Positions 1-64,000 of a stretch of DNA of 64,000 nucleotides are shown here, piece by piece. The stretch comes from Curtobacterium flaccumfaciens pv. betae (GTDB lineage: Bacteria; Actinomycetota; Actinomycetes; Actinomycetales; Microbacteriaceae), in assembly GCF_026241855.1 (NCBI RefSeq), contig NZ_JAPJDC010000001.1, positions 3,348,001-3,412,000 of the forward strand, given 5' to 3'. The notes under the pieces were generated by a model. It saw nothing but the letters and a program-made list of their open reading frames with translations, was not told the DNA's origin and searched no databases. Made by a program: the position numbers and the translations under genes. The number at the start of each line of letters is the position of its first letter. The first letter of the stretch is position 1.

Positions 1-744
1 GTCGGCCGCACCGTCGACCAGGCCGGCCGACTTGATGGTGCCGCCCTGCTCCTCGGAGCCGATGTACCAGAGCTCGTACGTCTTGCCCTTCGGCGCCTGC
101 TCGACACCGTCGAGGATCACCGCGGACTTGCCGAGGTCGTTCGACCACACGACCGTCGCCGAACCGCCGCCCGCGACCTTGGTCGTGGTGCGCTGGAAGT
201 CCGACGCGGCGTAGATGCGGTCGAGGCCGCTCGAGGCCTGCGTGGTGCCGGTGCCGGAGCCGTTCGGGTCGAAGATCGATCCGACGCCGAGTCCGCCGAA
301 GAAGACCGCGGCGACGGCAGCTGCGGCCGTCAGCATGACCGCCGGACGCTGGAACCAGCGGCGGCGAGCCTCGGAGGAAGCCCGGCCACCGGCGGTGGGG
401 CCGTCGGCGATCGAGGCGACGTGCCTGGCGGGCTCGGGACGGGCCTCCTGGACGGAGGGGGTCTCGGCGACCGGGGTCCGATCGACCGTCGTGTCGGCGA
501 GGGGTGCGGCCTGGGGGGTCGTGGCGATCTGGGCCAGCAGCGACGCCTTGAGCGACGCGGGCGGCTCGATCGGTGCGACGGCGTAGGCGAGCTGCAGCGC
601 GGTCTCGCGCAGCGAGTCGTTCTCGGCCTGCAGCTCGGGGGACGTCCGGAGGGCGTCCTCGAGGAGCGCGCGCTCGTCGTCGGACAGCGCGTCGAGGGCG
701 TGGGAACCCGTCATCAGTGCGGGGTCGTCGTGGCGTTCGGTCAT
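1..744 (-). CDS. rskA: RskA-type anti-sigma factor (3' end beyond window)
   Basis: The gene runs off the left edge, so only the first 248 residues are visible. The N-terminal ~70 residues form an acidic helical region of the kind that binds a group IV sigma factor, without an HxxxCxxC zinc motif. A single membrane segment lies at about residues 134-158, followed by the extracytoplasmic RskA C-terminal domain with the typical YELWYIG stretch near 223-229. The ATG overlaps the stop of the sigma gene in ATGA, so the two are translationally coupled. Known family role: sequesters SigK at the membrane until regulated proteolysis frees it. The inducing signal cannot be read from the sequence. Confidence 0.9.
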   Translation of the reverse strand, partial: MTERHDDPALMTGSHALDALSDDERALLEDALRTSPELQAENDSLRETALQLAYAVAPIEPPASLKASLLAQIATTPQAAPLADTTVDRTPVAETPSVQEARPEPARHVASIADGPTAGGRASSEARRRWFQRPAVMLTAAAAVAAVFFGGLGVGSIFDPNGSGTGTTQASSGLDRIYAASDFQRTTTKVAGGGSATVVWSNDLGKSAVILDGVEQAPKGKTYELWYIGSEEQGGTIKSAGLVDGAAD

Positions 745-1340
745 GAGGTCACCCCCATCTCGTCTCGGAGTCGGATCATCCCGTCACGGAGACGGGTCTT
801 GACGGTGCCGATGGGGACACCGAGGTGTTCGGCCATCTCGCTGTGCGAGTAGCCGCCGTAGTACGCGAGTTGCACGGCCTGCCGCTGGAACTCGGTGAGC
901 TTCGCCAGCGCTCGGCCGACGCGCTCGTGCTCGATGCGGATCTCGACGGACTCGGAGACCTGGTCGAAACCGGCCTCGAGGTCGCGGATGCCGATCTTGG
1001 TGTCGCGGTCGTGCGACGACTGCGAGGCACGGACCCGGTCGACCGCTCGGCGGTGGGCCATGGTGAGGACCCAGCTGGCCGCGGTACCGCGCTTCCGGTC
1101 GAAGCGGGTGGCCTGCTGCCAGACCTCCAGGAAGACCTCCTGCGTGACCTCTTCCGACTGCGCGCGGTCCCGGAGGAGGCGCGTGATCAGACCGAGGACC
1201 CGACCGGAGAGTGCGTCGTAGAGGTCCGCGAAGGCGGCTTGGTCACCGGCGGCGACCCGGGCGAGGAGGTCGTCCGGCGATGCCTGAGCTGGCTCTGACG
1301 AGCTCCAGCGTTCGGTGTCGCTATCCACGAGGGCAAGCAT
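741..1340 (-). CDS. sigK: ECF RNA polymerase sigma factor, SigK type
   Basis: A 199-residue group IV sigma factor. Region 2 spans about residues 35-105 (LYDALSGRVL onward) and region 4 about 145-195, with the helix-turn-helix SHSEMAEHLGVPIGTVKTRL. An ATG at 1340 preceded by GAGAGGAGGG is chosen; longer in-frame extensions lack a ribosome site and look non-coding. It is the first gene of a two-gene operon with the RskA-like anti-sigma factor, and that pairing is why SigK is preferred over another ECF group. A candidate SigK-type promoter about 170 bases upstream suggests autoregulation. Confidence 0.93.
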   Translation of the reverse strand: MLALVDSDTERWSSSEPAQASPDDLLARVAAGDQAAFADLYDALSGRVLGLITRLLRDRAQSEEVTQEVFLEVWQQATRFDRKRGTAASWVLTMAHRRAVDRVRASQSSHDRDTKIGIRDLEAGFDQVSESVEIRIEHERVGRALAKLTEFQRQAVQLAYYGGYSHSEMAEHLGVPIGTVKTRLRDGMIRLRDEMGVTS

Positions 1341-1515
1341 TGCAGGTTTCCCTCCTCTCGGTTGCTTTCGTTGACCAGGCGGGTAGCACGAAGCCTCCGC
1401 ATGGGCGGTCGAGACGAGGGGCCGGCGTGACCCACAGGGAATTGACCGGCGGTGCCGGTCCGGGTCACACCGGGCCTCTCGCTTCGTGACGGGCATTCCG
1501 ACCGTCACGCAGATG

Positions 1516-1547
1516 ATTCGGCGCGGTCCCCGCTGTGGATTGGATGG
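1516..1547 (-). promoter_or_regulatory. Candidate SigK-dependent promoter of sigK-rskA
   Basis: On the minus strand CCATCC (1542-1547) overlaps CAATCC (1537-1542), and both precede CCGAAT (1516-1521). The known mycobacterial SigK consensus is CCATCC, a 16-17 base spacer, then CCGAAT. Here the spacer is 20 with CCATCC or 15 with CAATCC, so the match is good in sequence but imperfect in spacing. Autoregulation is inferred. Confidence 0.45.
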
Positions 1548-1678
1548 GGGTCGGGATTTCTCGGCAGGATGGGCGCGGCGGGCCTTCGAAGGGGTTCCCG
1601 CGGGCACGCCCGGGCCGGTTCTGTCCACCATGAGTGAACAGGGTCGAGTGATCAGCCAGCGTCTCGTAGACTTGGTGT

Positions 1679-1770
1679 CGCCGGGCCGCAGCAAGCCCCG
1701 GGCTCCAAAATTCGCCGCTTCGAGCGGCCTCGCGCCGAGAGGCGCTTCTGCGGCCCGGTCTTTTCATGCC
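1679..1770 (+). ncRNA. Candidate structured small RNA with U-rich 3' end
   Basis: This sits in the 494-bp gap between sigK and the next gene. The ends CCGGGCCGCAG and CTGCGGCCCGG pair over 11 bp and enclose GCCGCT-TCG-AGCGGC, GCGCC-GAGA-GGCGC (a GNRA loop) and a weaker AGCC/GGCT hairpin, giving a multibranched fold. TCTTTTC follows at once, as at an intrinsic terminator. TAGACT at 1667-1672 could be the -10 box of a plus-strand transcript. I do not recognise a known RNA family. The fold also exists on the minus strand, where it could be part of the 3' end of the upstream gene, so orientation is uncertain. The rest of the gap holds the sigK promoter and a partial family C repeat near 1798-1835. 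Confidence 0.33.
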
Positions 1771-1834
1771 CGGATGCGTTCCGGACTGCTGCACGGCCCC
1801 TGGAGGCCCGGTGCGGGTCCGTCCCGCCGCGTGC

Positions 1835-2464
1835 TCAGTCCAGGCTGTCGCGGCGCCAGAGCGCCGCCGCCTCGGTCAGGTCGGCCGCCAGCTCCGTCAG
1901 GCGGAGCGCCCGCGTCGTGAGTTCGCTCGCGCGCTCGGACGCGACCAGGTCCGACTCGTCCGCCACGGCGGTCGCGCCGGCGGCGGTCAGACGACAGAAC
2001 GACGCCCCGCGGTCGAGCGCCACCGCGAGGTCGCCCGTGTAGAGGCCGTGCAGGATGCGGTCGGCGAGCGTCAGGATCTCGGCCGGGCCCGTCGGTTCCT
2101 CGGCACCAGCGACCGCCTGGTCGATCGTGCCGATCTGCGCCGTGCCCCGCTCGAACAGGTACGCGATCTCCTCCGGGTTCTGCCGGATGACGATGCGCAC
2201 CAGGTACACCCGCCAGAGCGCCCCCGGCAGGGTGTGTGCCCCGACCCGTGCCCACAGCTCCGCGATGGCGTCGATGCCGTGCACGTCGGTGTAGGTGACG
2301 AGCCGCTCGACCACGGCGGGGTCCGGGTCTTCGCGCACCCGGTGCAGCAGTGCGTTCGCGGTCTCGTGCGCGACACGGTTCACCAGCGCCGGGTCCTCAC
2401 CGCCCTGGATGGCGGCGAACTCGGCGTCGGTGAAGTGGACGGGACGGTGGTGATCGCGAGGCAC
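1835..2464 (-). CDS. Conserved hypothetical protein
   Basis: A soluble, mostly helical protein of 209 residues that I cannot assign to a named family. Start chosen at the GTG (2464) that begins VPRDHHRPVHFTD; upstream in-frame codons lack a ribosome site. It is rich in charged helices, has no signal peptide or membrane segment, and ends in a leucine/alanine-rich helix. Coding statistics are ordinary for the window. It is transcribed toward the sigK operon but separated from it by almost 500 bp. Similar proteins probably occur across Microbacteriaceae, but that is recollection, not a search. Confidence 0.75.
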   Translation of the reverse strand: MPRDHHRPVHFTDAEFAAIQGGEDPALVNRVAHETANALLHRVREDPDPAVVERLVTYTDVHGIDAIAELWARVGAHTLPGALWRVYLVRIVIRQNPEEIAYLFERGTAQIGTIDQAVAGAEEPTGPAEILTLADRILHGLYTGDLAVALDRGASFCRLTAAGATAVADESDLVASERASELTTRALRLTELAADLTEAAALWRRDSLD

Positions 2465-2591
2465 CGCAGCAGTGTAGGCGCGGCCGGTGACACGCCCGCG
2501 TCCCGTTCGCCCAGAACGCAACGGCTGCGCCACGCGTACCGTGTTGCGGCAGGGAGGCGCTCCTCCCTGCACGTGAAGGAGAGGATCTTCC

Positions 2592-2753
2592 ATGAACGCC
2601 CTGCTCATCATCCTGGCTGTGATCGCAGTCATCCTGCTGTTCGTCGGCGGGTTCGCCGCGAGCCTGAAGTTCCTGCTCTGGGTGGGCATCGTGCTGCTCG
2701 TCATCGCGGTCATCGCGTGGCTGCTGCGCTCGCTCACCGGACGTCGGGGCTGA
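2592..2753 (+). CDS. Small hydrophobic membrane protein
   Basis: A 53-residue protein made almost entirely of two membrane helices (about residues 3-23 and 27-45) and ending in a short basic tail, LLRSLTGRRG. The start has a clear ribosome site, GGAGAGG, eight bases upstream. It resembles the small DUF2207/DUF5670-like hydrophobic peptides common in actinobacteria, but no function can be stated. It is divergent from the gene to its left and lies just before tRNA-Lys. Confidence 0.7.
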   Translation: MNALLIILAVIAVILLFVGGFAASLKFLLWVGIVLLVIAVIAWLLRSLTGRRG

Positions 2754-2806
2754 CCCGGACCGACGGTTCCTTCCTGGAGGCCCTCACCCGCTAGCCTTGC
2801 GGGTGA

Positions 2807-2879
2807 GGGCCTCTAGCTCAGTTGGTAGAGCACCGGACTTTTAATCCGAGGGTCGTGGGTTCGAGCCCCACGGGGCCCA
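2807..2879 (+). tRNA. tRNA-Lys (anticodon TTT)
   Basis: A full 73-base cloverleaf. The acceptor GGGCCTC pairs with GGGGCCC, the D-arm is GCTC/GAGC, the anticodon loop CTTTTAA carries TTT, and the T-arm is GTGGG-TTCGAGC-CCCAC with discriminator A. CCA is not encoded. The 27-43 pair is a C-A mismatch. The 3' half is copied twice immediately downstream. Confidence 0.95.
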
Positions 2880-2880
2880 C

Positions 2881-3000
2881 ACCCTCCCGAACGCCGGCTT
2901 TTCATCCGAGGGTCGTGGGTTCGAGCCCCACGGGGCCCACACCCTCCCGAACGCCGGCTTTTCATCCGAGGGTCGTGGGTTCGAGCCCCACGGGGCCCAC
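2881..3000 (+). repeat. Two extra tandem copies of the tRNA-Lys 3' half
   Basis: Two identical 60-bp units (2881-2940 and 2941-3000) each hold about 20 bp of non-tRNA sequence followed by the 3' half of the preceding tRNA-Lys, from the anticodon stem to the acceptor end. The T-arm and acceptor are exact copies; the anticodon loop region differs (CTTTTCA instead of CTTTTAA). They lack D-arms and cannot form tRNAs. The flank after the last copy again starts like a unit (ACCTTCGCGAACGCCG), suggesting growth by slippage or unequal crossing-over from an integration scar. Confidence 0.9.
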
Positions 3001-3021
3001 ACCTTCGCGAACGCCGCTGTG

Positions 3022-3576
3022 TCAGGCAGACGCTCCACCGGCGGCGATGCGGATGGCGGTGGACAGGATCGCCCCGGCCGTGGTGCCGGTCGCGACCGTC
3101 GGGTGGACGCCGTCGGAGTCAGCCGCACCGGACGCGTAGGTGCCGTCGAGGCGACGGACCGGGAACCAGGGGTCGACGAGCAGCCACCCCCGATCGGCCG
3201 TGAACCGCGCGAGGTCGCGGTTGTGGGCAAACCCGCCGGCGGCACGGTCGATGTGGTCGGCGCCGTAGTCGGTGAGGTTGGACGGTGCGACCTGCCCGAT
3301 GACGACGTGGTCGGCACCGACGACCTCGACGATCGCCGCGATGTTGTCGCGGATGGTCGACCGACCCACGCCGAGGCGGATGTCGTTGGTGCCCACCATG
3401 ACGACGAGGACGGCGGCATCCACGGGGGCCACGGCGTTCCGCACCGCCGCCGACGTCGCGCCGCTGATGCCGACACCGCTGACGAGCCGCAGATCGGTCC
3501 CGGTCAGGAACCGGGTCCAGGAGAACGAGTTCTCGGGGTTGGTGATGCTGTCGCCGGCGTAGGTGACGGTCGTCAC
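3022..3576 (-). CDS. SGNH/GDSL-family hydrolase, cytosolic
   Basis: A predicted esterase or lipase of 184 residues with the SGNH blocks in order: block I YAGDSIT with nucleophile Ser10, block III GTND with Asn64, and block V DGVHP with Asp155 and His158. No signal peptide is seen with this start. The GTG at 3576 is preceded by GGGAG at good spacing; an ATG at 3618 would add 14 residues without a ribosome site. The substrate is unknown. A second, membrane-anchored SGNH hydrolase lies divergently next door. Confidence 0.82.
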   Translation of the reverse strand: MTTVTYAGDSITNPENSFSWTRFLTGTDLRLVSGVGISGATSAAVRNAVAPVDAAVLVVMVGTNDIRLGVGRSTIRDNIAAIVEVVGADHVVIGQVAPSNLTDYGADHIDRAAGGFAHNRDLARFTADRGWLLVDPWFPVRRLDGTYASGAADSDGVHPTVATGTTAGAILSTAIRIAAGGASA

Positions 3577-3716
3577 GGGAGCTCCCAGGGTCGGTTTCGG
3601 TCGCGGGTGTCCAGCCAACCACGCCCAGGACAGCGCTCCGCGTGCCGCCAGCGGTGTTCGCGGACACTCCTCACCGGTCAGCCGAGGTGCGGATCGGGCC
3701 GCGTAGAATCCCGGCC

Positions 3717-4532
3717 GTGGCCCGACGAACCGACGGCGGATGGCCGGACGGTCCCCGTTCGCTGCTGCTCAGACGACGACGCCGGAGGCGACGCCTGGTA
3801 CCGGCTGTCGCCCTCGGCGCGATGAGCCTCGGCGTCGCCGGGCTCCTCGTCCTGCTCCCGACGGTGTCGGACGCGTGCCAGCCGGATCCGGGAGCGCCGA
3901 CCGTGTCGGCGAGCGAGGCCGCATCGGCGATCGCCGCCGGCTCGGACGTGCTCATCGTCGGCGACTCGTACACGACCGGGCGAGGCTCGTACGACGGCAT
4001 GCACGGTTGGGCGCAGGACCTCGTCACGGAACGCGGATGGGACGCCACCATCGACGGCGTGCCCGGGAGCGGCTACGTGAACACCGGAAGGTCGCACTCC
4101 TCCGCACGGACCTACATCGCGCGGATCGAACGGCACGCGTCCCTCGATCCCGAGCTGGTCATCGTGCAGGGCAGCCAGAACGACTGGCTCGTCGACGCCG
4201 CGACGCTCGAGTCCCGCGTCGAGCAGACCCTGCGAACCGCGGAGCGACAGTGGCCGGACGCGGTCGTGGTGGCGATCGGCCCCTCGGCACCGCAGCCCCG
4301 CGCGAAGACCACCGTGGCCATCTCGGCGGCGGTCGCCGCCGGCGCACGAGACGCCCGGGTGCCGTTCATCGATGCGATCGACCGGCAGTGGTTCACGTCG
4401 GCCAACAGCGCGAGCTACGCGGCGGGCGACGGGCAGCACCTCAACGACGACGGGTACCGCTACCTGGCCGACAAGATCGACGGGGCGCTCGAGGAACTCA
4501 CCAGGGCCGGGCCGAGCGAACGCTGCTCCTGA
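3717..4532 (+). CDS. SGNH hydrolase with N-terminal membrane anchor
   Basis: A 271-residue protein. A run of arginines at 19-26 precedes one hydrophobic helix at about 28-48, so it is probably exported and anchored or cleaved. The SGNH blocks follow: VGDSYT with Ser84, GSQND with Asn155, and GDGQHLND with Asp238 and His241. TAGAAT at 3704-3709 ends seven bases before the GTG, so the mRNA is probably leaderless. Likely an extracytoplasmic esterase, for example a carbohydrate deacetylase; the substrate is not evident. It is divergent from the cytosolic SGNH gene. Confidence 0.82.
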   Translation: MARRTDGGWPDGPRSLLLRRRRRRRRLVPAVALGAMSLGVAGLLVLLPTVSDACQPDPGAPTVSASEAASAIAAGSDVLIVGDSYTTGRGSYDGMHGWAQDLVTERGWDATIDGVPGSGYVNTGRSHSSARTYIARIERHASLDPELVIVQGSQNDWLVDAATLESRVEQTLRTAERQWPDAVVVAIGPSAPQPRAKTTVAISAAVAAGARDARVPFIDAIDRQWFTSANSASYAAGDGQHLNDDGYRYLADKIDGALEELTRAGPSERCS

Positions 4533-4718
4533 CGACGCGACCGGGCGCCGGGGGCCGCGGCACCGGGGTACAAGTCCTCCTCAGCTGGCTCATGGCGGAT
4601 CCCCTGCGCAGCCCAGCCCGCCCTCAGCGGATTGTTGGCATAGCGCCGATAGTGTCGTTCCCGGATCCGATCGACGGATCCTGCAGCACCGCACCACCAC
4701 GAACGAACGGGGTACACC

Positions 4719-5039
4719 GTGATCGAGCCCATCGAAGCCACGCAGACCAGCACCACCGGTGACGCGCGCCGCATCGTCGAGCTCGCAGCAGCGACCAACA
4801 CGACGATGAGCAACGAGCTCCTGCTCGACACGCTCCGCCGCAACGCCCAGGTCACGACCCGCCACATCCGCAAGGACTTCATCGAGGTCGCCACGGCCAC
4901 CGCCGTGCTCGGCTACGTCTGCCGGCAGCGCAAGGACTTCATCGCGCTCCGCGGCGACGACCCGGCATGGGCGCACGAGGTCGGCCGGTACGCGACCGAG
5001 TCCCTCGCGGTCGAGGCGCTCCGGATGCGCCGCGGCTGA
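4719..5039 (+). CDS. Hypothetical protein
   Basis: A 106-residue soluble protein starting at GTG, with no family I recognise. It appears helical, with a threonine-rich N-terminus (residues 9-33) and a basic C-terminal end (LRMRRG). A strong hairpin terminator follows 22 bp after the stop and is shared with the convergent galM gene. The upstream 186 bp hold no other clear feature. Coding bias is normal for the window. Confidence 0.7.
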   Translation: MIEPIEATQTSTTGDARRIVELAAATNTTMSNELLLDTLRRNAQVTTRHIRKDFIEVATATAVLGYVCRQRKDFIALRGDDPAWAHEVGRYATESLAVEALRMRRG

Positions 5040-5060
5040 CGCCCGGCTCCCGACACGAAC

Positions 5061-5098
5061 GACGAAGGCCCCGCCGGACACCCGGCGGGGCCTTCGTC
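5061..5098. terminator. Bidirectional hairpin terminator
   Basis: A perfect inverted repeat: GACGAAGGCCCCGCCGG, a four-base loop (ACAC), and its exact complement. It sits between the convergent ends of the 106-residue hypothetical gene and galM. There is no long T tract, as is usual for high-GC actinobacterial terminators. Confidence 0.85.
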
Positions 5099-5127
5099 GT
5101 GTCAGCGGTGCGCGCCGACCGGAGTCC

Positions 5128-6060
5128 TCAGGACCAGACGCGGCGGATCCCCCACGAACCGGTCCAGGTCTCGTCCGGCTCGAGCCAGCGCAGGCCCTCG
5201 CCCGAGTTCAGGGCGTTGGCGGGTGCCGTCATCGGTTCGACCGCGACCGCCAGGCCCTTCCCGTCGCCACGCGGGTACTCGCGCGACGTGAAGACCTGCA
5301 CGTAGGGGAACGAGGCGTCCTGCCAGAGCTCGACCCCGTCGCCCTCGGGCCCGTGCATCGTCGTCCGGCGGATCCCCTCGGCGTCCGGGGTGACGTCCTT
5401 GTACGCGGTGTCGAGGTCCGAGTCCCCGGCCCGCCGCCCCTGGCGCAGGTCGTAGGGCGTGCCCTCGACCGGCACCGAACCGTTCGGCACCTTCTGCTCG
5501 TCGACGGTGAATGCGGTCGCGGCGTCGAGCGTGACGACCAGGTCGTCGGCGGGGGTGTCACCGGCGCGCAGGTACGGGTGCGCACCGATCGCGAAGGGTG
5601 CACGGACGCCCGAACGGTTCGTGACCTCGTGCGTGACGCGGATGCCGTCGTCGACGAGTTCGTGCAGCACGCGCGTCTCGAGGGTGAAGGGCCACCCGTG
5701 CTGCGGGTGGATCGTCGCCTCTTGCTGGATCGACGTCTCGGTCTGCGAGACCACCCGGTACGGGGCGAACCGGAGCAGTCCGTGCGACGCGTTGCCGTAC
5801 TTCGGCTCCGAGACTTCGAGTTGCTGCCGCTTGCCGTCGAGCTCCCACACGCCACCGGCGACACGGTTCGGCCAGGGTGCCAGGACGATCCCGTTCGCCC
5901 CCGGCGGCTGCTCGGTCACGGGGAACGGCTCGGTGATGTCGAAGCCGGCGACGCGGAGTTCGCGGATGCCCGCGGCGACCTCGGTGACCACGGCTTCGAC
6001 GACCCCGTCGGGCCCGGCGTGGTGGAGGCGGTACTGGCCACCCGTGGGTGCTGCGGTCAT
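5128..6060 (-). CDS. galM: Aldose 1-epimerase (mutarotase)
   Basis: Interconverts the alpha and beta anomers of galactose, or a related hexose, ahead of galactokinase. It has 310 residues with the family signature residues: the substrate-binding pair NR at 65-66, His93 (ASHGLLRF), His161 (GAHPYL) and the catalytic Glu275 (AVEPMT). The start codon overlaps the stop of the DeoR-family gene in ATGA, so regulator and mutarotase form one operon, divergent from galT-galK. A purine-rich ribosome site, GGAAGGAAG, lies inside the upstream gene. Role inferred from context and motifs. Confidence 0.93.
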   Translation of the reverse strand: MTAAPTGGQYRLHHAGPDGVVEAVVTEVAAGIRELRVAGFDITEPFPVTEQPPGANGIVLAPWPNRVAGGVWELDGKRQQLEVSEPKYGNASHGLLRFAPYRVVSQTETSIQQEATIHPQHGWPFTLETRVLHELVDDGIRVTHEVTNRSGVRAPFAIGAHPYLRAGDTPADDLVVTLDAATAFTVDEQKVPNGSVPVEGTPYDLRQGRRAGDSDLDTAYKDVTPDAEGIRRTTMHGPEGDGVELWQDASFPYVQVFTSREYPRGDGKGLAVAVEPMTAPANALNSGEGLRWLEPDETWTGSWGIRRVWS

Positions 6061-6911
6061 GGGGTGTTCTTCCTTCCGGCTGGTTCGGTGTGCTGCTCGC
6101 CGTCGGCGACGATCACCTGGGCCCCGGCCGCCCGGATCGTGGCGACCGCGGCGGCGTCGGCCTCGGCGGTGACGACGACGTCGATGTCCTCGAGCGCGCG
6201 GACGACCCCGATGTGGGCTCGGCCGAACTTCGACCCGTCCGCGACCACGACGGTACGCCGGGCCGTCCCCGCGAGCATCCGCTTGGCCTCGGTCTCGGGC
6301 AGGTTCACGTTCGTCAGGCCGTGGTCGACGTCGAGGCCGGTGCCACCGAGGAACACGAGGTCGGCGGCGATCATCGGCAGGACCGCACCGTTGAAGGGCG
6401 CGACGAGTGAGTGCTGCAGGGGCCGGAGGGTGCCGCCGGTCACGATCACGGTGAAGCGCGGGACGGCTCGCTCGAGCGCGAGCGCCGTGGTGAGGGAGTT
6501 CGTGACGACGGTGACGCCGGTGAGTTCGGTGCGCGCCACGAGCGCCTCGGCGACGGCGGCGGGCGTGGTGCCGACGTCGAGGACGACGCACTCCCCCGGG
6601 CGCACCAGCGCCGCCGCCGCACGGCCGATGGCCGCCTTGGCCACCTGGTGCTCGACGGCGGTCTCCTCGAAGGGGCGCTCGGTGGACCCGGCCCCGAGGC
6701 GGACCGCACCCCCGTGCACCCGGCGGATCCGCGCCTCCTGGTCGAGGACGGCGAGGTCCTGGCGGACCGTCACCTCGCTGGTGCCGAGGGACGCGGCCAA
6801 CGCGGCCGTCCGGACCATGCCCGGGGCGCCGTCGACGATCGCGACGATGCGGTCCTGCCGCAGGGGCGCGGGCAGCGCGCCGGCGAGGAAGGAGAGGTCG
6901 GCGTCCGTCAT
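6057..6911 (-). CDS. DeoR/GlpR-family transcriptional regulator of the gal locus
   Basis: A 284-residue regulator with an N-terminal winged helix (about residues 18-75, with SEVTVRQDLAVLD as the recognition region) and the C-terminal DeoR sensor domain related to sugar-phosphate isomerases (VLDVGTTPAAVAE near 110-122, VADGSKFGR near 227-235). The effector is probably a phosphorylated sugar from galactose metabolism. The ATG at 6911 matches the usual family start; no strong ribosome site is seen. It is divergent from galT-galK and cotranscribed with galM, with direct repeats in the shared promoter region. Confidence 0.88.
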   Translation of the reverse strand: MTDADLSFLAGALPAPLRQDRIVAIVDGAPGMVRTAALAASLGTSEVTVRQDLAVLDQEARIRRVHGGAVRLGAGSTERPFEETAVEHQVAKAAIGRAAAALVRPGECVVLDVGTTPAAVAEALVARTELTGVTVVTNSLTTALALERAVPRFTVIVTGGTLRPLQHSLVAPFNGAVLPMIAADLVFLGGTGLDVDHGLTNVNLPETEAKRMLAGTARRTVVVADGSKFGRAHIGVVRALEDIDVVVTAEADAAAVATIRAAGAQVIVADGEQHTEPAGRKNTP

Positions 6912-6920
6912 GTGGACAGT

Positions 6921-6957
6921 TTCGCTTGCTTCCGATGTCCTTCGCAACGCTTCGGAT
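6921..6957. promoter_or_regulatory. Candidate operator: direct repeats in the gal divergent promoter
   Basis: TTCGCTTGCTTCCGAT (6921-6936) is followed by TTCGCAACGCTTCGGAT (6941-6957), a direct repeat with a 20-21 bp period. The pair lies upstream of the galT -10 box (TAGGCT, 6964-6969) and just before the regulator start. DeoR-family proteins often bind direct repeats, so this is the most likely binding site. Confidence 0.5.
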
Positions 6958-6975
6958 CGGCGCTAGGCTGTTCCG

Positions 6976-8073
6976 GTGATCACCAAGCGCGTGACGAAGC
7001 TCGCGGACGGCCGCGACCTCTTCTACTTCGACGACGCCGACTCGACGCTGCCCGCAGAACGCAGCATCGACGAGCGCGTGCTCGACCCGCGGCCCGAGAC
7101 GGCGCGGATGCGGCAGGACGTCCTGACGGGCGAGTGGGTGTCGATCGCGGCGTCCCGGCAGAACCGGGTGTTCCTGCCGCCGGCCGACCAGGACCCGCTC
7201 GCGCCCCAGAGCCCGGCCAACCCGTCCGAGATCCCGAGCCGCTACGACGTCGCCGTGTTCGAGAACCGCTCGCCGTCGTTCGGCCCGCTGCTCGAAGCCG
7301 ACGACGCTCCCGAGTCGCTCGAGTCCCTGAGCGACGTCGGCCTGAACCGCCAGCTCCGCTCGGTCGGCCGGTGCGAGGTCGTGTGCTTCTCGCCCGAGAC
7401 CTCCGGGTCCTTCGCCTCCATCTCCGAGTCGCGTGCCCGCACCGTCGTCGAAGCCTGGGCCGACCGCACCGCCGCACTCTCCGCGATGCCGGGCATCCAG
7501 CAGGTGTTCCCCTTCGAGAACCGGGGCGAGGCGATCGGCGTCACGCTGCACCACCCGCACGGACAGATCTACTCGTACCCGTACATCACCCCGCGCACCC
7601 AGCGACTGCTCGCGAGCATCGAACGGTTCGGCCCGGACCTGTTCGAGCAGCACCTGGCGAACGAGCGGGGTTCCGAGCGGGTCGTCCTCGCCGGCGAGCA
7701 CTTCACCGCCTTCGTCCCGTTCGCCGCGCGCTGGCCCATCGAGATCCACATGCTGCCGCACCGTCACGTCCCCGACTTCGCCGGCCTGACCGACGCCGAG
7801 AAGGACGAGCTGGCGCACATGCACCTCCGGCTCACCCGTGGGCTCGACGCGCTCTACGGCGACCCGACGCCGTACATCGCCGCGTGGCACCAGGCACCGG
7901 TGCACACCGCCCGCGACACCGTGCGGCTGATGCTGCAGATCACCTCGCCGCGACGTGCGGCGGACAAGTTGAAGTTCCTGGCCGGCAGCGAAGCCGCCAT
8001 GGGCGCCTGGATCGGGGACCTCGTGCCCGAGAAGGCGGCCGAGTTCATCCGACAGGGAGTCGAGCGCGCATGA
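6976..8073 (+). CDS. galT: Galactose-1-phosphate uridylyltransferase
   Basis: Transfers UMP from UDP-glucose to galactose-1-phosphate (Leloir pathway). The 365-residue protein has the HIT-type active site HHPHGQIYSYPY at 192-203, with His195 as the uridylylated nucleophile. The family zinc-site cysteines near the N-terminus are absent, which is common in actinobacterial forms. The GTG starts six bases after a TAGGCT -10 box, indicating a leaderless mRNA. The stop overlaps the galK start in ATGA. It is divergent from the DeoR-galM operon. Confidence 0.95.
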   Translation: MITKRVTKLADGRDLFYFDDADSTLPAERSIDERVLDPRPETARMRQDVLTGEWVSIAASRQNRVFLPPADQDPLAPQSPANPSEIPSRYDVAVFENRSPSFGPLLEADDAPESLESLSDVGLNRQLRSVGRCEVVCFSPETSGSFASISESRARTVVEAWADRTAALSAMPGIQQVFPFENRGEAIGVTLHHPHGQIYSYPYITPRTQRLLASIERFGPDLFEQHLANERGSERVVLAGEHFTAFVPFAARWPIEIHMLPHRHVPDFAGLTDAEKDELAHMHLRLTRGLDALYGDPTPYIAAWHQAPVHTARDTVRLMLQITSPRRAADKLKFLAGSEAAMGAWIGDLVPEKAAEFIRQGVERA

Positions 8074-9209
8074 CGTTCCAGCAGGTCTACGGGTACGAGC
8101 CGACGGTGCGGTACTCCGCCCCGGGTCGCGTCAACCTGATCGGTGAGCACACCGACTACAACGACGGTTACGTGCTGCCCTTCGCGATCGACCGTCGCAC
8201 CACCGCCTCCATCGCGCAGCGCGACGACCGGACGATCCGCGTCGCCTCCGCCTTCGACGCCACGAGCGAGCCGGTGGCGCTGTCCCTCGACGACCTGTCG
8301 CCCGAGGCCATGAGCGGCTGGTCGGCCTACGTCCTCGGCATCGCCTGGGCCCTGCGCGAGCAGGCCGGTGCCGATCTGGGCGACAAGACCGGGTTCGACG
8401 TCTTCATCGAGTCCGACGTCCCGGTCGGCGCCGGCCTGTCGTCCAGCGCGGCGATCGAGTGCGGTGTCGCGCTGGCGTTCAACGACCTGTGGGAACTCGG
8501 CCTCGACCGGAAGACCCTGGCGCGCGTCGGGCAGTACTCGGAGAACCACGCCGTCGGTGCCCCCACCGGGATCATGGACCAGTCCGCCTCGCTGCTCGGC
8601 GAGCAGGACGCCGTCGTGTTCCTCGACTGCCGCACGCTCGACACCGCCGTCGTCGACCTGGCGCTCGAGGCGAACGGGCTCGAGGTCCTGGTCATCGACA
8701 CCCGCGTCGAGCACGCCCACGCGACCGGTGGCTACGCGGCTCGTCGGGCCTCGTGCGAGAAGGGTGCGCGGGTGCTCGGTGTCGAAGCGCTGCGTGACGT
8801 CAGCGTCGAGGACCTCCCTCGTGCGCAGGAGCTCCTGGACGACGAGACCTTCCGCCGCGTTCGGCACATCGTGACCGAGGACCAGCGCGTCCTCGACACC
8901 GTCCGCACGCTGCGCGAACAGGGCCCCCGGGCGATCGGTTCCCTGCTCGTCGCGTCGCACGAGTCGATGCGCGACGACTTCGAGATCTCCGTGCCGGAGC
9001 TCGACCTGGCCGTCGCCACGGCGGTCGAGCACGGTGCCGTCGGCGCCCGCATGACCGGGGGTGGGTTCGGCGGCGCGGCGATCGCCCTGGTCGACCAGGA
9101 GTCGCGCGGTGTGATCACCGCCGCCGTCACCGCTGCCTTCGCCGACGCCGGGTACCGCGAGCCGAACGTGTTCACGGTGCACGCCGCGCAGGGCGCCCGG
9201 CGCGACTGA
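8070..9209 (+). CDS. galK: Galactokinase
   Basis: Phosphorylates galactose with ATP to galactose-1-phosphate. The 379-residue GHMP kinase carries the galactokinase signature GRVNLIGEHTDYNDGY (19-34), the phosphate loop VPVGAGLSSSAA (117-128) and the C-terminal GHMP motif MTGGGFGGAAIAL (about 325-337). The start overlaps the galT stop, so the two are translated as a coupled pair. A longer in-frame upstream reading frame through galT is spurious. The length is normal for the family. Confidence 0.96.
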   Translation: MTFQQVYGYEPTVRYSAPGRVNLIGEHTDYNDGYVLPFAIDRRTTASIAQRDDRTIRVASAFDATSEPVALSLDDLSPEAMSGWSAYVLGIAWALREQAGADLGDKTGFDVFIESDVPVGAGLSSSAAIECGVALAFNDLWELGLDRKTLARVGQYSENHAVGAPTGIMDQSASLLGEQDAVVFLDCRTLDTAVVDLALEANGLEVLVIDTRVEHAHATGGYAARRASCEKGARVLGVEALRDVSVEDLPRAQELLDDETFRRVRHIVTEDQRVLDTVRTLREQGPRAIGSLLVASHESMRDDFEISVPELDLAVATAVEHGAVGARMTGGGFGGAAIALVDQESRGVITAAVTAAFADAGYREPNVFTVHAAQGARRD

Positions 9210-9236
9210 CGGCGCGCGCGGCCGCTCGCGCGCTCG

Positions 9237-9300
9237 ACGTTTCGCGCTCAGCGACAGCTCGCGCGGCGATCAGCCCGTGGGCTGTCGCTCAGCGCGAAAG
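9237..9300. repeat. Palindromic intergenic repeat, family B copy 1
   Basis: TTTCGCGCTCAGCGACAG (from 9240) and, after 20 bp, the near-exact complement CTGTCGCTCAGCGCGAAA. A second copy lies at 25920-25983. This copy is downstream of galK, between it and a convergent gene, where it may also act as a terminator. Confidence 0.75.
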
Positions 9301-9343
9301 AACGGCAGCACCCCGACAGCCGCGACCGCGCGCGTCCGCCTAC

Positions 9344-9793
9344 TCAGCCGAGGTAGTCCGCGTACCGGACGTACTCCACGACGTTCCCGAGCACGAACGG
9401 GTGCGTCCGACCGTGCTCCACGGCCCACTCCACCCACGCGGTCTGCGCCGGCATGAGCAGCCACACCACGACGGTCGTCCCGAGCACGGCAGCCAGGGTC
9501 AGGCCCATCACGGTGTGCTCGTCGAAACGGGCTGCACCACGGCGGGCGATCGCGACGGCGAACCCGGCGACCGCGAACCCCACCGTCGCGAGCGTCCACC
9601 CGAACCAGGGGCCCGACGTGAACGTGTACTCCTGGCCGGCGTGCGCGAGTGTCATCGACCAGGTCGACCCCGGAGCCTGGAACAGCACGCAGAGCGCCAC
9701 GATGACGATCAGCCACCGGGCGTCCTTGGTCAGTTGCGACGGCTCGGGCCGGGGTCGCATCACCGGCGCCGTCTGCAGTCGTTCGTCCCCCAT
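9344..9793 (-). CDS. Hypothetical membrane protein
   Basis: A 149-residue protein with about three predicted membrane segments (near residues 28-46, 64-84 and 97-115) and a polar C-terminus ending RYADYLG. No named family is recognised. TACGGT ends six bases before the ATG (9800-9805 on the minus strand), suggesting a leaderless transcript. It stands alone between palindromic repeats of families B and A. Confidence 0.72.
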   Translation of the reverse strand: MGDERLQTAPVMRPRPEPSQLTKDARWLIVIVALCVLFQAPGSTWSMTLAHAGQEYTFTSGPWFGWTLATVGFAVAGFAVAIARRGAARFDEHTVMGLTLAAVLGTTVVVWLLMPAQTAWVEWAVEHGRTHPFVLGNVVEYVRYADYLG

Positions 9794-9820
9794 GCCGCGA
9801 CCGTAGCACCGGCGGAGTGC

Positions 9821-9880
9821 ACTTCGTGAGCAGCAATGGTCGGGTGCGATGACGCAACCCGACCATTGCTGCACACAATC
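9821..9880. repeat. Palindromic intergenic repeat, family A copy 1
   Basis: A perfect 15-bp stem, CAGCAATGGTCGGGT (9831-9845) with its complement at 9857-9871, and an 11-base loop. The left flank ACTTCGTGAG matches the other copies at 16530 and 42085; the right flank has diverged. It lies between folD and the hypothetical membrane-protein gene. Confidence 0.78.
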
Positions 9881-9900
9881 GGCACGCGAGAGCCAGCGCG

Positions 9901-10836
9901 CTACGACAGCTGGCGCTCGGCGGCCTCGACGACGTTCTTCATGAGCATGGCGCGGGTCATCGGCCCGACGCCACCGGGAGTCGGCGACAGGAAGCCCGCG
10001 ACCGATGCGACCGCGGGGTCGACGTCGCCGTGCAGCTTCGCCTTGCCGGTCTCCTCGTTGACGACGCGGGTGATCCCCACGTCGATGACGGCGGCACCGG
10101 GCTGCACCCAGTCGGGCTTGACGAGCCCGGCGACCCCGGCCGCGGCGACGATGATGTCGGCACGACGGCACTCCGCGGCGACGTCCGCGGTCAGCGAGTG
10201 CGTCAGGGTCGCGGTCGCCTCGAGCCGCGTGAGCAGCAGGCCGAGCGGCCGTCCGACGGTCAGCCCCTGCCCGATGATCGTCACGTGCGCACCACGGATG
10301 GGGATCTCGTACGCGTCGAGCATCGCGACGATGCCCCGAGGGGTGCACGGCAGCGGTGCGTCGATCGTGCCGGCACCACCGGGCACGGCGAGCACCAGCT
10401 CGCCGAGGTTCGTCGGGTGCAGGCCGTCGGCGTCCTTCGCCGGGTCCATCAGCTCGAGCATCGGCGTCGGGTCGATGCCCTGCGGCAGCGGGAGCTGCAC
10501 GATGAACGCGGTGACCCGGGGGTCGTCGTTCATCTGCAGGATCGCGGCCCGGATGTCGGCAGCGGACGCCGTCTCGGGCAGGTCGATGCGGTGCGAGTCG
10601 AGCCCGATCGACGCCGAGTCGCGGTGCTTGCCCGCGACGTAGGACATCGAGCCGGGGTTCGAACCGACCATGATCGTGCCGAGGCCCGGACGGATGCCGT
10701 GCTCGTGCAGGCGGTCGATCCGGCCCCGGAGTTCGTCGAGCGTCCGGGCGGCGAGGGCCGTGCCGTCGATGCGGACGGCACTGCCCTCACCGGCCCAGAG
10801 CTCGCGCGGGAGCGCCGCGCTGACCGAACCGCTCAC
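9901..10836 (-). CDS. folD: Bifunctional methylenetetrahydrofolate dehydrogenase/cyclohydrolase
   Basis: Interconverts 5,10-methylene-, methenyl- and 10-formyl-tetrahydrofolate, producing the formyl donor for purine synthesis. The 311-residue protein shows the family signatures [14 protein letters not shown] (the Lys of YxxxK), QLPLPQGID, and the NAD(P) loop [11 protein letters not shown] followed by PGGVGPMT near the C-terminus. The GTG start overlaps the glyA stop in GTGA; the first ~20 residues are a short extension, and a second GTG at VRIDG is possible. It is the second gene of the glyA-folD operon, under the ZTP riboswitch. Confidence 0.95.
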
Positions 10837-12155
10837 GCGTAGAGCGGGAACGCGTCGGTCAGGACCTTCACGCGGGCCGAGAGCGCTGCGACGTCCGGGT
10901 TCGGCATGAGGGTCAGCGCGATGATGTCGGCCACCTCGGTGAACTCGGCGTCGCCGAAGCCGCGGGTCGCCAGCGCCGAGGTGCCGATGCGGACACCCGA
11001 GGTGACCATCGGCGGGCGCGGGTCGAACGGCACGGAGTTGCGGTTCACGGTGATGCCGACCTCGTGCAGCAGGTCTTCGGCCTGCTTGCCGTCGACCTCG
11101 GACGCGCGCAGGTCGACGAGCACCAGGTGCACGTCGGTGCCGCCGGTGAGCACGTCGATGCCCGCGGCCTTGGCGTCGTCAGCGGTCAGGCGGGCGGCGA
11201 GGGCCTGGGCGCCACGGATCGTGCGCTCCTGACGGTCCTTGAACTCCGGGGTGCCGGCGAGCAGGAACGCGGTGGCCTTCGCGGCGATCACGTGCATGAG
11301 CGGGCCGCCCTGCTGGCCCGGGAAGACCGCGGAGTTGAGCTTCTTGAACAGGGTCTCGTCGTTCGACAGGATGATGCCCGAGCGGGGGCCGCCCAGGGTC
11401 TTGTGGACCGTCGACGAGACGACGTGGGCGTGCGGGACCGGGGACGGGTGCAGACCGGCGGCGACGAGGCCGGCGAAGTGCGCCATGTCGACCCAGAGCT
11501 TCGCGCCGACCTCGTCCGCGATCTCGCGGAACTTCGCGAAGTCGAGCTGGCGCGGGTAGGCGGACCAACCGGCGATCAGGACCTTCGGCTGGTGCTCGAT
11601 GGCCTTCGCGCGGATGTCGTCGTAGTCGACCTCGAACGTCTCGGGGTCGACGCCGTACGCCACGGCGTTGTAGATGCGGCCGGAGAAGTTGAGCTTCATG
11701 CCGTGGGTCAGGTGCCCGCCGTGCGCGAGCTCGAGGCCGAGGATGGTGTCGCCGGCCGAGGCGATGGCGTGCAGGACAGCGGCGTTCGCCGTCGCGCCGG
11801 AGTGCGGCTGCACGTTCGCGTACTCGGCACCGAAGAGCGCCTTGGCACGGTCGATGGCGAGCTGCTCGGCGACGTCGACGTACTCGCAGCCGCCGTAGTA
11901 GCGCTTGCCCGGGTAGCCCTCGGCGTACTTGTTGGTGAGCACGGAGCCCTGCGACTCGAGCACGGCGCGCGGCACGAAGTTCTCGGACGCGATCATCTCG
12001 AGGGTGTCGCGCTGGCGGCCGAGCTCCTGCTGCAGGACGGCGGCGATCTCGGGGTCGACCTCGGTGAGCGGGGCGTTGAACGCGGCGCGGGCGGCGGCCT
12101 GCTCGGCCACCTCGGCCGAGTCGGAGACGAACGGGGGCAGATCGGCAATGGACAC
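10833..12155 (-). CDS. glyA: Serine hydroxymethyltransferase
   Basis: Converts serine and tetrahydrofolate to glycine and 5,10-methylene-THF, using PLP. The protein has 440 residues. The PLP lysine lies in [14 protein letters not shown], and other family marks are [24 protein letters not shown] and QPHSGATAN. The GTG start at 12155 has an AGGAG five bases upstream. The product feeds FolD, translated next. A ZTP riboswitch in the leader links expression to depletion of formyl-folate. Confidence 0.96.
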
Positions 12156-12212
12156 GGGACTCCTACGGTGTGCGGACGACCAGCTGGTCGCACTCGGACG
12201 GTCGGTCGGTGC

Positions 12213-12284
12213 AGCCCAGGCGTACGGCCGCGCACCGTGTCTTTGTCGCTCCCCGATGGTGACCCATCCAACGCCAGTCGCGAC
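12213..12284 (-). promoter_or_regulatory. ZTP (pfl) riboswitch upstream of glyA-folD
   Basis: On the minus strand the leader reads GGTCGCGACTGGCG, then GGGTCACCATCGGGGAGCGAC, a variable linker, and the conserved 3' strand TACGCCTGGGC. These are the landmark segments of the pfl aptamer: the GACTGGCG helix, the GGGGAGCG turn and the CGCCUGGGC pseudoknot strand. TACGAT (12291-12296) is a -10 box placed so that transcription starts at the aptamer. Known role: binding ZMP/ZTP, which build up when 10-formyl-THF is short, turns on one-carbon genes. About 57 nt separate the aptamer from the glyA GTG. Confidence 0.88.
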
Positions 12285-12329
12285 CTGACGATCGTACCGA
12301 GCGACCCCGCCCTGTGTCACCCTGGATGC

Positions 12330-12635
12330 ATGACGCTGCTCTCGCCCGACGTGGACGAACGGACCACCACGGACGAACGGACCAGTGCGCGGTCGGACAC
12401 CCCGTGGGTCACGGTGGTGTGGGACGACCCGGTGAACCTGATGTCGTACGTCACCTACGTCTTCCAGCGGCACTTCGGGTTCTCGCGCGAGCAGGCCGAG
12501 CGACTCATGCACCAGGTGAACGACGACGGACGGGCGATCGTGGCGTCGGGCCCGCGCGAATCGATGGAGGCCCACGTGCAGTCCATGCACGGCTACGGGC
12601 TGCAGGCGACCGTCGACAAGGCCCCCGAAGCGTGA
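12330..12635 (+). CDS. clpS: ClpS, adaptor of the ClpAP/ClpCP protease
   Basis: A 101-residue protein that delivers N-degron substrates to ClpC/ClpA. The ClpS core spans about residues 26-97: [21 protein letters not shown] carries the Asp and Asn of the N-end pocket, and [15 protein letters not shown] contains the family MxxVHxxG-like motif, here with Gln-Val-Asn in place of Val-His-Xaa. Its stop overlaps the start of a DUF2017 gene in GTGA, an arrangement typical of actinobacteria. It is divergent from glyA. Confidence 0.93.
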
Positions 12636-13105
12636 TCCCGTTCGTCCGCCGCGCCGACGGCGTCCACCTCGGCCTGTCCTCCGGCGAGCGCGACCTGCTC
12701 GTCTCGCTCACCGAACAACTGCGGCAGGTGCTCGACGGCGACCTGTCCACCGATCCGATCAGCGAGCGGATGTTCCCGGACGCCTACCCCGGTGATGACG
12801 AGGCGAGCGCGGAGTTCCGGAAGTACACGCAGTCCGACCTGCTCACGCAGAAGACGACGAACGCCTCGATCGTGCACGACTGGCTGACGGGCACCCGCGA
12901 CGGTTCGCTCGACGCCGAGGACGAGCAGGCGTGGCTCCGCACCCTCACCGACCTGCGGCTGACGATCGCCGACCGGCTGGGCATCGAGGACGCCGACGAC
13001 GAGGAGCGCTCCGTCGAGGCCGACGCGGGCGTCGGCCTGCGCGACGTCTACGACTGGCTCGGCTACGTGCAGGAGCACCTGGTCGTGACGCTCACGTCGC
13101 GCTGA
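12632..13105 (+). CDS. DUF2017 family protein
   Basis: A 157-residue DUF2017 protein, usually found directly after clpS in actinobacteria and perhaps connected to Clp proteolysis; the molecular role is unknown. The sequence starts [23 protein letters not shown] and ends in a helical [17 protein letters not shown] segment. The GTG start is coupled to the clpS stop. Residues 45-70 are acidic. A partial family C repeat (GGCCTGGAGGCCCGG) follows the stop. Confidence 0.88.
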
Positions 13106-13148
13106 CGGCCCACGGCCTGGAGGCCCGGATCACCTCCGGCGCGACGGG

Positions 13149-14021
13149 TCACCCCAGCAGGTCGTCGCGGTGGGCTCGCGCCCAGTCGGTCAGGCTCCGG
13201 GGTGCGGAGCCGGTGATGCGCAGGACGTCGTCACTCATCACGTCGACGCCGTCGAGGCCGCGTCGGACGACCCGGCCGAACTGCTGCCGGAGCCCCTCGG
13301 CCTGCCAGGCGGGCACCCCGCTCAGGCGGAGCACACCGGCGTAGACCCGGCTCGGCAGGTGCAGGGCGCGCACGGGTCGGCCGAGCCCGGCTGTGAGCGC
13401 GGCGGCGACACCCCGCGCGTCGAGCAGGTCCGGCCCGGTGAGCACCGGTTCGGTGCCGTCGTGGCCGTCCTCCGTCAGCACCCGGGCGGCGGTCCGGGCG
13501 ATGTCCTCGGTGTCGATCCAGCCGATCACCCCGCGGCCCGTGGTGTGCGGGAACCACCCCCGTCGGATCGCGGGCGCCGAGGGCTGCACGTTCGTCATGA
13601 ACGACGAGGGGTGCAGGATCGTCCACGCCAGCCCGCTCTCGCGCACCATCCGGTCGATGTGCCAGGCGGCGCTCGCCCACGACATCGGGGAGTGCTCGGC
13701 GGCGTCCCCGCCCGACAGCTGCACGATCCGGCCGACCCCGGCCCGCTGCGCCGCACGGACCCCGGTGGTGCCCTGCTCGCGCTGCCGCTGGCTGACCGGC
13801 GTCACGAGGAAGAACCGGTCGACCCCGTCGAGCGCCGCGGTGAGCGCGTCCTCGTCGTCCAGGTCGGCCAGGCGGCCGTCGATGCCCCGCGCCCGGAGCG
13901 CGTCGACCTGCTCGGGTCGTCGGACCACGGCTCGCACCGTCACCCCTGCCGTCCGCAGCAGCTCCGCCGTCTTGCCCCCGACGTCCCCGGTCACGCCGGT
14001 GACCGCCACGATCTCGCCCAT
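13149..14021 (-). CDS. NmrA-like NAD(P)H-binding oxidoreductase
   Basis: An atypical short-chain dehydrogenase of 290 residues. The Rossmann fold starts with VTGVTGDVGGKT (residues 7-18) and continues with VVRRPEQV and FLVTPVSQRQ, as in NmrA/QOR2-type quinone oxidoreductases or redox sensors. There is no classical YxxxK pair. The start has a GAGGAG ribosome site. It is divergent from a MarR-family regulator with an 18-bp palindrome between them, so it is probably that regulator's target, perhaps in quinone or electrophile defence. Confidence 0.85.
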   Translation of the reverse strand: MGEIVAVTGVTGDVGGKTAELLRTAGVTVRAVVRRPEQVDALRARGIDGRLADLDDEDALTAALDGVDRFFLVTPVSQRQREQGTTGVRAAQRAGVGRIVQLSGGDAAEHSPMSWASAAWHIDRMVRESGLAWTILHPSSFMTNVQPSAPAIRRGWFPHTTGRGVIGWIDTEDIARTAARVLTEDGHDGTEPVLTGPDLLDARGVAAALTAGLGRPVRALHLPSRVYAGVLRLSGVPAWQAEGLRQQFGRVVRRGLDGVDVMSDDVLRITGSAPRSLTDWARAHRDDLLG

Positions 14022-14051
14022 GTCTGCTCCTCGTTCCACTGACCGGTTCTG

Positions 14052-14069
14052 GTATCAGTTTCCTGATAC
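14052..14069. promoter_or_regulatory. Operator palindrome between oxidoreductase and marR genes
   Basis: GTATCAG-TTTC-CTGATAC is a perfect 7-4-7 inverted repeat. It lies 15 bp upstream of the marR -10 box (TACGAT, 14085-14090) and 31 bp from the oxidoreductase start, so one bound dimer could control both. Palindromes of this form are typical MarR-family sites. Confidence 0.72.
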
Positions 14070-14096
14070 GTGAACGTACGCCGGTACGATCGCCCC

Positions 14097-14552
14097 GTGC
14101 CCCAGGAACTCCCAGCCCCGCGTGACGACGTCGACGGCATCGTGGCCTGGACGGTGATCCGGGCCGCACGGACGCTCTCCCGCCGACTCGCGGCCGAGCT
14201 GGCGCCGCTCGGGTTGACACCCGTCGAGTTCGGGGCGCTCATCCAGCTCGCAGCGGCCGGCGAGCTCAGCCAGGCCGACCTGGCGCGGGCGGTCGGCGTC
14301 CGACCGCAGAGCATGACGACGCTCGTCGGGGGGCTCTCGACGCGGGGACTCGTGGAGCGGGGTGCTGCACCGGGCCGGGGACGGGCCTCCAGGATGCGAC
14401 TGACCGACCAGGGCGAGGCGCTGCTGGCACGCGCCCACCCGATCGTCCGGGCGAGCAACGCGTGGTTCGGCGACGGCGCGGAACCGATCTCGGCGACCCT
14501 GCTCCCGCTGCTCGAGCCGGACGCGGGCGACGACGGTCCCGCCGTTCCCTGA
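14097..14552 (+). CDS. MarR-family transcriptional regulator
   Basis: A 151-residue winged-helix regulator. The HTH is LSQADLARAVGVRPQSMTTLVGGL (about residues 61-84), followed by the wing with GRASRMRLTDQGEALL. TACGAT ends six bases before the GTG at 14097, indicating a leaderless mRNA; an in-frame GTG at 14070 lies upstream of that promoter and is rejected. It is divergent from the NmrA-like oxidoreductase with a shared palindromic operator, and is therefore probably its repressor and self-regulating. The C-terminus is shorter than usual. Confidence 0.88.
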   Translation: MPQELPAPRDDVDGIVAWTVIRAARTLSRRLAAELAPLGLTPVEFGALIQLAAAGELSQADLARAVGVRPQSMTTLVGGLSTRGLVERGAAPGRGRASRMRLTDQGEALLARAHPIVRASNAWFGDGAEPISATLLPLLEPDAGDDGPAVP

Positions 14553-14608
14553 CCGGTATCGGAAGGAAAACTTGCAAGGTGGACTGGTGACGGACTAGCC
14601 TCCGGGGC

Positions 14609-15043
14609 GTGACCGACGCACCGGAGACCGACCCGACCGACCTGGCCGACGCCGTGCTGACGATGCACGGACGACTGCGGCGGTCGTTGCTGGCCTCGAA
14701 GTCGGACGACGTCACGGCGTCACAGACCGCCGCCCTCGGACGCCTGCTGCGGCACGGGCCGGCCACCATCGCCGACCTGGCGCGAGCCGAGGGTGTCCGA
14801 CCGCAGTCGATGGGCGCGACCGTCCAGGCCCTGGTCGACCTCGGTCTGGCCGAGCGGCAGGCCGACCCGACGGACGGCCGGCGGGCGATCGTCAGCGCGA
14901 CGGCGGCCGGCCGGGACGCGCGCCAGACCGCCTGGGCCGCGCGGAACCACGAGCTCGCCGAGCGGCTCGCGACCCTGCCCGAGGTGGACCGCCGCGTCGT
15001 CGCGCGGGCGATGGACCTGCTCGGGCCGATCGTCGATCCCTGA
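14609..15043 (+). CDS. MarR-family transcriptional regulator of the adjacent exporter
   Basis: A 144-residue MarR protein with the HTH ATIADLARAEGVRPQSMGATVQAL (about 51-74) and wing DPTDGRRAIVSATAAGRD. It shares the GVRPQSM segment with the MarR gene just upstream, so the two are probably paralogues. The GTG follows TAGCCT (14596-14601) by seven bases. The palindrome CTTGCAAG at 14571-14578 is the likely operator. It precedes an MFS exporter in the same direction with a 43-base gap, the usual arrangement for drug-responsive control. Confidence 0.87.
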   Translation: MTDAPETDPTDLADAVLTMHGRLRRSLLASKSDDVTASQTAALGRLLRHGPATIADLARAEGVRPQSMGATVQALVDLGLAERQADPTDGRRAIVSATAAGRDARQTAWAARNHELAERLATLPEVDRRVVARAMDLLGPIVDP

Positions 15044-15086
15044 CCCGCACCCCTCGCCCAGTCCTGCAACCGGAAGAAGCGCTCTC

Positions 15087-16538
15087 ACGTCCACCACCAC
15101 CACGATCCCCGACACGACCACGGCCAGCGGCTTCGGTCCGAAGCTCCTCATCCCGGTGCTCGTCGGGCCCCTGCTCAACCCGATCAACACCACGATGGTG
15201 TCGGTCGCCCTCACCCCGATCTCCCGCGACCTGGGCATCGGTGCGGCGCAGGCGATCTGGCTCGTCGCGGCCCTGTACCTGGCGAGTGCGATCGCGCAGC
15301 CCACGATGGGCAAGCTCGCCGACCGGTTCGGCCCGAAGAAGGTGTTCCTGACCGGGCTCGTCATCGTCGGGATCGCCGGGGTGGTGCCCGAGGTCCTGAC
15401 CGGGTTCGGCGGCGCCGTGTTCGCCCGGGTGCTCATCGGCATCGGGACGTCGTCGGCGTACCCGGCGGCGCTCACCACGCTCCGGCAGCACTCCGCCCGG
15501 ATCGGGAAGCCGACGCCGCCGCTCGTGCTCGGGGCGCTGTCGATCACGTCGCTCGTGTCCGCCGCCGCCGGCCCACCGCTCGGCGGGGCGCTCATCGCCG
15601 CGTTCGGCTGGCACGCGATCTTCCTGGTGAACGTGCCGCTCGCGGTGTTCGGCATCGTCGTGGCGACGCTCTGGCTGCCGTCCGACCGGCTGCGTCCGCG
15701 CGACGACGCCGACCTGCCGGTGCTGCAGGCGCTCGACCCGCTCGGCATGGTGCTGATGACCGGGACCGTCTCGGCGCTGCTCGTCTTCCTGCTCGACCTG
15801 TCCGCCGGGCTGTGGTGGCTGCTCGCGGTGGCCGTCGTGTTGCTCGGCGCCCTGGTGGCGTGGGAGCTCCGGGCCGTGCGACCGTTCGTCGACGTGCGGC
15901 TGCTCGCCCGGAACGGCGCGTTGTCCCGCACGTACGGCCGCCTGTTCCTGACGTACCTGCTCGCCTACACGATGACGTACGGGTTCTCGCAGTGGGTGCA
16001 GGACGTCGCGGGTTACCCGAGCGACGTCGCCGGGTACATCCAGCTGCCGGCCGCGATCGTCGCCGGGGTGGCCTCGTTCGTCGTCGCACGGAAGACCGCG
16101 ATCCGCGGGCCACTCGTCGTCGCCGCGCTGGTGCCGATCCTCGGCGGTGTACTCCTGCTCTTCCTGCACACCGGGTCGCCCGTCGTCCTGCTCGCCCTGG
16201 CCCCGGCGCTGTTCGGGGTGCCGCAGGCCCTGGCGTCGGTGTCGAACCAGGCGGCGCTGTACCGGCTCGTCCCCGCGGAGTACATCGGCACCGCGGCCGG
16301 GCTGTCCCGCACCGCGGTGTACATCGGGGCGATCGCGGCGTCCTCGCTGATCGGCGGCGTGTTCGGCCAGGCCCCGACGACGCCGGACCTGCACGTGCTG
16401 GCATGGGTGATCCTCGGCGTCGCGGTACTCCTGACCGTGCTGACCCTGGCCGACCGTCGCCTGCGTGACGCCGACGCACCGGCCCTTGCGCCCGCGCCCG
16501 CGCCCGACGCCACCGCCGCTGCGCCTGACGCTTCGTGA
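15087..16538 (+). CDS. MFS transporter, EmrB/QacA-like drug exporter
   Basis: A multidrug exporter of about 14 membrane helices, with the MFS loop motif GKLADRFGPKKVFLTG between helices 2 and 3 and an Ala/Pro-rich tail. No ATG, GTG or TTG exists at the expected start. Protein similarity seems to begin at STTTTIPDTTT, whose only candidate initiator is ACG at 15087, eight bases after GGAAGAAG. The first canonical codon, GTG at 15156, would cut into helix 1. The stop codon lies inside a family A palindrome. Probably controlled by the upstream MarR protein. Confidence 0.85.
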   Translation, partial: TSTTTTIPDTTTASGFGPKLLIPVLVGPLLNPINTTMVSVALTPISRDLGIGAAQAIWLVAALYLASAIAQPTMGKLADRFGPKKVFLTGLVIVGIAGVVPEVLTGFGGAVFARVLIGIGTSSAYPAALTTLRQHSARIGKPTPPLVLGALSITSLVSAAAGPPLGGALIAAFGWHAIFLVNVPLAVFGIVVATLWLPSDRLRPRDDADLPVLQALDPLGMVLMTGTVSALLVFLLDLSAGLWWLLAVAVVLLGALVAWELRAVRPFVDVRLLARNGALSRTYGRLFLTYLLAYTMTYGFSQWVQDVAGYPSDVAGYIQLPAAIVAGVASFVVARKTAIRGPLVVAALVPILGGVLLLFLHTGSPVVLLALAPALFGVPQALASVSNQAALYRLVPAEYIGTAAGLSRTAVYIGAIAASSLIGGVFGQAPTTPDLHVLAWVILGVAVLLTVLTLADRRLRDADAPALAPAPAPDATAAAPDAS

Positions 16539-16590
16539 GCAGGAACGGTCGGGTCACCGCTGCCCACTCGACCGTTCCTGCTCACGAAGC
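16530..16590. repeat. Palindromic repeat, family A copy 2, spanning an MFS stop codon
   Basis: Perfect 21-bp arms (16531-16551 and 16569-16589) starting CTTCGTGAGCAGGAACGG, with a 17-base loop. This is the most intact family A copy. The TGA of the upstream MFS gene is the TGA within CGTGAGC, so the repeat supplies the last codon and stop. The purU -10 box lies 18 bp after its end. Confidence 0.85.
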
Positions 16591-16619
16591 ACATCTCCCG
16601 CGGCCGGTACCCTGATCCG

Positions 16620-17480
16620 GTGACCGACCCGACCCCCACGCACTGGACCCTGACGCTCGTCTGCGACGACCAGCCCGGGATCGTGCACGCCGTCTCCGGA
16701 GCGATCGTCGCCGCCCAGGGCAACATCACCGAGTCGCAGCAGTTCTCCAGCGCCGACACGAACACGTTCTTCATGCGCCTGCAGGTGATGGCGCCGGTGG
16801 ACCGCGCCGCCTTCGAGGCAGCGCTCGCCCCCGTCGCCGCCCGCTACGACGCCCGCGTCCAGCTCGACGTCGTCGGGCGTCCGCTGCGCACCCTCGTGCT
16901 GGTGTCGAAGGCGGGCCACTGCCTGAACGACCTGCTCTACCGGCAGCGCGGCGGACAGCTGCCGATCGAGGTCCCCCTCGTGCTGTCGAACCACGCGGAC
17001 CTGTCCGAGCTCGCCGCGTTCTACTCCGTACCGTTCGAGCACCGCCCGGTCACCGACGCCGATTCGAAGGAGCAGATGGAGCGACGCGTGCTGCAGGCGG
17101 TGGAGGAGCACGACATCGAGCTCGTGGTCCTCGCGCGCTACATGCAGATCCTGTCGCCCGAGCTCTGCGCCGCGCTCGAGGGCCGTGCCGTGAACATCCA
17201 CCACTCGTTCCTGCCCGGCTTCAAGGGCGCGAACCCGTACCGGCAAGCGCACGCCCGCGGGGTGAAGCTCATCGGTGCGACCGCGCACTTCGTGACGAGC
17301 GACCTCGACGAGGGCCCGATCATCGAGCAGAACGTCGTCCGCGTCGACCACACCAAGGAACCGGCCGAGCTGGTGTCCATCGGGCAGGACGAGGAGTCCC
17401 GCACGCTCACCCAGGCGGTGCGCTGGATCGCGGAGGACCGCGTCCTGCTCGACGGCGCCCGCACCATCATCTTCAAGTAG
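16620..17480 (+). CDS. purU: Formyltetrahydrofolate deformylase
   Basis: Hydrolyses 10-formyl-THF to formate and THF, balancing the one-carbon pool and, in some bacteria, supplying formate to PurT. The 286-residue protein has an N-terminal ACT domain (about 10-88) and a formyltransferase domain (90-286) with catalytic Asn192, His194 (NIHHSFLPGF) and Asp230. The GTG follows TACCCT by six bases, suggesting a leaderless mRNA. It begins a run with a DUF2568 gene and nagA. Confidence 0.94.
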   Translation: MTDPTPTHWTLTLVCDDQPGIVHAVSGAIVAAQGNITESQQFSSADTNTFFMRLQVMAPVDRAAFEAALAPVAARYDARVQLDVVGRPLRTLVLVSKAGHCLNDLLYRQRGGQLPIEVPLVLSNHADLSELAAFYSVPFEHRPVTDADSKEQMERRVLQAVEEHDIELVVLARYMQILSPELCAALEGRAVNIHHSFLPGFKGANPYRQAHARGVKLIGATAHFVTSDLDEGPIIEQNVVRVDHTKEPAELVSIGQDEESRTLTQAVRWIAEDRVLLDGARTIIFK

Positions 17481-17488
17481 GCAGCACC

Positions 17489-17896
17489 ATGACCAACGCC
17501 CCGCAGTCCCCCGTCGACTGGGAATCGGTTCCCGACCCGGCCGCCGTCCGGCAGCCACGACGGCGGTTCGAGGCCTGGATGGTCCTGCGGATCGCCGTGA
17601 TGGTGTTCGGCCTGCTGTCCCTGGCCTTCTGGGGCTACTGGTCGTGGCAGCTCCCGCTCCCCGGCTACCTGTTCATGTTCGGCGCCCCGCTGTTCGCCGC
17701 GGTCGTCTGGTACTTCTTCCGGTCGCCGCGGTCCCCGATCGAGACCGACATCGTCGGCAAGACCATCGTCGAGGTCGCCCTGGTCGTCGCCGCAGGCGCG
17801 ACCTGGATCTCCATCGGGCACCCGGTCGTCGGGATCGTCTTCATCGTGATCGCCGCCCTGAGCGGCCTGATCGCGTTCCGCAAGGAGACCGCATGA
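17489..17896 (+). CDS. YrdB family (DUF2568) membrane protein
   Basis: A 135-residue protein with four predicted membrane helices between about residues 28 and 128 and a charged N-terminus (VRQPRRRFEAW). It matches the small YrdB/DUF2568 group by size and hydrophobic pattern; function unknown. It follows purU by eight bases, and its stop overlaps the nagA start in ATGA, so purU, this gene and nagA are probably one operon. Confidence 0.82.
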   Translation: MTNAPQSPVDWESVPDPAAVRQPRRRFEAWMVLRIAVMVFGLLSLAFWGYWSWQLPLPGYLFMFGAPLFAAVVWYFFRSPRSPIETDIVGKTIVEVALVVAAGATWISIGHPVVGIVFIVIAALSGLIAFRKETA

Positions 17897-19059
17897 GCAC
17901 CACGGGCCTCCAGACCGGCCAGGAGGCCCAGCGCACGCTGGTCCGCGTAGCCCGCGTCGTCGACGCAGCCGGCACCACGGCCGACGGCTGGGTCCTGGTC
18001 GTCGGCGACACGATCCACGCGACCGGCTCCGGCCCCGAGGCCCCCGCGGCCGACCGGGTCGTCGACCTGGGCGACGCGGTCCTGACGCCCGGCTTCGTGG
18101 ACCTGCACGGGCACGGTGGGGCGACCGAGGCGTACGAGGACGACTCGTTCGACCGTTCGCTCGCGATGCACCGTTCGCACGGCACGACCCGCTCCGTCCT
18201 GTCGCTCGTCGCGAACCCGGTCCCCGCCCTCGCGGCGTCGCTGGCCCGCGTCCGCGCCGTGATGGCGAGCGACCCGCTCGTGCTCGGCGTGCACCTGGAG
18301 GGACCGTTCCTGTCCCCGCACAACAAGGGTGCGCACAACGAGTCGTTCCTGATCGATCCGACGCCCGCCGCGGTCGACGCGCTGCTCGAAGCGGGCGAGG
18401 GCGTCATCCGACAGGTCACGATCGCGCCCGAACTGCCCGGAGCCCTCGACGCCGTCCGCCGGTTCGTCGCGGCCGGCGTCACGGTCGCCGTCGGGCACAC
18501 GGTCGGCACGTACGACCAGGCCCGCGCCGCCTTCGACGCCGGGGCGACGATCCTGACCCACGCCTGCAACGCGATGCCGGGGCTGCACCACCGCGCACCG
18601 GGGCCGATCGGCGCTGCCGTGGCGGACGACCGCGTGACGCTCGAGCTCATCCTGGACGCCGTGCACGTGCATCCCGTCGTGGCGGACACGCTCTTCCGGG
18701 CGACGCCGGGTCGTGTGGCGCTGATCACCGATGCGATGGGTGCCGCCGGCGCTGCGGACGGCTCGTACCGGCTGGGGTCGCTCGACGTCACCGTGACCGA
18801 CGGGGTCGCGCACGTCGCCGGGACCGACACCATCGCCGGGTCGACGCTGACGCAGGACGTGGCGCTCCGCAACGCGGTCTCGCTCGCCGGGCGGACCCTG
18901 CCCGAGGCCGTGGCGGCGCTGACGAGCGTGCCGGCCGCGGCGCTCGGGCTCGGCGACCGCCTGGGTCGGCTCGCGCCGGGGTTCGCCGCGGACCTCGTGG
19001 CGCTGTCGCCGTCGCTCGAGGTGCAGCGCGTGTGGGGCGGCGGGCGCGAGCTGCGCTGA
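17893..19059 (+). CDS. nagA: N-acetylglucosamine-6-phosphate deacetylase
   Basis: Deacetylates GlcNAc-6-P to GlcN-6-P, the substrate of NagB encoded at 24.5 kb. The 388-residue amidohydrolase has the metal pair HGHG (His72, His74), the GVHLEGPFLSPHNKGAH segment with the catalytic-site Glu, VAVGHT, HACNAMPG and the catalytic Asp in LITDAMGA. It is translationally coupled to the DUF2568 gene. Unlike nagB, it has no DasR-type operator directly upstream. Confidence 0.94.
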   Translation: MSTTGLQTGQEAQRTLVRVARVVDAAGTTADGWVLVVGDTIHATGSGPEAPAADRVVDLGDAVLTPGFVDLHGHGGATEAYEDDSFDRSLAMHRSHGTTRSVLSLVANPVPALAASLARVRAVMASDPLVLGVHLEGPFLSPHNKGAHNESFLIDPTPAAVDALLEAGEGVIRQVTIAPELPGALDAVRRFVAAGVTVAVGHTVGTYDQARAAFDAGATILTHACNAMPGLHHRAPGPIGAAVADDRVTLELILDAVHVHPVVADTLFRATPGRVALITDAMGAAGAADGSYRLGSLDVTVTDGVAHVAGTDTIAGSTLTQDVALRNAVSLAGRTLPEAVAALTSVPAAALGLGDRLGRLAPGFAADLVALSPSLEVQRVWGGGRELR

Positions 19060-19075
19060 GGCGCGCAGCGTGTGT

Positions 19076-21523
19076 TCAGCGGTCGACCGGGCGCCCGCGC
19101 GCGCCGCTCGCCCACGACGTGTCCGCCGTCTCCCCGACCCGGAGCGACAGCGTGCCGCCTCGCGTCACGAAGGACGCCGGCACCCACGACTGCTCGAGCG
19201 TCCGGCCGTTCAACCGGGCTCCCTGCACGTACGGCTCGGTCCCGGTCGACCGGATGACGATCCGCTCGCCGCTCGCGCGCCGGATGTCGACCGTGCTGAA
19301 CGTCGGGCTGCCGATGAGCATCTCCGCTCGCCCGGGCGTCTGCGGGAACAGGCCGATCGAGGCGAAGACGTACCAGGCGCTCATCGTGCCGAGGTCGTCG
19401 TTGCCGGGAAGGCCGCCGGGGCCGGTCGAGTAGGCGTCGTCCACGACCTGCCGCACGGTCTCCTGCGTCTTCCAGGGCTTGCCGAGGGCGTTGTACATCC
19501 ACGGCGTGTGGATGTCGGGCTCGTTCGTCGGGTCGAACTTCGTGGCGTCGCCACCGGTGACCGCCCAGTTGCCCGAGGCGTCGTGGAAGAAGTCGTCGAG
19601 CCGTGCGACCGCGGCGTCGTCACCGCCGAGCGCGCCGGACAGCCCCTGCACGTCCTGCGGCACGAGCCAGGTGTACTGCGCGCTGGTGCCCTGCGCGAAC
19701 CCGGTCCCCGTCGACGGCGACCAGCCCGGCGTCCACGAGCCGTCGGCCTGCCGCGCGGCCTGGTACCCGACGGCGGCGTTGAAGGTGTTCTTCCAGGAGG
19801 TCCCCCGCTCGGCGAACATCCGGGCGTCGGAACGAAGCCCGAGGGAACCCGCCCAGTACCCGAGCGCACTGTCGGAGATCGAGTCCTCGAGGGTCTCGGC
19901 CGCACCGCCCCAGCAGGAGCAGTCGTCGTTCGCCGCGTACTGCCGCTCCAGGTACTCGTCGAGTGCGGGCCGCTGCGCCAGGCACTGCCCCGGGCACCCG
20001 ATGTCGCTCTCGGCGTCCGCGTTCTCGACCGTCGCCTGGCGTTTCAGCGAGGCGTAGGCGGCCCGGACGTCGAAGTTCCGGACGCCCATGGCGTACCAGG
20101 TGGCGAGCGTCGCGGCCGAGGGGTCGCCGGTCATCACGTGCGTCGGCGCGCCGAGGTGCAGCCACCGGTCCCACACCCCGCCATTCTGCTCGGCGAACCG
20201 CAGCATCGACTGCGCCATGTCCCCGGCGACGTCCGGCCGCAGCAAGGCCAGCAGCTGGATCTGCGCCCGGTACTGGTCCCACCCGGAGTACGTGCCGTAG
20301 ACGGCCCGGTGTCCGCGGTCCATCCGGTGCACCCGCAGGTCCGGCCCGAGGTAGCGCCCGTCGCGGTCGTTCAGCGTGTTCGGCTGCATGAGTGCGTGGT
20401 AGACCGACGTGGAGAGCTGGGTGGTCCGGTCCGCCGTGCCGCCGCCGACGCGCAGGCGCGACAGTTCACGGTTCCAGGAGGCCCGTGTGCCGGCCGCCAC
20501 GCTGGCGACGGTCGAGCGCTTGGTCACCTCGCCGTCACGGTTGGCGACCGCCCCGGCCGCGCTCACGTACGAGATGCCGATCTTCGCCTGCACCGTCGCT
20601 CCGCGACGCGCGTCGAACCCGACCCAGGCGCCGGAGCCGCGTCCGGCGCGGTCGGCCCCGGTCAGGTAGCCCTCCCCACCGGAGGAGGACGTGCCTCCAG
20701 GCTGGACCGTGCCGTCCTTCCAGGTGCCGGTGCTCGCGAACGCCGTGTCGAAGGTCGCGGTGAAGTACAGGCGGTAGTAGCTGCGGCGGTCCGGGTTGGT
20801 GGCGCCGCCGCCGTTCGCGCGGCGGCTGCAGAAGCCACCCGTCAGGACGCTGCCGCTGACCGTGCGGGTGCGGGGGTCGACGCGGGTGATCGCGGCCTCG
20901 CTGCCGTTGATCGAGTTCGACGTACGGAACAGCAGGTTCGCGTCCTTGCCGGCCGGGAACGTGAACGCGCCGACGCCCGCGCGCGTGGTGACGGCGAGGT
21001 CGGTGCGGACGCCGTTGTCGAGCGTGACGCCGTAGCGTCCGGGGCTCGCGGACTCCTGGTCGTGGGAGTACCCGGCGGCGTAGACAGCGTCCTTCGAGTC
21101 GGCCGACGGCGAGGTCGTGACCGAGGTCGTGACCGGCATGATCGGCACGTCTCCCGCAGCACCCGGAGCACACCCGGCCCCGTTCAGGTGCGTCAGGCTG
21201 AAGCCGCGCAGCCGGTTCACGTCGTACGAGTAGCCGTTCGCGACCGGGGTCGACGTCTGGTCGCCCGCGGTCCCGGTGGGACTCCACTGCACCATGCCGA
21301 ACGGTGCGGTGGCCCCGGGCCAGGTGTTGCCGTCGTTGCTCGTGCCGACGAAGGGGTCGACGTACCGGGCCGGATCGCTCACGGCCCGTCCGGGCTGCGT
21401 CGACGGCGAGGCCACCGCCGGCGCGGCGACGATCCCCGTGCCCAGCAGTACGGCGATCGTGGCCACCGCGGCGAGCGGGAGCGGACGGACGAGCGGGCGA
21501 CGGTGCACGCGAGATCGGTTCAC
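19076..21523 (-). CDS. GH92 family alpha-mannosidase, secreted
   Basis: An 815-residue protein with a signal peptide (basic start, hydrophobic 17-34, APAVAS cleavage region). The GH92 N-terminal signature DPFVGTSNDGNTWPGATAPF starts near residue 56. Later blocks include SVYHALMQPN and GNDDLGTMSAWYVFASIGLFPQ, the calcium and catalytic-base region of the family. Known role: exo-alpha-mannosidase on mannans or N-glycans. Two cysteine pairs in the middle suggest an extracellular location. GTG start at 21523; convergent with nagA across 16 bp. Confidence 0.92.
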   Translation of the reverse strand: MNRSRVHRRPLVRPLPLAAVATIAVLLGTGIVAAPAVASPSTQPGRAVSDPARYVDPFVGTSNDGNTWPGATAPFGMVQWSPTGTAGDQTSTPVANGYSYDVNRLRGFSLTHLNGAGCAPGAAGDVPIMPVTTSVTTSPSADSKDAVYAAGYSHDQESASPGRYGVTLDNGVRTDLAVTTRAGVGAFTFPAGKDANLLFRTSNSINGSEAAITRVDPRTRTVSGSVLTGGFCSRRANGGGATNPDRRSYYRLYFTATFDTAFASTGTWKDGTVQPGGTSSSGGEGYLTGADRAGRGSGAWVGFDARRGATVQAKIGISYVSAAGAVANRDGEVTKRSTVASVAAGTRASWNRELSRLRVGGGTADRTTQLSTSVYHALMQPNTLNDRDGRYLGPDLRVHRMDRGHRAVYGTYSGWDQYRAQIQLLALLRPDVAGDMAQSMLRFAEQNGGVWDRWLHLGAPTHVMTGDPSAATLATWYAMGVRNFDVRAAYASLKRQATVENADAESDIGCPGQCLAQRPALDEYLERQYAANDDCSCWGGAAETLEDSISDSALGYWAGSLGLRSDARMFAERGTSWKNTFNAAVGYQAARQADGSWTPGWSPSTGTGFAQGTSAQYTWLVPQDVQGLSGALGGDDAAVARLDDFFHDASGNWAVTGGDATKFDPTNEPDIHTPWMYNALGKPWKTQETVRQVVDDAYSTGPGGLPGNDDLGTMSAWYVFASIGLFPQTPGRAEMLIGSPTFSTVDIRRASGERIVIRSTGTEPYVQGARLNGRTLEQSWVPASFVTRGGTLSLRVGETADTSWASGARGRPVDR

Positions 21524-21624
21524 GTTCGTGACGCTAGCCCCCTCGGACGGGGGACGCCGCTCTCGTCACCGAGCGCTCTCCCGCTGTTCACGTCGGGTTC
21601 GGCGACGGGTTCGGCCCCGCCCGG

Positions 21625-22515
21625 TCAGACGACGGTGCGCGCTGCGACCTCATCGACGAAGGTGCGGACCCGCTGCCGGAACCCCGGGTCGGCGGCTGCC
21701 CCGCGGACGGGGACGACGTGCAGCCGCCGATCACCCCGACGCAGCGCCGGCCCGACGAACACCCCCTCGGCGACGTCCGGTGCGGTGGCCGACCAGAGCG
21801 TCGAGCGAGCGCCGTCCTCCGCGGTCCGGGCCATGCTGCGGGCGACCAGGCCACCGAGGCGCTGCGTGAGGGTCTCGGCCTGGTCGTTCATCCCCGTCGC
21901 TGCGATGCCGGGGTGTGCGATGACCGAGCGGACGGCCGAGCCGGCCGCGCGGAGCCGCTCGCCGAGGTCGACCGCGAGCGCCGTCGCCGCCGTCTTCGAG
22001 TCGGTGTACACGGCGAACTGGGAGTAGCCGCTCGCATCGTCGACCCCGCCCGGTGCCGGCACGCGGCGGGTGCGCTGCGACAGGTTCGACCCGACGAGCA
22101 CGACCCGGGGTGACGGTCCACCGAGCACCGGGAGCATCGCGTCGGCGAGCACGGCCGGGCCGACGACGTTGGTGGCCCAGGTGCGTTCGATGCCCTCGTC
22201 GGTCAGCCCGAACGCGCCGAGCGTCGCGCCGGCGTTGTTGACGAGGGCGTCCACGACGATGCCGTCCGCGGCGAGCTGCCGGGCGAACGCCGTGACCGAG
22301 GCGACCGACGCGGTGTCGACGACCCGCGCCTCCAGACCGGCGGGCAGGACACGAGCCGCCTTGTCCGGGTTGCGGACCGCCGCGATGACGCGCGCTCCGG
22401 CGGCGGCCAGTCGGGTCGCGACCACCAGACCGAGTCCGCCGGTCGCACCGGTGACCACGACCGTCCGCCCGTGCTGGTCCGCCATCTGTCCGGGCTCCCA
22501 CGTGAAGGGTTCCAT
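21625..22515 (-). CDS. Short-chain dehydrogenase/reductase
   Basis: A 296-residue SDR with the cofactor motif TGATGGLG (residues 23-30), NNAGA near 92-96, catalytic Ser around VGSNLS and the YTDSK Tyr-Lys pair (YxxxK). It resembles WW-domain oxidoreductase/retinol dehydrogenase-like SDRs, so the substrate is open. The ATG is preceded by AGGAGACGACG. It is divergent from a TetR gene, with a 15-bp palindrome 32 bases before its start; probably that regulator's target. Confidence 0.87.
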   Translation of the reverse strand: MEPFTWEPGQMADQHGRTVVVTGATGGLGLVVATRLAAAGARVIAAVRNPDKAARVLPAGLEARVVDTASVASVTAFARQLAADGIVVDALVNNAGATLGAFGLTDEGIERTWATNVVGPAVLADAMLPVLGGPSPRVVLVGSNLSQRTRRVPAPGGVDDASGYSQFAVYTDSKTAATALAVDLGERLRAAGSAVRSVIAHPGIAATGMNDQAETLTQRLGGLVARSMARTAEDGARSTLWSATAPDVAEGVFVGPALRRGDRRLHVVPVRGAAADPGFRQRVRTFVDEVAARTVV

Positions 22516-22546
22516 CGTCGTCTCCTGTCCGCGCTCCGTCTCGAAT

Positions 22547-22561
22547 CGGATGATTCATCCG
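22547..22561. promoter_or_regulatory. Operator palindrome between SDR and TetR genes
   Basis: CGGATGA-T-TCATCCG is a perfect 7-1-7 palindrome, 19 bp upstream of the TetR -10 box (TAGAGT, 22581-22586) and just upstream of the SDR ribosome site. CGGAT recurs at 22577. It probably binds the divergently encoded TetR protein. Confidence 0.68.
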
Positions 22562-22592
22562 GAACGGTAGCACAACCGGATAGAGTGTCCGC

Positions 22593-23165
22593 ATGACGAT
22601 CGCCATGGCCCGTCCCGAAGCGCTGCGTTCCGATGCGCAGCGCAACCGGACCGCGCTGCTCGACGTCGCCCGGTCGTTCCTCGAGCGCTGCGACCAGCCG
22701 CTCCTGAACGCCGTCGCACACGAGGCCGGCGTGGGTGTCGGGACCGCCTACCGGCACTTCCCGTCGCAGCAGCACCTGCTCGAGGCGCTCGCGATCGACG
22801 CGCTCGAGGACATGCTCGACCTCGTCCGTGTCGCCGTCGCGCTGCCCGACACAGGGGACGCGCTCCGCGGGGTCGTGACGGCTGCCTTCCGGAGCATGGT
22901 CGACGATGCCGCCCTGGGCGACCTGCTGACGAACGGCGGGTTCTCGTGCGCCGACACCGCTGCGCTCGCAGGAGACCTGGTGGTGTCCGTCGACGCACTG
23001 CTCGCTCGGGCACGGGCCGAGGGGCTCGCGCGTGCCGACGTCGACGCGGACGACCTGCGACGGCTGCTGTGCGGGATGCGGGCGGCCGCCGTTGCCGGTG
23101 GCTCCCGGGTGCACGACCCCGAGCGCTACGTCGAGGTGCTGCTGGCGGGGCTCCGCCCGGCCTGA
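22593..23165 (+). CDS. TetR-family transcriptional regulator
   Basis: A 190-residue protein whose HTH lies in VAHEAGVGVGTAYRHFPSQQ (about residues 42-61), the most conserved TetR segment, followed by a variable ligand domain and a C-terminal helix like the SbtR group (DLRRLLCGMRAA). TAGAGT ends six bases before the ATG, so the mRNA is probably leaderless. It is divergent from the SDR gene with a palindrome between, suggesting repression of that enzyme and itself. Confidence 0.88.
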   Translation: MTIAMARPEALRSDAQRNRTALLDVARSFLERCDQPLLNAVAHEAGVGVGTAYRHFPSQQHLLEALAIDALEDMLDLVRVAVALPDTGDALRGVVTAAFRSMVDDAALGDLLTNGGFSCADTAALAGDLVVSVDALLARARAEGLARADVDADDLRRLLCGMRAAAVAGGSRVHDPERYVEVLLAGLRPA

Positions 23166-23209
23166 CCACCACCCTCGCGCCCGGCGTGGCTCGCTGTCAG
23201 GATGGGCGC

Positions 23210-24385
23210 ATGAGCGTCATGGTGTCCGTCTTCGATGCGTACCGGTCCCGCACGAGCGAGAAGTACACGGCCTACCCGCCGGACGTGCTCCCCATGTTCG
23301 TCGCCGAGATGGACAGCATGCTCGCCGAGCCGATCCGTGACGCCCTGGTCACCGCGGTGACGAACGGCGACACCGGGTACGTCGGGCACGGGCGGGCCCT
23401 GCCCGAGGCGTTCGCCGACTTCGCCGAGAGCCGGTGGGCGTGGCGGGTCGACCCCGACCTGGTCCGCACCACCACGGACGTGTCGGTCGCTGCGGTCGAG
23501 GTGCTGCGCCGGGTCATCGAGCCGGGCGACCAGGTGGTCATCATGCCGCCCGTGTACCCGCCGTTCTGGGAGTACGTGTCCGAGGCCGGCGGCACCGTCA
23601 CCGAGGTCCCGCTGCTCGCCCCCGAGGGCCCGGCCGACCCCTTCGACACCACGGCCGGCTGGCGGATGGACCTGGACGGCCTCGCGCAGGCGTTCGCCGA
23701 CGGAGCCCGCACGGTGCTGCTCTGCAACCCGCACAACCCCCTCGGCCTGGTGCACGACCGTGCATCGCTCGTCGCACTCGCGGAGCTGGCCGCCGAGTGG
23801 GACGCCGTCGTGGTGTCCGACGAGATCCACGCGCCGCTCGTGCACGCCGACGCGGTGTTCACGCCGTTCCTGGAGTCTTGCCCCGAGGCCGCATCGCTCG
23901 GGGTCGCCCTGACGAGTGCGAGCAAGGCCTGGAACCTCGCCGGCACGAAGTGCGCGATGATGATCGGCGCCTCGGAGCGGGCCCGCGCCTGGTTCGACGG
24001 CCTGCCGACCGAGGTCGTCGAACGCACCGGCATCCTCGGCTACACCGCGAGCGTCGCGGCCTTCAGCGAGGGCGAGCCGTGGCTGGCGTCACTGCTCACC
24101 GAGCTCGCGGCGAACCGGCGCTCCCTGGCCGAGCGGCTCGGCGACGTGCTGCCCGGCGCCGAGTACCGGCAGCCGCAGGCGTCGTACCTGGCGTGGCTCG
24201 ATCTGCGGGCGCTGCCGTGGGGCGACGACCCCGCGGCGGAGCTCGTCGACCGGGCGAAGGTGGCGCTCGGCTCCGGCCCGGCGTTCGGACGGCAGGGCCG
24301 GGGCTTCGCGCGGCTGAACTTCGGGTGCTCGGCGGAGACCCTCGACGAGGGGCTCAGCCGCCTCGCCGCAGCCGCGCGCGCCTGA
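23210..24385 (+). CDS. MalY/PatB-type PLP enzyme (cystathionine beta-lyase-like)
   Basis: A class I/II-fold PLP enzyme of 391 residues. The markers are VAEMDSMLAEPI near the N-terminus, the NPHNPLG segment, SDEIHAPLV, and the PLP-binding lysine in TSASKAWNLAG. MalY/PatB enzymes cleave cystathionine or cysteine conjugates to thiol, pyruvate and ammonia. ATG at 23210, preceded by a CAGGAT box. It ends at a long nested palindrome shared with convergent nagB. It may act in methionine synthesis or sulfur salvage; the substrate is not determined. Confidence 0.88.
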   Translation: MSVMVSVFDAYRSRTSEKYTAYPPDVLPMFVAEMDSMLAEPIRDALVTAVTNGDTGYVGHGRALPEAFADFAESRWAWRVDPDLVRTTTDVSVAAVEVLRRVIEPGDQVVIMPPVYPPFWEYVSEAGGTVTEVPLLAPEGPADPFDTTAGWRMDLDGLAQAFADGARTVLLCNPHNPLGLVHDRASLVALAELAAEWDAVVVSDEIHAPLVHADAVFTPFLESCPEAASLGVALTSASKAWNLAGTKCAMMIGASERARAWFDGLPTEVVERTGILGYTASVAAFSEGEPWLASLLTELAANRRSLAERLGDVLPGAEYRQPQASYLAWLDLRALPWGDDPAAELVDRAKVALGSGPAFGRQGRGFARLNFGCSAETLDEGLSRLAAAARA

Positions 24386-24409
24386 CACCGGACCTGGATC
24401 GGGCCGGAA

Positions 24410-24512
24410 GACGCCGGCGTGCGCGTGCGACGCCCCGCAATCGTCGACACGCCCCCGAATTCGGCGGCGTGTCGGCGCTCGGGCGGCGTCTGAGCAAGCC
24501 GCCGGCGTCTAC
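24410..24512. repeat. Long nested palindrome between malY-like and nagB genes (family F)
   Basis: Outer arms AGACGCCGGCG and CGCCGGCGTCT match over 11 bp. Inner segments GACGCC/GGCGTC and CGACACGCC/GGCGTGTCG also pair, and the centre is GAATTC. The whole ~103 bp could extrude as a branched cruciform or fold as a strong RNA hairpin. It probably ends transcription from both convergent genes. No second copy was seen here. Confidence 0.7.
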
Positions 24513-24533
24513 CGCAGCAAGATCGGCGGCCGC

Positions 24534-25319
24534 CTACTCGAACCGCTGCCAGGCCGGCTTGTGCGCGTACGTGTAGCGGTAGTAGTCGGCGAGCTGCAGC
24601 CCGGCGGCGGCTTCCTCGTCGACGACGACGGTCGCGTGCTCGTGCAGCTGCAGGGCCGAACCGGGCACGAAGGAGCTGAGCGGCCCCTCGACCGCAGCGG
24701 CGACGGCCGCCGCCTTCGACGGGCCCTGGGCGACGAGGACGAGCTCGCGGGCCTCGAGGATGGTGCCGAGCCCCTGCGTCATGCAGTGCGTCGGGACCTG
24801 CTCGGGCGAGTCGAAGAAGCGCGCGTTGGCGTCACGGGTCGACGGCGCGAGGGTCTTGATGCGGGTGCGCGAGGCGAACGACGACGTCGGCTCGTTGAAC
24901 CCGATGTGGCCGTTGGCCCCGATGCCGAGGATCTGCACATCGATCCCGCCCGCGGCACGGATCGCGGCGTCGTACTCCTTGGCCGCGAACTCCAGGTCGG
25001 CGGCACGGCCGTCCGGCACCCGCACGCGCGACGCGTCGAAGCCGAGGGGCGCCACGACGTCGCGGGCGATCACGGCAGCGTACGACTCGGGGTGCTCGAG
25101 CGGGATGCCGACGTACTCGTCGAGGGCGAACCCACGGGCCTCGGCGAACGAGATCTCGCCCGCCTGCACCCGGCGCTGCAGGTCGGTGTAGATGCCCTGC
25201 GGGCTGGATCCGGTGGCGAGACCGATGACGGCGGACGGCTTCTTGGCGACGACGGACGCGATCTTGGCCGCGGCGACGCGACCGACCTCGTCCGGCGTGG
25301 GCAGGATGATGATCTCCAC
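24534..25319 (-). CDS. nagB: Glucosamine-6-phosphate deaminase
   Basis: Converts GlcN-6-P to fructose-6-P and ammonia, the last step of amino-sugar catabolism after NagA. The 261-residue protein has GLATGSSPQGIY (sugar-phosphate loop), ALDEYVGI with the catalytic Asp, and LGIGANGHIGFNEP. GTG start six bases after TAGGCT (25326-25331, minus strand), so leaderless. A perfect DasR-type palindrome overlaps this promoter, indicating repression by a GntR/HutC regulator relieved by amino-sugar phosphates. Confidence 0.95.
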   Translation of the reverse strand: MEIIILPTPDEVGRVAAAKIASVVAKKPSAVIGLATGSSPQGIYTDLQRRVQAGEISFAEARGFALDEYVGIPLEHPESYAAVIARDVVAPLGFDASRVRVPDGRAADLEFAAKEYDAAIRAAGGIDVQILGIGANGHIGFNEPTSSFASRTRIKTLAPSTRDANARFFDSPEQVPTHCMTQGLGTILEARELVLVAQGPSKAAAVAAAVEGPLSSFVPGSALQLHEHATVVVDEEAAAGLQLADYYRYTYAHKPAWQRFE

Positions 25320-25330
25320 ATGCCCAGCCT

Positions 25331-25346
25331 ACTGGTCATGACCAGT
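25331..25346. promoter_or_regulatory. DasR/NagR-type operator (dre-like site)
   Basis: ACTGGTCATGACCAGT is a perfect 16-bp palindrome. It differs from the Streptomyces dre consensus ACTGGTCTAGACCACT only in the two central bases and one flank base. It overlaps the nagB -10 element and lies 21 bp upstream of the divergent Nudix -10 box (TAGCGT). The GntR-family regulator itself is not in the window. Confidence 0.82.
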
Positions 25347-25379
25347 CTGCGACAGGGGTCGTGTGGGTAGCGTGGAGGC

Positions 25380-25859
25380 ATGCCGACCCCCGACTTCGTC
25401 CTGTCCCTGCGCGAGAAGATCGGCACGGCGCCGCTCTGGCTGTCGGGCGTGAGCGCGATCGTGACGCGCGGCTCCGGCGCCGAGCGCGAACTGCTCGTGG
25501 TGCGACGGGCCGACACGGGCGCGTACACGCCGGTCACCGGGATCGTCGACCCGGGCGAGGAACCCGCCGTCGCCGCCGAACGCGAGGTCCTCGAGGAAGC
25601 AGACGTCGTCGCCGTCGCCGAACGCCTGGCCTGGGTGCAGGTGCTGCCCGAGATGACCTACCCGAACGGCGACCGGTCGCAGTACCTCGACCTGGTCTTC
25701 GCCTGCCGGTACGTCTCCGGGACGCCGAACCCCGCCGACGGCGAGAACACCGAGGCGTTCTGGGCTCGGCTCGACGCCCTGCCCGACATGTCCGAGAACA
25801 TGCGGGCACGCGTCGAGGCCGGGCTGGCGGACGAGCGCGAGGCGCGCTTCCAGCGCTGA
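25380..25859 (+). CDS. Nudix hydrolase
   Basis: A 159-residue pyrophosphohydrolase. The Nudix box begins at Gly53 as GIVDPGEEPAVAAEREVLEE; it fits GX5EX7REUXEEXGU except that Asp stands where Gly is usual. The sequence FVLSLREKIGTAPLWLSGVSAIV at the start is typical of the ADP-ribose/NTP-type actinobacterial group. Substrate unknown. The ATG follows TAGCGT by six bases. It is divergent from nagB with the dre-like site between, so coregulation is possible. Confidence 0.88.
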   Translation: MPTPDFVLSLREKIGTAPLWLSGVSAIVTRGSGAERELLVVRRADTGAYTPVTGIVDPGEEPAVAAEREVLEEADVVAVAERLAWVQVLPEMTYPNGDRSQYLDLVFACRYVSGTPNPADGENTEAFWARLDALPDMSENMRARVEAGLADEREARFQR

Positions 25860-25866
25860 CCCCACC

Positions 25867-25912
25867 GGCCTGGAGGCGCGGTGCCAGGGCGCCACGGACC
25901 TCCCGTCCGCGC
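25867..25912. repeat. Hairpin repeat, family C copy
   Basis: GGCCTGGAGGCGCGGTGCC is followed by GGCACC-like spacing and ACCTCCCGTCCG. Imperfect stem. It lies between the Nudix stop and family B copy 2, in a convergent gap, so two repeat families are adjacent here. Confidence 0.6.
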
Positions 25913-25919
25913 CCCCCCG

Positions 25920-25983
25920 ACGTTTCGGGCACAGCGACAGTCCACGCATCTGGTCGCGCGTGGACTGTCGCTCAGCGCGAAAC
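25920..25983. repeat. Palindromic repeat, family B copy 2
   Basis: GTTTCGGGCACAGCGACAG plus TCCACGC, a 12-base loop, then the complement GCGTGGACTGTCGCTCAGCG. It matches family B copy 1 (9237-9300) in the outer 18 bases of each arm, while the inner arms and loop differ. Located at the convergent ends of the Nudix and ABC ATPase genes. Confidence 0.75.
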
Positions 25984-25993
25984 CTCGTCGCGA

Positions 25994-27064
25994 CTACGCG
26001 AGCGGCGCGACCGCCACGGGTGCGCCGAGCAGGCGCACGGCGACGGGGTCGCCGGTGGCCCGGCGATCGCCGACCTCGTGCTGGACGGTCACGACGGTGT
26101 CGTCGTCCAGGCGGACGGTGGTGCGGCGGATCGACCCGAGGAAGCTCGAGGTGACGACGGTGCCGGTGATGCCCTCGGGGGCGAAGGCGATGTCCTCCGG
26201 CCGGACGTAGGCGAGCACCGGGCCGTCCGGCGCCGAGGAGTCGAGCGCCGGCACCCGGAACCCGTACACGAAGACGTCACCCCCGCGCAGGTCGCCCTGC
26301 AGCCGGTTCGACTGACCGACGAAGTCCGCCGTGAAGGCCGACGACGGGGTGCGGTAGAGCTCCTCGGGCGTGCCGATCTGCTCGATGTCGCCCGCCTGCA
26401 TCACCGCGATCCGGTCGGAGACGGCGAGCGCTTCCTCTTGGTCGTGCGTCACGAACACCGTGGTGATGCCGAGGTCGCTCTGGATGCGTCGGATCTCGTC
26501 ACGCAGCGAGACCCGGACCTTCGCGTCCAGGGCCGACAGCGGCTCGTCGAGCAGGAGCACCCGGGGACGGGTGACCAGGGCACGGGCCAGGGCGACGCGC
26601 TGCTGCTGCCCACCGGAGAGCTGGTGCGGGTAGCGCTCGGCGAACTCGCCGAGGTGGACCATGTCGAGGGCCTCGACCACGCGGCTCCTGCGCTCGGCGG
26701 AGGGAACCCGGCGCATCTCGAGGCCGAAGGCGACGTTCTGCCGGACCGTCATGTGCGGGAACAGCGAGTACTGCTGGAACACCATGCCGATGTCGCGTTT
26801 GTTGACCGGGGTGTCGGCGACGTCCTGTCCGTCGATGCGGATGGAGCCGGCGTCGATCGCCTCGAGGCCCGCGAGCGCCCGGAGCGCCGTCGTCTTGCCG
26901 CAGCCGGACGGGCCGAGCAGCGACACGAACTCCCCGGGCTCGACACGGAGGGACAGTCCCGCGAGCGCCCGGTGTGCGCCGTAGTGCTTCTCGACGGCGT
27001 GGAGTTCGACGACGGCACCGGTGGTGGCGAGGGACGCCGGGGCTGCCGGAGCGGTGACGGTCAT
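25994..27064 (-). CDS. ABC importer ATP-binding protein (PotA/FbpC-like)
   Basis: The ATPase of a four-gene importer. Its 356 residues contain Walker A GPSGCGKTT, signature LSGGQQQR, Walker B VLLLDEP and the switch His in VTHDQEEA. A C-terminal TOBE-type domain follows (about 270-356, with YVRPEDIAF), as in polyamine, iron and phosphonate importers. The ATG overlaps the stop of the second permease gene. The substrate cannot be named from sequence alone. Confidence 0.92.
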   Translation of the reverse strand: MTVTAPAAPASLATTGAVVELHAVEKHYGAHRALAGLSLRVEPGEFVSLLGPSGCGKTTALRALAGLEAIDAGSIRIDGQDVADTPVNKRDIGMVFQQYSLFPHMTVRQNVAFGLEMRRVPSAERRSRVVEALDMVHLGEFAERYPHQLSGGQQQRVALARALVTRPRVLLLDEPLSALDAKVRVSLRDEIRRIQSDLGITTVFVTHDQEEALAVSDRIAVMQAGDIEQIGTPEELYRTPSSAFTADFVGQSNRLQGDLRGGDVFVYGFRVPALDSSAPDGPVLAYVRPEDIAFAPEGITGTVVTSSFLGSIRRTTVRLDDDTVVTVQHEVGDRRATGDPVAVRLLGAPVAVAPLA

Positions 27065-27969
27065 GCGGACTCCTGGGTGCGGGGACGACGGGTGGTGCGG
27101 GTGCGGCGGCCCGTGCGACGGGTCCCGATGCGGCCGATGAGGACGAGCAGCACGAAGCCGAACACGAGCGCGGCGACCGAGAAGATCGCGGCGACGTACG
27201 GGTCGGTCCCCTGCACGAGCACGAGCCCGGTCTGGAACGTGCTGCGGGAGAGGAACGCGGCCAGGGTGTACTCGCCGAGGACCACGGTGATCGTGAGGAA
27301 GCACGCGGCGGTGATGCCCCGGCGCAGGTTCGGCAGGAGCACGCGCCAGGTGACGGTCCACCACGAGGCACCGAGCGAGCGGGCGGCCTCGGACAGGACG
27401 ATCAGGTCCATCGCGGTGATGGCGGCGGCGATCGGGCGGAACGCGAACGGCAGCGTGACGATGCCGATCGCGAACGCCAGCGTCCAGGCGCCGGAGCCGA
27501 AGACCTGCGAGACGACCTGGTACACGGGGATGAACCCGACGACGAGCACCACGACCGGCACGGTGATCGGCACGATGCAGACGAACTCCAGGACGCGTCG
27601 GAGCCTCGGGTAACGGAGCGCGGTGATGATCTGGGCGGGCAGCAGCACGAGCAGCACGATCCCGACGGTGATCACGGCGATGAGCAGCGACGCCCCGAGC
27701 CCGTCGAACACGGGCTGGTAGGTGAACGCGTTGGCCGGGTCCCCGATCGCTGCCCAGTGCGTGAAGGTCAGGCCGCCGTCGGTGCCCTGCCGGAACGTGA
27801 ACTGCAGCAGGGCGACCAGCGGGACGGCGAACAGCAGCCCGATCACGGTGAGCACGGTCACGGCCGCACCACGGGACGGGGCCGTGCCGAAGCGGCGGAC
27901 GCGGGACGGGCCTCCGAGCCGAACCGGCTGCGCCGGGCGCACCGGGCGGACCGGTGCCGCCGCGCTCAT
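27061..27969 (-). CDS. ABC importer permease (second)
   Basis: A 302-residue inner-membrane permease of the CysW/PotC type with about six helices. The EAA loop reads LSEAARSLGASWWTVTWRVLLPNLRRG, the coupling helix that contacts the ATPase. The N-terminus (~35 residues) is Pro/Arg-rich and the C-terminus strongly basic. The start overlaps the stop of the first permease and its own stop overlaps the ATPase start, so the operon is tightly coupled. Confidence 0.9.
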   Translation of the reverse strand: MSAAAPVRPVRPAQPVRLGGPSRVRRFGTAPSRGAAVTVLTVIGLLFAVPLVALLQFTFRQGTDGGLTFTHWAAIGDPANAFTYQPVFDGLGASLLIAVITVGIVLLVLLPAQIITALRYPRLRRVLEFVCIVPITVPVVVLVVGFIPVYQVVSQVFGSGAWTLAFAIGIVTLPFAFRPIAAAITAMDLIVLSEAARSLGASWWTVTWRVLLPNLRRGITAACFLTITVVLGEYTLAAFLSRSTFQTGLVLVQGTDPYVAAIFSVAALVFGFVLLVLIGRIGTRRTGRRTRTTRRPRTQESA

Positions 27970-28919
27970 CGCTGCCACCTGGCGGCTCGGCGCTGCAGCA
28001 GCGAGTAGGCGCCCATCACGACCGCCATCACGACGACCATGCCGAACGCGAGCACCCCGGCGACGTTCTGCAGGCCGACGAGCGTCTCGCTGGTGAGCTG
28101 CGTGCGGATCGTGAGCGGCACGATGCCGCCCTGCGAGATGAGGGCCGCGGCGGTGGCGAACGACGAGAAGCCGTTCGCGAAGAGCAGCAGGAGCGAGCCC
28201 CAGAACGCCGGTGCCAGGACCGGCAACGCGATCCGGCGCCAGTACGTCAGACGCGAGGCGCCGAGGGTCGCGGCGGCCTCGCCCCACTGGGCCTTGACGC
28301 CCTCGAGTGCGGGCATGAACGTGAGGACCATGAGCGGCACCTGGAAGTAGACGTAGGGGATGACGAGCCCGGGCACGGTGTACAGGAAGGCGCCGTCCGC
28401 GTTGAGGTCGACGTGGAAGACCGTGACCAACCACGTCGTGACGAGTCCCTGCACGCCGATCGTGGCGATGAACGCGAACGCGAGCATGACGCCGCCGAAC
28501 TGGGCGAGGACGCTCGCCGCCGAGTCGATCATCGACCGGACCAGTCCGTCCGGCCGCAGTGCCGAGAGCGCCCAGCAGACAACCGCGCCGAGCACGGCTC
28601 CGATGACCGCGGAGGCGGCGGACAGGCCGAACGACCCGCCGAACGCCCGCAGCACGGACGGGTCGGCGAAGGCCGCGAGGTTCGCGAACGTGAACGCTCC
28701 GGAGCCGTCGAAGAAGCCGCTGCCGATCGCGATCACGGCGGGGACGGCGAGGAACAGCAGGACGTAGGCGGCGAAGGGGGTCAGCCCCAGCCAGGCGAGG
28801 CCGACGCGGCGCCGGACACGGGGTCCGGCGCCGCGACGGACGGCATCGGCGGGCGCGGACGCCGGGCGCACGGTGCTCGGAGCGCTCGTCGCGGGCGCGT
28901 CTGCCGATGCGGTGGTCAT
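27966..28919 (-). CDS. ABC importer permease (first)
   Basis: A 317-residue permease of the PotB/CysU type with about six helices from residue 43 onward. The EAA-type loop reads WGEAAATLGASRLTYWRRIALPVLAPAF. A disordered Ala/Pro-rich N-terminus of about 35 residues precedes the first helix. It starts five bases after the binding-protein stop and overlaps the next permease in ATGA. Confidence 0.9.
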   Translation of the reverse strand: MTTASADAPATSAPSTVRPASAPADAVRRGAGPRVRRRVGLAWLGLTPFAAYVLLFLAVPAVIAIGSGFFDGSGAFTFANLAAFADPSVLRAFGGSFGLSAASAVIGAVLGAVVCWALSALRPDGLVRSMIDSAASVLAQFGGVMLAFAFIATIGVQGLVTTWLVTVFHVDLNADGAFLYTVPGLVIPYVYFQVPLMVLTFMPALEGVKAQWGEAAATLGASRLTYWRRIALPVLAPAFWGSLLLLFANGFSSFATAAALISQGGIVPLTIRTQLTSETLVGLQNVAGVLAFGMVVVMAVVMGAYSLLQRRAARWQR

Positions 28920-28924
28920 GCTGC

Positions 28925-30070
28925 TCAGGACCCCATCGTCGAGGACCACTTGGCCTTGAGCACCGTCGCGGCGTCGGCGACCTGCGCGTCGGTCAGCTCG
29001 ACGTAGTCCTTCGGCGCACCACCGGCGGCGTCGAGGGCGTCCTGGTCGACCTTGCCGGACTTCTCCATCGCCGACAGGGTGGCGGGGAAGGCACCGGCCT
29101 GCAGGTACAGGTTCTGGGCCTCCGGGCTGGCGATGTACTCCTGCCACAGGCGGGCGGCCGCGGGGTGCGGGGCGTCCTTGGTGATGGCCTGCGAGTAGTA
29201 CGAGCCGAGCGCCTGCCCCTTCGGGACGACGGTCTTCCAGTCCTTGTTGCCACTCGCGCCCGCTGCCGGTCCCCACGCCAGGTTGTTGTACGACCACTGG
29301 ATGACCACGGGGGTCTCACCCGAGGCGACCGTGGCCTGCGTCGGCAGCACGTTCTGGAAGTTGCCGGCCTTCTTCAGGTCACCGAAGTAGTCGACGCCCT
29401 TCGTGATGTCGTCGGCCGAGCCACCGTTCTCGAGCGCCGCCAGGTACACGGCCGAGGCGGCCTGGTTGGCCTGCGTCGGGTCACCCGCGATCGAGACCTT
29501 GCCCTTGTACTCGCTGCCGAGCAGGTCCTGCAGGTCCTTCGGGGCGTCGGAGATCTTCGACGAGTCGTACCCGATCGACATCAGGCCGGTGTAGTCACGC
29601 GTCCACGCGCCGTCCTTCTCCTTCAGGTCGGTGGGGATGTCGTCCCAGTTCGCGACCTTGTAGTCGGTGAGCAGGTCGAGGTTCTCCTGCAGCACCGCGT
29701 TGCCGAGGTCGAGCACGTCGGGCGCGGTGGACTGGCCCTTCTGCGACTTCACGGCGGCGACCTCGTCGGCGCTCGAGCCGTTCGGGTTCGCGGAGTTGAT
29801 CTTGATGCCGTACTTCTTGGTGAAGCCGTCGATGATCTTGCCGTAGTTGGCCCACGACGGCGGCAGCGCGATGACGTTCAGCTGGCCCTCGGCCTTGGCG
29901 GCCTTGACGAGGGCGTCCATGCCGCCGGCGGTCTCGGCGCTGGTGGCGGTCTTCCAGTCGGCGTCGCCGTCGGAGCCGGCGCTCGCGGAGCTCGTCGCCG
30001 AGCATCCGGCGAGGGTGACGATCGCTGCGGCGGCCAGGGCGATGCCGGCCAGGGTGCGCTTGTGCTGCAC
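28925..30070 (-). CDS. ABC importer substrate-binding lipoprotein
   Basis: A 381-residue type 2 periplasmic-binding fold protein (COG0687/COG1840-like). The lipobox is LAGC with Cys23 after a basic, hydrophobic signal peptide. Features such as GYDSSKISDAPKDLQDLLGSEYKGKVSI are typical of the iron/polyamine/2-aminoethylphosphonate binder superfamily. GTG start with AAAGG upstream. It is the first gene of the binder-permease-permease-ATPase operon. I cannot choose between iron, polyamine and phosphonate. Confidence 0.9.
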   Translation of the reverse strand: MQHKRTLAGIALAAAAIVTLAGCSATSSASAGSDGDADWKTATSAETAGGMDALVKAAKAEGQLNVIALPPSWANYGKIIDGFTKKYGIKINSANPNGSSADEVAAVKSQKGQSTAPDVLDLGNAVLQENLDLLTDYKVANWDDIPTDLKEKDGAWTRDYTGLMSIGYDSSKISDAPKDLQDLLGSEYKGKVSIAGDPTQANQAASAVYLAALENGGSADDITKGVDYFGDLKKAGNFQNVLPTQATVASGETPVVIQWSYNNLAWGPAAGASGNKDWKTVVPKGQALGSYYSQAITKDAPHPAAARLWQEYIASPEAQNLYLQAGAFPATLSAMEKSGKVDQDALDAAGGAPKDYVELTDAQVADAATVLKAKWSSTMGS

Positions 30071-30254
30071 GGGTGGGCCTTTCGGGTGGGGGAAGGTGCT
30101 GAGGTGACCGGGGGTCCGGGTTCTGGTCGATCGTGGACGCGGCCGGTTTCCGGCCCGTGCTCCGGTGGTGAACGGCGGCGGAACAGCGGGTGCGGCTGTA
30201 CGCTTTGCTCGATCTGGGCGCATGGTCGCGCCCACATCAGGCCTGGAGGCACGG

Positions 30255-30692
30255 ATGCGGTTCACGACGACGGTCCTGCAAGCACGGAAGACGGCGACCG
30301 GACTCCCCGTCCCGGAGTCCGTCATCGAGGCGCTCGGATCCGGCAAGCGCCCCGCGGTGGTCGTCACGATCAACCGGGGACACACCTACCGCTCCACCGT
30401 CGGGGTCATGGACGAGCAGTACCTGGTGCCGCTGTCGGCCGCACACCGTGAGGCCGCCGGGATCGCCGCAGGGGACACCGTCGAGGTCGCACTCGAGGTC
30501 GACACCCTGCCCCGGACCGTCGACCTACCGGAGGACCTGGCCGCCGCGCTGCAGGAGGCCGGCGTGCGTGCGGCGTTCGACACCCTGTCGAACTCGCGGC
30601 AGCGGGCACTCGCCGACCCGGTCACGCAGGCGAAGGCCCCGGAGACCCGGGCACGGCGGATCGAGAAGGCCGTGGAGTCTCTGGGAGGGTAG
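30255..30692 (+). CDS. DUF1905/OmdA-like (YdeI family) protein
   Basis: A 145-residue protein in two parts: an N-terminal beta-barrel DUF1905 domain (about 1-75, with MRFTTTVLQ and GDTVEVALEVD) and a C-terminal helical YdeI/OmdA segment (about 88-145, with FDTLSNSRQRALADPV). The family is sometimes called bacteriocin-protection; its function is unknown. The ribosome site is within GGCCTGGAGGCACGG, which matches the family C repeat core. It is divergent from the binding-protein gene and is followed by a family E repeat. Confidence 0.85.
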   Translation: MRFTTTVLQARKTATGLPVPESVIEALGSGKRPAVVVTINRGHTYRSTVGVMDEQYLVPLSAAHREAAGIAAGDTVEVALEVDTLPRTVDLPEDLAAALQEAGVRAAFDTLSNSRQRALADPVTQAKAPETRARRIEKAVESLGG

Positions 30693-30724
30693 TGGTGCGG
30701 AGGGTCGGGGGGGCGGGGTTGGGC

Positions 30725-30837
30725 GGCCTGGTCGTTTCGGGCATACCTGGTCGTTCCGGGCGTACCTGGTCGGAAGTTCTCGCCAGGTATGCCCGGAAGC
30801 ACCAGGTATCGCGGGCGTTCTGGGAAAGAACGGGCTC
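30725..30837. repeat. Composite hairpin repeat, family E copy 1
   Basis: Two GGGC(A/G)TACCTGGTCG units, GGAAGTTCT, the complement CCAGGTATGCCCG, then CGTTCTGGGAAAGAACG. The same order occurs at 40379-40489 and, inverted, at 33579-33690. This copy fills the convergent gap between the DUF1905 gene and the NAD(P)HX dehydratase gene and touches the latter's stop codon. Confidence 0.78.
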
Positions 30838-31699
30838 AGGCCCCGAGCTCGACCAGGACCCGCGGGATCTCGGTCACGAGTTCGCTCGCCAGGTACCCGA
30901 GCGGCCCGACCTGCACCGCGAGTCGGTCGCCTGCGGCAGCGTGCACGTAGGACGCCCACGCCACGGCCTGTGCCGGATCGGCGCCGCGGGCGAGCAGGCC
31001 GGTGACCGCACCGGACAGCACGTCCCCACTGCCGCTCGTGCCGAGACCGCCGGAGCCGGTGCCCTTGAGCCACGCCCGACCCTGCGGTGTGGCGATGGCG
31101 TCGCCGAGGGCCACGACGGCACCGAAGCGGTTCGCGATCGCAACGGCGTCGGCCACGTCGTCGTCGCTGCACTCCCGCCCGAGCAGGCGTTCGGCCTCGC
31201 CGGAGTTCGGCGTCATCACGAGCCGTCCGCGCAGCGGTTCCAGGCGGTCCCGCACGTCGGCGGCCACCCCGAGGGCGAAGGCGTCGAGCACGACGGTGGT
31301 GTGCGGACCGACGACGTCGGCGAGTCCGGCCACGAGGTCACGGGAACCGTCCGGCTCGTCGAGCCCCGGCCCGACCAACACGGCGTCGGCACTCGACGCG
31401 CTGTCCGCGATGCCCTCGATCGCGCCGACGGCGATGTGTCCGTCCTGGTCCTCGTCGAGTGGTTCGACCCCGGACTCGGGCACCGCGACCGCGACCTCGT
31501 TCGCCACGCTCCGGCCGACCGCCAGGGTGAGACGACCGGCGCCGACCCGGAGTGCGGCGAGCGCGGAGAGCAGCGCTGCTCCCGGCGTCCGTGCGGCTCC
31601 CCCGATGACGAGCACCTGCCCGCGGCCGTACTTGCCGGCACCGGGTTCGGGCAAGGGCCAGTCCCGCAGGAAGTTCGGGGTGACGGGTTCAGTGGACAT
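30836..31699 (-). CDS. nnrD: ADP/ATP-dependent NAD(P)H-hydrate dehydratase
   Basis: Repairs hydrated NADH and NADPH (NADHX, NADPHX). The 287-residue carbohydrate-kinase-like protein has YGRGQVLVIGGA near the N-terminus, MTPNSGEAERLLG, and the C-terminal GTSGSGDVLSGAVTGLLARG loop with the catalytic Asp. It lacks the N-terminal epimerase domain found in fused NnrE-NnrD proteins. The start lies 11 bases inside the end of the phosphatase gene upstream. Confidence 0.9.
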   Translation of the reverse strand: MSTEPVTPNFLRDWPLPEPGAGKYGRGQVLVIGGAARTPGAALLSALAALRVGAGRLTLAVGRSVANEVAVAVPESGVEPLDEDQDGHIAVGAIEGIADSASSADAVLVGPGLDEPDGSRDLVAGLADVVGPHTTVVLDAFALGVAADVRDRLEPLRGRLVMTPNSGEAERLLGRECSDDDVADAVAIANRFGAVVALGDAIATPQGRAWLKGTGSGGLGTSGSGDVLSGAVTGLLARGADPAQAVAWASYVHAAAGDRLAVQVGPLGYLASELVTEIPRVLVELGA

Positions 31700-32429
31700 G
31701 TTCGTCGTCCTTCCGGCCGGTGTGCTGGGTGACCTCGTCGTCGTCCAGGTGCCCGACGGAGGAGAACTCCTCGAGCACCCACGGCGATCCGGCGTCGTCG
31801 CGACGGAGCCGGGTGAGGGAGGCGTTCGCGACGGCGTGGGTCCGGGCGAACTCCATGAGCGCCGGCTCGTCGAGGTCGAGGCACACCGCGACGGCGAGCA
31901 TCACCACGGCGTCGTGCGCGGCGATCACCAGGCGCTCGGCGCCGTCGACCCGCTCGACATCGCCGAGGAGGGACCGGAGCCGGAGCATCACGTCGGCCCA
32001 CGACTCCCCGCCCGCCGGCCGGTGGTAGTACTTGCCGAGCCACTGCCGACGGCGTTCCTCGTCCGGGTACCGGTTGCGGACGCCCTGCAGGGTCAGCAGG
32101 TCGAGGACGCCGAGTTCGCGGTCGCGCAGCCGCTCGTCCACCCGCTTCTCGGGTTCGGCGAGGCCGGCTGCCTCGAGCGCGATCGCGATGGTCTGTTGTG
32201 CGCGGAGGTACGGCGACACCCACAGCGCGACGGGAACGTCGTCGATCCCGCGGTCGGCGAGCTCCTGCCCGAGGGCCCGGGACTGATCAGTGCCGAGCGG
32301 GCTGAGTGGGACGTCGGCGTCCCGGAACTCGACGTCGACGACGTCGTCGCCCGCTGCTTCGGCCCGAGCCGCCGCGACGTTCGCGACCGATTCGCCGTGA
32401 CGGACGAGCCAGATCTCCTGCACTGCCAT
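31689..32429 (-). CDS. Histidine phosphatase family protein
   Basis: A phosphoglycerate-mutase-like phosphatase of 246 residues. The catalytic motif LVRHGESVANV (His11) is at the start, with acid Glu in ELGVLDLL and the second His in IAAHDAVVM. The residue pattern fits broad-specificity phosphatases. TAGCGT (32436-32441, minus strand) lies six bases before the ATG, so it is probably leaderless. It overlaps the downstream dehydratase gene by 11 bp, implying cotranscription. A 23-bp tandem array lies directly upstream of its promoter. Confidence 0.88.
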   Translation of the reverse strand: MAVQEIWLVRHGESVANVAAARAEAAGDDVVDVEFRDADVPLSPLGTDQSRALGQELADRGIDDVPVALWVSPYLRAQQTIAIALEAAGLAEPEKRVDERLRDRELGVLDLLTLQGVRNRYPDEERRRQWLGKYYHRPAGGESWADVMLRLRSLLGDVERVDGAERLVIAAHDAVVMLAVAVCLDLDEPALMEFARTHAVANASLTRLRRDDAGSPWVLEEFSSVGHLDDDEVTQHTGRKDDEHVH

Positions 32430-32467
32430 GCCGCCACGCTAGCCAGAGCGTGCTGTGCCGGTTCACC

Positions 32468-32559
32468 GGTGCCGAACGGTCACCCCGTGCGGTGCCGAAC
32501 GGTCACCCCGTGCGGCGTCGAACGGTCACCCCGCGCGGCGTCGAACGCTCCGGACCGGG
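32468..32559. repeat. 23-bp tandem direct repeats
   Basis: Three units of GGTGCCGAACGGTCACCCCG plus three bases (32468, 32491, 32514) and a degenerate fourth (32537). The first two are identical; the third differs at four positions. The array covers the last codons and stop of the endonuclease-like gene and lies about 27 bp upstream of the -10 box of the histidine phosphatase gene. It may be a set of regulator sites or simple slippage. Confidence 0.8.
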
Positions 32560-33485
32560 CGGACCGCGCACGGGAGCCCCGCCGCCCGGAGTCGCAGTGC
32601 CAGCGCTTCGAGGTCGAAGAGGTCTCGCCACTCGAGCCGGATGATCGTCCGGACACCCGGCACGGTGAGCAACCGACCGTGCCGCCGCTTCTCGTCGAGG
32701 AACACCTCGGTCGGGCTCCGGCCGCCGAGGTAGCGCTCCTGGGAGTACTTGGCCCGTCCGTCGATCTCGACGATGACCCCGTGGTCCGGGAACCAGAAGT
32801 CGACCGCGGACCGACGGCCGTCCACGACGAACTCCTGCTGCAGAACCGGCGCGGGCAGTCCGAGCTCCCGGAACACGACCCGAGCGAGCGACTCGGCCGG
32901 CGACCCGGACCGACCGTCGGCCAGGTCGAGCACCTGCTGCGCCAGGGCTCGGGCGCGGGCCTTCGGAGGAACCGCTCGTCGGAGGTCGGCGTCGTCGAAC
33001 CCACGTCGCAGCGCGGCGTCCGCGATGATGACGCCGGCCCGCAGGTCGCCGGACATCGCGATGTCGACGACGGTCCGGGGCACGGAGGTGACGGCGATCG
33101 CACCGACCGTGATCCGTTCGGCCCGGCCGACGGGTCTCGTGTGCAGGACCAGCTCGGCGCTCCTGCCCCGGTACATCGACTCCGGCACCGTCGCGTGCAC
33201 CGGGACGTCCCACCCGGCGAGCGCCGGGAGGCCGTGCAGGGCCGCCGCGGACAGGTGCGAGGCCGTCGCCCGCGTGCCGAGCCGTCCGAGCCGCGCGAAG
33301 ACCCGGGTGACGTACCGCTGACGAGGCCCGGCCGCGTCCCACGCGGCGCCGTCGACGAAGGCGTTCGGCCCGACCCGGACCAGGCGGCCGACACCCTGGG
33401 TCCGGGTCCGGCGGCGCAGGGTGGTGGCATCGAGGCCGGCCTCGTGCATGGCGGAGGCTCGGAGGATGGGCAGCGACTCGTTCAT
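32526..33485 (-). CDS. AbiEi-like protein with DUF559/VSR-type endonuclease domain
   Basis: A 319-residue protein. The N-terminal half (about 5-150) resembles the AbiEi antitoxin-type fold common in actinobacteria: winged helix, then ALHGLPALAGW and SVPRTVVDIAMSG. The C-terminal half is a restriction-endonuclease-like DUF559 domain with VDFWFPDHGVIVEIDGRAKY and RRHGRLLTVPGVRTIIRLEW. The basic C-terminus is encoded by the 23-bp repeat array. No partner AbiEii nucleotidyltransferase is next to it. The role is uncertain; a defence or DNA-repair connection is only suggestive. Confidence 0.8.
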   Translation of the reverse strand: MNESLPILRASAMHEAGLDATTLRRRTRTQGVGRLVRVGPNAFVDGAAWDAAGPRQRYVTRVFARLGRLGTRATASHLSAAALHGLPALAGWDVPVHATVPESMYRGRSAELVLHTRPVGRAERITVGAIAVTSVPRTVVDIAMSGDLRAGVIIADAALRRGFDDADLRRAVPPKARARALAQQVLDLADGRSGSPAESLARVVFRELGLPAPVLQQEFVVDGRRSAVDFWFPDHGVIVEIDGRAKYSQERYLGGRSPTEVFLDEKRRHGRLLTVPGVRTIIRLEWRDLFDLEALALRLRAAGLPCAVRPVRSVRRRAG

Positions 33486-33578
33486 GCACGTGACGATGCC
33501 CGCTCAGCCACCCGCTCCTGGGGCCGATGTCGGGAACTGTGGACGGGCCTCCAGGCCTGGGCGGTTGTGGAGGGGAGA

Positions 33579-33690
33579 CGTTCCTTCCCAGAACGGCCGC
33601 GATGCCAAGCGGAACCGGGCGTACCTGGCCGGAAGTTCCGACCAGGTACGCCCGATTCGACCAGCTACGCCCGATTCGACCAGGCCACCC
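33579..33690. repeat. Composite hairpin repeat, family E copy 2 (inverted)
   Basis: ACGTTCCTTCCCAGAACG, a 17-base spacer, AAGCGGAACCGGGCGTACC, then GGAAGTTCCGACCAGG and repeated TACGCCCGATTCGACCAG. This is the inverse orientation of the copies at 30725 and 40379. It occupies the 337-bp gap between the endonuclease-like gene and the GH38 gene. The gap also holds a half family C element (GGGCCTCCAGGCC, about 33544) and short CGACCAGGCCACCCGACC duplications near 33677-33715; nothing else is evident. Confidence 0.78.
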
Positions 33691-33822
33691 GACCCGCCCG
33701 ACCAGGCCACCCGACCCGCACGCGCACGCCGCACCCCGCACGCAACACGACGCCGAACGGAACGCACCCGTGTCCCGTCCGGCGCCGCGGTCTCTCCCCG
33801 ACCGAACGCCGGGCCCGCTGCC

Positions 33823-36800
33823 TCAGGCCCGACGCACGCGCAGCGTCACGATCTCGAACGGCCGCAGGGTCAGTACGACCGGCTCCCCGGCCGACCACGA
33901 GCGCTCCAGCGGCCGCTCGAGCAGGTCGACCTGTGACACCGACTCGACGTCGAACCCGAAGGAGACCCCGACGTCCGACGCCCGGCCGCCGAGTCCCTCG
34001 TACAGTCGCACGACGACGTCTCCGGAGCGGTCCTCGGCGAGCTTGACGGCCTCGACGAACACCTGCGGCGACGACACCATGACGAGCGGCGCGACCTCGG
34101 CCGACCCGGGGACGCTCCGCACCGGCAGGTTCAGCCGGTACCCGGAGTCCGCGGCGTCGAGCACCGAGGCCCCGATCCGCAGCACCGTCCGGAACACGTG
34201 GTGCCCCTGGTCGGCGTTCGGGTCCGGGAACGTCGGCCCGCGCAGCAGCGACTCCCGCACGAGCGTGGTGATCCCGCCGTCCGGCCGGGTCTCGCGCGTG
34301 ATGTCGTGGCCGTAGGTCGAGTCGTTCGCCACGGCGACGCCGAACCCGGGCTCCGCGACGTGCACCCAGCGGTGTGCCGAGGTCTCGAAGCGGGCGTGGT
34401 CCCACGAGGTGTTCTGGTGCGTCGGCCGGTCGATGTGTCCGAACTGGATCTCGCTCGAGGCCGACGACGCGAGCACGTCGATGGGGAACGCGAGCTTCAG
34501 CAGCTTCTGGTGCTCGTGCCAGTCGACCTCGGTCTCGACGGTCAGCTCCGGTTCGCCCTGCACGGCGGAGTAGCGCGTGGTGAGCGTCGACGATCCGAAG
34601 GACCGTTCCACCACGAGCGAGGAGCCGTCGACCAAGACGGACGACGCCGACAGCACCGTGCCGTTGCGCTGGTACGCGCGGTCGATGTCCCACGCCTCCC
34701 ACTGGTTCGGGGTGTCACGGAACACCGTGTACTCCGCCGCCGCGGCGCCGGGCGCGATCGCGTCGCGTCCGGTGGCGTGGTCGACGAACGAGACGACGTG
34801 GCCGGCGGCGTCGATGGTCGCCGTGACGACGCCGGTGTCGAAGACGAAGTGGTCGCCGCTCCGGACGGGAGGCACGGGTCGCGGCGCGTGGACGACCGAA
34901 CCTGCCAGGGCGGTCACGTCCCCTGCCGCGACGGGCGAGGCGTTGAAGCGCACGACCGACGCGGCGTCGTCGGCGCCGGCGAGCGCCGTCGTCGCGCTGC
35001 CCGCGAGCGCCGTCGTCGCGCTGCCGATCAGCCCCTCGAGCACCTCGGCGACCCGGGCGTACTGCTCCTCGGCGTTCTCGTACACCCACGCGATCGAGGA
35101 CCCGGGCAGGATGTCGTGGAACTGCTGCAGCAGGACGGTGTGCCAGGCGTCCTCGAGTTCGGCGTACGGGTACTCGCTGCCGAGCCGGACCGCCGCCGTC
35201 GCTGCCCAGAGCTCGGCTTCGCGCAGCAGGTGCTCGGAGCGGCGGTTGCCCTGCTTCGTGCGGATCTGCGACGTGTAGGTGCCGCGGTGGAACTCGAGGT
35301 ACATCTCCCCTGACCAGACCCCCGGCGTCGGCAGCTCGGCTTCGAGCTGCTCGAACACCTGCGCCGGCGTGCCGAGCGTGACGTGGGGCGACCCGTCGAG
35401 GTCGTGCTGGCGGTGTGCGGCGCCGACCATCTCGCGGGTGGGACCGCCGCCGCCGTCCCCGAAGCCGTACAGGAGCATCGAGGTGTTCGCGGTGCCGCGT
35501 TCCTTGTTGTTCCGTTCGCCGCGGCGCAGGTCGGCGGGCGAGACGTCGGAGTTGTAGGTGTCGGCCGGGGGCAGGTGCGTCAGGACGCGCGAGCCGTCGA
35601 TGCCCTCCCAGTGGAACGAGGTGTGCGGGATGACGTTCGTCTCGTTCCACGACGGCTTCTGGGTGACGAACCACTTCGATCCGGCGGCGCGGACGATCTG
35701 CGGCAGGGCGCCCGAGTAGCCGAACGAGTCGGGGAGCCAGGCCTCGGGGGTGTCGATGCCGAACTCCTCGAGGAAGAAGCGCTTGCCGGCGACGAACTGG
35801 CGGGCCAGGGCTTCACCGCCGGGCAGGTTGGTGTCCGACTCGACCCACATGCCGCCGACCGGGATCCACCGGCCCTCGGCGACGCGCTGCTTGATGCGGG
35901 TCCAGATGGACGGGTACTCGTCACGGATCCACGCGTACTGCTGTGCGGACGAGCAGGCGAAGGTGAAGTCGGGGTCGCGGTCCATCAGGTCGAGCACGTT
36001 CGAGAACGTCCGCGCGCACTTGCGCTTCGTCTCGCGCACGGGCCACAGCCAGGCGGAGTCGATGTGGGCGTGCCCGACGGCGATCGCGCGGTGGGCGGCG
36101 GGGCTGGCGGGGACGGCGAGCACGGGCGCCAGGACCTGACGGGCGTCCGCGGCGGTGCCGGCGACGTCGTCCGGGTCCAGGGCGTCTGCGGCGCGTTCGA
36201 GTGCCCGCAGGATGTCGGCGCCGCGGGTGCCGTCGGTGGGGAGCTCGGCCATCAGCCCGCGCAGCACCCAGAGGTCCTGCTGCAGTTCCCACACGGTGTC
36301 GTCGCGCTCGACGACCTCGAGGGCCTTCAGGCGGTAGATCGGGTCGTCGCCGGCGGTGGAGCGCGAGCCGAGCGGCGTCGCACCCTGGAACGAGTCGCCG
36401 CCGATGTCCGGGTTCGCCCCGGCCTCGATCCAGAGCTCGAAGGACTCCCCCGGGCCGACCTCGAGCGGCACGGTGTCGTTCCGCGGCTCGATCGCCTTGA
36501 TCGTGGAGCCGTCGGCGCGGAACGCGAGTCCCTCGGCCTGGAAGCCGGGCTGCCGCTTGGTGAACCCGAGGTCGACGAGGAGCTCGGCGGTGGTCCCCGG
36601 CGCGGTGCCGAAGTCCGCCGGCACGGTCCCGGTCACCCGGAACCACGTCGTGCCCCACGGGCGTCCGCCCCAGTGCGACCCCACCGTGAACGGTGTGTAC
36701 GTCTCGCCCACGGCGGCGTCGAACGGCACCGGTTCGCCCGGCACCTCCCACGCCTCGATCGTCACCGGCGCCGAGCGACGGAGGACGGCGGGGTCGACGC

Positions 36801-36855
36801 GGTCGCGCACGAGGCGGGCGATCCGGGCCTCGACGAGCGGTTCGTCCTGGTGCAT
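33823..36855 (-). CDS. GH38 family alpha-mannosidase
   Basis: A 1010-residue retaining alpha-mannosidase acting on mannosides taken up by the adjacent importer. The metal and substrate residues are in VGHAHIDSAWLWPV (His262, His264, Asp266), and the catalytic nucleophile Asp376 is in AWLPDSFGYSG. A ~250-residue N-terminal beta-rich domain, a central helical domain and C-terminal beta-domains follow the normal family order. No signal peptide, so cytosolic. The ATG has AAAGGAAG upstream. It is the last gene of the binder-permease-permease-GH38 operon. Confidence 0.94.
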   Translation of the reverse strand: MHQDEPLVEARIARLVRDRVDPAVLRRSAPVTIEAWEVPGEPVPFDAAVGETYTPFTVGSHWGGRPWGTTWFRVTGTVPADFGTAPGTTAELLVDLGFTKRQPGFQAEGLAFRADGSTIKAIEPRNDTVPLEVGPGESFELWIEAGANPDIGGDSFQGATPLGSRSTAGDDPIYRLKALEVVERDDTVWELQQDLWVLRGLMAELPTDGTRGADILRALERAADALDPDDVAGTAADARQVLAPVLAVPASPAAHRAIAVGHAHIDSAWLWPVRETKRKCARTFSNVLDLMDRDPDFTFACSSAQQYAWIRDEYPSIWTRIKQRVAEGRWIPVGGMWVESDTNLPGGEALARQFVAGKRFFLEEFGIDTPEAWLPDSFGYSGALPQIVRAAGSKWFVTQKPSWNETNVIPHTSFHWEGIDGSRVLTHLPPADTYNSDVSPADLRRGERNNKERGTANTSMLLYGFGDGGGGPTREMVGAAHRQHDLDGSPHVTLGTPAQVFEQLEAELPTPGVWSGEMYLEFHRGTYTSQIRTKQGNRRSEHLLREAELWAATAAVRLGSEYPYAELEDAWHTVLLQQFHDILPGSSIAWVYENAEEQYARVAEVLEGLIGSATTALAGSATTALAGADDAASVVRFNASPVAAGDVTALAGSVVHAPRPVPPVRSGDHFVFDTGVVTATIDAAGHVVSFVDHATGRDAIAPGAAAAEYTVFRDTPNQWEAWDIDRAYQRNGTVLSASSVLVDGSSLVVERSFGSSTLTTRYSAVQGEPELTVETEVDWHEHQKLLKLAFPIDVLASSASSEIQFGHIDRPTHQNTSWDHARFETSAHRWVHVAEPGFGVAVANDSTYGHDITRETRPDGGITTLVRESLLRGPTFPDPNADQGHHVFRTVLRIGASVLDAADSGYRLNLPVRSVPGSAEVAPLVMVSSPQVFVEAVKLAEDRSGDVVVRLYEGLGGRASDVGVSFGFDVESVSQVDLLERPLERSWSAGEPVVLTLRPFEIVTLRVRRA

Positions 36856-36877
36856 GTGCTTCCTTTCTGGTTCGCGG

Positions 36878-36943
36878 AACACCGGTGTTCGCGGATCGAA
36901 CCGCGGTTCGCGGGTGTTCGACGCGCGAACACCGGTGTCTTGC
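36878..36943. repeat. Hairpin repeat, family D copy 1
   Basis: A ~66-bp element bounded on each side by AACACCGGTGTT-like palindromes (second end AACACCGGTGTC), with GAACCGCGGTTCGCG inside. An inverted copy lies at 57455-57524. It sits in the 105-bp gap between the second permease and GH38 genes of one operon, so it may set a processing or attenuation point. Confidence 0.72.
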
Positions 36944-36960
36944 GGGGGTGGGGGCCGGCG

Positions 36961-37860
36961 TCAGCCCTTGATGCCGCCGGCGAGGGCGTTGCCGCCGCCG
37001 AGGCCTCGGGACACGATCACGTAGAGGGCGATGACCGGCACGGAGTAGACGATCGAGAACGCGGCGAGCTGGCCGTACGCCACCGCCCCGTTCTGCCCGA
37101 AGAAGTTGAAGATGCTCACCGCGGCGGGCACCTTCTCGGGCGAGAGCAGCAGGACGAAGGGGACGAAGAAGTTCCCCCACGCCTGGATGAACACGAAGAT
37201 GAAGACGACCGCGATGCCCGGACGCATGAGCGGGATCACGATGCGGGTCAGGGTGGTGAGCATCGAGGCGCCGTCGGTCCACGCCGCCTCTTCCAGCGAG
37301 ATCGGCACCGAGTCCATGAAGTTCTTCGCCATCCAGATCGCCATCGGCAGCGACGTGGCGGCGAGGAAGAAGATGCAGCCCCACACGTTGTCGATCAGGT
37401 TGAGCGACACGAACAGCGCGTAGACGGGCACCATCATCGCGGTGATCGGCAGACCGGTGCCGAACAGGATGCTGTACAGGAACGGCTTGTTGACCCGCAT
37501 CTTGTACCGGGACAGCGGGTACGCGGCGAGCAGGGCGAACACCACGGTGACGACCGCCGTGCCGCCGGAGAGCAGCAGGCTGTTCGCGAGCGGGATGAAC
37601 GACAGCTCGGGGGTGAGCACCTTCGCGAAGTTGTCGAGGGTGAACTGCGAGGGCAGCTTCACCGACAGCGACGCCTGGGTGTCGAACGAGGCGAGCACGA
37701 GCCAGAGCAGCGGCACCGCGAAGCACACCGCGATGACGAGCAGCACGGTGTTCGACACCCACCGCATGGTGCGGCCGCGCGGTGACGTCATGTGCATCGA
37801 CCCCGGTGCGGTCACCGAGCGGGTCGTGGTCTGGTCGAGGGACGGGGCGGTCATGGCCAT
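36961..37860 (-). CDS. Carbohydrate ABC importer permease, MalG-like
   Basis: A 299-residue inner-membrane permease of the carbohydrate uptake CUT1 class with six helices from about residue 35. The EAA loop is ISLEEAAWTDGASMLTTLTRIVIPLMRPG. The start shares one base with the previous stop (TGATG). No ATPase is encoded in the operon, as is common for actinobacterial CUT1 systems that use a shared MsiK ATPase elsewhere. Confidence 0.92.
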   Translation of the reverse strand: MAMTAPSLDQTTTRSVTAPGSMHMTSPRGRTMRWVSNTVLLVIAVCFAVPLLWLVLASFDTQASLSVKLPSQFTLDNFAKVLTPELSFIPLANSLLLSGGTAVVTVVFALLAAYPLSRYKMRVNKPFLYSILFGTGLPITAMMVPVYALFVSLNLIDNVWGCIFFLAATSLPMAIWMAKNFMDSVPISLEEAAWTDGASMLTTLTRIVIPLMRPGIAVVFIFVFIQAWGNFFVPFVLLLSPEKVPAAVSIFNFFGQNGAVAYGQLAAFSIVYSVPVIALYVIVSRGLGGGNALAGGIKG

Positions 37861-38810
37861 CAGTCCACCTCCGGCTTGAGGGCCCGGATGTAGATGATCG
37901 AGAAGACCGCCCCCACCACGAGCAGGATGGTCGCGATCGCGGTCCCGAAGCCGAGCTGCGAGAACTTGAACGCCTCCTGGTACGCCAGGATCGGCAGGGT
38001 CGACGAGTTCGTGCCCGGACCGCCGCCGGTCATCACGAAGATCAGCGTGAAGACAGACAGGGTCTGCAGCGTCGTGAGCATGAGGTTCGTCGAGATGCTC
38101 CGGCGGATCACCGGGAGCGTGATGTAGACGAGCCGCTGCCAGCCGGTGGCTCCGTCGACCTCGGCGGACTCGGTGATCTCCTCGGGGACCTCCTGCACGG
38201 CGGCCGAGTAGACGAGCATCGAGAACGCGGTGCCGCGCCAGATGTTCGCCAGGATCACGGCGAGCATCGGGTACGTGTAGAGCCAGTTCGCGCCGGTGAT
38301 CCCGATCGACGCGAGGAACGTGTTGAGCGTCCCCTCGTCGTTGAAGAACGCGTACGCCGCGAAGGACGCCACGATCTCCGGCAGGACCCACGCGGCCACC
38401 ACGAAGGTGCCGACGATCGCCCGGACGGCCTTGTTCGCCGAGCGCATCAGCAGGGCCAGTCCGAGGCCGAGCACGTTCTGTCCCACCACGGCCGAGGCCA
38501 GCAGGAAGACGACGGTCAGGATGACGGACTTCGGGAAGTCCGGGTCCTGGAACAGCTCGACGTAGTTCTGGAACCCGACGAACTGCTGGTCGGCGGCGCT
38601 GGCACCGGTCAGCGCCGAGTTGGTGAACGACCCGTAGAACGACGAGATGACGGGGCCGAGCAGGAAGATGACGAGGAGGACCAGGGCGGGGACGAGCGGA
38701 ACCGCTCGTCCGACGTTCCGCAGTGGTCGCCGCTTGCGCGGCACGGGTGGATCGGTGCGCTTCGGCGCACCGGGCGCCGACAGCGTCGGCGCGAGGGGGG
38801 TGCTGGACAC
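37860..38810 (-). CDS. Carbohydrate ABC importer permease, MalF-like
   Basis: A 316-residue CUT1 permease with an N-terminal basic/proline tail (1-35) and six membrane helices. The EAA loop reads ITESAEVDGATGWQRLVYITLPVIRRS. GTG start with GGAAGG about ten bases upstream. It pairs with the MalG-like permease and the lipoprotein binder. Confidence 0.92.
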   Translation of the reverse strand: MSSTPLAPTLSAPGAPKRTDPPVPRKRRPLRNVGRAVPLVPALVLLVIFLLGPVISSFYGSFTNSALTGASAADQQFVGFQNYVELFQDPDFPKSVILTVVFLLASAVVGQNVLGLGLALLMRSANKAVRAIVGTFVVAAWVLPEIVASFAAYAFFNDEGTLNTFLASIGITGANWLYTYPMLAVILANIWRGTAFSMLVYSAAVQEVPEEITESAEVDGATGWQRLVYITLPVIRRSISTNLMLTTLQTLSVFTLIFVMTGGGPGTNSSTLPILAYQEAFKFSQLGFGTAIATILLVVGAVFSIIYIRALKPEVD

Positions 38811-38857
38811 GATGGGTGCCTTCCGGGTGCGGAGGGGTTCCGAAGGTGGGAAAGAGC

Positions 38858-38900
38858 GGACGGGAGGCGCGGTGCGGGACCGCCCCGCGCCTCCAGTCCG
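38858..38900. repeat. Hairpin repeat, family C copy within an operon
   Basis: CGGACGGGAGGCGCGGTGCG, a short loop, then CCGCGCCTCCAGTCCG: a near-perfect ~17-bp stem. It lies between the binding-protein gene and the first permease gene of the sugar importer, a position where hairpins commonly protect the upstream mRNA and raise binder levels. Confidence 0.75.
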
Positions 38901-38917
38901 TCAGTGGGTGACGTCCG

Positions 38918-40276
38918 TCAACCAGCGGAGACGGTGTTCTCCTTGCCGACCACCTGCGTGACGGCCTTGTCGTAGGCGGCAGCCGCGTCCTTCGGCGACT
39001 GCTGGCCCGTCATGACCGCTTCCATCGCGACCTGGATCGCGTTGGAGACCTGCGAGTAGTCACTCGTCGCCGGGCGGAAGTTGGTGTTCTCCACCAGCCC
39101 CGAGAAGAACTTGAACGTCGGGTTCGCCGCCGTGTAGGCCGGGTCGTCCGCGACGTCCTTGCGGACGGCGATCTGACTGTTCTCGGTGTCGTACTTCAGC
39201 GAACCGTCCTTGTCGAGGAAGCTCGTGATGAAGTCGAACGCCGCCTGCGGGTTCTTCGACTTCGCGCCGACCGCCAGGGTCCAGCCGCCGGACATCGAGT
39301 TGTAGCCGGGAGCCTGCCCGTTCTGGGTCGGCATGGGTGCCTGGCCCATCACGTCGTTCCACTCGGGCCACGGCGCTGTGCCGGACTTCAGCCACGTGCC
39401 GGACTGCCACGAACCGTCCAGGTCGATCGCGAGCTTGCCCTTCGGCAGCCACGTCTGGGCGATGGTCGTGCCGACGTTCGTGTCGAGCGCCTGCTGCGGT
39501 GTCGGGCCGAGGCCGCCCTGGTAGACGTCCTTCACGAACTTGAGCGAGTCCTCGAACTGCTTCGAGCCGGTGACCCACTTCTTGTCCTTGTACAGGGTGT
39601 TGCCGGAGCCGTCCGCGCCGTACAGGAGCATCTCGAAGCCCTGCATGGTCGAGGCCTCGCCCTGCGCCTTGCCCGAGTAGATGTTGAACGGGATGACGTC
39701 GGGCTGCTTGTCCTTGATGGTCTTCGCCGCCGCGAGCACGTCGTCCCACGTCTTCGGCTTCCACGGGACCTCGAGCCCGGCCTTCTTGAAGATGTCCTTG
39801 TTGTACCAGAGGGCTCGGGTGTCGGTGCCCATCGGGACGCCGTAGATCTTGCCGTCGTCACCCTGCCCGGCCTGCTTGGCGTTGTCGAAGAACTGGTCCC
39901 ACTCGTCCCACTTGTCCGTGTACTTGTCGAGTGGCAGCAGGTAGCCCGCCTCGGCATCGGCCTTGACGAGGAACGTGTCCTCGTACATGACGTCCGGGGC
40001 GGTGGCCGGCGCCTTGTTCATGAGCGCGAGCTTCGTGTAGTAGTCGTTGCCCTGCGCCTGGATGGGCACGAGGGTGACCTTCTTGCCGGGGTTGTCCTTC
40101 TCGTACTGCTTCTTGACGACCTTCATCTGGGCGTCGAGCTGCTGGAAGGCGCCGAACTTCTGGTACGCGATCTTGATCGTGTCGCTCGAGGCGGACCCCG
40201 AGCTCGAGCAGCCAGCCAGACCGACTGCGGCCACGGCCACAGCTGCGAGTCCGGCGATGATGCGGGTGCGTTTCAT
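38918..40276 (-). CDS. Carbohydrate ABC importer substrate-binding lipoprotein
   Basis: A 452-residue binding protein of the type 1 family (CUT1). Signal peptide with lipobox GLAGC, Cys23. Typical binder segments are GVPMGTDTRALWYNKDIFKKAG and GKLAIDLDGSWQSGTW. The ATG is preceded by AAAGGAG. It is the first gene of the operon leading to GH38, so a mannoside ligand is inferred from context only. Confidence 0.92.
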   Translation of the reverse strand: MKRTRIIAGLAAVAVAAVGLAGCSSSGSASSDTIKIAYQKFGAFQQLDAQMKVVKKQYEKDNPGKKVTLVPIQAQGNDYYTKLALMNKAPATAPDVMYEDTFLVKADAEAGYLLPLDKYTDKWDEWDQFFDNAKQAGQGDDGKIYGVPMGTDTRALWYNKDIFKKAGLEVPWKPKTWDDVLAAAKTIKDKQPDVIPFNIYSGKAQGEASTMQGFEMLLYGADGSGNTLYKDKKWVTGSKQFEDSLKFVKDVYQGGLGPTPQQALDTNVGTTIAQTWLPKGKLAIDLDGSWQSGTWLKSGTAPWPEWNDVMGQAPMPTQNGQAPGYNSMSGGWTLAVGAKSKNPQAAFDFITSFLDKDGSLKYDTENSQIAVRKDVADDPAYTAANPTFKFFSGLVENTNFRPATSDYSQVSNAIQVAMEAVMTGQQSPKDAAAAYDKAVTQVVGKENTVSAG

Positions 40277-40342
40277 CGGTGCTCCTTTGCACGGGTGATG
40301 TCCGCGGGCACCATCGCCCGCGCGCAGGATTAGTCCACCGTA

Positions 40343-40360
40343 TTGACTTAACCGTGTCAA
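40343..40360. promoter_or_regulatory. Inverted repeat and -35-like box before the sugar importer
   Basis: TTGAC-TTAACCGT-GTCAA is a 5-8-5 inverted repeat in an unusually AT-rich stretch. On the minus strand it begins TTGACA, a perfect -35 hexamer, so a protein bound here would block transcription of the binder gene. LacI or ROK repressors are candidates; the ROK gene at 44.8 kb is the nearest. Confidence 0.5.
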
Positions 40361-40378
40361 GGAGTTTCTGGGGGAGGC

Positions 40379-40489
40379 CGTCGGCGGAATCGGGCGTACC
40401 GAGTGAAATCGGGCGTACCGGGTCGGAAGTTTCGACCAGGTACGCCCGATTCCGCTTCCCAACGCATGCGTTCTGGGAAGGAACGTCCG
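40379..40489. repeat. Composite hairpin repeat, family E copy 3
   Basis: Two (A)ATCGGGCGTACC units, GGTCGGAAGTTTCGACC, TACGCCCGATTCCGC, then GCGTTCTGGGAAGGAACG. It has the same order as copy 1 (30725) and the inverse of copy 2 (33579). The element fills the space between the importer promoter and the PhzF stop codon, ending one base before that stop. Confidence 0.8.
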
Positions 40490-41332
40490 TCAGGAGATCG
40501 GCGTCGCGCTCCCCGTCACCGTGATCCCGCCGGCCTCGGGGACGTCCACGAGCAGCAGACTCGGACGCCCGACGTGCCGCCCCTGCCGGATCGTGATGGG
40601 GTCGCCCGGCTGCGCTGCACCGATCTGCCGCAGGTACGCCCCGGTCGACGCCGCAGCCGATCCCGTCGCCGGGTCCTCGGTGATGCGCCCGGCGGGGAAC
40701 AGGTTGCGCGCCTCGTACTCCCGGTCGCCGGTGCGGTGCAGCACCGTGACGGTCCCCGCCCATCCGGCCTCGCGTTTGAGCTCGGCGAGGGGCCCCGGCG
40801 CGAACCGGAACTGGTGGAACAGCTCGCGGTCGTGCAGCACGAGGACCGGGTGCCAGTTGCCGGCGAAGGACTCCAGCACCGGGAACCCCGGAGCGATGTC
40901 CGCCGCCTCGAGTCCGAGCAGGTCGAACAGCCGCGCCAGCAGGGCCGGGTCGAGGTCCCGTGTGGCGGGCTCGACGCTCGTCATCGCGACCTGCACCGCG
41001 CCGTCCGCACCCACGGTCGCATCGAGGGCGACCTCGCCGGCCAGGGTCGTGAACACCCGGCGGCCCGTCCCTTCTCGCTCGGCCAACGCGACGGCCAGTG
41101 CGACGGTGGCGTGCCCGCAGAACGGGACCTCGGCGCTCGGCGAGAAGTAGCGGACCCGCGGCCCGGTCGCCGTCGAACCGACGACGAAGGCGGTCTCGGG
41201 GTACCCGACCTGCCGGGCGATCGCGAGCATCTGGTCGTCGGACAGCCCGGCCGCGTCGAGCACGAGCCCGGCGGGGTTGCCACCGCCCGGTTCGGCGGCG
41301 AAGGCGGTGTACCGGAGGATCTCCTGCTGCAT
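40490..41332 (-). CDS. PhzF family phenazine biosynthesis-like epimerase/isomerase
   Basis: A 280-residue protein with the diaminopimelate-epimerase-like fold. Family marks are RYTAFAAEPGGGNPAGLV at the N-terminus, with the usual catalytic Glu in YPETAFV, then FCGHATVALA and ITEDPATGSAAAS. PhzF relatives isomerise varied substrates; no phenazine genes are nearby, so the reaction is unknown. The stop abuts family E copy 3. Confidence 0.9.
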   Translation of the reverse strand: MQQEILRYTAFAAEPGGGNPAGLVLDAAGLSDDQMLAIARQVGYPETAFVVGSTATGPRVRYFSPSAEVPFCGHATVALAVALAEREGTGRRVFTTLAGEVALDATVGADGAVQVAMTSVEPATRDLDPALLARLFDLLGLEAADIAPGFPVLESFAGNWHPVLVLHDRELFHQFRFAPGPLAELKREAGWAGTVTVLHRTGDREYEARNLFPAGRITEDPATGSAAASTGAYLRQIGAAQPGDPITIRQGRHVGRPSLLLVDVPEAGGITVTGSATPIS

Positions 41333-41485
41333 GCCCCGACGCTACTGCGGCACGGTGACGGGGTGCGCGGGCCGATCCCCGACGGGTGGCACGGCGTGCT
41401 GCGGTGCCCAGGTGGGGCTAACCCCCGACCGCTTCCGGGTGCGCACGTGATGTTTCAGCGCCGCGTCCGTCGCGAGACTGGATCC

Positions 41486-41998
41486 ATGAGCACCGACACG
41501 CGCCCCACCACCGCCCGCCGCACCCTCCGGATCGCCCTCGCCTCCACCGCCGCGGTGTCCGCCCTGCTGCTGACCGCCGGCTGCAGCGCGATCCAGGACA
41601 TCGTGCCGAACAAGACCCCGCAGAAGCACTTCGACGCGTACTCCGACGCCCCGCGCTCCGGGGAGTCCGAGGACCTGGCGTTCTTCATGCCGAAGTGGGT
41701 GCCGGAGGACGCGAAGGACATCGACGTCCGCCTCCACGTCTCCCAGCCCGGGTACGTCATCGGGTTCGCCTCGAAGGACGGCGTCGACGTGGACGACTGC
41801 ACCCCGCTCGACGAGTCGTACGGCGGCACGGCGATGACCGCCGACTTCCTGCCCGAGGAGCTCCCGACCAAGGGCCTGGTCACCTGCGGCGACGGTCGCG
41901 CGGTCACCGAGATCGACGGCCGCTGGTACGGCTGGACCACGAAGGACGCCATCCCCGGTCAGGATGACACCCAGACCATGCACGGGGCGGCGCACTGA
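41486..41998 (+). CDS. Hypothetical lipoprotein
   Basis: A 170-residue protein with a basic N-terminus, hydrophobic segment and lipobox LTAGC (Cys33), so it is lipid-anchored on the outer face of the membrane. The mature part carries two further cysteines (in VDDCTPL and VTCGDG) that could form a disulfide. It has no recognised domain. It is divergent from PhzF and is followed by family C and family A repeats. Confidence 0.78.
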   Translation: MSTDTRPTTARRTLRIALASTAAVSALLLTAGCSAIQDIVPNKTPQKHFDAYSDAPRSGESEDLAFFMPKWVPEDAKDIDVRLHVSQPGYVIGFASKDGVDVDDCTPLDESYGGTAMTADFLPEELPTKGLVTCGDGRAVTEIDGRWYGWTTKDAIPGQDDTQTMHGAAH

Positions 41999-42013
41999 AC
42001 GCACGCACCCACC

Positions 42014-42056
42014 CGCCTGGAGGCGCGGGGCGGCCCCGCACCGCGCCTCCCGTCCG
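42014..42056. repeat. Hairpin repeat, family C copy
   Basis: GCCTGGAGGCGCGGGGCGG followed by CCCCGCACCGCGCCTCCCG. The stem is strong. It lies just after the lipoprotein stop and 28 bp before family A copy 3, so two families again sit side by side between convergent genes. Confidence 0.75.
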
Positions 42057-42084
42057 TCGCGCGGTCGCGCCCACCACCCATGGT

Positions 42085-42139
42085 GCGCAGAAACGGTCGG
42101 GTCCGCTGTTCGAACCCGACCATTCCTGCTCACGAAGTG
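42085..42139. repeat. Palindromic repeat, family A copy 3
   Basis: GCAGAAACGGTCGGGT (42087-42102) pairs with ACCCGACCATTCCTGC (42114-42129) with two mismatches. The right flank TCACGAAGTGC matches the other copies; the left flank has decayed. It lies before the stop of the lamin-tail protein gene. Confidence 0.75.
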
Positions 42140-42158
42140 CGCCCGTGGGGCGCGGGGA

Positions 42159-44573
42159 CTACTCCGCAGCCACCGTCCGACGTCGGCGACGCACCACCAG
42201 CACACCCGCACCCGCCGCGAGCAGCAGGAACGCCACCAACGCACCGGCACCGAGCCCTGCGGCACCCGTGAACGCGAGCTGCCCGTCCGTGGTGATCGTG
42301 ATCGGGGTCCACCCGATCAACGACCCGTCAACAGCCGTCACCGCCAACCGGTGCACCCCAGCCACCGTGTCCGACGGGATCGTCACCCGAACCGTCCCGT
42401 CAACAGCCACCACCGCGGCACCGATCAACGTCGGCTCCGAGAACAACCACACGTTCACCGTGTCACCGGCCGACGCCGTGCCCACCGTCACCGTGATCGT
42501 CTCCCCCGCACGAGCCGACGCCGGAGCCGACACCCCACCACGACTCGCCTCCGTCAACAGCGACCCCGACGGCGCCACCGGACCAACCGGGGCGGCCGAG
42601 GGACCCGGGGTCGGGCCCGCGGTGGGCGTCCCACCCGGGGTCGGAACCGGCGTCGGCGTCGTGCCGCCGTCGCCCGGGGTCGGAGTCGGGGTCGGAGTCG
42701 GCGTCGGCTCCGTGCCCGGGTCGGTGTCGCCGCCCTCGCACGGGTACGTCCCCGTGCGGAGCGAGAACCCGTCCGTGTCGTTGTCGTCGGCGTAGAAGGT
42801 CGCGCGCTCCCCGTCGGTGCAGACCCCCGAGATCGCGAAGCCCTCGTTGGCGAGCGTGCGGTCGGCGGCCGACGGCGCCTCGTACAGCGTCGATGCGGCG
42901 AAGGCCCCGTCGGTCACCTCGTACAGTGCGGTCCGACCCGAGCACACCTCGTCGCAGACCACCCAGAGCGCATCGAGCGTCGGGTCGAACTGCACGTCGG
43001 CGACGACGGCGAGCGAGGTCGCGATCGTGGCGACCCGCGCCGAGGACCCGTCGTCCATCAGGGCGTAGGCGTACACGCTCGAGGTGCCCTCGACCCCGAC
43101 GAAGAACAGGCCCTCCCCGTGTCCGGCGTAGCGCGACGGTGCGTAGGCGGTGCCGGTGCGCTCGTCGGTGAAGCCGTGCGCGGTGAGCCAGGCGTCCGGG
43201 ATCCAGGTGACGCCCTCGAGGCCGGCGTTCGCGCCGAGCCCGGGGAAGTTCGCGGCGAGGTTCCACTCGTCGGTGGCCCGCAGGGTGCCCTCGGAGCCGT
43301 CGGTCGTGGCGTAGCGCAGGACCGAGGGGCGGCTCGTGCTCGACACGTCGTTGTTCCGCTCGGTCGACACGTAGACGGCGCCGGGGTCGTCACTCGTGAC
43401 CGTCACGCCCTCGGCGTCCGGTGTGCCCGTGCCGTCGGCGTAGCGCAGGTCGGTGCCCGCGGCGTTCGACGGCGCCCAGCCGCCCGTGCCGTCCGGGGTC
43501 AGGTGGTAGAGCAGGCCGTCGCCGTTCTGCACGGCCCAGAGCTGCCCGTCCCGCGAGGTCCCCGAGGTCGTCCAGTCGAGGCCGCTCAGGTCGCCCGTGA
43601 AGGTGTCCTCGTCGTCGAGCACGGTCTCGTCCGGGCCGCCGGGCCAGGCCTCGGCGGTGACGACGCCGGCGAACCGGTTCGCCGCACCCTTCGTGGGTGC
43701 TGCCGTCTCGGCGAAGTCCCCGGTGCCGTCGGGGTTGCGGCCGTACGTCGTGCTCGCGTGCGCCGTCCACGAGGTCGAGTCGACGACCGCACCGCGGGCG
43801 TCGAAGAGCCGCACGGAGTCCGCCTTGCCGAGTCCGAAGCCGAACGCCGCCTCGTCGAGGACGGTGAAGCCCCCGGCCGCGACGGTCGTGCCCGCGGGGA
43901 TCGTGTACGTGTGGTCGTCCTCGCTGTCGCGCAGCACGTACCCGCCCAGGTCGACGGTGGTGCTGCCGGTGTTGGTCAGCTCCACCCAGTCGCCGGGGGT
44001 GCCGTCCTGCGACTCGACCTCGTTGATCCGCACGGGCGAGGAGCAGTCGTTCGCGGCACCCTTGGTCGAGGACGTGGTGTCCACGAGCGGCCCGACACCG
44101 TCGACGCAGCGACCGTAGGTGACACCCGCGTGGGTCGTCCAGGCGTACCGGAGCACCAGGTCGCCGGCGGGGTCGTAGAGACGCACGGTGTCGGCGCCAC
44201 CGAGCCCGAAGTCGAAGCCGGGGGCGGTCGCGGACAGCTGGTCGACGACGAAGTACCCGCCGGCGGCGATCGTCGAGCCGGCGGGCAGGACGTAGGCGTC
44301 GTGCGAGCTGTCGGAGTCGAGGAACGCGTACCCGGTCAGGTCGATCGCGGCACCCGAGGTGTTCTTGAGCTCGACCCAGTCGGTGTCGTCGGCGTTCGAC
44401 TCGACCTCGTTGATGACGAGGCCGTTCGCCGCGACGGCGCCGACGGCCGGGTCGTCGTCACCGACGGCGGCGAGGGCCGGGCTGGCGGTGACGACACCGG
44501 CCGCGACGACCAGGGCGGTCGCGACGACTGCGCCGATCCGCATCGTGGGTGGGCGCAGGGCAGGAGCACGCAT
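42159..44573 (-). CDS. Surface protein with two lamin tail domains, beta-propeller-like region and LAXTG anchor
   Basis: An 804-residue exported protein. The order is: signal peptide (1-36); lamin tail domain 1 (about 40-150, GLVINEVESNADDTDWVEL); lamin tail domain 2 (about 165-285, RINEVESQDGTPGDWVEL); a region resembling SdiA/esterase-like phytase propellers (about 295-620); a Pro-Thr linker (625-660); an Ig-like domain; and LAFTG near 766 followed by a membrane helix and RRRRR. LAXTG is the class E sortase motif, so cell-wall attachment is likely. The function is unknown, perhaps extracellular nucleotide or phosphoester binding. Confidence 0.82.
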   Translation of the reverse strand: MRAPALRPPTMRIGAVVATALVVAAGVVTASPALAAVGDDDPAVGAVAANGLVINEVESNADDTDWVELKNTSGAAIDLTGYAFLDSDSSHDAYVLPAGSTIAAGGYFVVDQLSATAPGFDFGLGGADTVRLYDPAGDLVLRYAWTTHAGVTYGRCVDGVGPLVDTTSSTKGAANDCSSPVRINEVESQDGTPGDWVELTNTGSTTVDLGGYVLRDSEDDHTYTIPAGTTVAAGGFTVLDEAAFGFGLGKADSVRLFDARGAVVDSTSWTAHASTTYGRNPDGTGDFAETAAPTKGAANRFAGVVTAEAWPGGPDETVLDDEDTFTGDLSGLDWTTSGTSRDGQLWAVQNGDGLLYHLTPDGTGGWAPSNAAGTDLRYADGTGTPDAEGVTVTSDDPGAVYVSTERNNDVSSTSRPSVLRYATTDGSEGTLRATDEWNLAANFPGLGANAGLEGVTWIPDAWLTAHGFTDERTGTAYAPSRYAGHGEGLFFVGVEGTSSVYAYALMDDGSSARVATIATSLAVVADVQFDPTLDALWVVCDEVCSGRTALYEVTDGAFAASTLYEAPSAADRTLANEGFAISGVCTDGERATFYADDNDTDGFSLRTGTYPCEGGDTDPGTEPTPTPTPTPTPGDGGTTPTPVPTPGGTPTAGPTPGPSAAPVGPVAPSGSLLTEASRGGVSAPASARAGETITVTVGTASAGDTVNVWLFSEPTLIGAAVVAVDGTVRVTIPSDTVAGVHRLAVTAVDGSLIGWTPITITTDGQLAFTGAAGLGAGALVAFLLLAAGAGVLVVRRRRRTVAAE

Positions 44574-44704
44574 GCAGGGTCCTTCTCGGGGGAGAGAGCG
44601 GGCGGAGACCTGCACGACTGTTCAGCATCCACGCGACCGGCCGGTGGCCGCCGGGTGAACGGGCGGTGTCCCGGGTCGCGACCGGTGCCCTGGACGCGCG
44701 CGTG

Positions 44705-44750
44705 CGGACGGGAGGCGCGGGTCGGGTCCGCACCGCGCCTCCCGTCCGCC
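44705..44750. repeat. Hairpin repeat, family C copy
   Basis: CGGACGGGAGGCGCGGGTCG and CCGCACCGCGCCTCCCGTCCG form a long stem with a small loop; here both arms carry the GACGGGAGG form. It is in the 215-bp gap between the surface protein start and the ROK stop. Otherwise this gap contains only the GAAGGA ribosome site of the former. Confidence 0.78.
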
Positions 44751-44788
44751 CTGCGGTCGCGCTCACCGCCTCCGGTGAGCCCGCGCGC

Positions 44789-46081
44789 TCAGCGCCGGAT
44801 CAGCAGGGTGCTGGCCCGCGGCGAGAGCGCGGCGTCGAGCACCAGGCAGGCGGCACCCACGGCGGCGACGTCGGCACCGCGGTCGCTCTCCACCACCTGC
44901 ACGGCGTGCTTCGGCACGAGCAACGGCGACCCGACGATAGCGGTCCGCGCAGCCGGCAGCGCAGCGCTCGCGATGCGCGACCAGAACGGGCCGCCGAACA
45001 CCACGCGGTCGATGTCGAGCAGGTTGACGATGAGGACGGCGGCGTTGCCCATGACGGTGCCGGCCTCGGCCGCGAGCGTGACGGCGGTGTCGTCCCCGTC
45101 GGCGATCGCCACGGCGAGCTCGTCCCACGCGGCGTTCACGGCGTCGACCGAGTCGGCATTCGCGGCGTCGGCGGCTGCGCCAGCACCAGCCTCCGTGACC
45201 GCGCCGCCGCCCGACAGCGCGAGCCCCCGCGACCGCGCGATCCGCACCAGCCGGTCCGGCGCGACGGCTGCACCGACCTCGCCGCGCGTGCCCGAGCCGT
45301 CCGGTGTGCCCGCGAGGGACCCCTGGTCGACCATGATGTGCCCGGCGTCGCCCGCGTTGGACCCCACCCCGCGCACGGGTTCGTGGTCGACGACGAGCCC
45401 GACGCCGAACCCGGTGCCGAAGTACACGAACGCGAAGTTCCGGGCCGAGGACTCCCCCGCCAGGAACATCTCGCCGACCGCGGCGGCCGTGACGTCCTTC
45501 TCGAGCAGGACCGGGTAGCCGGTGGCCTCGGCGAGCGCATCGCGCAGCGGCACGTCCCGCCACCGGGGCAGGAACGGCGGGTCGACCACGATGCCCGCCT
45601 CGACGTCGATGGGTCCGGGGCTCGCGATCCCGACACCGAGCACGCTGTCGACGGCCACCCCGGCGTCGGCGACGAGCCCGTCGACGGCCGAGGCGATCGT
45701 GCGCACCACCTCGGACGGGTCGTCGGCCGTGGGGGTCGAGGTGGTGGACGCGGCGACGACGGTGCCTGCGAGGTCGAGCAGCACGTAGGTGACGACGGCC
45801 GGGTCGACGTGCACGCCGACCGCGTACCGGCTGCCCGGTTCGAGCCGCAGGATGGTGCGGGGCTTGCCGCGGCCGGAGACGACGGTGCCGGACTCGACGA
45901 TCATGCCGGCCTCGATCAGGAACCGGGTGACGTTCGACACGGTCTGCGCGCTCAGTCCGGTGCGGGCTGCGAGTTCGACACGGCTCAGGCCGTCGGGTGA
46001 GCGGCGGACGGCGTCGAGGACCACGGTGCGGTTGAACCCGCCGATCGACGGGAGGTTCGCTCCGCGTCGATGCTCTGCCAT
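44789..46081 (-). CDS. ROK family transcriptional regulator (NagC/XylR-like)
   Basis: A 430-residue protein with an N-terminal MarR-like winged helix (about 12-75, LSRVELAARTGLSAQTVSNVTRFL) and a ROK sugar-kinase-like domain (GVGIASPGPID, FGTGFGVGLV, GSNAGDAGHIMVDQ). The usual ROK zinc cluster CxCxxxGC is not present. A TATGGT box ends six bases before the ATG, indicating a leaderless mRNA. It may regulate the sugar importer/GH38 operon 4.5 kb away; this is inference from its type. Confidence 0.88.
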   Translation of the reverse strand: MAEHRRGANLPSIGGFNRTVVLDAVRRSPDGLSRVELAARTGLSAQTVSNVTRFLIEAGMIVESGTVVSGRGKPRTILRLEPGSRYAVGVHVDPAVVTYVLLDLAGTVVAASTTSTPTADDPSEVVRTIASAVDGLVADAGVAVDSVLGVGIASPGPIDVEAGIVVDPPFLPRWRDVPLRDALAEATGYPVLLEKDVTAAAVGEMFLAGESSARNFAFVYFGTGFGVGLVVDHEPVRGVGSNAGDAGHIMVDQGSLAGTPDGSGTRGEVGAAVAPDRLVRIARSRGLALSGGGAVTEAGAGAAADAANADSVDAVNAAWDELAVAIADGDDTAVTLAAEAGTVMGNAAVLIVNLLDIDRVVFGGPFWSRIASAALPAARTAIVGSPLLVPKHAVQVVESDRGADVAAVGAACLVLDAALSPRASTLLIRR

Positions 46082-46166
46082 GCCGCGACCATACCGCGGC
46101 AACGGTGCGGTCTCGGTCTGCCCCGGTCTCTGGCTTCCGCAGGGTCTGCACCGTTAGCCTGGCCGC

Positions 46167-46622
46167 ATGTCCGACCTGCGCCTGGAAGAACTCTCCGCGA
46201 AGACCGCTGCCGCGGCCAACTCCCTGACGCTCAAGCCGGGCCAGGAACAGTTCGTGCAGCCGACCACCTACGGGGTCGCCGAGTCCGACGTCAAGCCGAG
46301 CTCCGCGTGGACCCGTGTCGTCCTCGACGACGACGAGGTCCTCGGCCTGATCATCGGTTCGTTCGACGCCGACAACGCGCAGGAAGAGCTGCGCAGCTGC
46401 ATCTGGCGCGTCAACGTGGCGGCGAGCGCACAGGGCCGGGGCGTCGGTCGCTTCGCCGTGCACGGCCTGGCGGACGAGGCACGCAGCCGTGGGTTCGAGC
46501 GACTGACGGTCGTGTACGAGCCGGGCGGCGACGACAGCCCCGAGGCGTTCTTCCGCGCCGTGGGCTTCGAGGTCGTTCGCGAGACCCAGTACGGCGACCA
46601 CTTCGCGGTCCTGACGCTCTAG
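46167..46622 (+). CDS. GNAT family N-acetyltransferase
   Basis: A 151-residue acetyltransferase. The acetyl-CoA loop is VAASAQGRGVGRFAVHGLADEA (Q/RxxGxG/A at about 93-98), and the C-terminal FFRAVGFEVVRET is the standard GNAT ending. Substrate unknown. TAGCCT (46155-46160) ends six bases before the ATG. It is divergent from the ROK gene and precedes the alkyltransferase-like gene by 29 bp. Confidence 0.88.
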   Translation: MSDLRLEELSAKTAAAANSLTLKPGQEQFVQPTTYGVAESDVKPSSAWTRVVLDDDEVLGLIIGSFDADNAQEELRSCIWRVNVAASAQGRGVGRFAVHGLADEARSRGFERLTVVYEPGGDDSPEAFFRAVGFEVVRETQYGDHFAVLTL

Positions 46623-46651
46623 CGCTCCCCGACGACGTACGCTCCGACGCC

Positions 46652-47020
46652 GTGGCATCCGACACCGTGCCGTCCGACACTGTGCCCTTCGCAGACGCCG
46701 CCGGCGACTTCGGCGCCGCCGTCGCCGAGGTGGTGCGGATGATCCCGCCGGGTCACGTCATGACGTACGGCGACGTCGCCGCAGCCCTCGGGTCGCGGGC
46801 GTCGCGAGCCGTCGGCAAGGTGATGGCGCACGAGGGCGCCGACCTGCCGTGGTGGCGCGTGGTGCGCGCAGGTGGGCACCCGCCGCTCCACCACGAGGCC
46901 CGGGCACTCGAGCACTACCGCGTCGAGGGGACGCCGCTCGTGCAGGGGACGTCGACCTGGAGGCTCGACATGCGTCGTGCGCGCTGGTCACCAGCAACGG
47001 ACGCGGACGACCCGTTCTGA
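46652..47020 (+). CDS. Alkyltransferase-like protein (ATL), MGMT family without catalytic Cys
   Basis: A 122-residue member of the DNA-binding alkylguanine-alkyltransferase fold. IPPGHVMTYGDVAAALG and SRASRAVGKVMA are the HTH and arginine-finger region of the family. The PCHRV active site is replaced by PWWRVV, so it cannot transfer alkyl groups; ATL proteins instead flag O6-alkylguanine for nucleotide excision repair. The GTG start follows TACGCT by eight bases. About 17 residues at the N-terminus are low complexity. Confidence 0.87.
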   Translation: MASDTVPSDTVPFADAAGDFGAAVAEVVRMIPPGHVMTYGDVAAALGSRASRAVGKVMAHEGADLPWWRVVRAGGHPPLHHEARALEHYRVEGTPLVQGTSTWRLDMRRARWSPATDADDPF

Positions 47021-47069
47021 TCCCCGGTCCGCACAGGTCGGCCCGCCGGGGTCCGCCCTGGATCGGCCG

Positions 47070-47498
47070 TCAGCGGTCGAAGCGCGCACCCTTCGGGTTC
47101 GCGGGCAGCAGGCACAGTACGTACACGATGAGCGAGCCGAGGCCCGGCAGCACGTGCAGGAACTGCCAGAACCCGGACAGGTTGGCGTCGTGCAGCCGTC
47201 GGGCGCCGAGCGCGAGCGACCCGATGAGCGTCGCGAGCACCCACAGCATGAACAGGTACGAGCCGACGGGGTTCTCGAGCGCCGGGGTGTCCGGCGTGAA
47301 CACCTGTGGCACGAGCTGCAGCACGAGCCCGATCGCGAACGACGTCAGCCACCACCACCAGAACTCGGCGCGCGATGCCCGTCCGGTGAACACGGTGTAC
47401 TTCCGCCAGAACCGTCGGACGGCCTCGGTGAAGGGGGCACCGTAGAAGGGGTCGTGCAGGGCGACGCCGCCGGGCTGCACCACGCTGTCGTTGCTCAT
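47070..47498 (-). CDS. DUF805 family membrane protein
   Basis: A 142-residue membrane protein of the DUF805 (YhaH) family. Family marks are the motif GRASRAEFWWWWL near residues 39-51, followed by three or four helices, and GARRLHDANLSGFW before the last two. The N-terminal 35 residues are cytosolic. The function is unknown. It is convergent with the alkyltransferase-like gene and divergent from the toxin-antitoxin locus. Confidence 0.9.
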   Translation of the reverse strand: MSNDSVVQPGGVALHDPFYGAPFTEAVRRFWRKYTVFTGRASRAEFWWWWLTSFAIGLVLQLVPQVFTPDTPALENPVGSYLFMLWVLATLIGSLALGARRLHDANLSGFWQFLHVLPGLGSLIVYVLCLLPANPKGARFDR

Positions 47499-47560
47499 GG
47501 AGCAAGCCAACCACGTGGTGCATCGATGACATCTGGCCCATCCTGAGTCGAAATAAACGA

Positions 47561-47574
47561 AACCTGTTACGGTT
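47561..47574 (+). promoter_or_regulatory. Candidate autoregulatory operator of the vapBC-like locus
   Basis: AACC-TGTTAC-GGTT is a short inverted repeat with TTACGGT as a likely -10 element, 19 bases before the antitoxin ATG. The segment is AT-rich compared with its surroundings. Toxin-antitoxin loci are normally repressed by the antitoxin at such sites. Confidence 0.4.
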
Positions 47575-47592
47575 GTTGCGAAGGAGATAAAG

Positions 47593-48123
47593 ATGCCAGC
47601 ACAGGTACACGCTTTGCAGCAGGAAACATATGAGGCTTCCGACGCCGGAGCGGTCGCGCAAGTTCATGACTTCCTCGCCGCCCATGCTGAAGCGGGCCGG
47701 GATGAGATCGAAGCCCGCTACTTCCTCGCTGGAGCCGAGGCAGGCGATCACGTCGAACTACCGGCCGAGGTCCATCGAGTTCTCCTACAGGTGATCGAAG
47801 CGATGCAGCGCGGCTTGGCCGTCACGATCTCACCGCAGTCCCGCACGCTGACGACCCAGCAAGTTGCTGAGCTGCTCAACGTGAGTCGACCAACGGTCGT
47901 GAAGATGCTCGACCGGGGAGACATCCCGTTCGAGAAGGTCAACACGCATCGACGGATCAAGCTCGCGGATGCTCTTGCATACCGGACGCGACGCCGAGAT
48001 GAGCAGTACGAAGCACTGTCGGCGTTGTACTCCACCGAGTACGACGAAGGTGATGACGTCGACACGACACTGGCAGACCTTCGGCTCACACGGAAGCAAC
48101 TCCGAGCAGGTCAACGAGAATAA
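47593..48123 (+). CDS. Excisionase-type HTH antitoxin (VapB50-like)
   Basis: A 176-residue protein. The N-terminal ~80 residues resemble antitoxin-like helices, followed by an excisionase/MerR-type HTH (about 85-125: LTTQQVAELLNVSRPTVVKMLDRGDIPFEKVNTHRRI), and an acidic C-terminal tail that probably wraps the toxin. AAGGAGAT is an ideal ribosome site. Codon use shows more A/T-ending codons than neighbours, suggesting later acquisition. Similar to mycobacterial VapB50, which also looks like an excisionase. Pairs with the PIN toxin 26 bp downstream. Confidence 0.85.
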   Translation: MPAQVHALQQETYEASDAGAVAQVHDFLAAHAEAGRDEIEARYFLAGAEAGDHVELPAEVHRVLLQVIEAMQRGLAVTISPQSRTLTTQQVAELLNVSRPTVVKMLDRGDIPFEKVNTHRRIKLADALAYRTRRRDEQYEALSALYSTEYDEGDDVDTTLADLRLTRKQLRAGQRE

Positions 48124-48149
48124 CTCGCGACACATGAGATACTCCTAGA

Positions 48150-48740
48150 GTGTTCACGGCGCTCCTCGACACCTGCGTGCTCTGGCCCAGCCTTCAGCGG
48201 GATCTCCTCCTGTCGCTCGCCATCGAAGGCGTGTACCGCCCAATCTGGAGCACGGCGATCCTCGAGGAACTCGAGTACCACGAGGCGAAGAAGCTAGTGC
48301 GTCGCGGTGCGGACGAGGCGGCTGCCGAGGAGCGAGCACACCGGTTGGTCGAGACAATGCGCCTGAAGTTCGACGATGCGGTCGTCACAGGATGGGAGCG
48401 CCTCGATGGTTCCTACGGCCTCCCGGATCCTGACGACGAACACGTGGTCGCCGCTGCAGAGCTTGGCGGAGCGGGCGCCATCGTCACACTCAACTTCAAG
48501 GACTTTCCTGACGACAAGATCCCGAGCGGAATCGATATCCTCGGCCCGGCCTCGTTCGTCCACGATCAGGTCTCGCTCCGCCCGGCGGCTGCGGCCCGGG
48601 CGGTACTCGAACTCGCGTCCAGGACTGGACAGCACGGCCCGAAGCTGTCGCCGACCCAGATCGTCGATGTCCTGGAGAGCCGCTACGAGATGCAGGAAGC
48701 CGCGGCACTTCTCCGCCACCAGTTAGCCGACCCCTCGTGA
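48150..48740 (+). CDS. PIN-domain ribonuclease toxin (VapC50-like)
   Basis: A 196-residue PIN-domain protein. Acidic residues expected to bind Mg are Asp7 (LLDTCVLW), Glu40 (ILEELEYH), Asp96 (PDPDDEHVV) and Asp118 (NFKDFP). The C-terminal ~75 residues form an extra helical domain, as in VapC50. Known role of the family: tRNA or rRNA cleavage when the antitoxin is degraded. GTG start. Its stop codon lies in the arm of a perfect hairpin. Forms a two-gene toxin-antitoxin unit. Confidence 0.87.
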   Translation: MFTALLDTCVLWPSLQRDLLLSLAIEGVYRPIWSTAILEELEYHEAKKLVRRGADEAAAEERAHRLVETMRLKFDDAVVTGWERLDGSYGLPDPDDEHVVAAAELGGAGAIVTLNFKDFPDDKIPSGIDILGPASFVHDQVSLRPAAAARAVLELASRTGQHGPKLSPTQIVDVLESRYEMQEAAALLRHQLADPS

Positions 48741-48782
48741 TGTCGGCGATGACACTCTGCGGAGTGTCATCGCCGACATCAC
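48737..48782. terminator. Perfect long hairpin between vapC-like and ABC exporter genes
   Basis: A perfect 21-bp inverted repeat (arms 48737-48757 and 48762-48782, beginning GTGATGTCGGCGATGAC) with a four-base loop TGCG. It includes the vapC-like TGA and ends seven bases before the exporter stop, so it probably terminates both convergent genes. The arms are less GC-rich than other hairpins in the window. Confidence 0.8.
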
Positions 48783-48788
48783 AACTCG

Positions 48789-50693
48789 TCACACGAGCGA
48801 GTCGCGCCAGGCCGCGTGCAGCTGGGCGAACCGCCCGGTGCCGGCGATGAGGTCGGCGGGGGTGCCGTCCTCGACGATCCGGCCGTGTTCCATCACGAGC
48901 ACCCGGTGGGCGATCGCGACGGTGGACAGCCGGTGCGCGATGATCACCGCGGTGCGGTCGGCGAGCAGGGTCTCCAGACCCTCTTGCACGAGTCGCTCCG
49001 AGGGGATGTCGAGCGACGCCGTGGCCTCGTCGAGGATGAGCACCTTCGGGTCCGCGATGAACGCCCGCGCGAACGAGAGCAGCTGCCGCTGACCCGCAGA
49101 GACACGACCGCCGCGCTTGTTCACGTCGGTGTCGTACCCGTCGGGCAGCGCCATGATGAACTCGTGCGCGCCGACGGCCTTGGCGCTCGCCTCGATCTCC
49201 GCACGCGACGCACCGGGCTTGCCGAGCGCGATGTTGTCCGCGACGGTGCCGGAGAACAGGTACGCCTCCTGCGTGACCATGACGATCGCGCGGCGCATGT
49301 CCTTCGTGTCGAGGTCGCGCAGGTCCACACCGTCGAGCTTGACCGAGCCCTGCGTCGGGTCGTAGAAGCGCGCCATGAGCTTGGCCAGCGTCGACTTGCC
49401 GGCACCGGTGGACCCGACGAGGGCGATGGTCTGCCCCGACGGGATGTGCAGGTCGAACTCCGGCAGCACGACCTTGCCCTTGTTGTACGCGAAGACGACC
49501 TCGTCGAAGTCCATCTTCCCGGTGGCGTCCGCCAGACGGGTGGGCTTCACGGGGTCCGGCACGCTCGGCCGTTCCTCGAGGACACCGGAGATCTTCTCCA
49601 TCGCCGCCGAGGCCGACTGGTACCCGTTGTAGAACATCGCGAGTTCCTGCGCCGGGTCGAAGAAGCGCTTGGCGTACAGCGCGACCGCGAGCAGCGCACC
49701 GACCTCGAGCGTCCCGCCGACGATCCGGAAACCACCGACGATGACGACCGCGGCGAGCGTCGCGTTGCCGATGAGCACGAGCACCGGGTCGAAGGTCCCG
49801 AACAGGTTGAACACCTTCGTGTTCGCCACCCGGTAGTCCTCGACGTAGCCGCCGTACTCGTCACGGTTGCGGGACTCCTTGCGGAACGCCTGCACCGCTC
49901 GGATGCCCGTCATCGTCTCGACGAAGTGCACGATGACGCGCGCCGAGGTGACACGGGTCGAGCGGAACAACGTCTGCGAGTTCGTCTGGAACCAGCGGAT
50001 CAGGAACCAGAGCGGCACGAGCGACACCGCCAGCACGAGCCCGGACGTCGGGTCGAGCAGCACCAGGGCCACGGCGGTGAACGCCATGTACAGCACGCCC
50101 TGGATGAGCTGGTTCAGTCCGGAGTCGAGCAGCTCGCGGATCGAGTCGAGGTCACTCGTCTGGCGCGAGATGATCCGGCCCGACGTGTAGGTCTCGTGGA
50201 ACTCGAGCGAGAGCCGCTGGGTGTGCAGGAACACCCGCTTGCGCAGGTCGAACAGGATCGCCTGGCTGATCCGTGCCGCGAGCACCGTGTACCAGGCCGT
50301 GAGCACCGCACCGAGGACGGCCACGACGATGTACGTCGCGACGACGGCGAACGCCGGCACCCAGTCGTTCTGGTCCATCACGGCGGGCAGGGCGTTGTCG
50401 ATGCCCCACGCGATGAGCGCCGGACCCGCGACGGTGCCGGCGGTCGAGACCACGACCACGATGCCGAGCAGCACCAGCCGGAGCTTCAGCGGTGCGGCGA
50501 GGGACCCGAGCAGGGCGAGGGACCGGCGCCGCAGGCGCTTGCTCTCGGCCTTCGTGAAGTCCTCACGCTCCTCGCCGCGCACGCCCATGGTGGTGATCGA
50601 GGCGGTGACGGGCGCGGCAGCCTGCTCGTCCGGAGCTCCCTGCGGGACGGACGCCGTGCCTCCCGGCAGGTTCTGGTCGGTCTGCTGGCTCAT
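48789..50693 (-). CDS. ABC exporter half-transporter, second subunit of a heterodimer
   Basis: A 634-residue protein: a ~60-residue cytosolic N-terminus, six membrane helices (about 70-350) and a C-terminal ATPase. Walker A is GSTGAGKST and Walker [13 protein letters not shown] has the catalytic Glu, but the signature is VSAGQRQ instead of LSGGQ. That is the degenerate signature expected opposite the partner's altered Walker B. The start overlaps the partner stop in ATGA. Relatives (BmrCD, TM287/288) export drugs or lipids; the substrate is unknown. Confidence 0.92.
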
Positions 50694-52498
50694 GCCATCG
50701 CCTCCTGTCGTGCGGTCGCGTCGTCGTCGTCGAGCGACGAGATGACGTAGCGGTAGTGCTCGTTGGTGGCCATCAGGTCGTGGTGGGTCCCGACGGCCGT
50801 GACGACGCCGTTCTCCATCAGGGCGACCCGGTCGGCCAGCGTCACCGTCGACGGACGGTGCGCCACGAGGAGCGACGTGGTGTCGGCGAGCACGCGACGC
50901 AGGCCCGCCTCGACCCGCGCCTCGGTGTCGACGTCGAGCGCCGACAGCGGGTCGTCGAGCACGAGCACCGACGGCCGCGCGGCGATCGCGCGGGCGAGTG
51001 CCAGGCGCTGACGCTGGCCACCGGACAGCGACAGCCCCTCTTCACCGACTCGGGTGTCGACGCCGTCGGGCAGGTCGTCCACGAAGGACGCCTGCGCGAT
51101 GTCGAGCGCCTCGCGCATGAGCGCCTCGGCCTCGGCGCCCTGCACGTCCGGTCGACCGAGCAGCACGTTCTCACGCACGGTCGACGAGAACAGGGTGGCG
51201 TCCTCGAAGGCGACGCCCACGTGCCGGCGCAGTTCCTCGCGGGTGAGGTCGCGGATGTCGACCCCGTCGATCGTCACCGAACCGCCGGTCACGTCGTACA
51301 GACGCGGCACGAGCGAGAGCAGCGTCGTCTTGCCGCAGCCGGTGAGCCCGACGAGCGCCATGGTCTCGCCCGGCTGCAGCTGCAGTTCGACGCCGTTGAT
51401 CAGGTCCGGGTACTGCGGCGCGGAGTCCTGGTACCGGAAGTGCACGCCGTTGAACGACAGGGCACCGTGCGGCTCGGCGATCGTCTTCGGGTGCTCCGGG
51501 TCCGTGATGGTGTTCTCGGAGTCCATGACCTCGAAGAAACGGTCGACCGCCGTGCGGGTGTCGAACGTCATCGAGAGCAGGAAGCCGATCGACTCGATCG
51601 GGAACCGCAGCACCGTCGCCGTCGCGAAGAACGCGAACAGCTGGCCGACGCTGAGCTGCCCCTGCGACGCGAGCCAGATGCCGGCGAGCAGGCACAGGGC
51701 GAACGCGACGTCGGGCACGAGCAGCAGCCACAGCCAGATGCCCGCGATGGCCTTCGCCTTCTTGATCTCGGTGCCGCGCAGCGCCTCGGCCTGCTCGCTG
51801 AACTCCTCGAGCTTCGCGCCGCCGCGACCGAACGCCTTGAGCACGCGGATGCCGTGCACCGACTGCTCGACACTCGTGGCGAGGTCACCGACCTGGTCCT
51901 GGCTGCGGCGTGCGACGGCGGAGTACCGGCGCTCGAACAGCAGGCCGTTGATCCACAGCGGGATCGACGCGATCAGGAAGATCAGCCCGAGGATCCACCC
52001 GAAGGTGAACAGCACGACGAAGCCGACGACGATCGTCACGATGTTCACGACGAGCAGGACGACCCCGAAGGCCAGCCAGCGCCGGATCAGCGACAGGTCC
52101 GACACGGAACGGGACAGCAGCTGCCCGGACTCCCAGCGGTCGTGGAACGCGACCGGCAGGTCCTGCAGCTTCGCGTAGAGCGAGTTGCGCATGCTGGTCT
52201 CGATGCGGGTCGAGGGGCGCATCACCAGCCGGCGGCGCGAGGCGATGAAGAACGCCTCGAGCACGCCGAGGGCGAGCACCCCGAACCCGGCGGGCCAGAT
52301 CTGTGCGGAGTCGCGCGACGACAGCGGACCGTCGACGAGCCACTGCAGCACGTAAGGGATTGCGAGCGCCACCAGGGAGGCTCCCATCGCTGCGGCCATG
52401 CCGCCGATGAGGCGCCCCTGGTAGGGCTTCACGTAGGGGTAGATCCGCGCGATCGCGCGGAAGGTGGACGGGCGCGCCGTGGTGGGCGACTTGGACAT
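50690..52498 (-). CDS. ABC exporter half-transporter, first subunit of a heterodimer
   Basis: A 602-residue exporter with six membrane helices (about 30-325) and an ATPase domain. Walker A is GLTGCGKTT and the signature LSGGQRQR is intact, but Walker B ends LVLDDP, Asp replacing the catalytic Glu, so its own site is degenerate. It is upstream of the second subunit with a 4-bp overlap. The ATG at 52498 follows AGGACG; an ATG five codons earlier is possible. A GCTT microsatellite lies in its leader. Confidence 0.92.
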
Positions 52499-52554
52499 GC
52501 GTTGCGTCCTCATGCGTCTGCCGGGTCCCCGGGTCGCGCTGCGCGGTGCGTGCG

Positions 52555-52640
<86 letters not shown>

Positions 52641-52837
52641 CGTTGCGCGGCTTCGGCCTGGAGGCTCGGTGTGGCGTTGCGTGGTGATCATCGGCCGGGC
52701 GCGTGGTCGCGTCTCCGCCGTCACTCGCGTGACGTCGGTCGGGCCGGAGGCACCGAGGGAGCGTCGTCCCCCGGGTTCAGGCGGGTGGTTCGCGGACGCC
52801 GGTGGTGCTGCGCCGCGGGGCCGTGGGAACGGCCCGA

Positions 52838-52960
52838 CTAGACGGCGGCCGCGGCGCGGGGCCGCGGTGCGATCAGGGATCGCCGTGCGGGAGTGGTCCC
52901 CACGACGGACACGAGACCTGCGCGGGCGGCCGTCGCCACGGTTCCGGTCATGTTGTCCAT
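52838..52960 (-). CDS. Candidate small protein upstream of the ABC exporter
   Basis: A possible 40-residue peptide, starting MDNMTGTVATAARAGLVSVV and ending in a Pro/Arg/Ala-rich tail. The ATG has GGAGTG five bases upstream. A promoter can be proposed at TTGCGC, an 18-base spacer and TAGTCT (53049-53054, minus strand), giving an ~80-nt leader. No family recognised. It is in the same direction as the exporter pair. It may be a regulatory leader peptide, an exported peptide or a chance frame. Confidence 0.35.
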   Translation of the reverse strand: MDNMTGTVATAARAGLVSVVGTTPARRSLIAPRPRAAAAV

Positions 52961-53101
52961 CGTCACTCCAGTCGTCGTCTTCGTCACCGTTGTGTCCGCG
53001 GTGCCGCCGGTCCCGAGGGATCGTCGGCTGCCTGCCGCGGAGCCTTACAGACTATTCACAGTGACTCACGGGGCGCAATGGTTCGCCACCGATTGTTCAC
53101 A

Positions 53102-54736
53102 TCAGTGGAAGAAGTGGCGCTCGCTCGTGAAGTACATCGTGACGCCGGCGGCCTTCGCCGCGGCGATGACCTCGTCGTCGCGGACACTGCCACCGGGCTG
53201 CGCCACCGCACGGACACCGGCGTCGAGCAGCACCTGCAGGCCATCGGCGAACGGGAAGAACGCGTCCGACGCCGCCACGCTGCCGGTCGCGCGGTCACCG
53301 GCCCGGTTCACCGCGAGGTGGCAGGAGTCGACCCGGTTGACCTGGCCCATGCCGACACCGACGCTCGCGCCCTGGTTCGCCAGCAGGATGGCGTTCGACT
53401 TCACCGAACGGCTCGCCTTCCACGCGAAGGCCAGGTCGGCGAGGGTCTGCTCGTCGGCGGGCTCGCCGGCGACGAGGGTCCAGGTGGCCTGGTCGAAGCC
53501 CGTGAAGCGGTCGGCGTCCTGCACCAGGAACCCGCCGGAGATCTGCTTGACCTCGCGGTCGGCGAGCGCGAAGTCGGCCGGCAGCGTGAGCAGGCGGATG
53601 TTCTTCTTGCGCGACAGGATCTCGAGCGCCTCGGGGTCGAACCCGGGGGCGACGACGACCTCGGTGAAGATGTCCTTCACGGTCTCGGCCATGGCCACGG
53701 TGACCGGGCGGTTCGCGGCGATGACCCCGCCGAACGCCGAGAGCGGGTCGCAGGCGTGCGCGGCGGCATGGGCCGAGGCGATCGGGTCGGCGGAGTCGGC
53801 CGGAGCGATCGCGATGCCGCACGGGTTGGCGTGCTTGATGATCGCGACGGCGGGCTCGTCGAAGTCGAAGGCCGCACGGACCGCTGCGTCGGCGTCGACG
53901 TAGTTGTTGTACGACATCTCCTTGCCGTGCAGCTGCGTCGCCTGTGCGATGCCGGTGCCGTCCGACGTCGTGTAGAGCGCCGCGGCCTGGTGGGCGTTCT
54001 CGCCGTAGCGCAGGGTCGCCGACAGCTCGGCCTCGACCGCCAGGTGCTCGTCGAACGCACCGGGGGTCCGGATGTCGCCGGCGGTCGTCGGGGCCGCAGC
54101 GGCGGTGACGACGTCGCTCGCGAAGTAGGACGCCACCGCGGTGTCGTAGGCGGCGGTGTGCGCGAAGGCCTGGGCTGCGAGGCGCTTCCGGAGCTCGAGC
54201 GTGGTGCCGCCGGCACGGACGGCCTCGACGACCTCGGGGTAGGACGCCGGGGACACGACGATCGCCACGTTCGGGTGGTTCTTCGCCGAGGCGCGGACCA
54301 TCGCGGGGCCGCCGATGTCGACGTTCTCGACCACGGTCGCGGTGTCGGCACCCGACGCCACGGTCTCGACGAACGGGTACAGGTTCACGACGACGAGCTC
54401 GAACGGCGCGATGTCGAGGTCGGCGAGCTGCTGCTCGTGCGACTCGAGCCGCAGGTCGGCGAGCAGGCCGGCGTGCACCGACGGGTGCAGGGTCTTCACC
54501 CGGCCGTCGAGCGACTCGGGGAACCCGGTGACGCTCGCGACGTCGGTGACGGCGTAGCCGGCGTCACGGACGGTCTGCGCGGTGGAGCCGGTCGACACGA
54601 TCTCGACCCCGGAGTCGGCCAGGGCGCCGGCGAGCTCGAGCAGGCCGGACTTGTCGCTCACCGAGATCAGTGCACGGCGGACCGGGACCACGTCTCGGTC
54701 GCGGTAGAGGCTGGGGTCGGCTGCGTGCACGCTCAT
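53102..54736 (-). CDS. purH: Bifunctional AICAR transformylase/IMP cyclohydrolase
   Basis: Completes purine synthesis: AICAR plus 10-formyl-THF to FAICAR, then IMP. The 544-residue protein has the N-terminal MGS-like cyclohydrolase domain ([13 protein letters not shown] near 24-36; [16 protein letters not shown] near 77-92) and the C-terminal transformylase domain with KHANPCG and FFPFADG. The start overlaps the purN stop in ATGA, so purN-purH form one operon. Its formyl donor comes from FolD, linking it to the glyA-folD operon. Confidence 0.96.
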
Positions 54737-55326
54737 GCGCTCGGGGTGCCCTTCAGGTCGGTGGTGCCGTTGGCGATGTCGAGGATGGTCTGGATGAGCA
54801 GGCGGCGCTCGACCGGCTTGATGCGGTCGTGCAGCGTCGACTCGGTGTCACCCGGCAGCACCGGGATGCGCTCCTGCGCGAGGATCGGCCCCGTGTCGAC
54901 GCCGTCGTCGACCGCGATGACGCTCGCACCGGTCTCGGTGACCCCGGCGGCCAGGGCATCCCGCACGCCGTGGGCGCCGGGGAACTCGGGCAGGTACGCC
55001 GGGTGGGTGTTGATGATCCCCGGGGCGAACTCGGACACCACGGCCGGGGGCAGCAGGCGCATCAGGCCGGAGAGCACGAGCAGGTCGGGCGACCACGGGC
55101 GGATCTGCTCCGCCAGGGCCTGGCCCCACTCGGCGCGCGATTCGTAGCGGGTGAACGGCACCGTGAAGGTCGGGATCGAGAACTCCTCGCCCAGACCGAG
55201 GCCCTCGGCGTCACGGTCGGCACCGATGGCGACGACACGGGCGGGGTACTCGGCGTCGAAGGTCGCTTCGAGCAGGGCTCGGAGGTTCGACCCGGTACCG
55301 GAGATCAGGACGACCAGTTCGAGCAC
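54733..55326 (-). CDS. purN: Phosphoribosylglycinamide formyltransferase
   Basis: Formylates GAR with 10-formyl-THF in purine synthesis. The 197-residue protein shows [15 protein letters not shown] (phosphate loop, 6-20), [29 protein letters not shown] with catalytic Asn and His, and the Asp in [13 protein letters not shown] start seven bases after TAGGGT (55334-55339, minus strand), so probably leaderless. First gene of the purN-purH operon. Confidence 0.95.
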
Positions 55327-55367
55327 GGCACCAACCCTACCGGCAGGCACGCACTCGACGGGCGCTG

Positions 55368-57398
55368 TTACCGGTCGTCCTTCGGCTGACGCCACCAGGG
55401 AAGTTCGTCCTCGGGGATCTGGTCGGTGACGTCCCACTTCGTCGGGCGGGACTGCTCCGCCGGCCTCGAGGCGGGCCCACGGGTGTCCGGCGCGACGTCC
55501 ACGCGGTCCGCCTCGGCCGTCTCGTCCACGTCGTCCCGGCCGGCGACGAACTCCTCGGTGCTCCACGGGAACGCGGGCTGGGCGTCGGTGGGCACCGGGG
55601 TGGGTGCAGCTGCCGGGGCGGGCGCTGCGGGCCGCTCGGAGCCGGGACGCTGGGGCTCGGCGTCGGAGCCGGTCACGCGGTCGCGGAGTGCACCGGCTCG
55701 CCCCCGGACACCCTCGGCCGCGCCGGCCAGGCGGTCGCGGAGGCCGCCCAGGGCTGCTCGTCCGACGCTGCGGCGCTCCGGTCCGGGCTCGGCGGCCAGG
55801 CGGTCGGCGGCCACCGCGTCGGTCTTCGCCCAGTCGGGGAGCTCGACGTCGTGGTCGGTGTCGCCCGCGCGCGGTGCGACGGGTGCGGGTGCGGGTGTGG
55901 GCCGTGCGGGTGCCGCGTCGGCGGGCTCGCTGCGGATCGGCTCGCTGCTGACCGGCTCGGTCGCGTGCTCGGTCGTCCCGCGGGGCCGTGCGGCGGTCGA
56001 TCCGTCGTGGGACTCCTCGACCACGAAGCGGTGCACGTCGGTGGTGCGCCCGGCACCGGCCTGGTCGAGCGCGGCGAGCAGGGAACCCTCACCGAGGTCG
56101 ACCCCGGCGCGCGCCGTGTCGTGGTCATCGTCAGATTCGTCGGCCTCGGTCCAGCGCTCCCGCGTCCATCCGCGGTCCGGCAGCCGGACCAGGTCACTGC
56201 CCGCGGCGAGGGCGATGATCGCCGGCAGGCCGACCTCGAGTGCGGCGAACCCACCGACCGCCAGGGCGTTCGGGCCGACGTCGGCCAGGCGCCCGGGGCC
56301 GAACGAACCGGAGGACACCCAGGCGATGAGCCCCGTGAGCACACCGGCCACGAGTCCTGCGACGACGCCGCCGAGCGCACGGTGCAGCGCGGAGTCGGCG
56401 GCGCCCAGGGCCCGCACCAACCGCGGTCGCATCGAGCCGCCGATCGCGAACCCGGCGATGACCGGCACGAGGACCCAGACGAGCCCGAAGGTGTGACCGG
56501 AGGTCGGCAAGGCGCCGAAGACCGGCAGACCGGGGATCGGGCCCAGGGTCGTGGCGATCGGGGACACGCTCGACCCGGTGCCGATGGCGAACCCGGGGCC
56601 GATCAGCCACGAGGTCGCCCACCCGACGAAGTCCGGCAGGAACGCGAGCTGCCCGACGGTGAGCGCGACGCCGCCGATGACCCCCGCGTGCGACTGCTCG
56701 TACAGGGTGATGACCTCGGCGAACGAGGTGAAGAGGAGCAGGCCGACGAGCACCGCGGCCACGCCGACGACCACGGCGGTCGCGGCGGTCCCGGCGCGCA
56801 GGCCGAACCCGGCGACGGACCGCCAGACGGCGGGGATGCGGTCGACCAGGTCGATGACCCGCTGGGTGCCGGCGTCGGCGGGCAGGTCACGGCGACGACG
56901 GCAGACCTCGGAGGCGGCGAGTGCGGGGATCCCGAACCAGAGCGCCGGCAGCACCACGGCCTGCCAGAGCGTGGGGCGGGTGGCGGCGGAGGTCGACGAC
57001 AGCGCGACGGCCAGACCGAGGAGCGCGACGACGGCGGTCCCGACCAGCAGCCCGGTGGTGCGGTGCTCGGTCTCCGCGAACCGACGTCCGGCGCGGGCGC
57101 CGAGCCAGGCCGTCACGACCGCGAACCCGAGGGCCGCCAGGGTGACGTGGATGGGGTCGGCGGCGCCGCTGACCCCGGTGCTCTTGGCGAGTGCGGACCC
57201 GAGCAGGAACGAGACGTCGACGCCGTGTCCGACGAGCCACACGCTGCCGGTGGCCTTCCAGAACACGTCCCAGTCGACCTGCAGGCCGTACTCGAACCCC
57301 CAGAGCAGCGTCAGGGGCACGAGGGCGATCCCGATGCCGACGCCGACCGTCACGACCGCCTCGATCGCGGCGAGCAGAGCGGTTCCCAGGCGGTTCAT
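55368..57398 (-). CDS. DUF6350 family polytopic membrane protein
   Basis: A 676-residue protein with about ten membrane helices in residues 8-430 and a long cytosolic tail (about 440-676) that is acidic, proline-rich and apparently disordered, ending [13 protein letters not shown]. It occupies the standard actinobacterial position between sucCD and purNH. The function is unknown, although PerM-like cell-division roles have been proposed for related proteins. The tail contains [20 protein letters not shown], a possible amphipathic helix. Confidence 0.85.
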
Positions 57399-57454
57399 CG
57401 CAGCGAGGATACGTGCCCCTCGCGCGGCCACCCCGGAGCCGCGCGGCTGCCGAC

Positions 57455-57524
57455 GCAAAACACCGGTGTTCGCAGGACGAACACGCGCAGGACGCGGTTC
57501 AACCGACGAACACCGGTGTTGTGC
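57455..57524. repeat. Hairpin repeat, family D copy 2 (inverted)
   Basis: AACACCGGTGTTCGCAGGACG at the left and GACGAACACCGGTGTTGTGCG at the right, with GCGGTTCAACCG between. The complement aligns with copy 1 (36878-36943) along the full ~65 bp. It lies between the sucD stop and the DUF6350 start. Confidence 0.72.
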
Positions 57525-57539
57525 GGAACGGACGGACCG

Positions 57540-58427
57540 CTAGCGAGCGGCGACGACCTCGCGCAGCAGCGCGGCGGTCTCGGACGGCGTCTTGCCGACC
57601 TTGACGCCGGCGGCCTCGAGCGCCTGCTTCTTCGCCTCGGCGGTACCGGCCGAACCGGACACGATCGCGCCGGCGTGGCCCATCGTCTTGCCCTCGGGAG
57701 CGGTGAAGCCCGCGACGTAGCCGACGACCGGCTTGGTGACGTGCGCCTTGATGAACTCGGCGGCACGCTCTTCCGCGTCGCCACCGATCTCGCCGATCAT
57801 CACGATGGCCTCGGTCTCGGGGTCGGCCTCGAACGCGGCGAGCGCGTCGATGTGCGTGGTGCCGATGACCGGGTCGCCGCCGATGCCGATGGCGGTCGAG
57901 AAGCCGAGGTCCCGGAGCTCGTACATCATCTGGTAGGTCAGGGTGCCGGACTTCGAGACGAGCCCGATCGGGCCCTTGCCGGTGATCGTCGCCGGGGTGA
58001 TGCCGACGAGGGACTCCCCCGGGGTGATGATGCCGGGGCAGTTCGGCCCGATGATCCGGGTCGTGCCGCCCTTCGCCTTGGCGTGCGCCCAGAACTCGGC
58101 CGAGTCCTGCACGGGGATGCCCTCGGTGATGACGACGACGAGCGGGATCTCGGCGTCGATGGCCTCCGTCACGGCGTCCTTCGCGAACGCCGGCGGGACG
58201 AAGACGATCGAGACGTCGGCACCGGTGGTGTCGATGGCCTCGCGCACCGAACCGAAGACCGGCAGCGACACGTCGCCGTGGGTGACGGTGGTGCCGGCCT
58301 TGCGGGCGTTCACGCCGCCGACGACGTTCGTGCCGGCCTTGAGCATCAGGGCGGTGTGCTTCGTGCCCTCGCCACCGGTGATGCCCTGGACGATGACCTT
58401 GGAGTCCTTGTTGAGGAAGATCGACAT
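57540..58427 (-). CDS. sucD: Succinyl-CoA synthetase alpha subunit
   Basis: The alpha subunit of the TCA-cycle ligase making succinate and NTP from succinyl-CoA. The 295-residue protein has an N-terminal CoA-binding Rossmann domain ([13 protein letters not shown]) and [14 protein letters not shown]. The active-site histidine that becomes phosphorylated is in [12 protein letters not shown]. It follows sucC by 11 bp. The stop is TAG. Confidence 0.96.
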
Positions 58428-58438
58428 GGTCAGTCCCT

Positions 58439-59608
58439 TCAGGCCGCTGCGGCGGCGAGTTCGGCGGCCTTCTCGGCCGCATCGTCCATGGTCGCGGCGA
58501 CGGTGACGAGCGGGTGCGCTGCCTCCGCCAGGATCCGGCGACCCTCTTCCACGTTGTTGCCGTCGAGGCGCACGACGAGCGGCTTGGTGGCCGCGTCGCC
58601 GAGGATGCCGAGCGCGGTGACGATGCCGTTCGCGACGGCGTCGCAGGCCGTGATGCCGCCGAAGACGTTCACGAACACGCTCTTCACCTGCGGGTCGCCG
58701 AGGATGACGTCGAGGCCGTTGGCCATGACCTCGGCCGAGGCGCCGCCGCCGATGTCGAGGAAGTTGGCGGGCTTCACGCCGCCGTGGCGCTCACCGGCGT
58801 AGGCGACGACGTCGAGCGTCGACATGACGAGCCCCGCGCCGTTGCCGATGACGCCGACCTGGCCGTCGAGCTTGACGTAGTTCAGCCCGTGGGCCTTCGC
58901 CTTGGCCTCGAGCGGGTCCTCGCTGGCGGTGTCCTCGAGGTCCTTGTGGCCCTCGTGGCGGAAGTCGGCGTTCTCGTCGAGCGAGACCTTGCCGTCGAGT
59001 GCCAGGATCTGGCCGTCGCCGGTGCGGACGAGGGGGTTCACCTCGACGAGGGTCGCGTCCTCGCCCTTGTACACGTCGTAGAGCTTCACGAAGACGTCGG
59101 CGACCTGATCGCGGAGCGACTCCGGGAAGTTCGCCTGCGCGGCGATCTCGAGCGCGGCGGCCTTGTCGATGCCCGTCAGCGGGTCGACCTCGACCCGGGC
59201 GAGCGCCTCGGGCTTCTCGACGGCGAGCTGCTCGATCTCCATGCCACCCTCGACGCTGGTGAGCGAGAGGTAGGAGCGGTTGGCCCGGTCGAGCAGCACG
59301 GAGAAGTAGAACTCCTCGGCGATGTCCGCACCCTGGGCGACCATGACGCGCTGGACGGTGTGGCCCTTGATGTCGAGGCCGAGGATGGCCTGCGCGTGCT
59401 CGAACGCCTCGTCCGGGGTCTTCGCGACCTTCACGCCGCCGGCCTTGCCGCGACCGCCGACCTTCACCTGCGCCTTGACGACGACGACGCCACCGATCTT
59501 CTCGGCCGCCGCCTTCGCCTGCTCGGGGGTGTCGGCGATGATCCCCTGCAACACGGGGACGCCGTAGGACTCGAAGAGGTCCCTGGCCTGATACTCGAAA
59601 AGATCCAC
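58439..59608 (-). CDS. sucC: Succinyl-CoA synthetase beta subunit
   Basis: The nucleotide-binding beta subunit of succinyl-CoA ligase. The 389-residue protein has an ATP-grasp domain ([19 protein letters not shown] at the start, [16 protein letters not shown] for the glycine loop) and the C-terminal ligase domain with [16 protein letters not shown]. The GTG start at 59608 is preceded by GGAAGAAG. It is the first gene of the sucC-sucD operon, divergent from recQ. Confidence 0.96.
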
Positions 59609-59667
59609 GCTGTTCTTCTTCCCGCACGGTTCGTGCGATCGGCATCGGTTTCCCGGTCGCGCTCTCC

Positions 59668-59714
59668 ACATCGAGGGTCGCTCGATGTCGAGACAACGGC
59701 CGCCACGCAGCCTA
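59668..59714 (-). promoter_or_regulatory. sucC promoter with downstream palindrome
   Basis: TAGGCT on the minus strand (59709-59714) is a likely -10 box. ACATCGAG-GGTCG-CTCGATGT (59668-59688) is a perfect 8-5-8 palindrome about 15-35 bases into the leader, which could be an operator or an RNA hairpin. The 241-bp gap to recQ contains no gene. Confidence 0.45.
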
Positions 59715-59849
59715 GCGCTGCTCGGTGGACGGCCGGTGCACGTCGGGCACACCCGAGGACAAGCCGATCGGGACCGGGCACCTGAAGCGCACGATCCGCT
59801 GCGCGCACTGCTGGGACCGGCCCGAGCTCGAGCTCGGCACTGTGGATCG

Positions 59850-61481
59850 GTGCAACCCGAACTCCGTACCCGCGCCACCGAGGTCTTCGGCTGGACGCTC
59901 CGCCCCGACCAGGAGTCCGTCATCGACGCCGTGCTCGAGGGCCGTGACGCCCTGGCGGTCATGCCCACCGGATCGGGGAAGTCCGCGATCTACCAGGTCG
60001 CCGGCCTCGGGCTGGACGGCCTCGTCGTGGTCGTCTCCCCGCTCGTGGCGCTGCAGGAGGACCAGGTGGTCGGGCTCGAGCACCACTCCGACGCACCCCG
60101 AGCCGTCGCCCTGAACGCCACGAAGAAGGCACGGGACGTCGCCGATGCGTGGGACGCCGTCGCCGCGAGCGAGGTCGGGTACGTGTTCCTCGCCCCCGAA
60201 CAGCTGGTGAAGGACGACGTGCTCGAGCGACTCCGCGATGCCGGGGTCGCGCTGGTCGCCGTCGACGAGGCGCACTGCATCTCGTCGTGGGGTCACGACT
60301 TCCGACCGGACTACCTGGCGCTCGGCGAGGTCGCGGAGCGCCTGGGCCGCCCGCCGGTGCTCGCACTGACCGCCACGGGTTCCGCTCCGGTGCGGGACGA
60401 CATCGTCGAGCGGCTCGGTATGCGCGACCCGTTCGTGCTCGCCTCGGGGTTCGACCGTCCCGGCATCCGGCTCGAGGTGGTCCGGCACGCCGAGGACGCC
60501 GAGAAGCGCCAGGCCGTGGTCGACCAGGTCGCCGAGCTCGACGGACCCACGGTCGTCTACGTCGCCACCCGCGCCGCGACCACGGAGTACGCCGACGCCC
60601 TCGCCGCCCGTGGTCGCCGCGCACAGCCGTACCACGCCGGCATGCGGGTGGCGGAGCGCGAGGCCGTGCACACCGGGTTCCTGGACGGCGACGTCGACGT
60701 GGTGGTCGCGACGAGCGCCTTCGGCATGGGCATCGACAAGCCCGACGTCCGGTACGTCGTGCACGCCGACGTCCCCGAGTCGATCGACGCCTACTACCAG
60801 GAGATCGGGCGGGCCGGGCGGGACGCCGAACCGGCCGGCGCCACCCTGCACTACCGCGCCGAGGACTTCGGCCTGCGCACGTTCTTCGCGTCCGGCTCGC
60901 CGCGACCCGCCTCGGTCCGGGCCGTGTTCGACGCCGTCCCGGCGACCGGTTCGATCGCCCGCTCCGCACTGGTGGAGGCCGCTGGCCTGTCGGCCCGTAC
61001 CGCCGGTCGAGCACTCAACGCCCTGCTCGACGCCGGCGCCCTGCGCGACGACGTCGACGGTGTCTCCCGGGTGCCGGACGGCCCGCAGGACGCCGACCGT
61101 GCGGCACGTGCGACAGCCGACCGTGCCGCCGAACGGGAGCGGGTCGAGGAGTCCCGCATCGCGATGATGCGCCAGCTCGCCGAGACGACGGGGTGCCGCC
61201 GCCAGTTCCTGCTCGGCTACTTCGGCGACGAGCTGCCGGAGCCGTGCGGGAACTGCGACACCTGCTCGTCCGGCACGGCACGCGAGGCCTCCGCCCACGT
61301 CGCCGACGGGGCGAACGACGCGGCCTGGCCGCCGGATGCGCGCGTCGAGCACGCCGAGTGGGGCACGGGCGTGGTGATGAGCACGGAAGAGGACCGCGTC
61401 ACGGTGTTCTTCGAGTCCGCCGGCTACCGCACCCTCGCACTCGCCGACGTCGAGCAACGCGACCTGCTCGAACGCGTCTGA
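59850..61481 (+). CDS. recQ: RecQ family ATP-dependent DNA helicase
   Basis: A 3'-5' DNA helicase of 543 residues for recombination and repair. Walker A is MPTGSGKS (near 37-44), the DEAH box is [16 protein letters not shown], and motif VI is QEIGRAGRD. The RecQ zinc-binding region ([20 protein letters not shown]) is present but there is no HRDC domain. The end, [31 protein letters not shown], resembles the small Tudor-like tail of PcrA/UvrD helicases. GTG start chosen at the family-like N-terminus. Confidence 0.93.
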
Positions 61482-61713
61482 ACGAACCAGGGACGAAAGC
61501 GCAGGCGGTCAGCGCGCCGGCCCGGACGACCCGGGCGGGGAAGGCGCGGTCGCTCGACCACCCGTCGGCGACCGCGCTCCACTCCCCCGAGCATCGGCGA
61601 TGCTGCCGTGGCGGTGTGACCGGCAGGTGACGCCCGGGTGAACACGACACGAAACCGGACGGCCGCCAAGCGCCGGCGGGTAGGCAGGAAGCCCGCAACG
61701 GAAAGGAACCACC

Positions 61714-62013
61714 ATGAGCGACCCCGGCATCAGCCCCGTCGACGACTTCGAGTCCCAGCAGCGTCGCGACGACGACGTCGACCGTGAGCACGTCGGCCCG
61801 TACGAGGTGGACGAGGCCGAGGAGTCCCTCGAGACGGTGACGAACGACGCGGTCGCCGGCGAGACGGTCGAGCCGCAGCCCGGTGACGGCTCCGACGACG
61901 GTCCGACCGGTGGCTCCCCGCGCGAGGGCTCGCCCGACCTGTGGGAGCACGAGAACGAGCAGGACGAGGACCGCGCCGACCTCGGCAACGACCTCGGCAC
62001 GAAGCCGCTCTGA
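61714..62013 (+). CDS. Hypothetical acidic, disordered protein
   Basis: A 99-residue, very acidic protein (about one third Asp/Glu) with almost no hydrophobic core and many Gly, Pro and Ser, so probably intrinsically disordered. GAAAGGAACC is a good ribosome site. No family recognised. The 232 bp upstream hold no gene or clear repeat; GGGTAGG at about 61677 could be part of a stress sigma promoter but is weak. Confidence 0.7.
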   Translation: MSDPGISPVDDFESQQRRDDDVDREHVGPYEVDEAEESLETVTNDAVAGETVEPQPGDGSDDGPTGGSPREGSPDLWEHENEQDEDRADLGNDLGTKPL

Positions 62014-62056
62014 GCTGATCAGGCTCCCCCGGAACACGGCTCGGTAGCATCGGGCC

Positions 62057-62422
62057 GTGTTCCGACGAGTCCGTGCCAGCGTCCGCAGCATGCCTTCGGC
62101 AGCGCGGCTGCTGGCGGTCGCGGCGATGCTCCTGGTCGCCGCCTCGGCGCACCTCGCCGCCCGCTCGGAACCCGGTGGCCGCTGGGTGCCGCTCCTCGTC
62201 GTCGGCGTTCTCGGTGCGGTCGTCACCGGGTCACCGGCCCATCTCTGGCCGCTCCCCGCGATCTGGCTCGTCGCGACGCTCCTCGCCCTGACCGGTGACG
62301 CACCCGTCGACGCCTCGTGTGCACTGGTCGCCCTGGTCGTCGGCGCCGTCGCGCTCCTGGCGGCGATCGCCGTGGACCTGTGGCCCGTCCTGCGGGCGCG
62401 ACGCCGACGGGGTGCGGCGTGA
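62057..62422 (+). CDS. Hypothetical membrane protein
   Basis: A 121-residue protein with four predicted membrane helices (near 17-35, 43-60, 65-80 and 86-108) and a basic tail RARRRRGAA. No family assigned. TAGCAT (62045-62050) ends six bases before the GTG, indicating a leaderless mRNA. Its stop overlaps the GTG of the MpaB-like gene, so both are probably cotranscribed. Confidence 0.72.
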   Translation: MFRRVRASVRSMPSAARLLAVAAMLLVAASAHLAARSEPGGRWVPLLVVGVLGAVVTGSPAHLWPLPAIWLVATLLALTGDAPVDASCALVALVVGAVALLAAIAVDLWPVLRARRRRGAA

Positions 62423-63252
62423 CCACCCCACGGCCTGGAGGCGCGACACACGACCCGCACCGCGCCTCCCGTCCGCCTGCTGGGCGCGTCCACGACCGTC
62501 ACCTGCGTCGGTTCCTCGCCGACAGCACCCCCGTGGCCGCGGGCGGCCGCGCCATCCTGCTGCAGATCGCCGACCCGGTCGTCGCGGCCGGTGTCCGACG
62601 GCACTCGGACTTCGCCCGGCGACCCCAGCAGCGGCTCGCCCACACCCTGATGTTCGTCTACGCCGTCGTCATCGGCACGGAGACCGACTCGGCGACCGCA
62701 GCCGGCTTCGTCAACCGTGCGCACCGGCCCGTCGCCGGCGCCGACGACGTCGACCGGCAACTCTGGGTGGCCGCCACCCTGTTCGACTCCGCCCGGCGGG
62801 CGCACGACCTGTTCGGCACACGCGTCTCCGCGGCCCGCGCCGAGCAGGTCCTCGCCGCCTACGCCCCGATCGCGACCGCGCTGCGGGTGCCGCCGGAGCG
62901 TTGGCCGACCTCGGTGGCGGCGTTCGACCGGTACTGGCAGCGGACGCTGGAGGGGCTCGAGGTCACCGACGACGCCCGCGGGGTCGTCCGCGACCTGCTG
63001 CACCCGCGGTTCGCGCCGCTGTGGGTGCGGGCGGCGATGCCCCTCGTCCGCATCGTGACCGTGGGGATGCTGCCGGAACGGGTGCGCACGGCGTACGGCT
63101 TCGCGTGGGGGCCGCGGGAGGAACGGCGTTTCCGACGCACCGTCCGGGTGGTGGCCGGGGTGCGGGCGCTGGTGCCGAGCGTGCTGCTGCGGCTGCCGGG
63201 TCCGCTGCTGCTGCGGGCGATGCGGCGGACCGCCGGGCGACACGTCACGTGA
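62419..63252 (+). CDS. Oxygenase MpaB family protein
   Basis: A 277-residue member of the DUF2236/MpaB family (latex-clearing-protein-like, haem-dependent). Family-like segments are QIADPVVAAGVRRHSDFARRP, RLAHTLMFVYAVVIGTE, VNRAHRPVAG with the conserved His, and LWVAATLFDSA. The first ~25 codons after the coupled GTG come from a family C repeat, so the N-terminus TTPRPGGATHDPHRASRPP is non-homologous. No other start codon exists before the conserved part. Substrate unknown. Confidence 0.83.
   Translation: MTTPRPGGATHDPHRASRPPAGRVHDRHLRRFLADSTPVAAGGRAILLQIADPVVAAGVRRHSDFARRPQQRLAHTLMFVYAVVIGTETDSATAAGFVNRAHRPVAGADDVDRQLWVAATLFDSARRAHDLFGTRVSAARAEQVLAAYAPIATALRVPPERWPTSVAAFDRYWQRTLEGLEVTDDARGVVRDLLHPRFAPLWVRAAMPLVRIVTVGMLPERVRTAYGFAWGPREERRFRRTVRVVAGVRALVPSVLLRLPGPLLLRAMRRTAGRHVT
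62430..62475. repeat. Family C hairpin repeat inside a coding sequence
   Basis: GGCCTGGAGGCGCGACACAC, then CCCGCACCGCGCCTCCCGTCC, the two halves of family C. It begins 11 bases after the GTG of the MpaB-like gene and is read through in frame. In the mRNA the hairpin would lie at the start of the gene, where it could hinder ribosomes. Confidence 0.8.
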
Positions 63253-63317
63253 CCCAGCTCGGTGCGTCACGCCGGACTCCCCGAGCGCTGCCCGCAGGCG
63301 CACGGTTGGGTGGGTGC

Positions 63318-63464
63318 ATGTCCTCTACCCCGCTCTCCGGTGACGACTCCCTGCGCCTGCCCGAGTTCGACGACCCGCACGCGGCCCTGCAGGCGTCCTG
63401 GCGCGAGACGATGCAGCAGCTCCGGTTCACCGGGCTCGTGTCGGTGCAGGTCCCGACGCCGTGA
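63318..63464 (+). CDS. Small hypothetical protein
   Basis: A 48-residue soluble protein (MSSTPLSGDDSLRLPEFDDP start) with a Trp-containing helical middle and a hydrophobic end. ATG start, with GGTTGGGTGGG upstream as a weak ribosome site. No family recognised. It lies between the MpaB-like gene and another unknown gene in the same direction. Confidence 0.5.
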   Translation: MSSTPLSGDDSLRLPEFDDPHAALQASWRETMQQLRFTGLVSVQVPTP

Positions 63465-63486
63465 CACGTGGACACGGCGGGCGGCG

Positions 63487-64000
63487 ATGACGACGTACGA
63501 CCGGATCGCGTACCGGAACGGCACCAGCGCCCCGGCGACCGTCACGGTGGAGGTGGACCTGACGAACCCAGACCGCCAGGCGCACTCCACCGTGACCGTG
63601 TCGCTGCTGGGCGTCGAGCACTCGGCCACGGCCGACGACGCCTTCGAGGCGCTGAGCCTGGTGCGCGCGGCACTCGACCGCGACGGGTGGCTCCTGGGTG
63701 TGCAGGGGGCCCGCGTCGATGTGTGGCCGAGCGGGATGGCTCGACAGCAGGGTGGTGGCCTGCGTGCGTACCGACACCGCCGCGGTCGTCGTCCACGCCT
63801 CGACGACCTGGTCGACGTGTTCGCCCCCGCCGACGAACGCCTCGGCACGGTGGAGGCACAGCGGTCGTTCGTCGGAGTGAAGCCGCTGGTCGCGCGACCA
63901 GAGGCCGTCGACGACACCGAGACGATCGCCACCTCGACCACGCTTGCTCCGACCCGCTCCATCGACGGACGGCCTTCCCTGATCGATCGCCTCCTCGGTC
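63487..64000 (+). CDS. Hypothetical protein (3' end beyond window)
   Basis: An open frame of 171 codons reaching the right edge without a stop. It starts MTTYDRIAYRNGTSAPATVT, is rich in Thr, Asp and Arg, and lacks membrane helices. GTGSLLGVEH-like beta segments in the first 60 residues are followed by a basic stretch (YRHRRGRRPRLDDL near 97-110). No family is recognised. GGCGGGCGGC precedes the ATG. It follows the 48-residue gene by 22 bp, so the two may be cotranscribed. Confidence 0.6.
   Translation, partial: MTTYDRIAYRNGTSAPATVTVEVDLTNPDRQAHSTVTVSLLGVEHSATADDAFEALSLVRAALDRDGWLLGVQGARVDVWPSGMARQQGGGLRAYRHRRGRRPRLDDLVDVFAPADERLGTVEAQRSFVGVKPLVARPEAVDDTETIATSTTLAPTRSIDGRPSLIDRLLG

What the first reader, a model, noticed from the sequence alone, without database searches (positions are those of the whole stretch)
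30725..40489. Family E: a ~110-bp composite repeat in three copies within 10 kb
Copies at 30725-30837, 33579-33690 (inverted) and 40379-40489 share the same parts in order: GGGCGTACC direct repeats, a strong stem around GGAAGTTTC, and a terminal CGTTCTGGGAA-GAACG hairpin. Each lies in a gene gap and two touch stop codons. The modular, oriented and conserved structure looks like a non-autonomous mobile element or a structured RNA rather than a simple terminator.
Basis: seen in the sequence. Interest (0 to 1): 0.7.

Follow-up and report, generated by a model that had tools for sequence, protein, structure and literature searches.

The report
Palindrome repeats with partner nuclease genes
The three look-alike DNA stretches belong to one of several families of palindromic repeats scattered at gene ends in the plant-associated bacterium Curtobacterium; several of these families appear to belong to their own DNA-cutting enzyme gene, which suggests a kind of genomic repeat system not found described in the papers that could be searched.

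Summary
In detail: three copies of a ~100-bp composite element in gene gaps, two beside stop codons. The genome (Curtobacterium) has 45 copies at gene 3' ends. No RAYT-type transposase. Instead, gene 32526-33485 (-), beside copy 2, encodes a protein modelled as an AbiEi-antitoxin fold plus a Vsr/EDxHD homing-endonuclease fold. All 25 orthologues found sit at one locus with an element about 93 bp upstream; the 10 genus genomes without element hits all lack the gene. Nine genes of this kind in this genome have palindromes in adjacent gaps; four palindrome families are shown to be dispersed, all present in the window. In 25 of 28 testable class-level loci both flanks match, against 2 of 142 control genes. 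Ten slots of one family differ between two strains; in 8 the other strain has a different palindrome. Best reading: each nuclease binds and cuts its palindrome, and break repair copies palindromes into gene-end slots. The association is well supported; cutting and copying are inferred. Works like RAYT/REPIN, but is not one.

The parts
30733..30832 (+). family E copy 1 (core; a further partial direct repeat from about 30725), in the convergent gap between genes 30255-30692 (+) and 30836-31699 (-)
33579..33678 (-). family E copy 2, 93 bp upstream of the start of the nuclease gene; an element is at this place in all 25 orthologous loci found
40386..40485 (+). family E copy 3, next to the stop end of the PhzF-like gene 40490-41332 (-)
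32526..33485 (-). 319-aa protein p3: AbiEi-antitoxin-like residues 5-190 + Vsr/EDxHD homing-endonuclease-like residues 195-305; proposed cognate nuclease of family E
36875..36942 (.). 68-bp palindrome of another family (F133, CAAAACACCGGTG arms) whose cognate nuclease gene is at genome 2434418-2435284; slot bare in strain LMG 3645 (L072)
57456..57523 (.). second F133 palindrome in the window
9227..9324 (.). repeat of family D13, matching by reading the palindromes on both sides of the nuclease gene at genome 2564849-2565748
25910..26007 (.). second D13 repeat
9819..9880 (.). repeat of family D10, matching by reading the palindrome upstream of the nuclease gene at genome 534686-535507
16528..16589 (.). 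second D10 repeat
42076..42137 (.). third D10 repeat

Best explanation
Family E is one of several palindrome families of this genome, each tied to a single-copy gene for an AbiEi-Vsr-type nuclease. Shown by sequence: the adjacency, the gene-specific palindrome on one or both sides of the gene, the dispersal of palindromes at gene 3' ends (shown for families E, F133, D13 and D10), the absence of element hits in 10 of 15 genomes that lack the gene and in none that have it, and, for F133, replacement of one palindrome by another in the same slot between strains. Inferred: the N-terminal AbiEi-like part binds the inverted repeats (probably as a dimer), the C-terminal nuclease nicks or cuts there or at competing hairpins, and repair of the break with a palindrome elsewhere as template copies the palindrome into a new slot. 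Gene ends are favoured because hairpins already sit there and insertions elsewhere are selected against.
Against: No binding, cutting or copying has been seen. Family E is atypical: composite, with direct repeats, and in the window only upstream of its gene. Of the 5 first-found paralogues of this genome only 3 pass the both-flank score (85, 83, 65 against 26 and 30). Genome-wide dispersal was counted only for E and F133; a strict pattern for F136 found only the two copies beside its own gene in the held part of the genome. Over 43 loci, flank likeness follows the nuclease part (rho 0.28) at least as much as the N-terminal part (rho 0.18), so point 8 is a single case. Five genomes have elements without the gene. 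The class loci are the best-scoring matches, not a random draw, 9 of 29 come from one family (f38) and several of these share their palindrome; the threshold 44 was set. Within-genome likeness of family E copies (mean 0.736) exceeds same-slot likeness between groups (0.654), but clearly only in L080. My prediction that the G059 nuclease at C36:438001 would carry the GGAACC palindromes failed, and that family (13 copies in G059) has no nuclease gene within 1.5 kb of any copy. Presence and absence were not tested on a species tree.
Confidence: 0.6

Rival explanations
1. The palindromes are bidirectional transcription terminators or 3'-end stabilising RNA hairpins; the nuclease genes merely use them as terminators and operators, and families spread by ordinary recombination because terminators are needed at those slots.
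For: 0 of 45 family E and 1 of 26 F133 copies lie in divergent gaps; 25 of 45 and 15 of 26 are convergent. Differing F133 slots keep a hairpin of some family in 8 of 10 cases. AbiEi antitoxins bind inverted repeats in their own promoters (PMC7319586, abstract).
Against: Does not explain why nuclease genes have matching sequence on both sides (25 of 28 class loci) and other genes rarely do (2 of 142), or why no genome with the gene lacks element hits. No T-run follows the three window copies (by reading; the terminator scan was not run). Covariation is not beyond shuffles.
Confidence: 0.2
2. The nuclease gene with its flanking palindromes is an ordinary autonomous transposon, and the dispersed palindromes are its MITEs, inserted by cut-and-paste.
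For: Gene flanked by matching ends and many short copies without the gene; bare slots exist.
Against: p3 sits at one syntenic locus in all 25 loci found, and the other hits of this genome to p3 are at most 41% identical in the rows shown, so there is no second copy of the same nuclease among them. No target-site duplication could be recognised at 10 differing slots, and the usual difference is replacement, not insertion.
Confidence: 0.12
3. The nuclease is a defence or DNA-maintenance protein that only uses the palindrome as an autoregulatory operator; the dispersed copies are decoys or a regulon and gene-end location is incidental.
For: AbiEi-type antitoxins bind operators (PMC7319586, abstract); the element is at a fixed distance upstream of p3.
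Against: Operators would sit in promoters; the dispersed copies avoid divergent gaps and several paralogues also have a downstream copy.
Confidence: 0.08

Closest known systems
REP/REPIN repeats with RAYT (TnpA-REP) tyrosine transposases
   Same: Dispersed extragenic palindromes, several families per genome, near their own single-copy enzyme gene; co-evolution of enzyme and repeat proposed (PMC3116915 abstract and Discussion; PMC8266576 abstract; PMC3733652 passages).
   Different: The enzyme is unrelated: AbiEi-like + Vsr-like nuclease instead of a Y1 HUH transposase, which was not found in this genome. F133 palindromes are 68 bp, and slots swap between families.
EDxHD homing endonuclease I-Bth0305I / Vsr
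   Different: No sign of an intron or intein was looked for or noted; the p3 gene stays at its locus, and what is dispersed is the palindrome.
AbiE type IV toxin-antitoxin (AbiEi; Rv2827c)
   Different: Joined to a nuclease part; the neighbours of p3 are not an AbiEii-type toxin gene.
DUF559 (PF04480) / REase_MTES_1575 (PF18741) proteins
   Same: Some relatives of p3 carry these Pfam accessions (the name of PF18741 is recalled).
   Different: No link to palindromic repeats appeared in the listings. p3 itself matches no Pfam or NCBIfam model.

Membership tests
REP/RAYT (REPtron) | Y1 (HUH) tyrosine transposase gene as partner | tested here: not met
   PF01797: 0 matches in the own genome; control rings in 5 of 14 named genomes
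REP/RAYT (REPtron) | extragenic dispersed palindromes | tested here: met
   45 family E copies, none inside a called gene; 26 F133 palindromes, none inside
REP/RAYT (REPtron) | repeat of the family next to the partner gene | tested here: met
   25 of 25 p3 loci; both sides for F133 and G088
REP/RAYT (REPtron) | GTAG-type tetranucleotide at one end | not tested
   no scan made
EDxHD homing endonuclease | Vsr-like catalytic fold with conserved acidic residues | tested here: met
   model matches 3r3p and 1cw0; invariant E198, D229, E240, D242 in 69 sequences; that these form the active site is my reading
EDxHD homing endonuclease | gene moves into cognate empty sites | tested here: not met
   p3 at one locus in 25 of 25 loci found
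EDxHD homing endonuclease | site-specific DNA cleavage | not testable with these tools
   needs an assay
AbiE type IV toxin-antitoxin | AbiEi antitoxin fold | tested here: met
AbiE type IV toxin-antitoxin | neighbouring AbiEii nucleotidyltransferase toxin gene | tested here: not met
   for p3 only: neighbours are a histidine phosphatase and a GH38 mannosidase in the window; gh38 with his or du beside it in the relatives; paralogues not checked
MITE / transposon | target-site duplication | tested here: inconclusive
   none recognised at 10 slots, but the sequence next to the junctions differs
intrinsic terminator | T-run after the hairpin | tested here: not met
   none after the three window copies, by reading; other copies not checked
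structured RNA | compensatory base changes beyond chance | tested here: inconclusive
   covariation score reached by 76 of 500 shuffles; further pair types by 12 of 500

The most novel reading that the evidence does not exclude
Actinomycetes carry a widespread, non-RAYT class of palindrome-nuclease pairs: single-copy AbiEi-Vsr nucleases that each maintain a population of cognate 60-100-bp palindromes, which compete for and overwrite one another in gene-end hairpin slots by nuclease-triggered gene conversion ('palindrome homing').
Probability: 0.5. Interest if true: 0.93.

Novelty: categorically new. Interest (0 to 1): 0.85.

Why it matters
RAYT/REPIN is the well-described case known to me in which dispersed palindromes go with a cognate single-copy enzyme. 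A second, non-homologous case would show that this arrangement arose more than once. It would also offer a function for a family of 'hypothetical', AbiEi and DUF559-labelled proteins whose profile matches 130 of 148 sampled genomes of the class, give a test bed for how nucleases and repeats co-evolve, and explain a turnover of gene-end hairpins that could change termination and mRNA 3' ends between strains of one species.

Tried and rejected
Rejected: RAYT partner. An Rfam RNA at gathering score. A mobile unit formed by p3 with two inverted family E copies, seen in G008, G028 and G030: the two genes between p3 and copy 1 are missing there, so copy 1 came to lie beside p3. The prediction that the G059 nuclease at C36:438001 carries the GGAACC palindromes failed. 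Concerted evolution of family E as a general rule: clear only in L080. A rank correlation specific to the N-terminal part: not seen. The single-sequence structure model was poor (pLDDT 47.0); only the model with alignment A3 was used. Foldseek gave no match at E 0.001 or better.

Rows dropped: 25 of 70 CM rows as opposite-strand overlaps. L167 was too short, so 33 of 34 loci. L215 was untestable, so 28 of 29. The gene-caller version of the flank test reached only 16 of 28 family loci (12 at >=44) and 23 of 29 class loci (21 at >=44). In one search 17 of 33 loci beat every mismatched flank pair; mismatched pairs reached up to 343, which I ascribe, without a check, to orthologous neighbour genes. 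Five of 25 p3 loci (L122-L126, four of them broken) were left out of the N/C comparison. Own F133 sites without both arms were not counted. The two weakest rows were not counted as nuclease genes. The 142 control genes come from 20 Microbacteriaceae genomes, not from the class genomes. A second control of 255 Curtobacterium genes gave 8 at >=44; three of its four at >=60 are p3 orthologues, the fourth (its function is my reading: acetamidase-like) lies between two family E copies. Genes were called with a script of my own trained on the window.

Not done: genome-wide counts for families D13, D10, F135, F136 and the GCACCGTGCGAG family; a species tree; a repeat count in any class-level genome outside the family; the promoter/terminator scan. 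Papers: PMC3116915 abstract and Discussion; PMC8266576 and PMC7319586 abstracts and outlines; PMC3733652 and PMC3943268 passages; all others search listings only. Most subscription papers are not in the library.
Full report
What is there. The three copies are real and share parts in order. Thirteen exact-motif copies in the genome align without gaps over 100 columns. They form a long hairpin (19-nt direct repeat against its inverted copy, with an outer, weaker pair in the same register) followed by a short terminal hairpin; four sequences folded gave z-scores from -4.05 to -7.81. Compensatory change is not beyond shuffles, so hairpin formation is clear but selection as an RNA is not. Upstream direct repeats vary in number.

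Distribution. A covariance model (R1) finds 45 distinct copies in the 3.78-Mb genome: 25 in convergent gaps, 10 and 10 in co-directional gaps, none in divergent gaps, none inside called genes. Gaps over 60 bp in the window are 17 co-directional, 12 divergent and 7 convergent. Copies also occur in clusters, e.g. three at 2994848-2995247. Among 59 genomes the model hits 26 of 36 in the genus and 0 of 23 outside it. Named relatives show the genus to be Curtobacterium, nearest C. flaccumfaciens.

The partner gene. No Y1 transposase was found. Copy 2 lies 93 bp upstream of a 319-aa gene at 32526-33485 (-). Orthologues (about 60% identity or more) are in 25 of 40 genus genomes, beside the same GH38 gene wherever the contig allows it to be seen (L111 and L123 are cut by contig ends), each with an element about 93 bp upstream (L120 and L121 are weak, E 0.12 and 0.019). 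Gene and element hits in the 36 genomes common: 21 both, 0 gene only, 5 elements only (G001, G005, G010, G013, G027), 10 neither (Fisher p 1.2e-5; not corrected for shared ancestry). L075 keeps elements and only residues 260-319 of the gene, as expected for recent loss. R1 was built from own-genome copies, so diverged elements may be missed; at the copy-1 slot of L078, L083, L084 and L088 reading the alignment shows none. In other clades the element has another unit sequence but the same layout (L080, L081, L082).

The pattern is general. The genome has further genes of this family. Nine, p3 included, have long palindromes in adjacent gaps; two further rows, one partial and one weak, were not counted, and I made no control count for one-sided adjacency. 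Family F133 (CAAAACACCGGTG arms) flanks the gene at 2434418 on both sides, and its arms occur 23 + 28 times, reversed control 0; the 26 sites with both arms are each 68 bp. Window families D13 and D10 match, by reading, the palindromes beside the genes at 2564849 and 534686. For the other five genes dispersal was not counted genome-wide; F136 was seen only beside its own gene in the held part of the genome (strict pattern). In G088, another genus, 22 arms were found, control 0, and the four perfect ones flank the gene. A score for likeness between the two flanks of a gene was >=44 in 25 of 28 class-level loci and in 20 of 33 loci from Microbacteriaceae and other Curtobacterium, against 2 of 142 control genes from arbitrary stretches of 20 family genomes. 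The class loci are the best match of 29 of the 130 genomes with a match; one is of the same family and one of the same order as the window's genome, 9 come from one other family (f38), and several of these share their palindrome, so they are not 28 independent cases. In this genome itself 3 of 5 paralogues pass. Of the 16 shared stretches that I printed, most are long hairpins; L168 is an AT-rich exception.

Slot turnover. Strain G059 (its contig C31 has the length of the C. flaccumfaciens LMG 3645 contig that holds L072) shares 18 of 26 own F133 sites; 8 are own-only and 2 are G059-only. At these 10 slots, with flanks 93-99% identical, the other strain carries a long palindrome of another kind in 8 (GGAACC family 4, D10 1, CACAACC type 2, GGAGGC terminator-like 1) and none in 2. 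The GGAACC family has 25 arms in G059 against 4 in the own genome. No target-site duplication was recognised. At the copy-1 slot of family E other species carry D13-like palindromes (L078, L086, by reading).

Specificity. At the locus of the paralogue 1751478 the two strains differ in the N-terminal part (41% identity) and in the upstream repeat, while the nuclease part is 92% identical and the surrounding DNA 93-96%. This fits an N-terminal recognition module that changes with its repeat, but it is one case, and over 43 loci no N-specific trend was seen. In p3 the N-terminal part also diverges faster (mean identity 0.635 against 0.775, 20 of 25 orthologues).

Mechanism. Most likely the AbiEi-like part binds the inverted repeats (AbiEi antitoxins do so in their promoters, PMC7319586 abstract), probably as a dimer (I-Bth0305I is said to dimerise on nearly 60 bp, PMC3943268 passages), and the nuclease cuts; repair from another copy spreads or swaps the palindrome. 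Binding, cutting and copying are inferred. Against known kinds: it works like REPIN/RAYT but fails the transposase test; it shares the catalytic fold of EDxHD homing endonucleases, but its gene does not move; it shares the AbiEi fold but lacks the toxin gene.

Novelty. Searches of the paper library gave no listing that links DUF559, AbiEi or Vsr-type proteins to dispersed palindromic repeats; only listings, abstracts, one Discussion and passages were seen, and most subscription journals are missing. I rate it categorically new because the partner enzyme is not homologous to any repeat-associated enzyme I know of and because slots are swapped between families; a reader who counts any palindrome-enzyme pair as a REPtron would call it a new variant.

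Noticed in passing
window 32467-32550: Tandem 23-bp repeats (CGGTGCCGAACGGTCACCCCGTG) at the 3' end of the nuclease gene; they reach into its last codons, and 49 bp of them are absent in L074 and L075.
   Followed up: no
window 2838-3017: Three tandem 60-bp units holding the 3' half of a tRNA gene; a full tRNA lies at 2807-2879.
   Followed up: no
window 12207-12291 (-): ZMP/ZTP riboswitch (Rfam RF01750).
   Followed up: no
window 38853-38900, 42017-42056, 44695-44748, 62454-62497: GGAGGCGCGG...CCGCGCCTCC-type hairpins near gene ends, possibly an ordinary terminator family; in L073 a 67-bp palindrome is inserted in the one at 38861.
   Followed up: partly
window 52540-52641: Long TTGC/TGC low-complexity repeat just upstream of the gene start at 52498.
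   Followed up: no
G059 (13 palindromes, e.g. C31:133754-133815); own genome 2670259 and 355470: GGAACCAGGTTCCGGACAC palindrome family expanded in one strain, with no nuclease gene within 1.5 kb of any copy.
   Followed up: partly
L107, L108, L122 (G030, G028, G008): The two genes between p3 and copy 1 are missing, so that p3 lies between two family E copies.
   Followed up: partly
L168 (G081): Nuclease gene flanked by AT-rich, weakly structured 62-bp matching repeats rather than GC-rich palindromes.
   Followed up: no
L082, L085/L111 (apparently one contig), L123: Draft contigs start inside a family E element, as expected if the repeat breaks assemblies.
   Followed up: no
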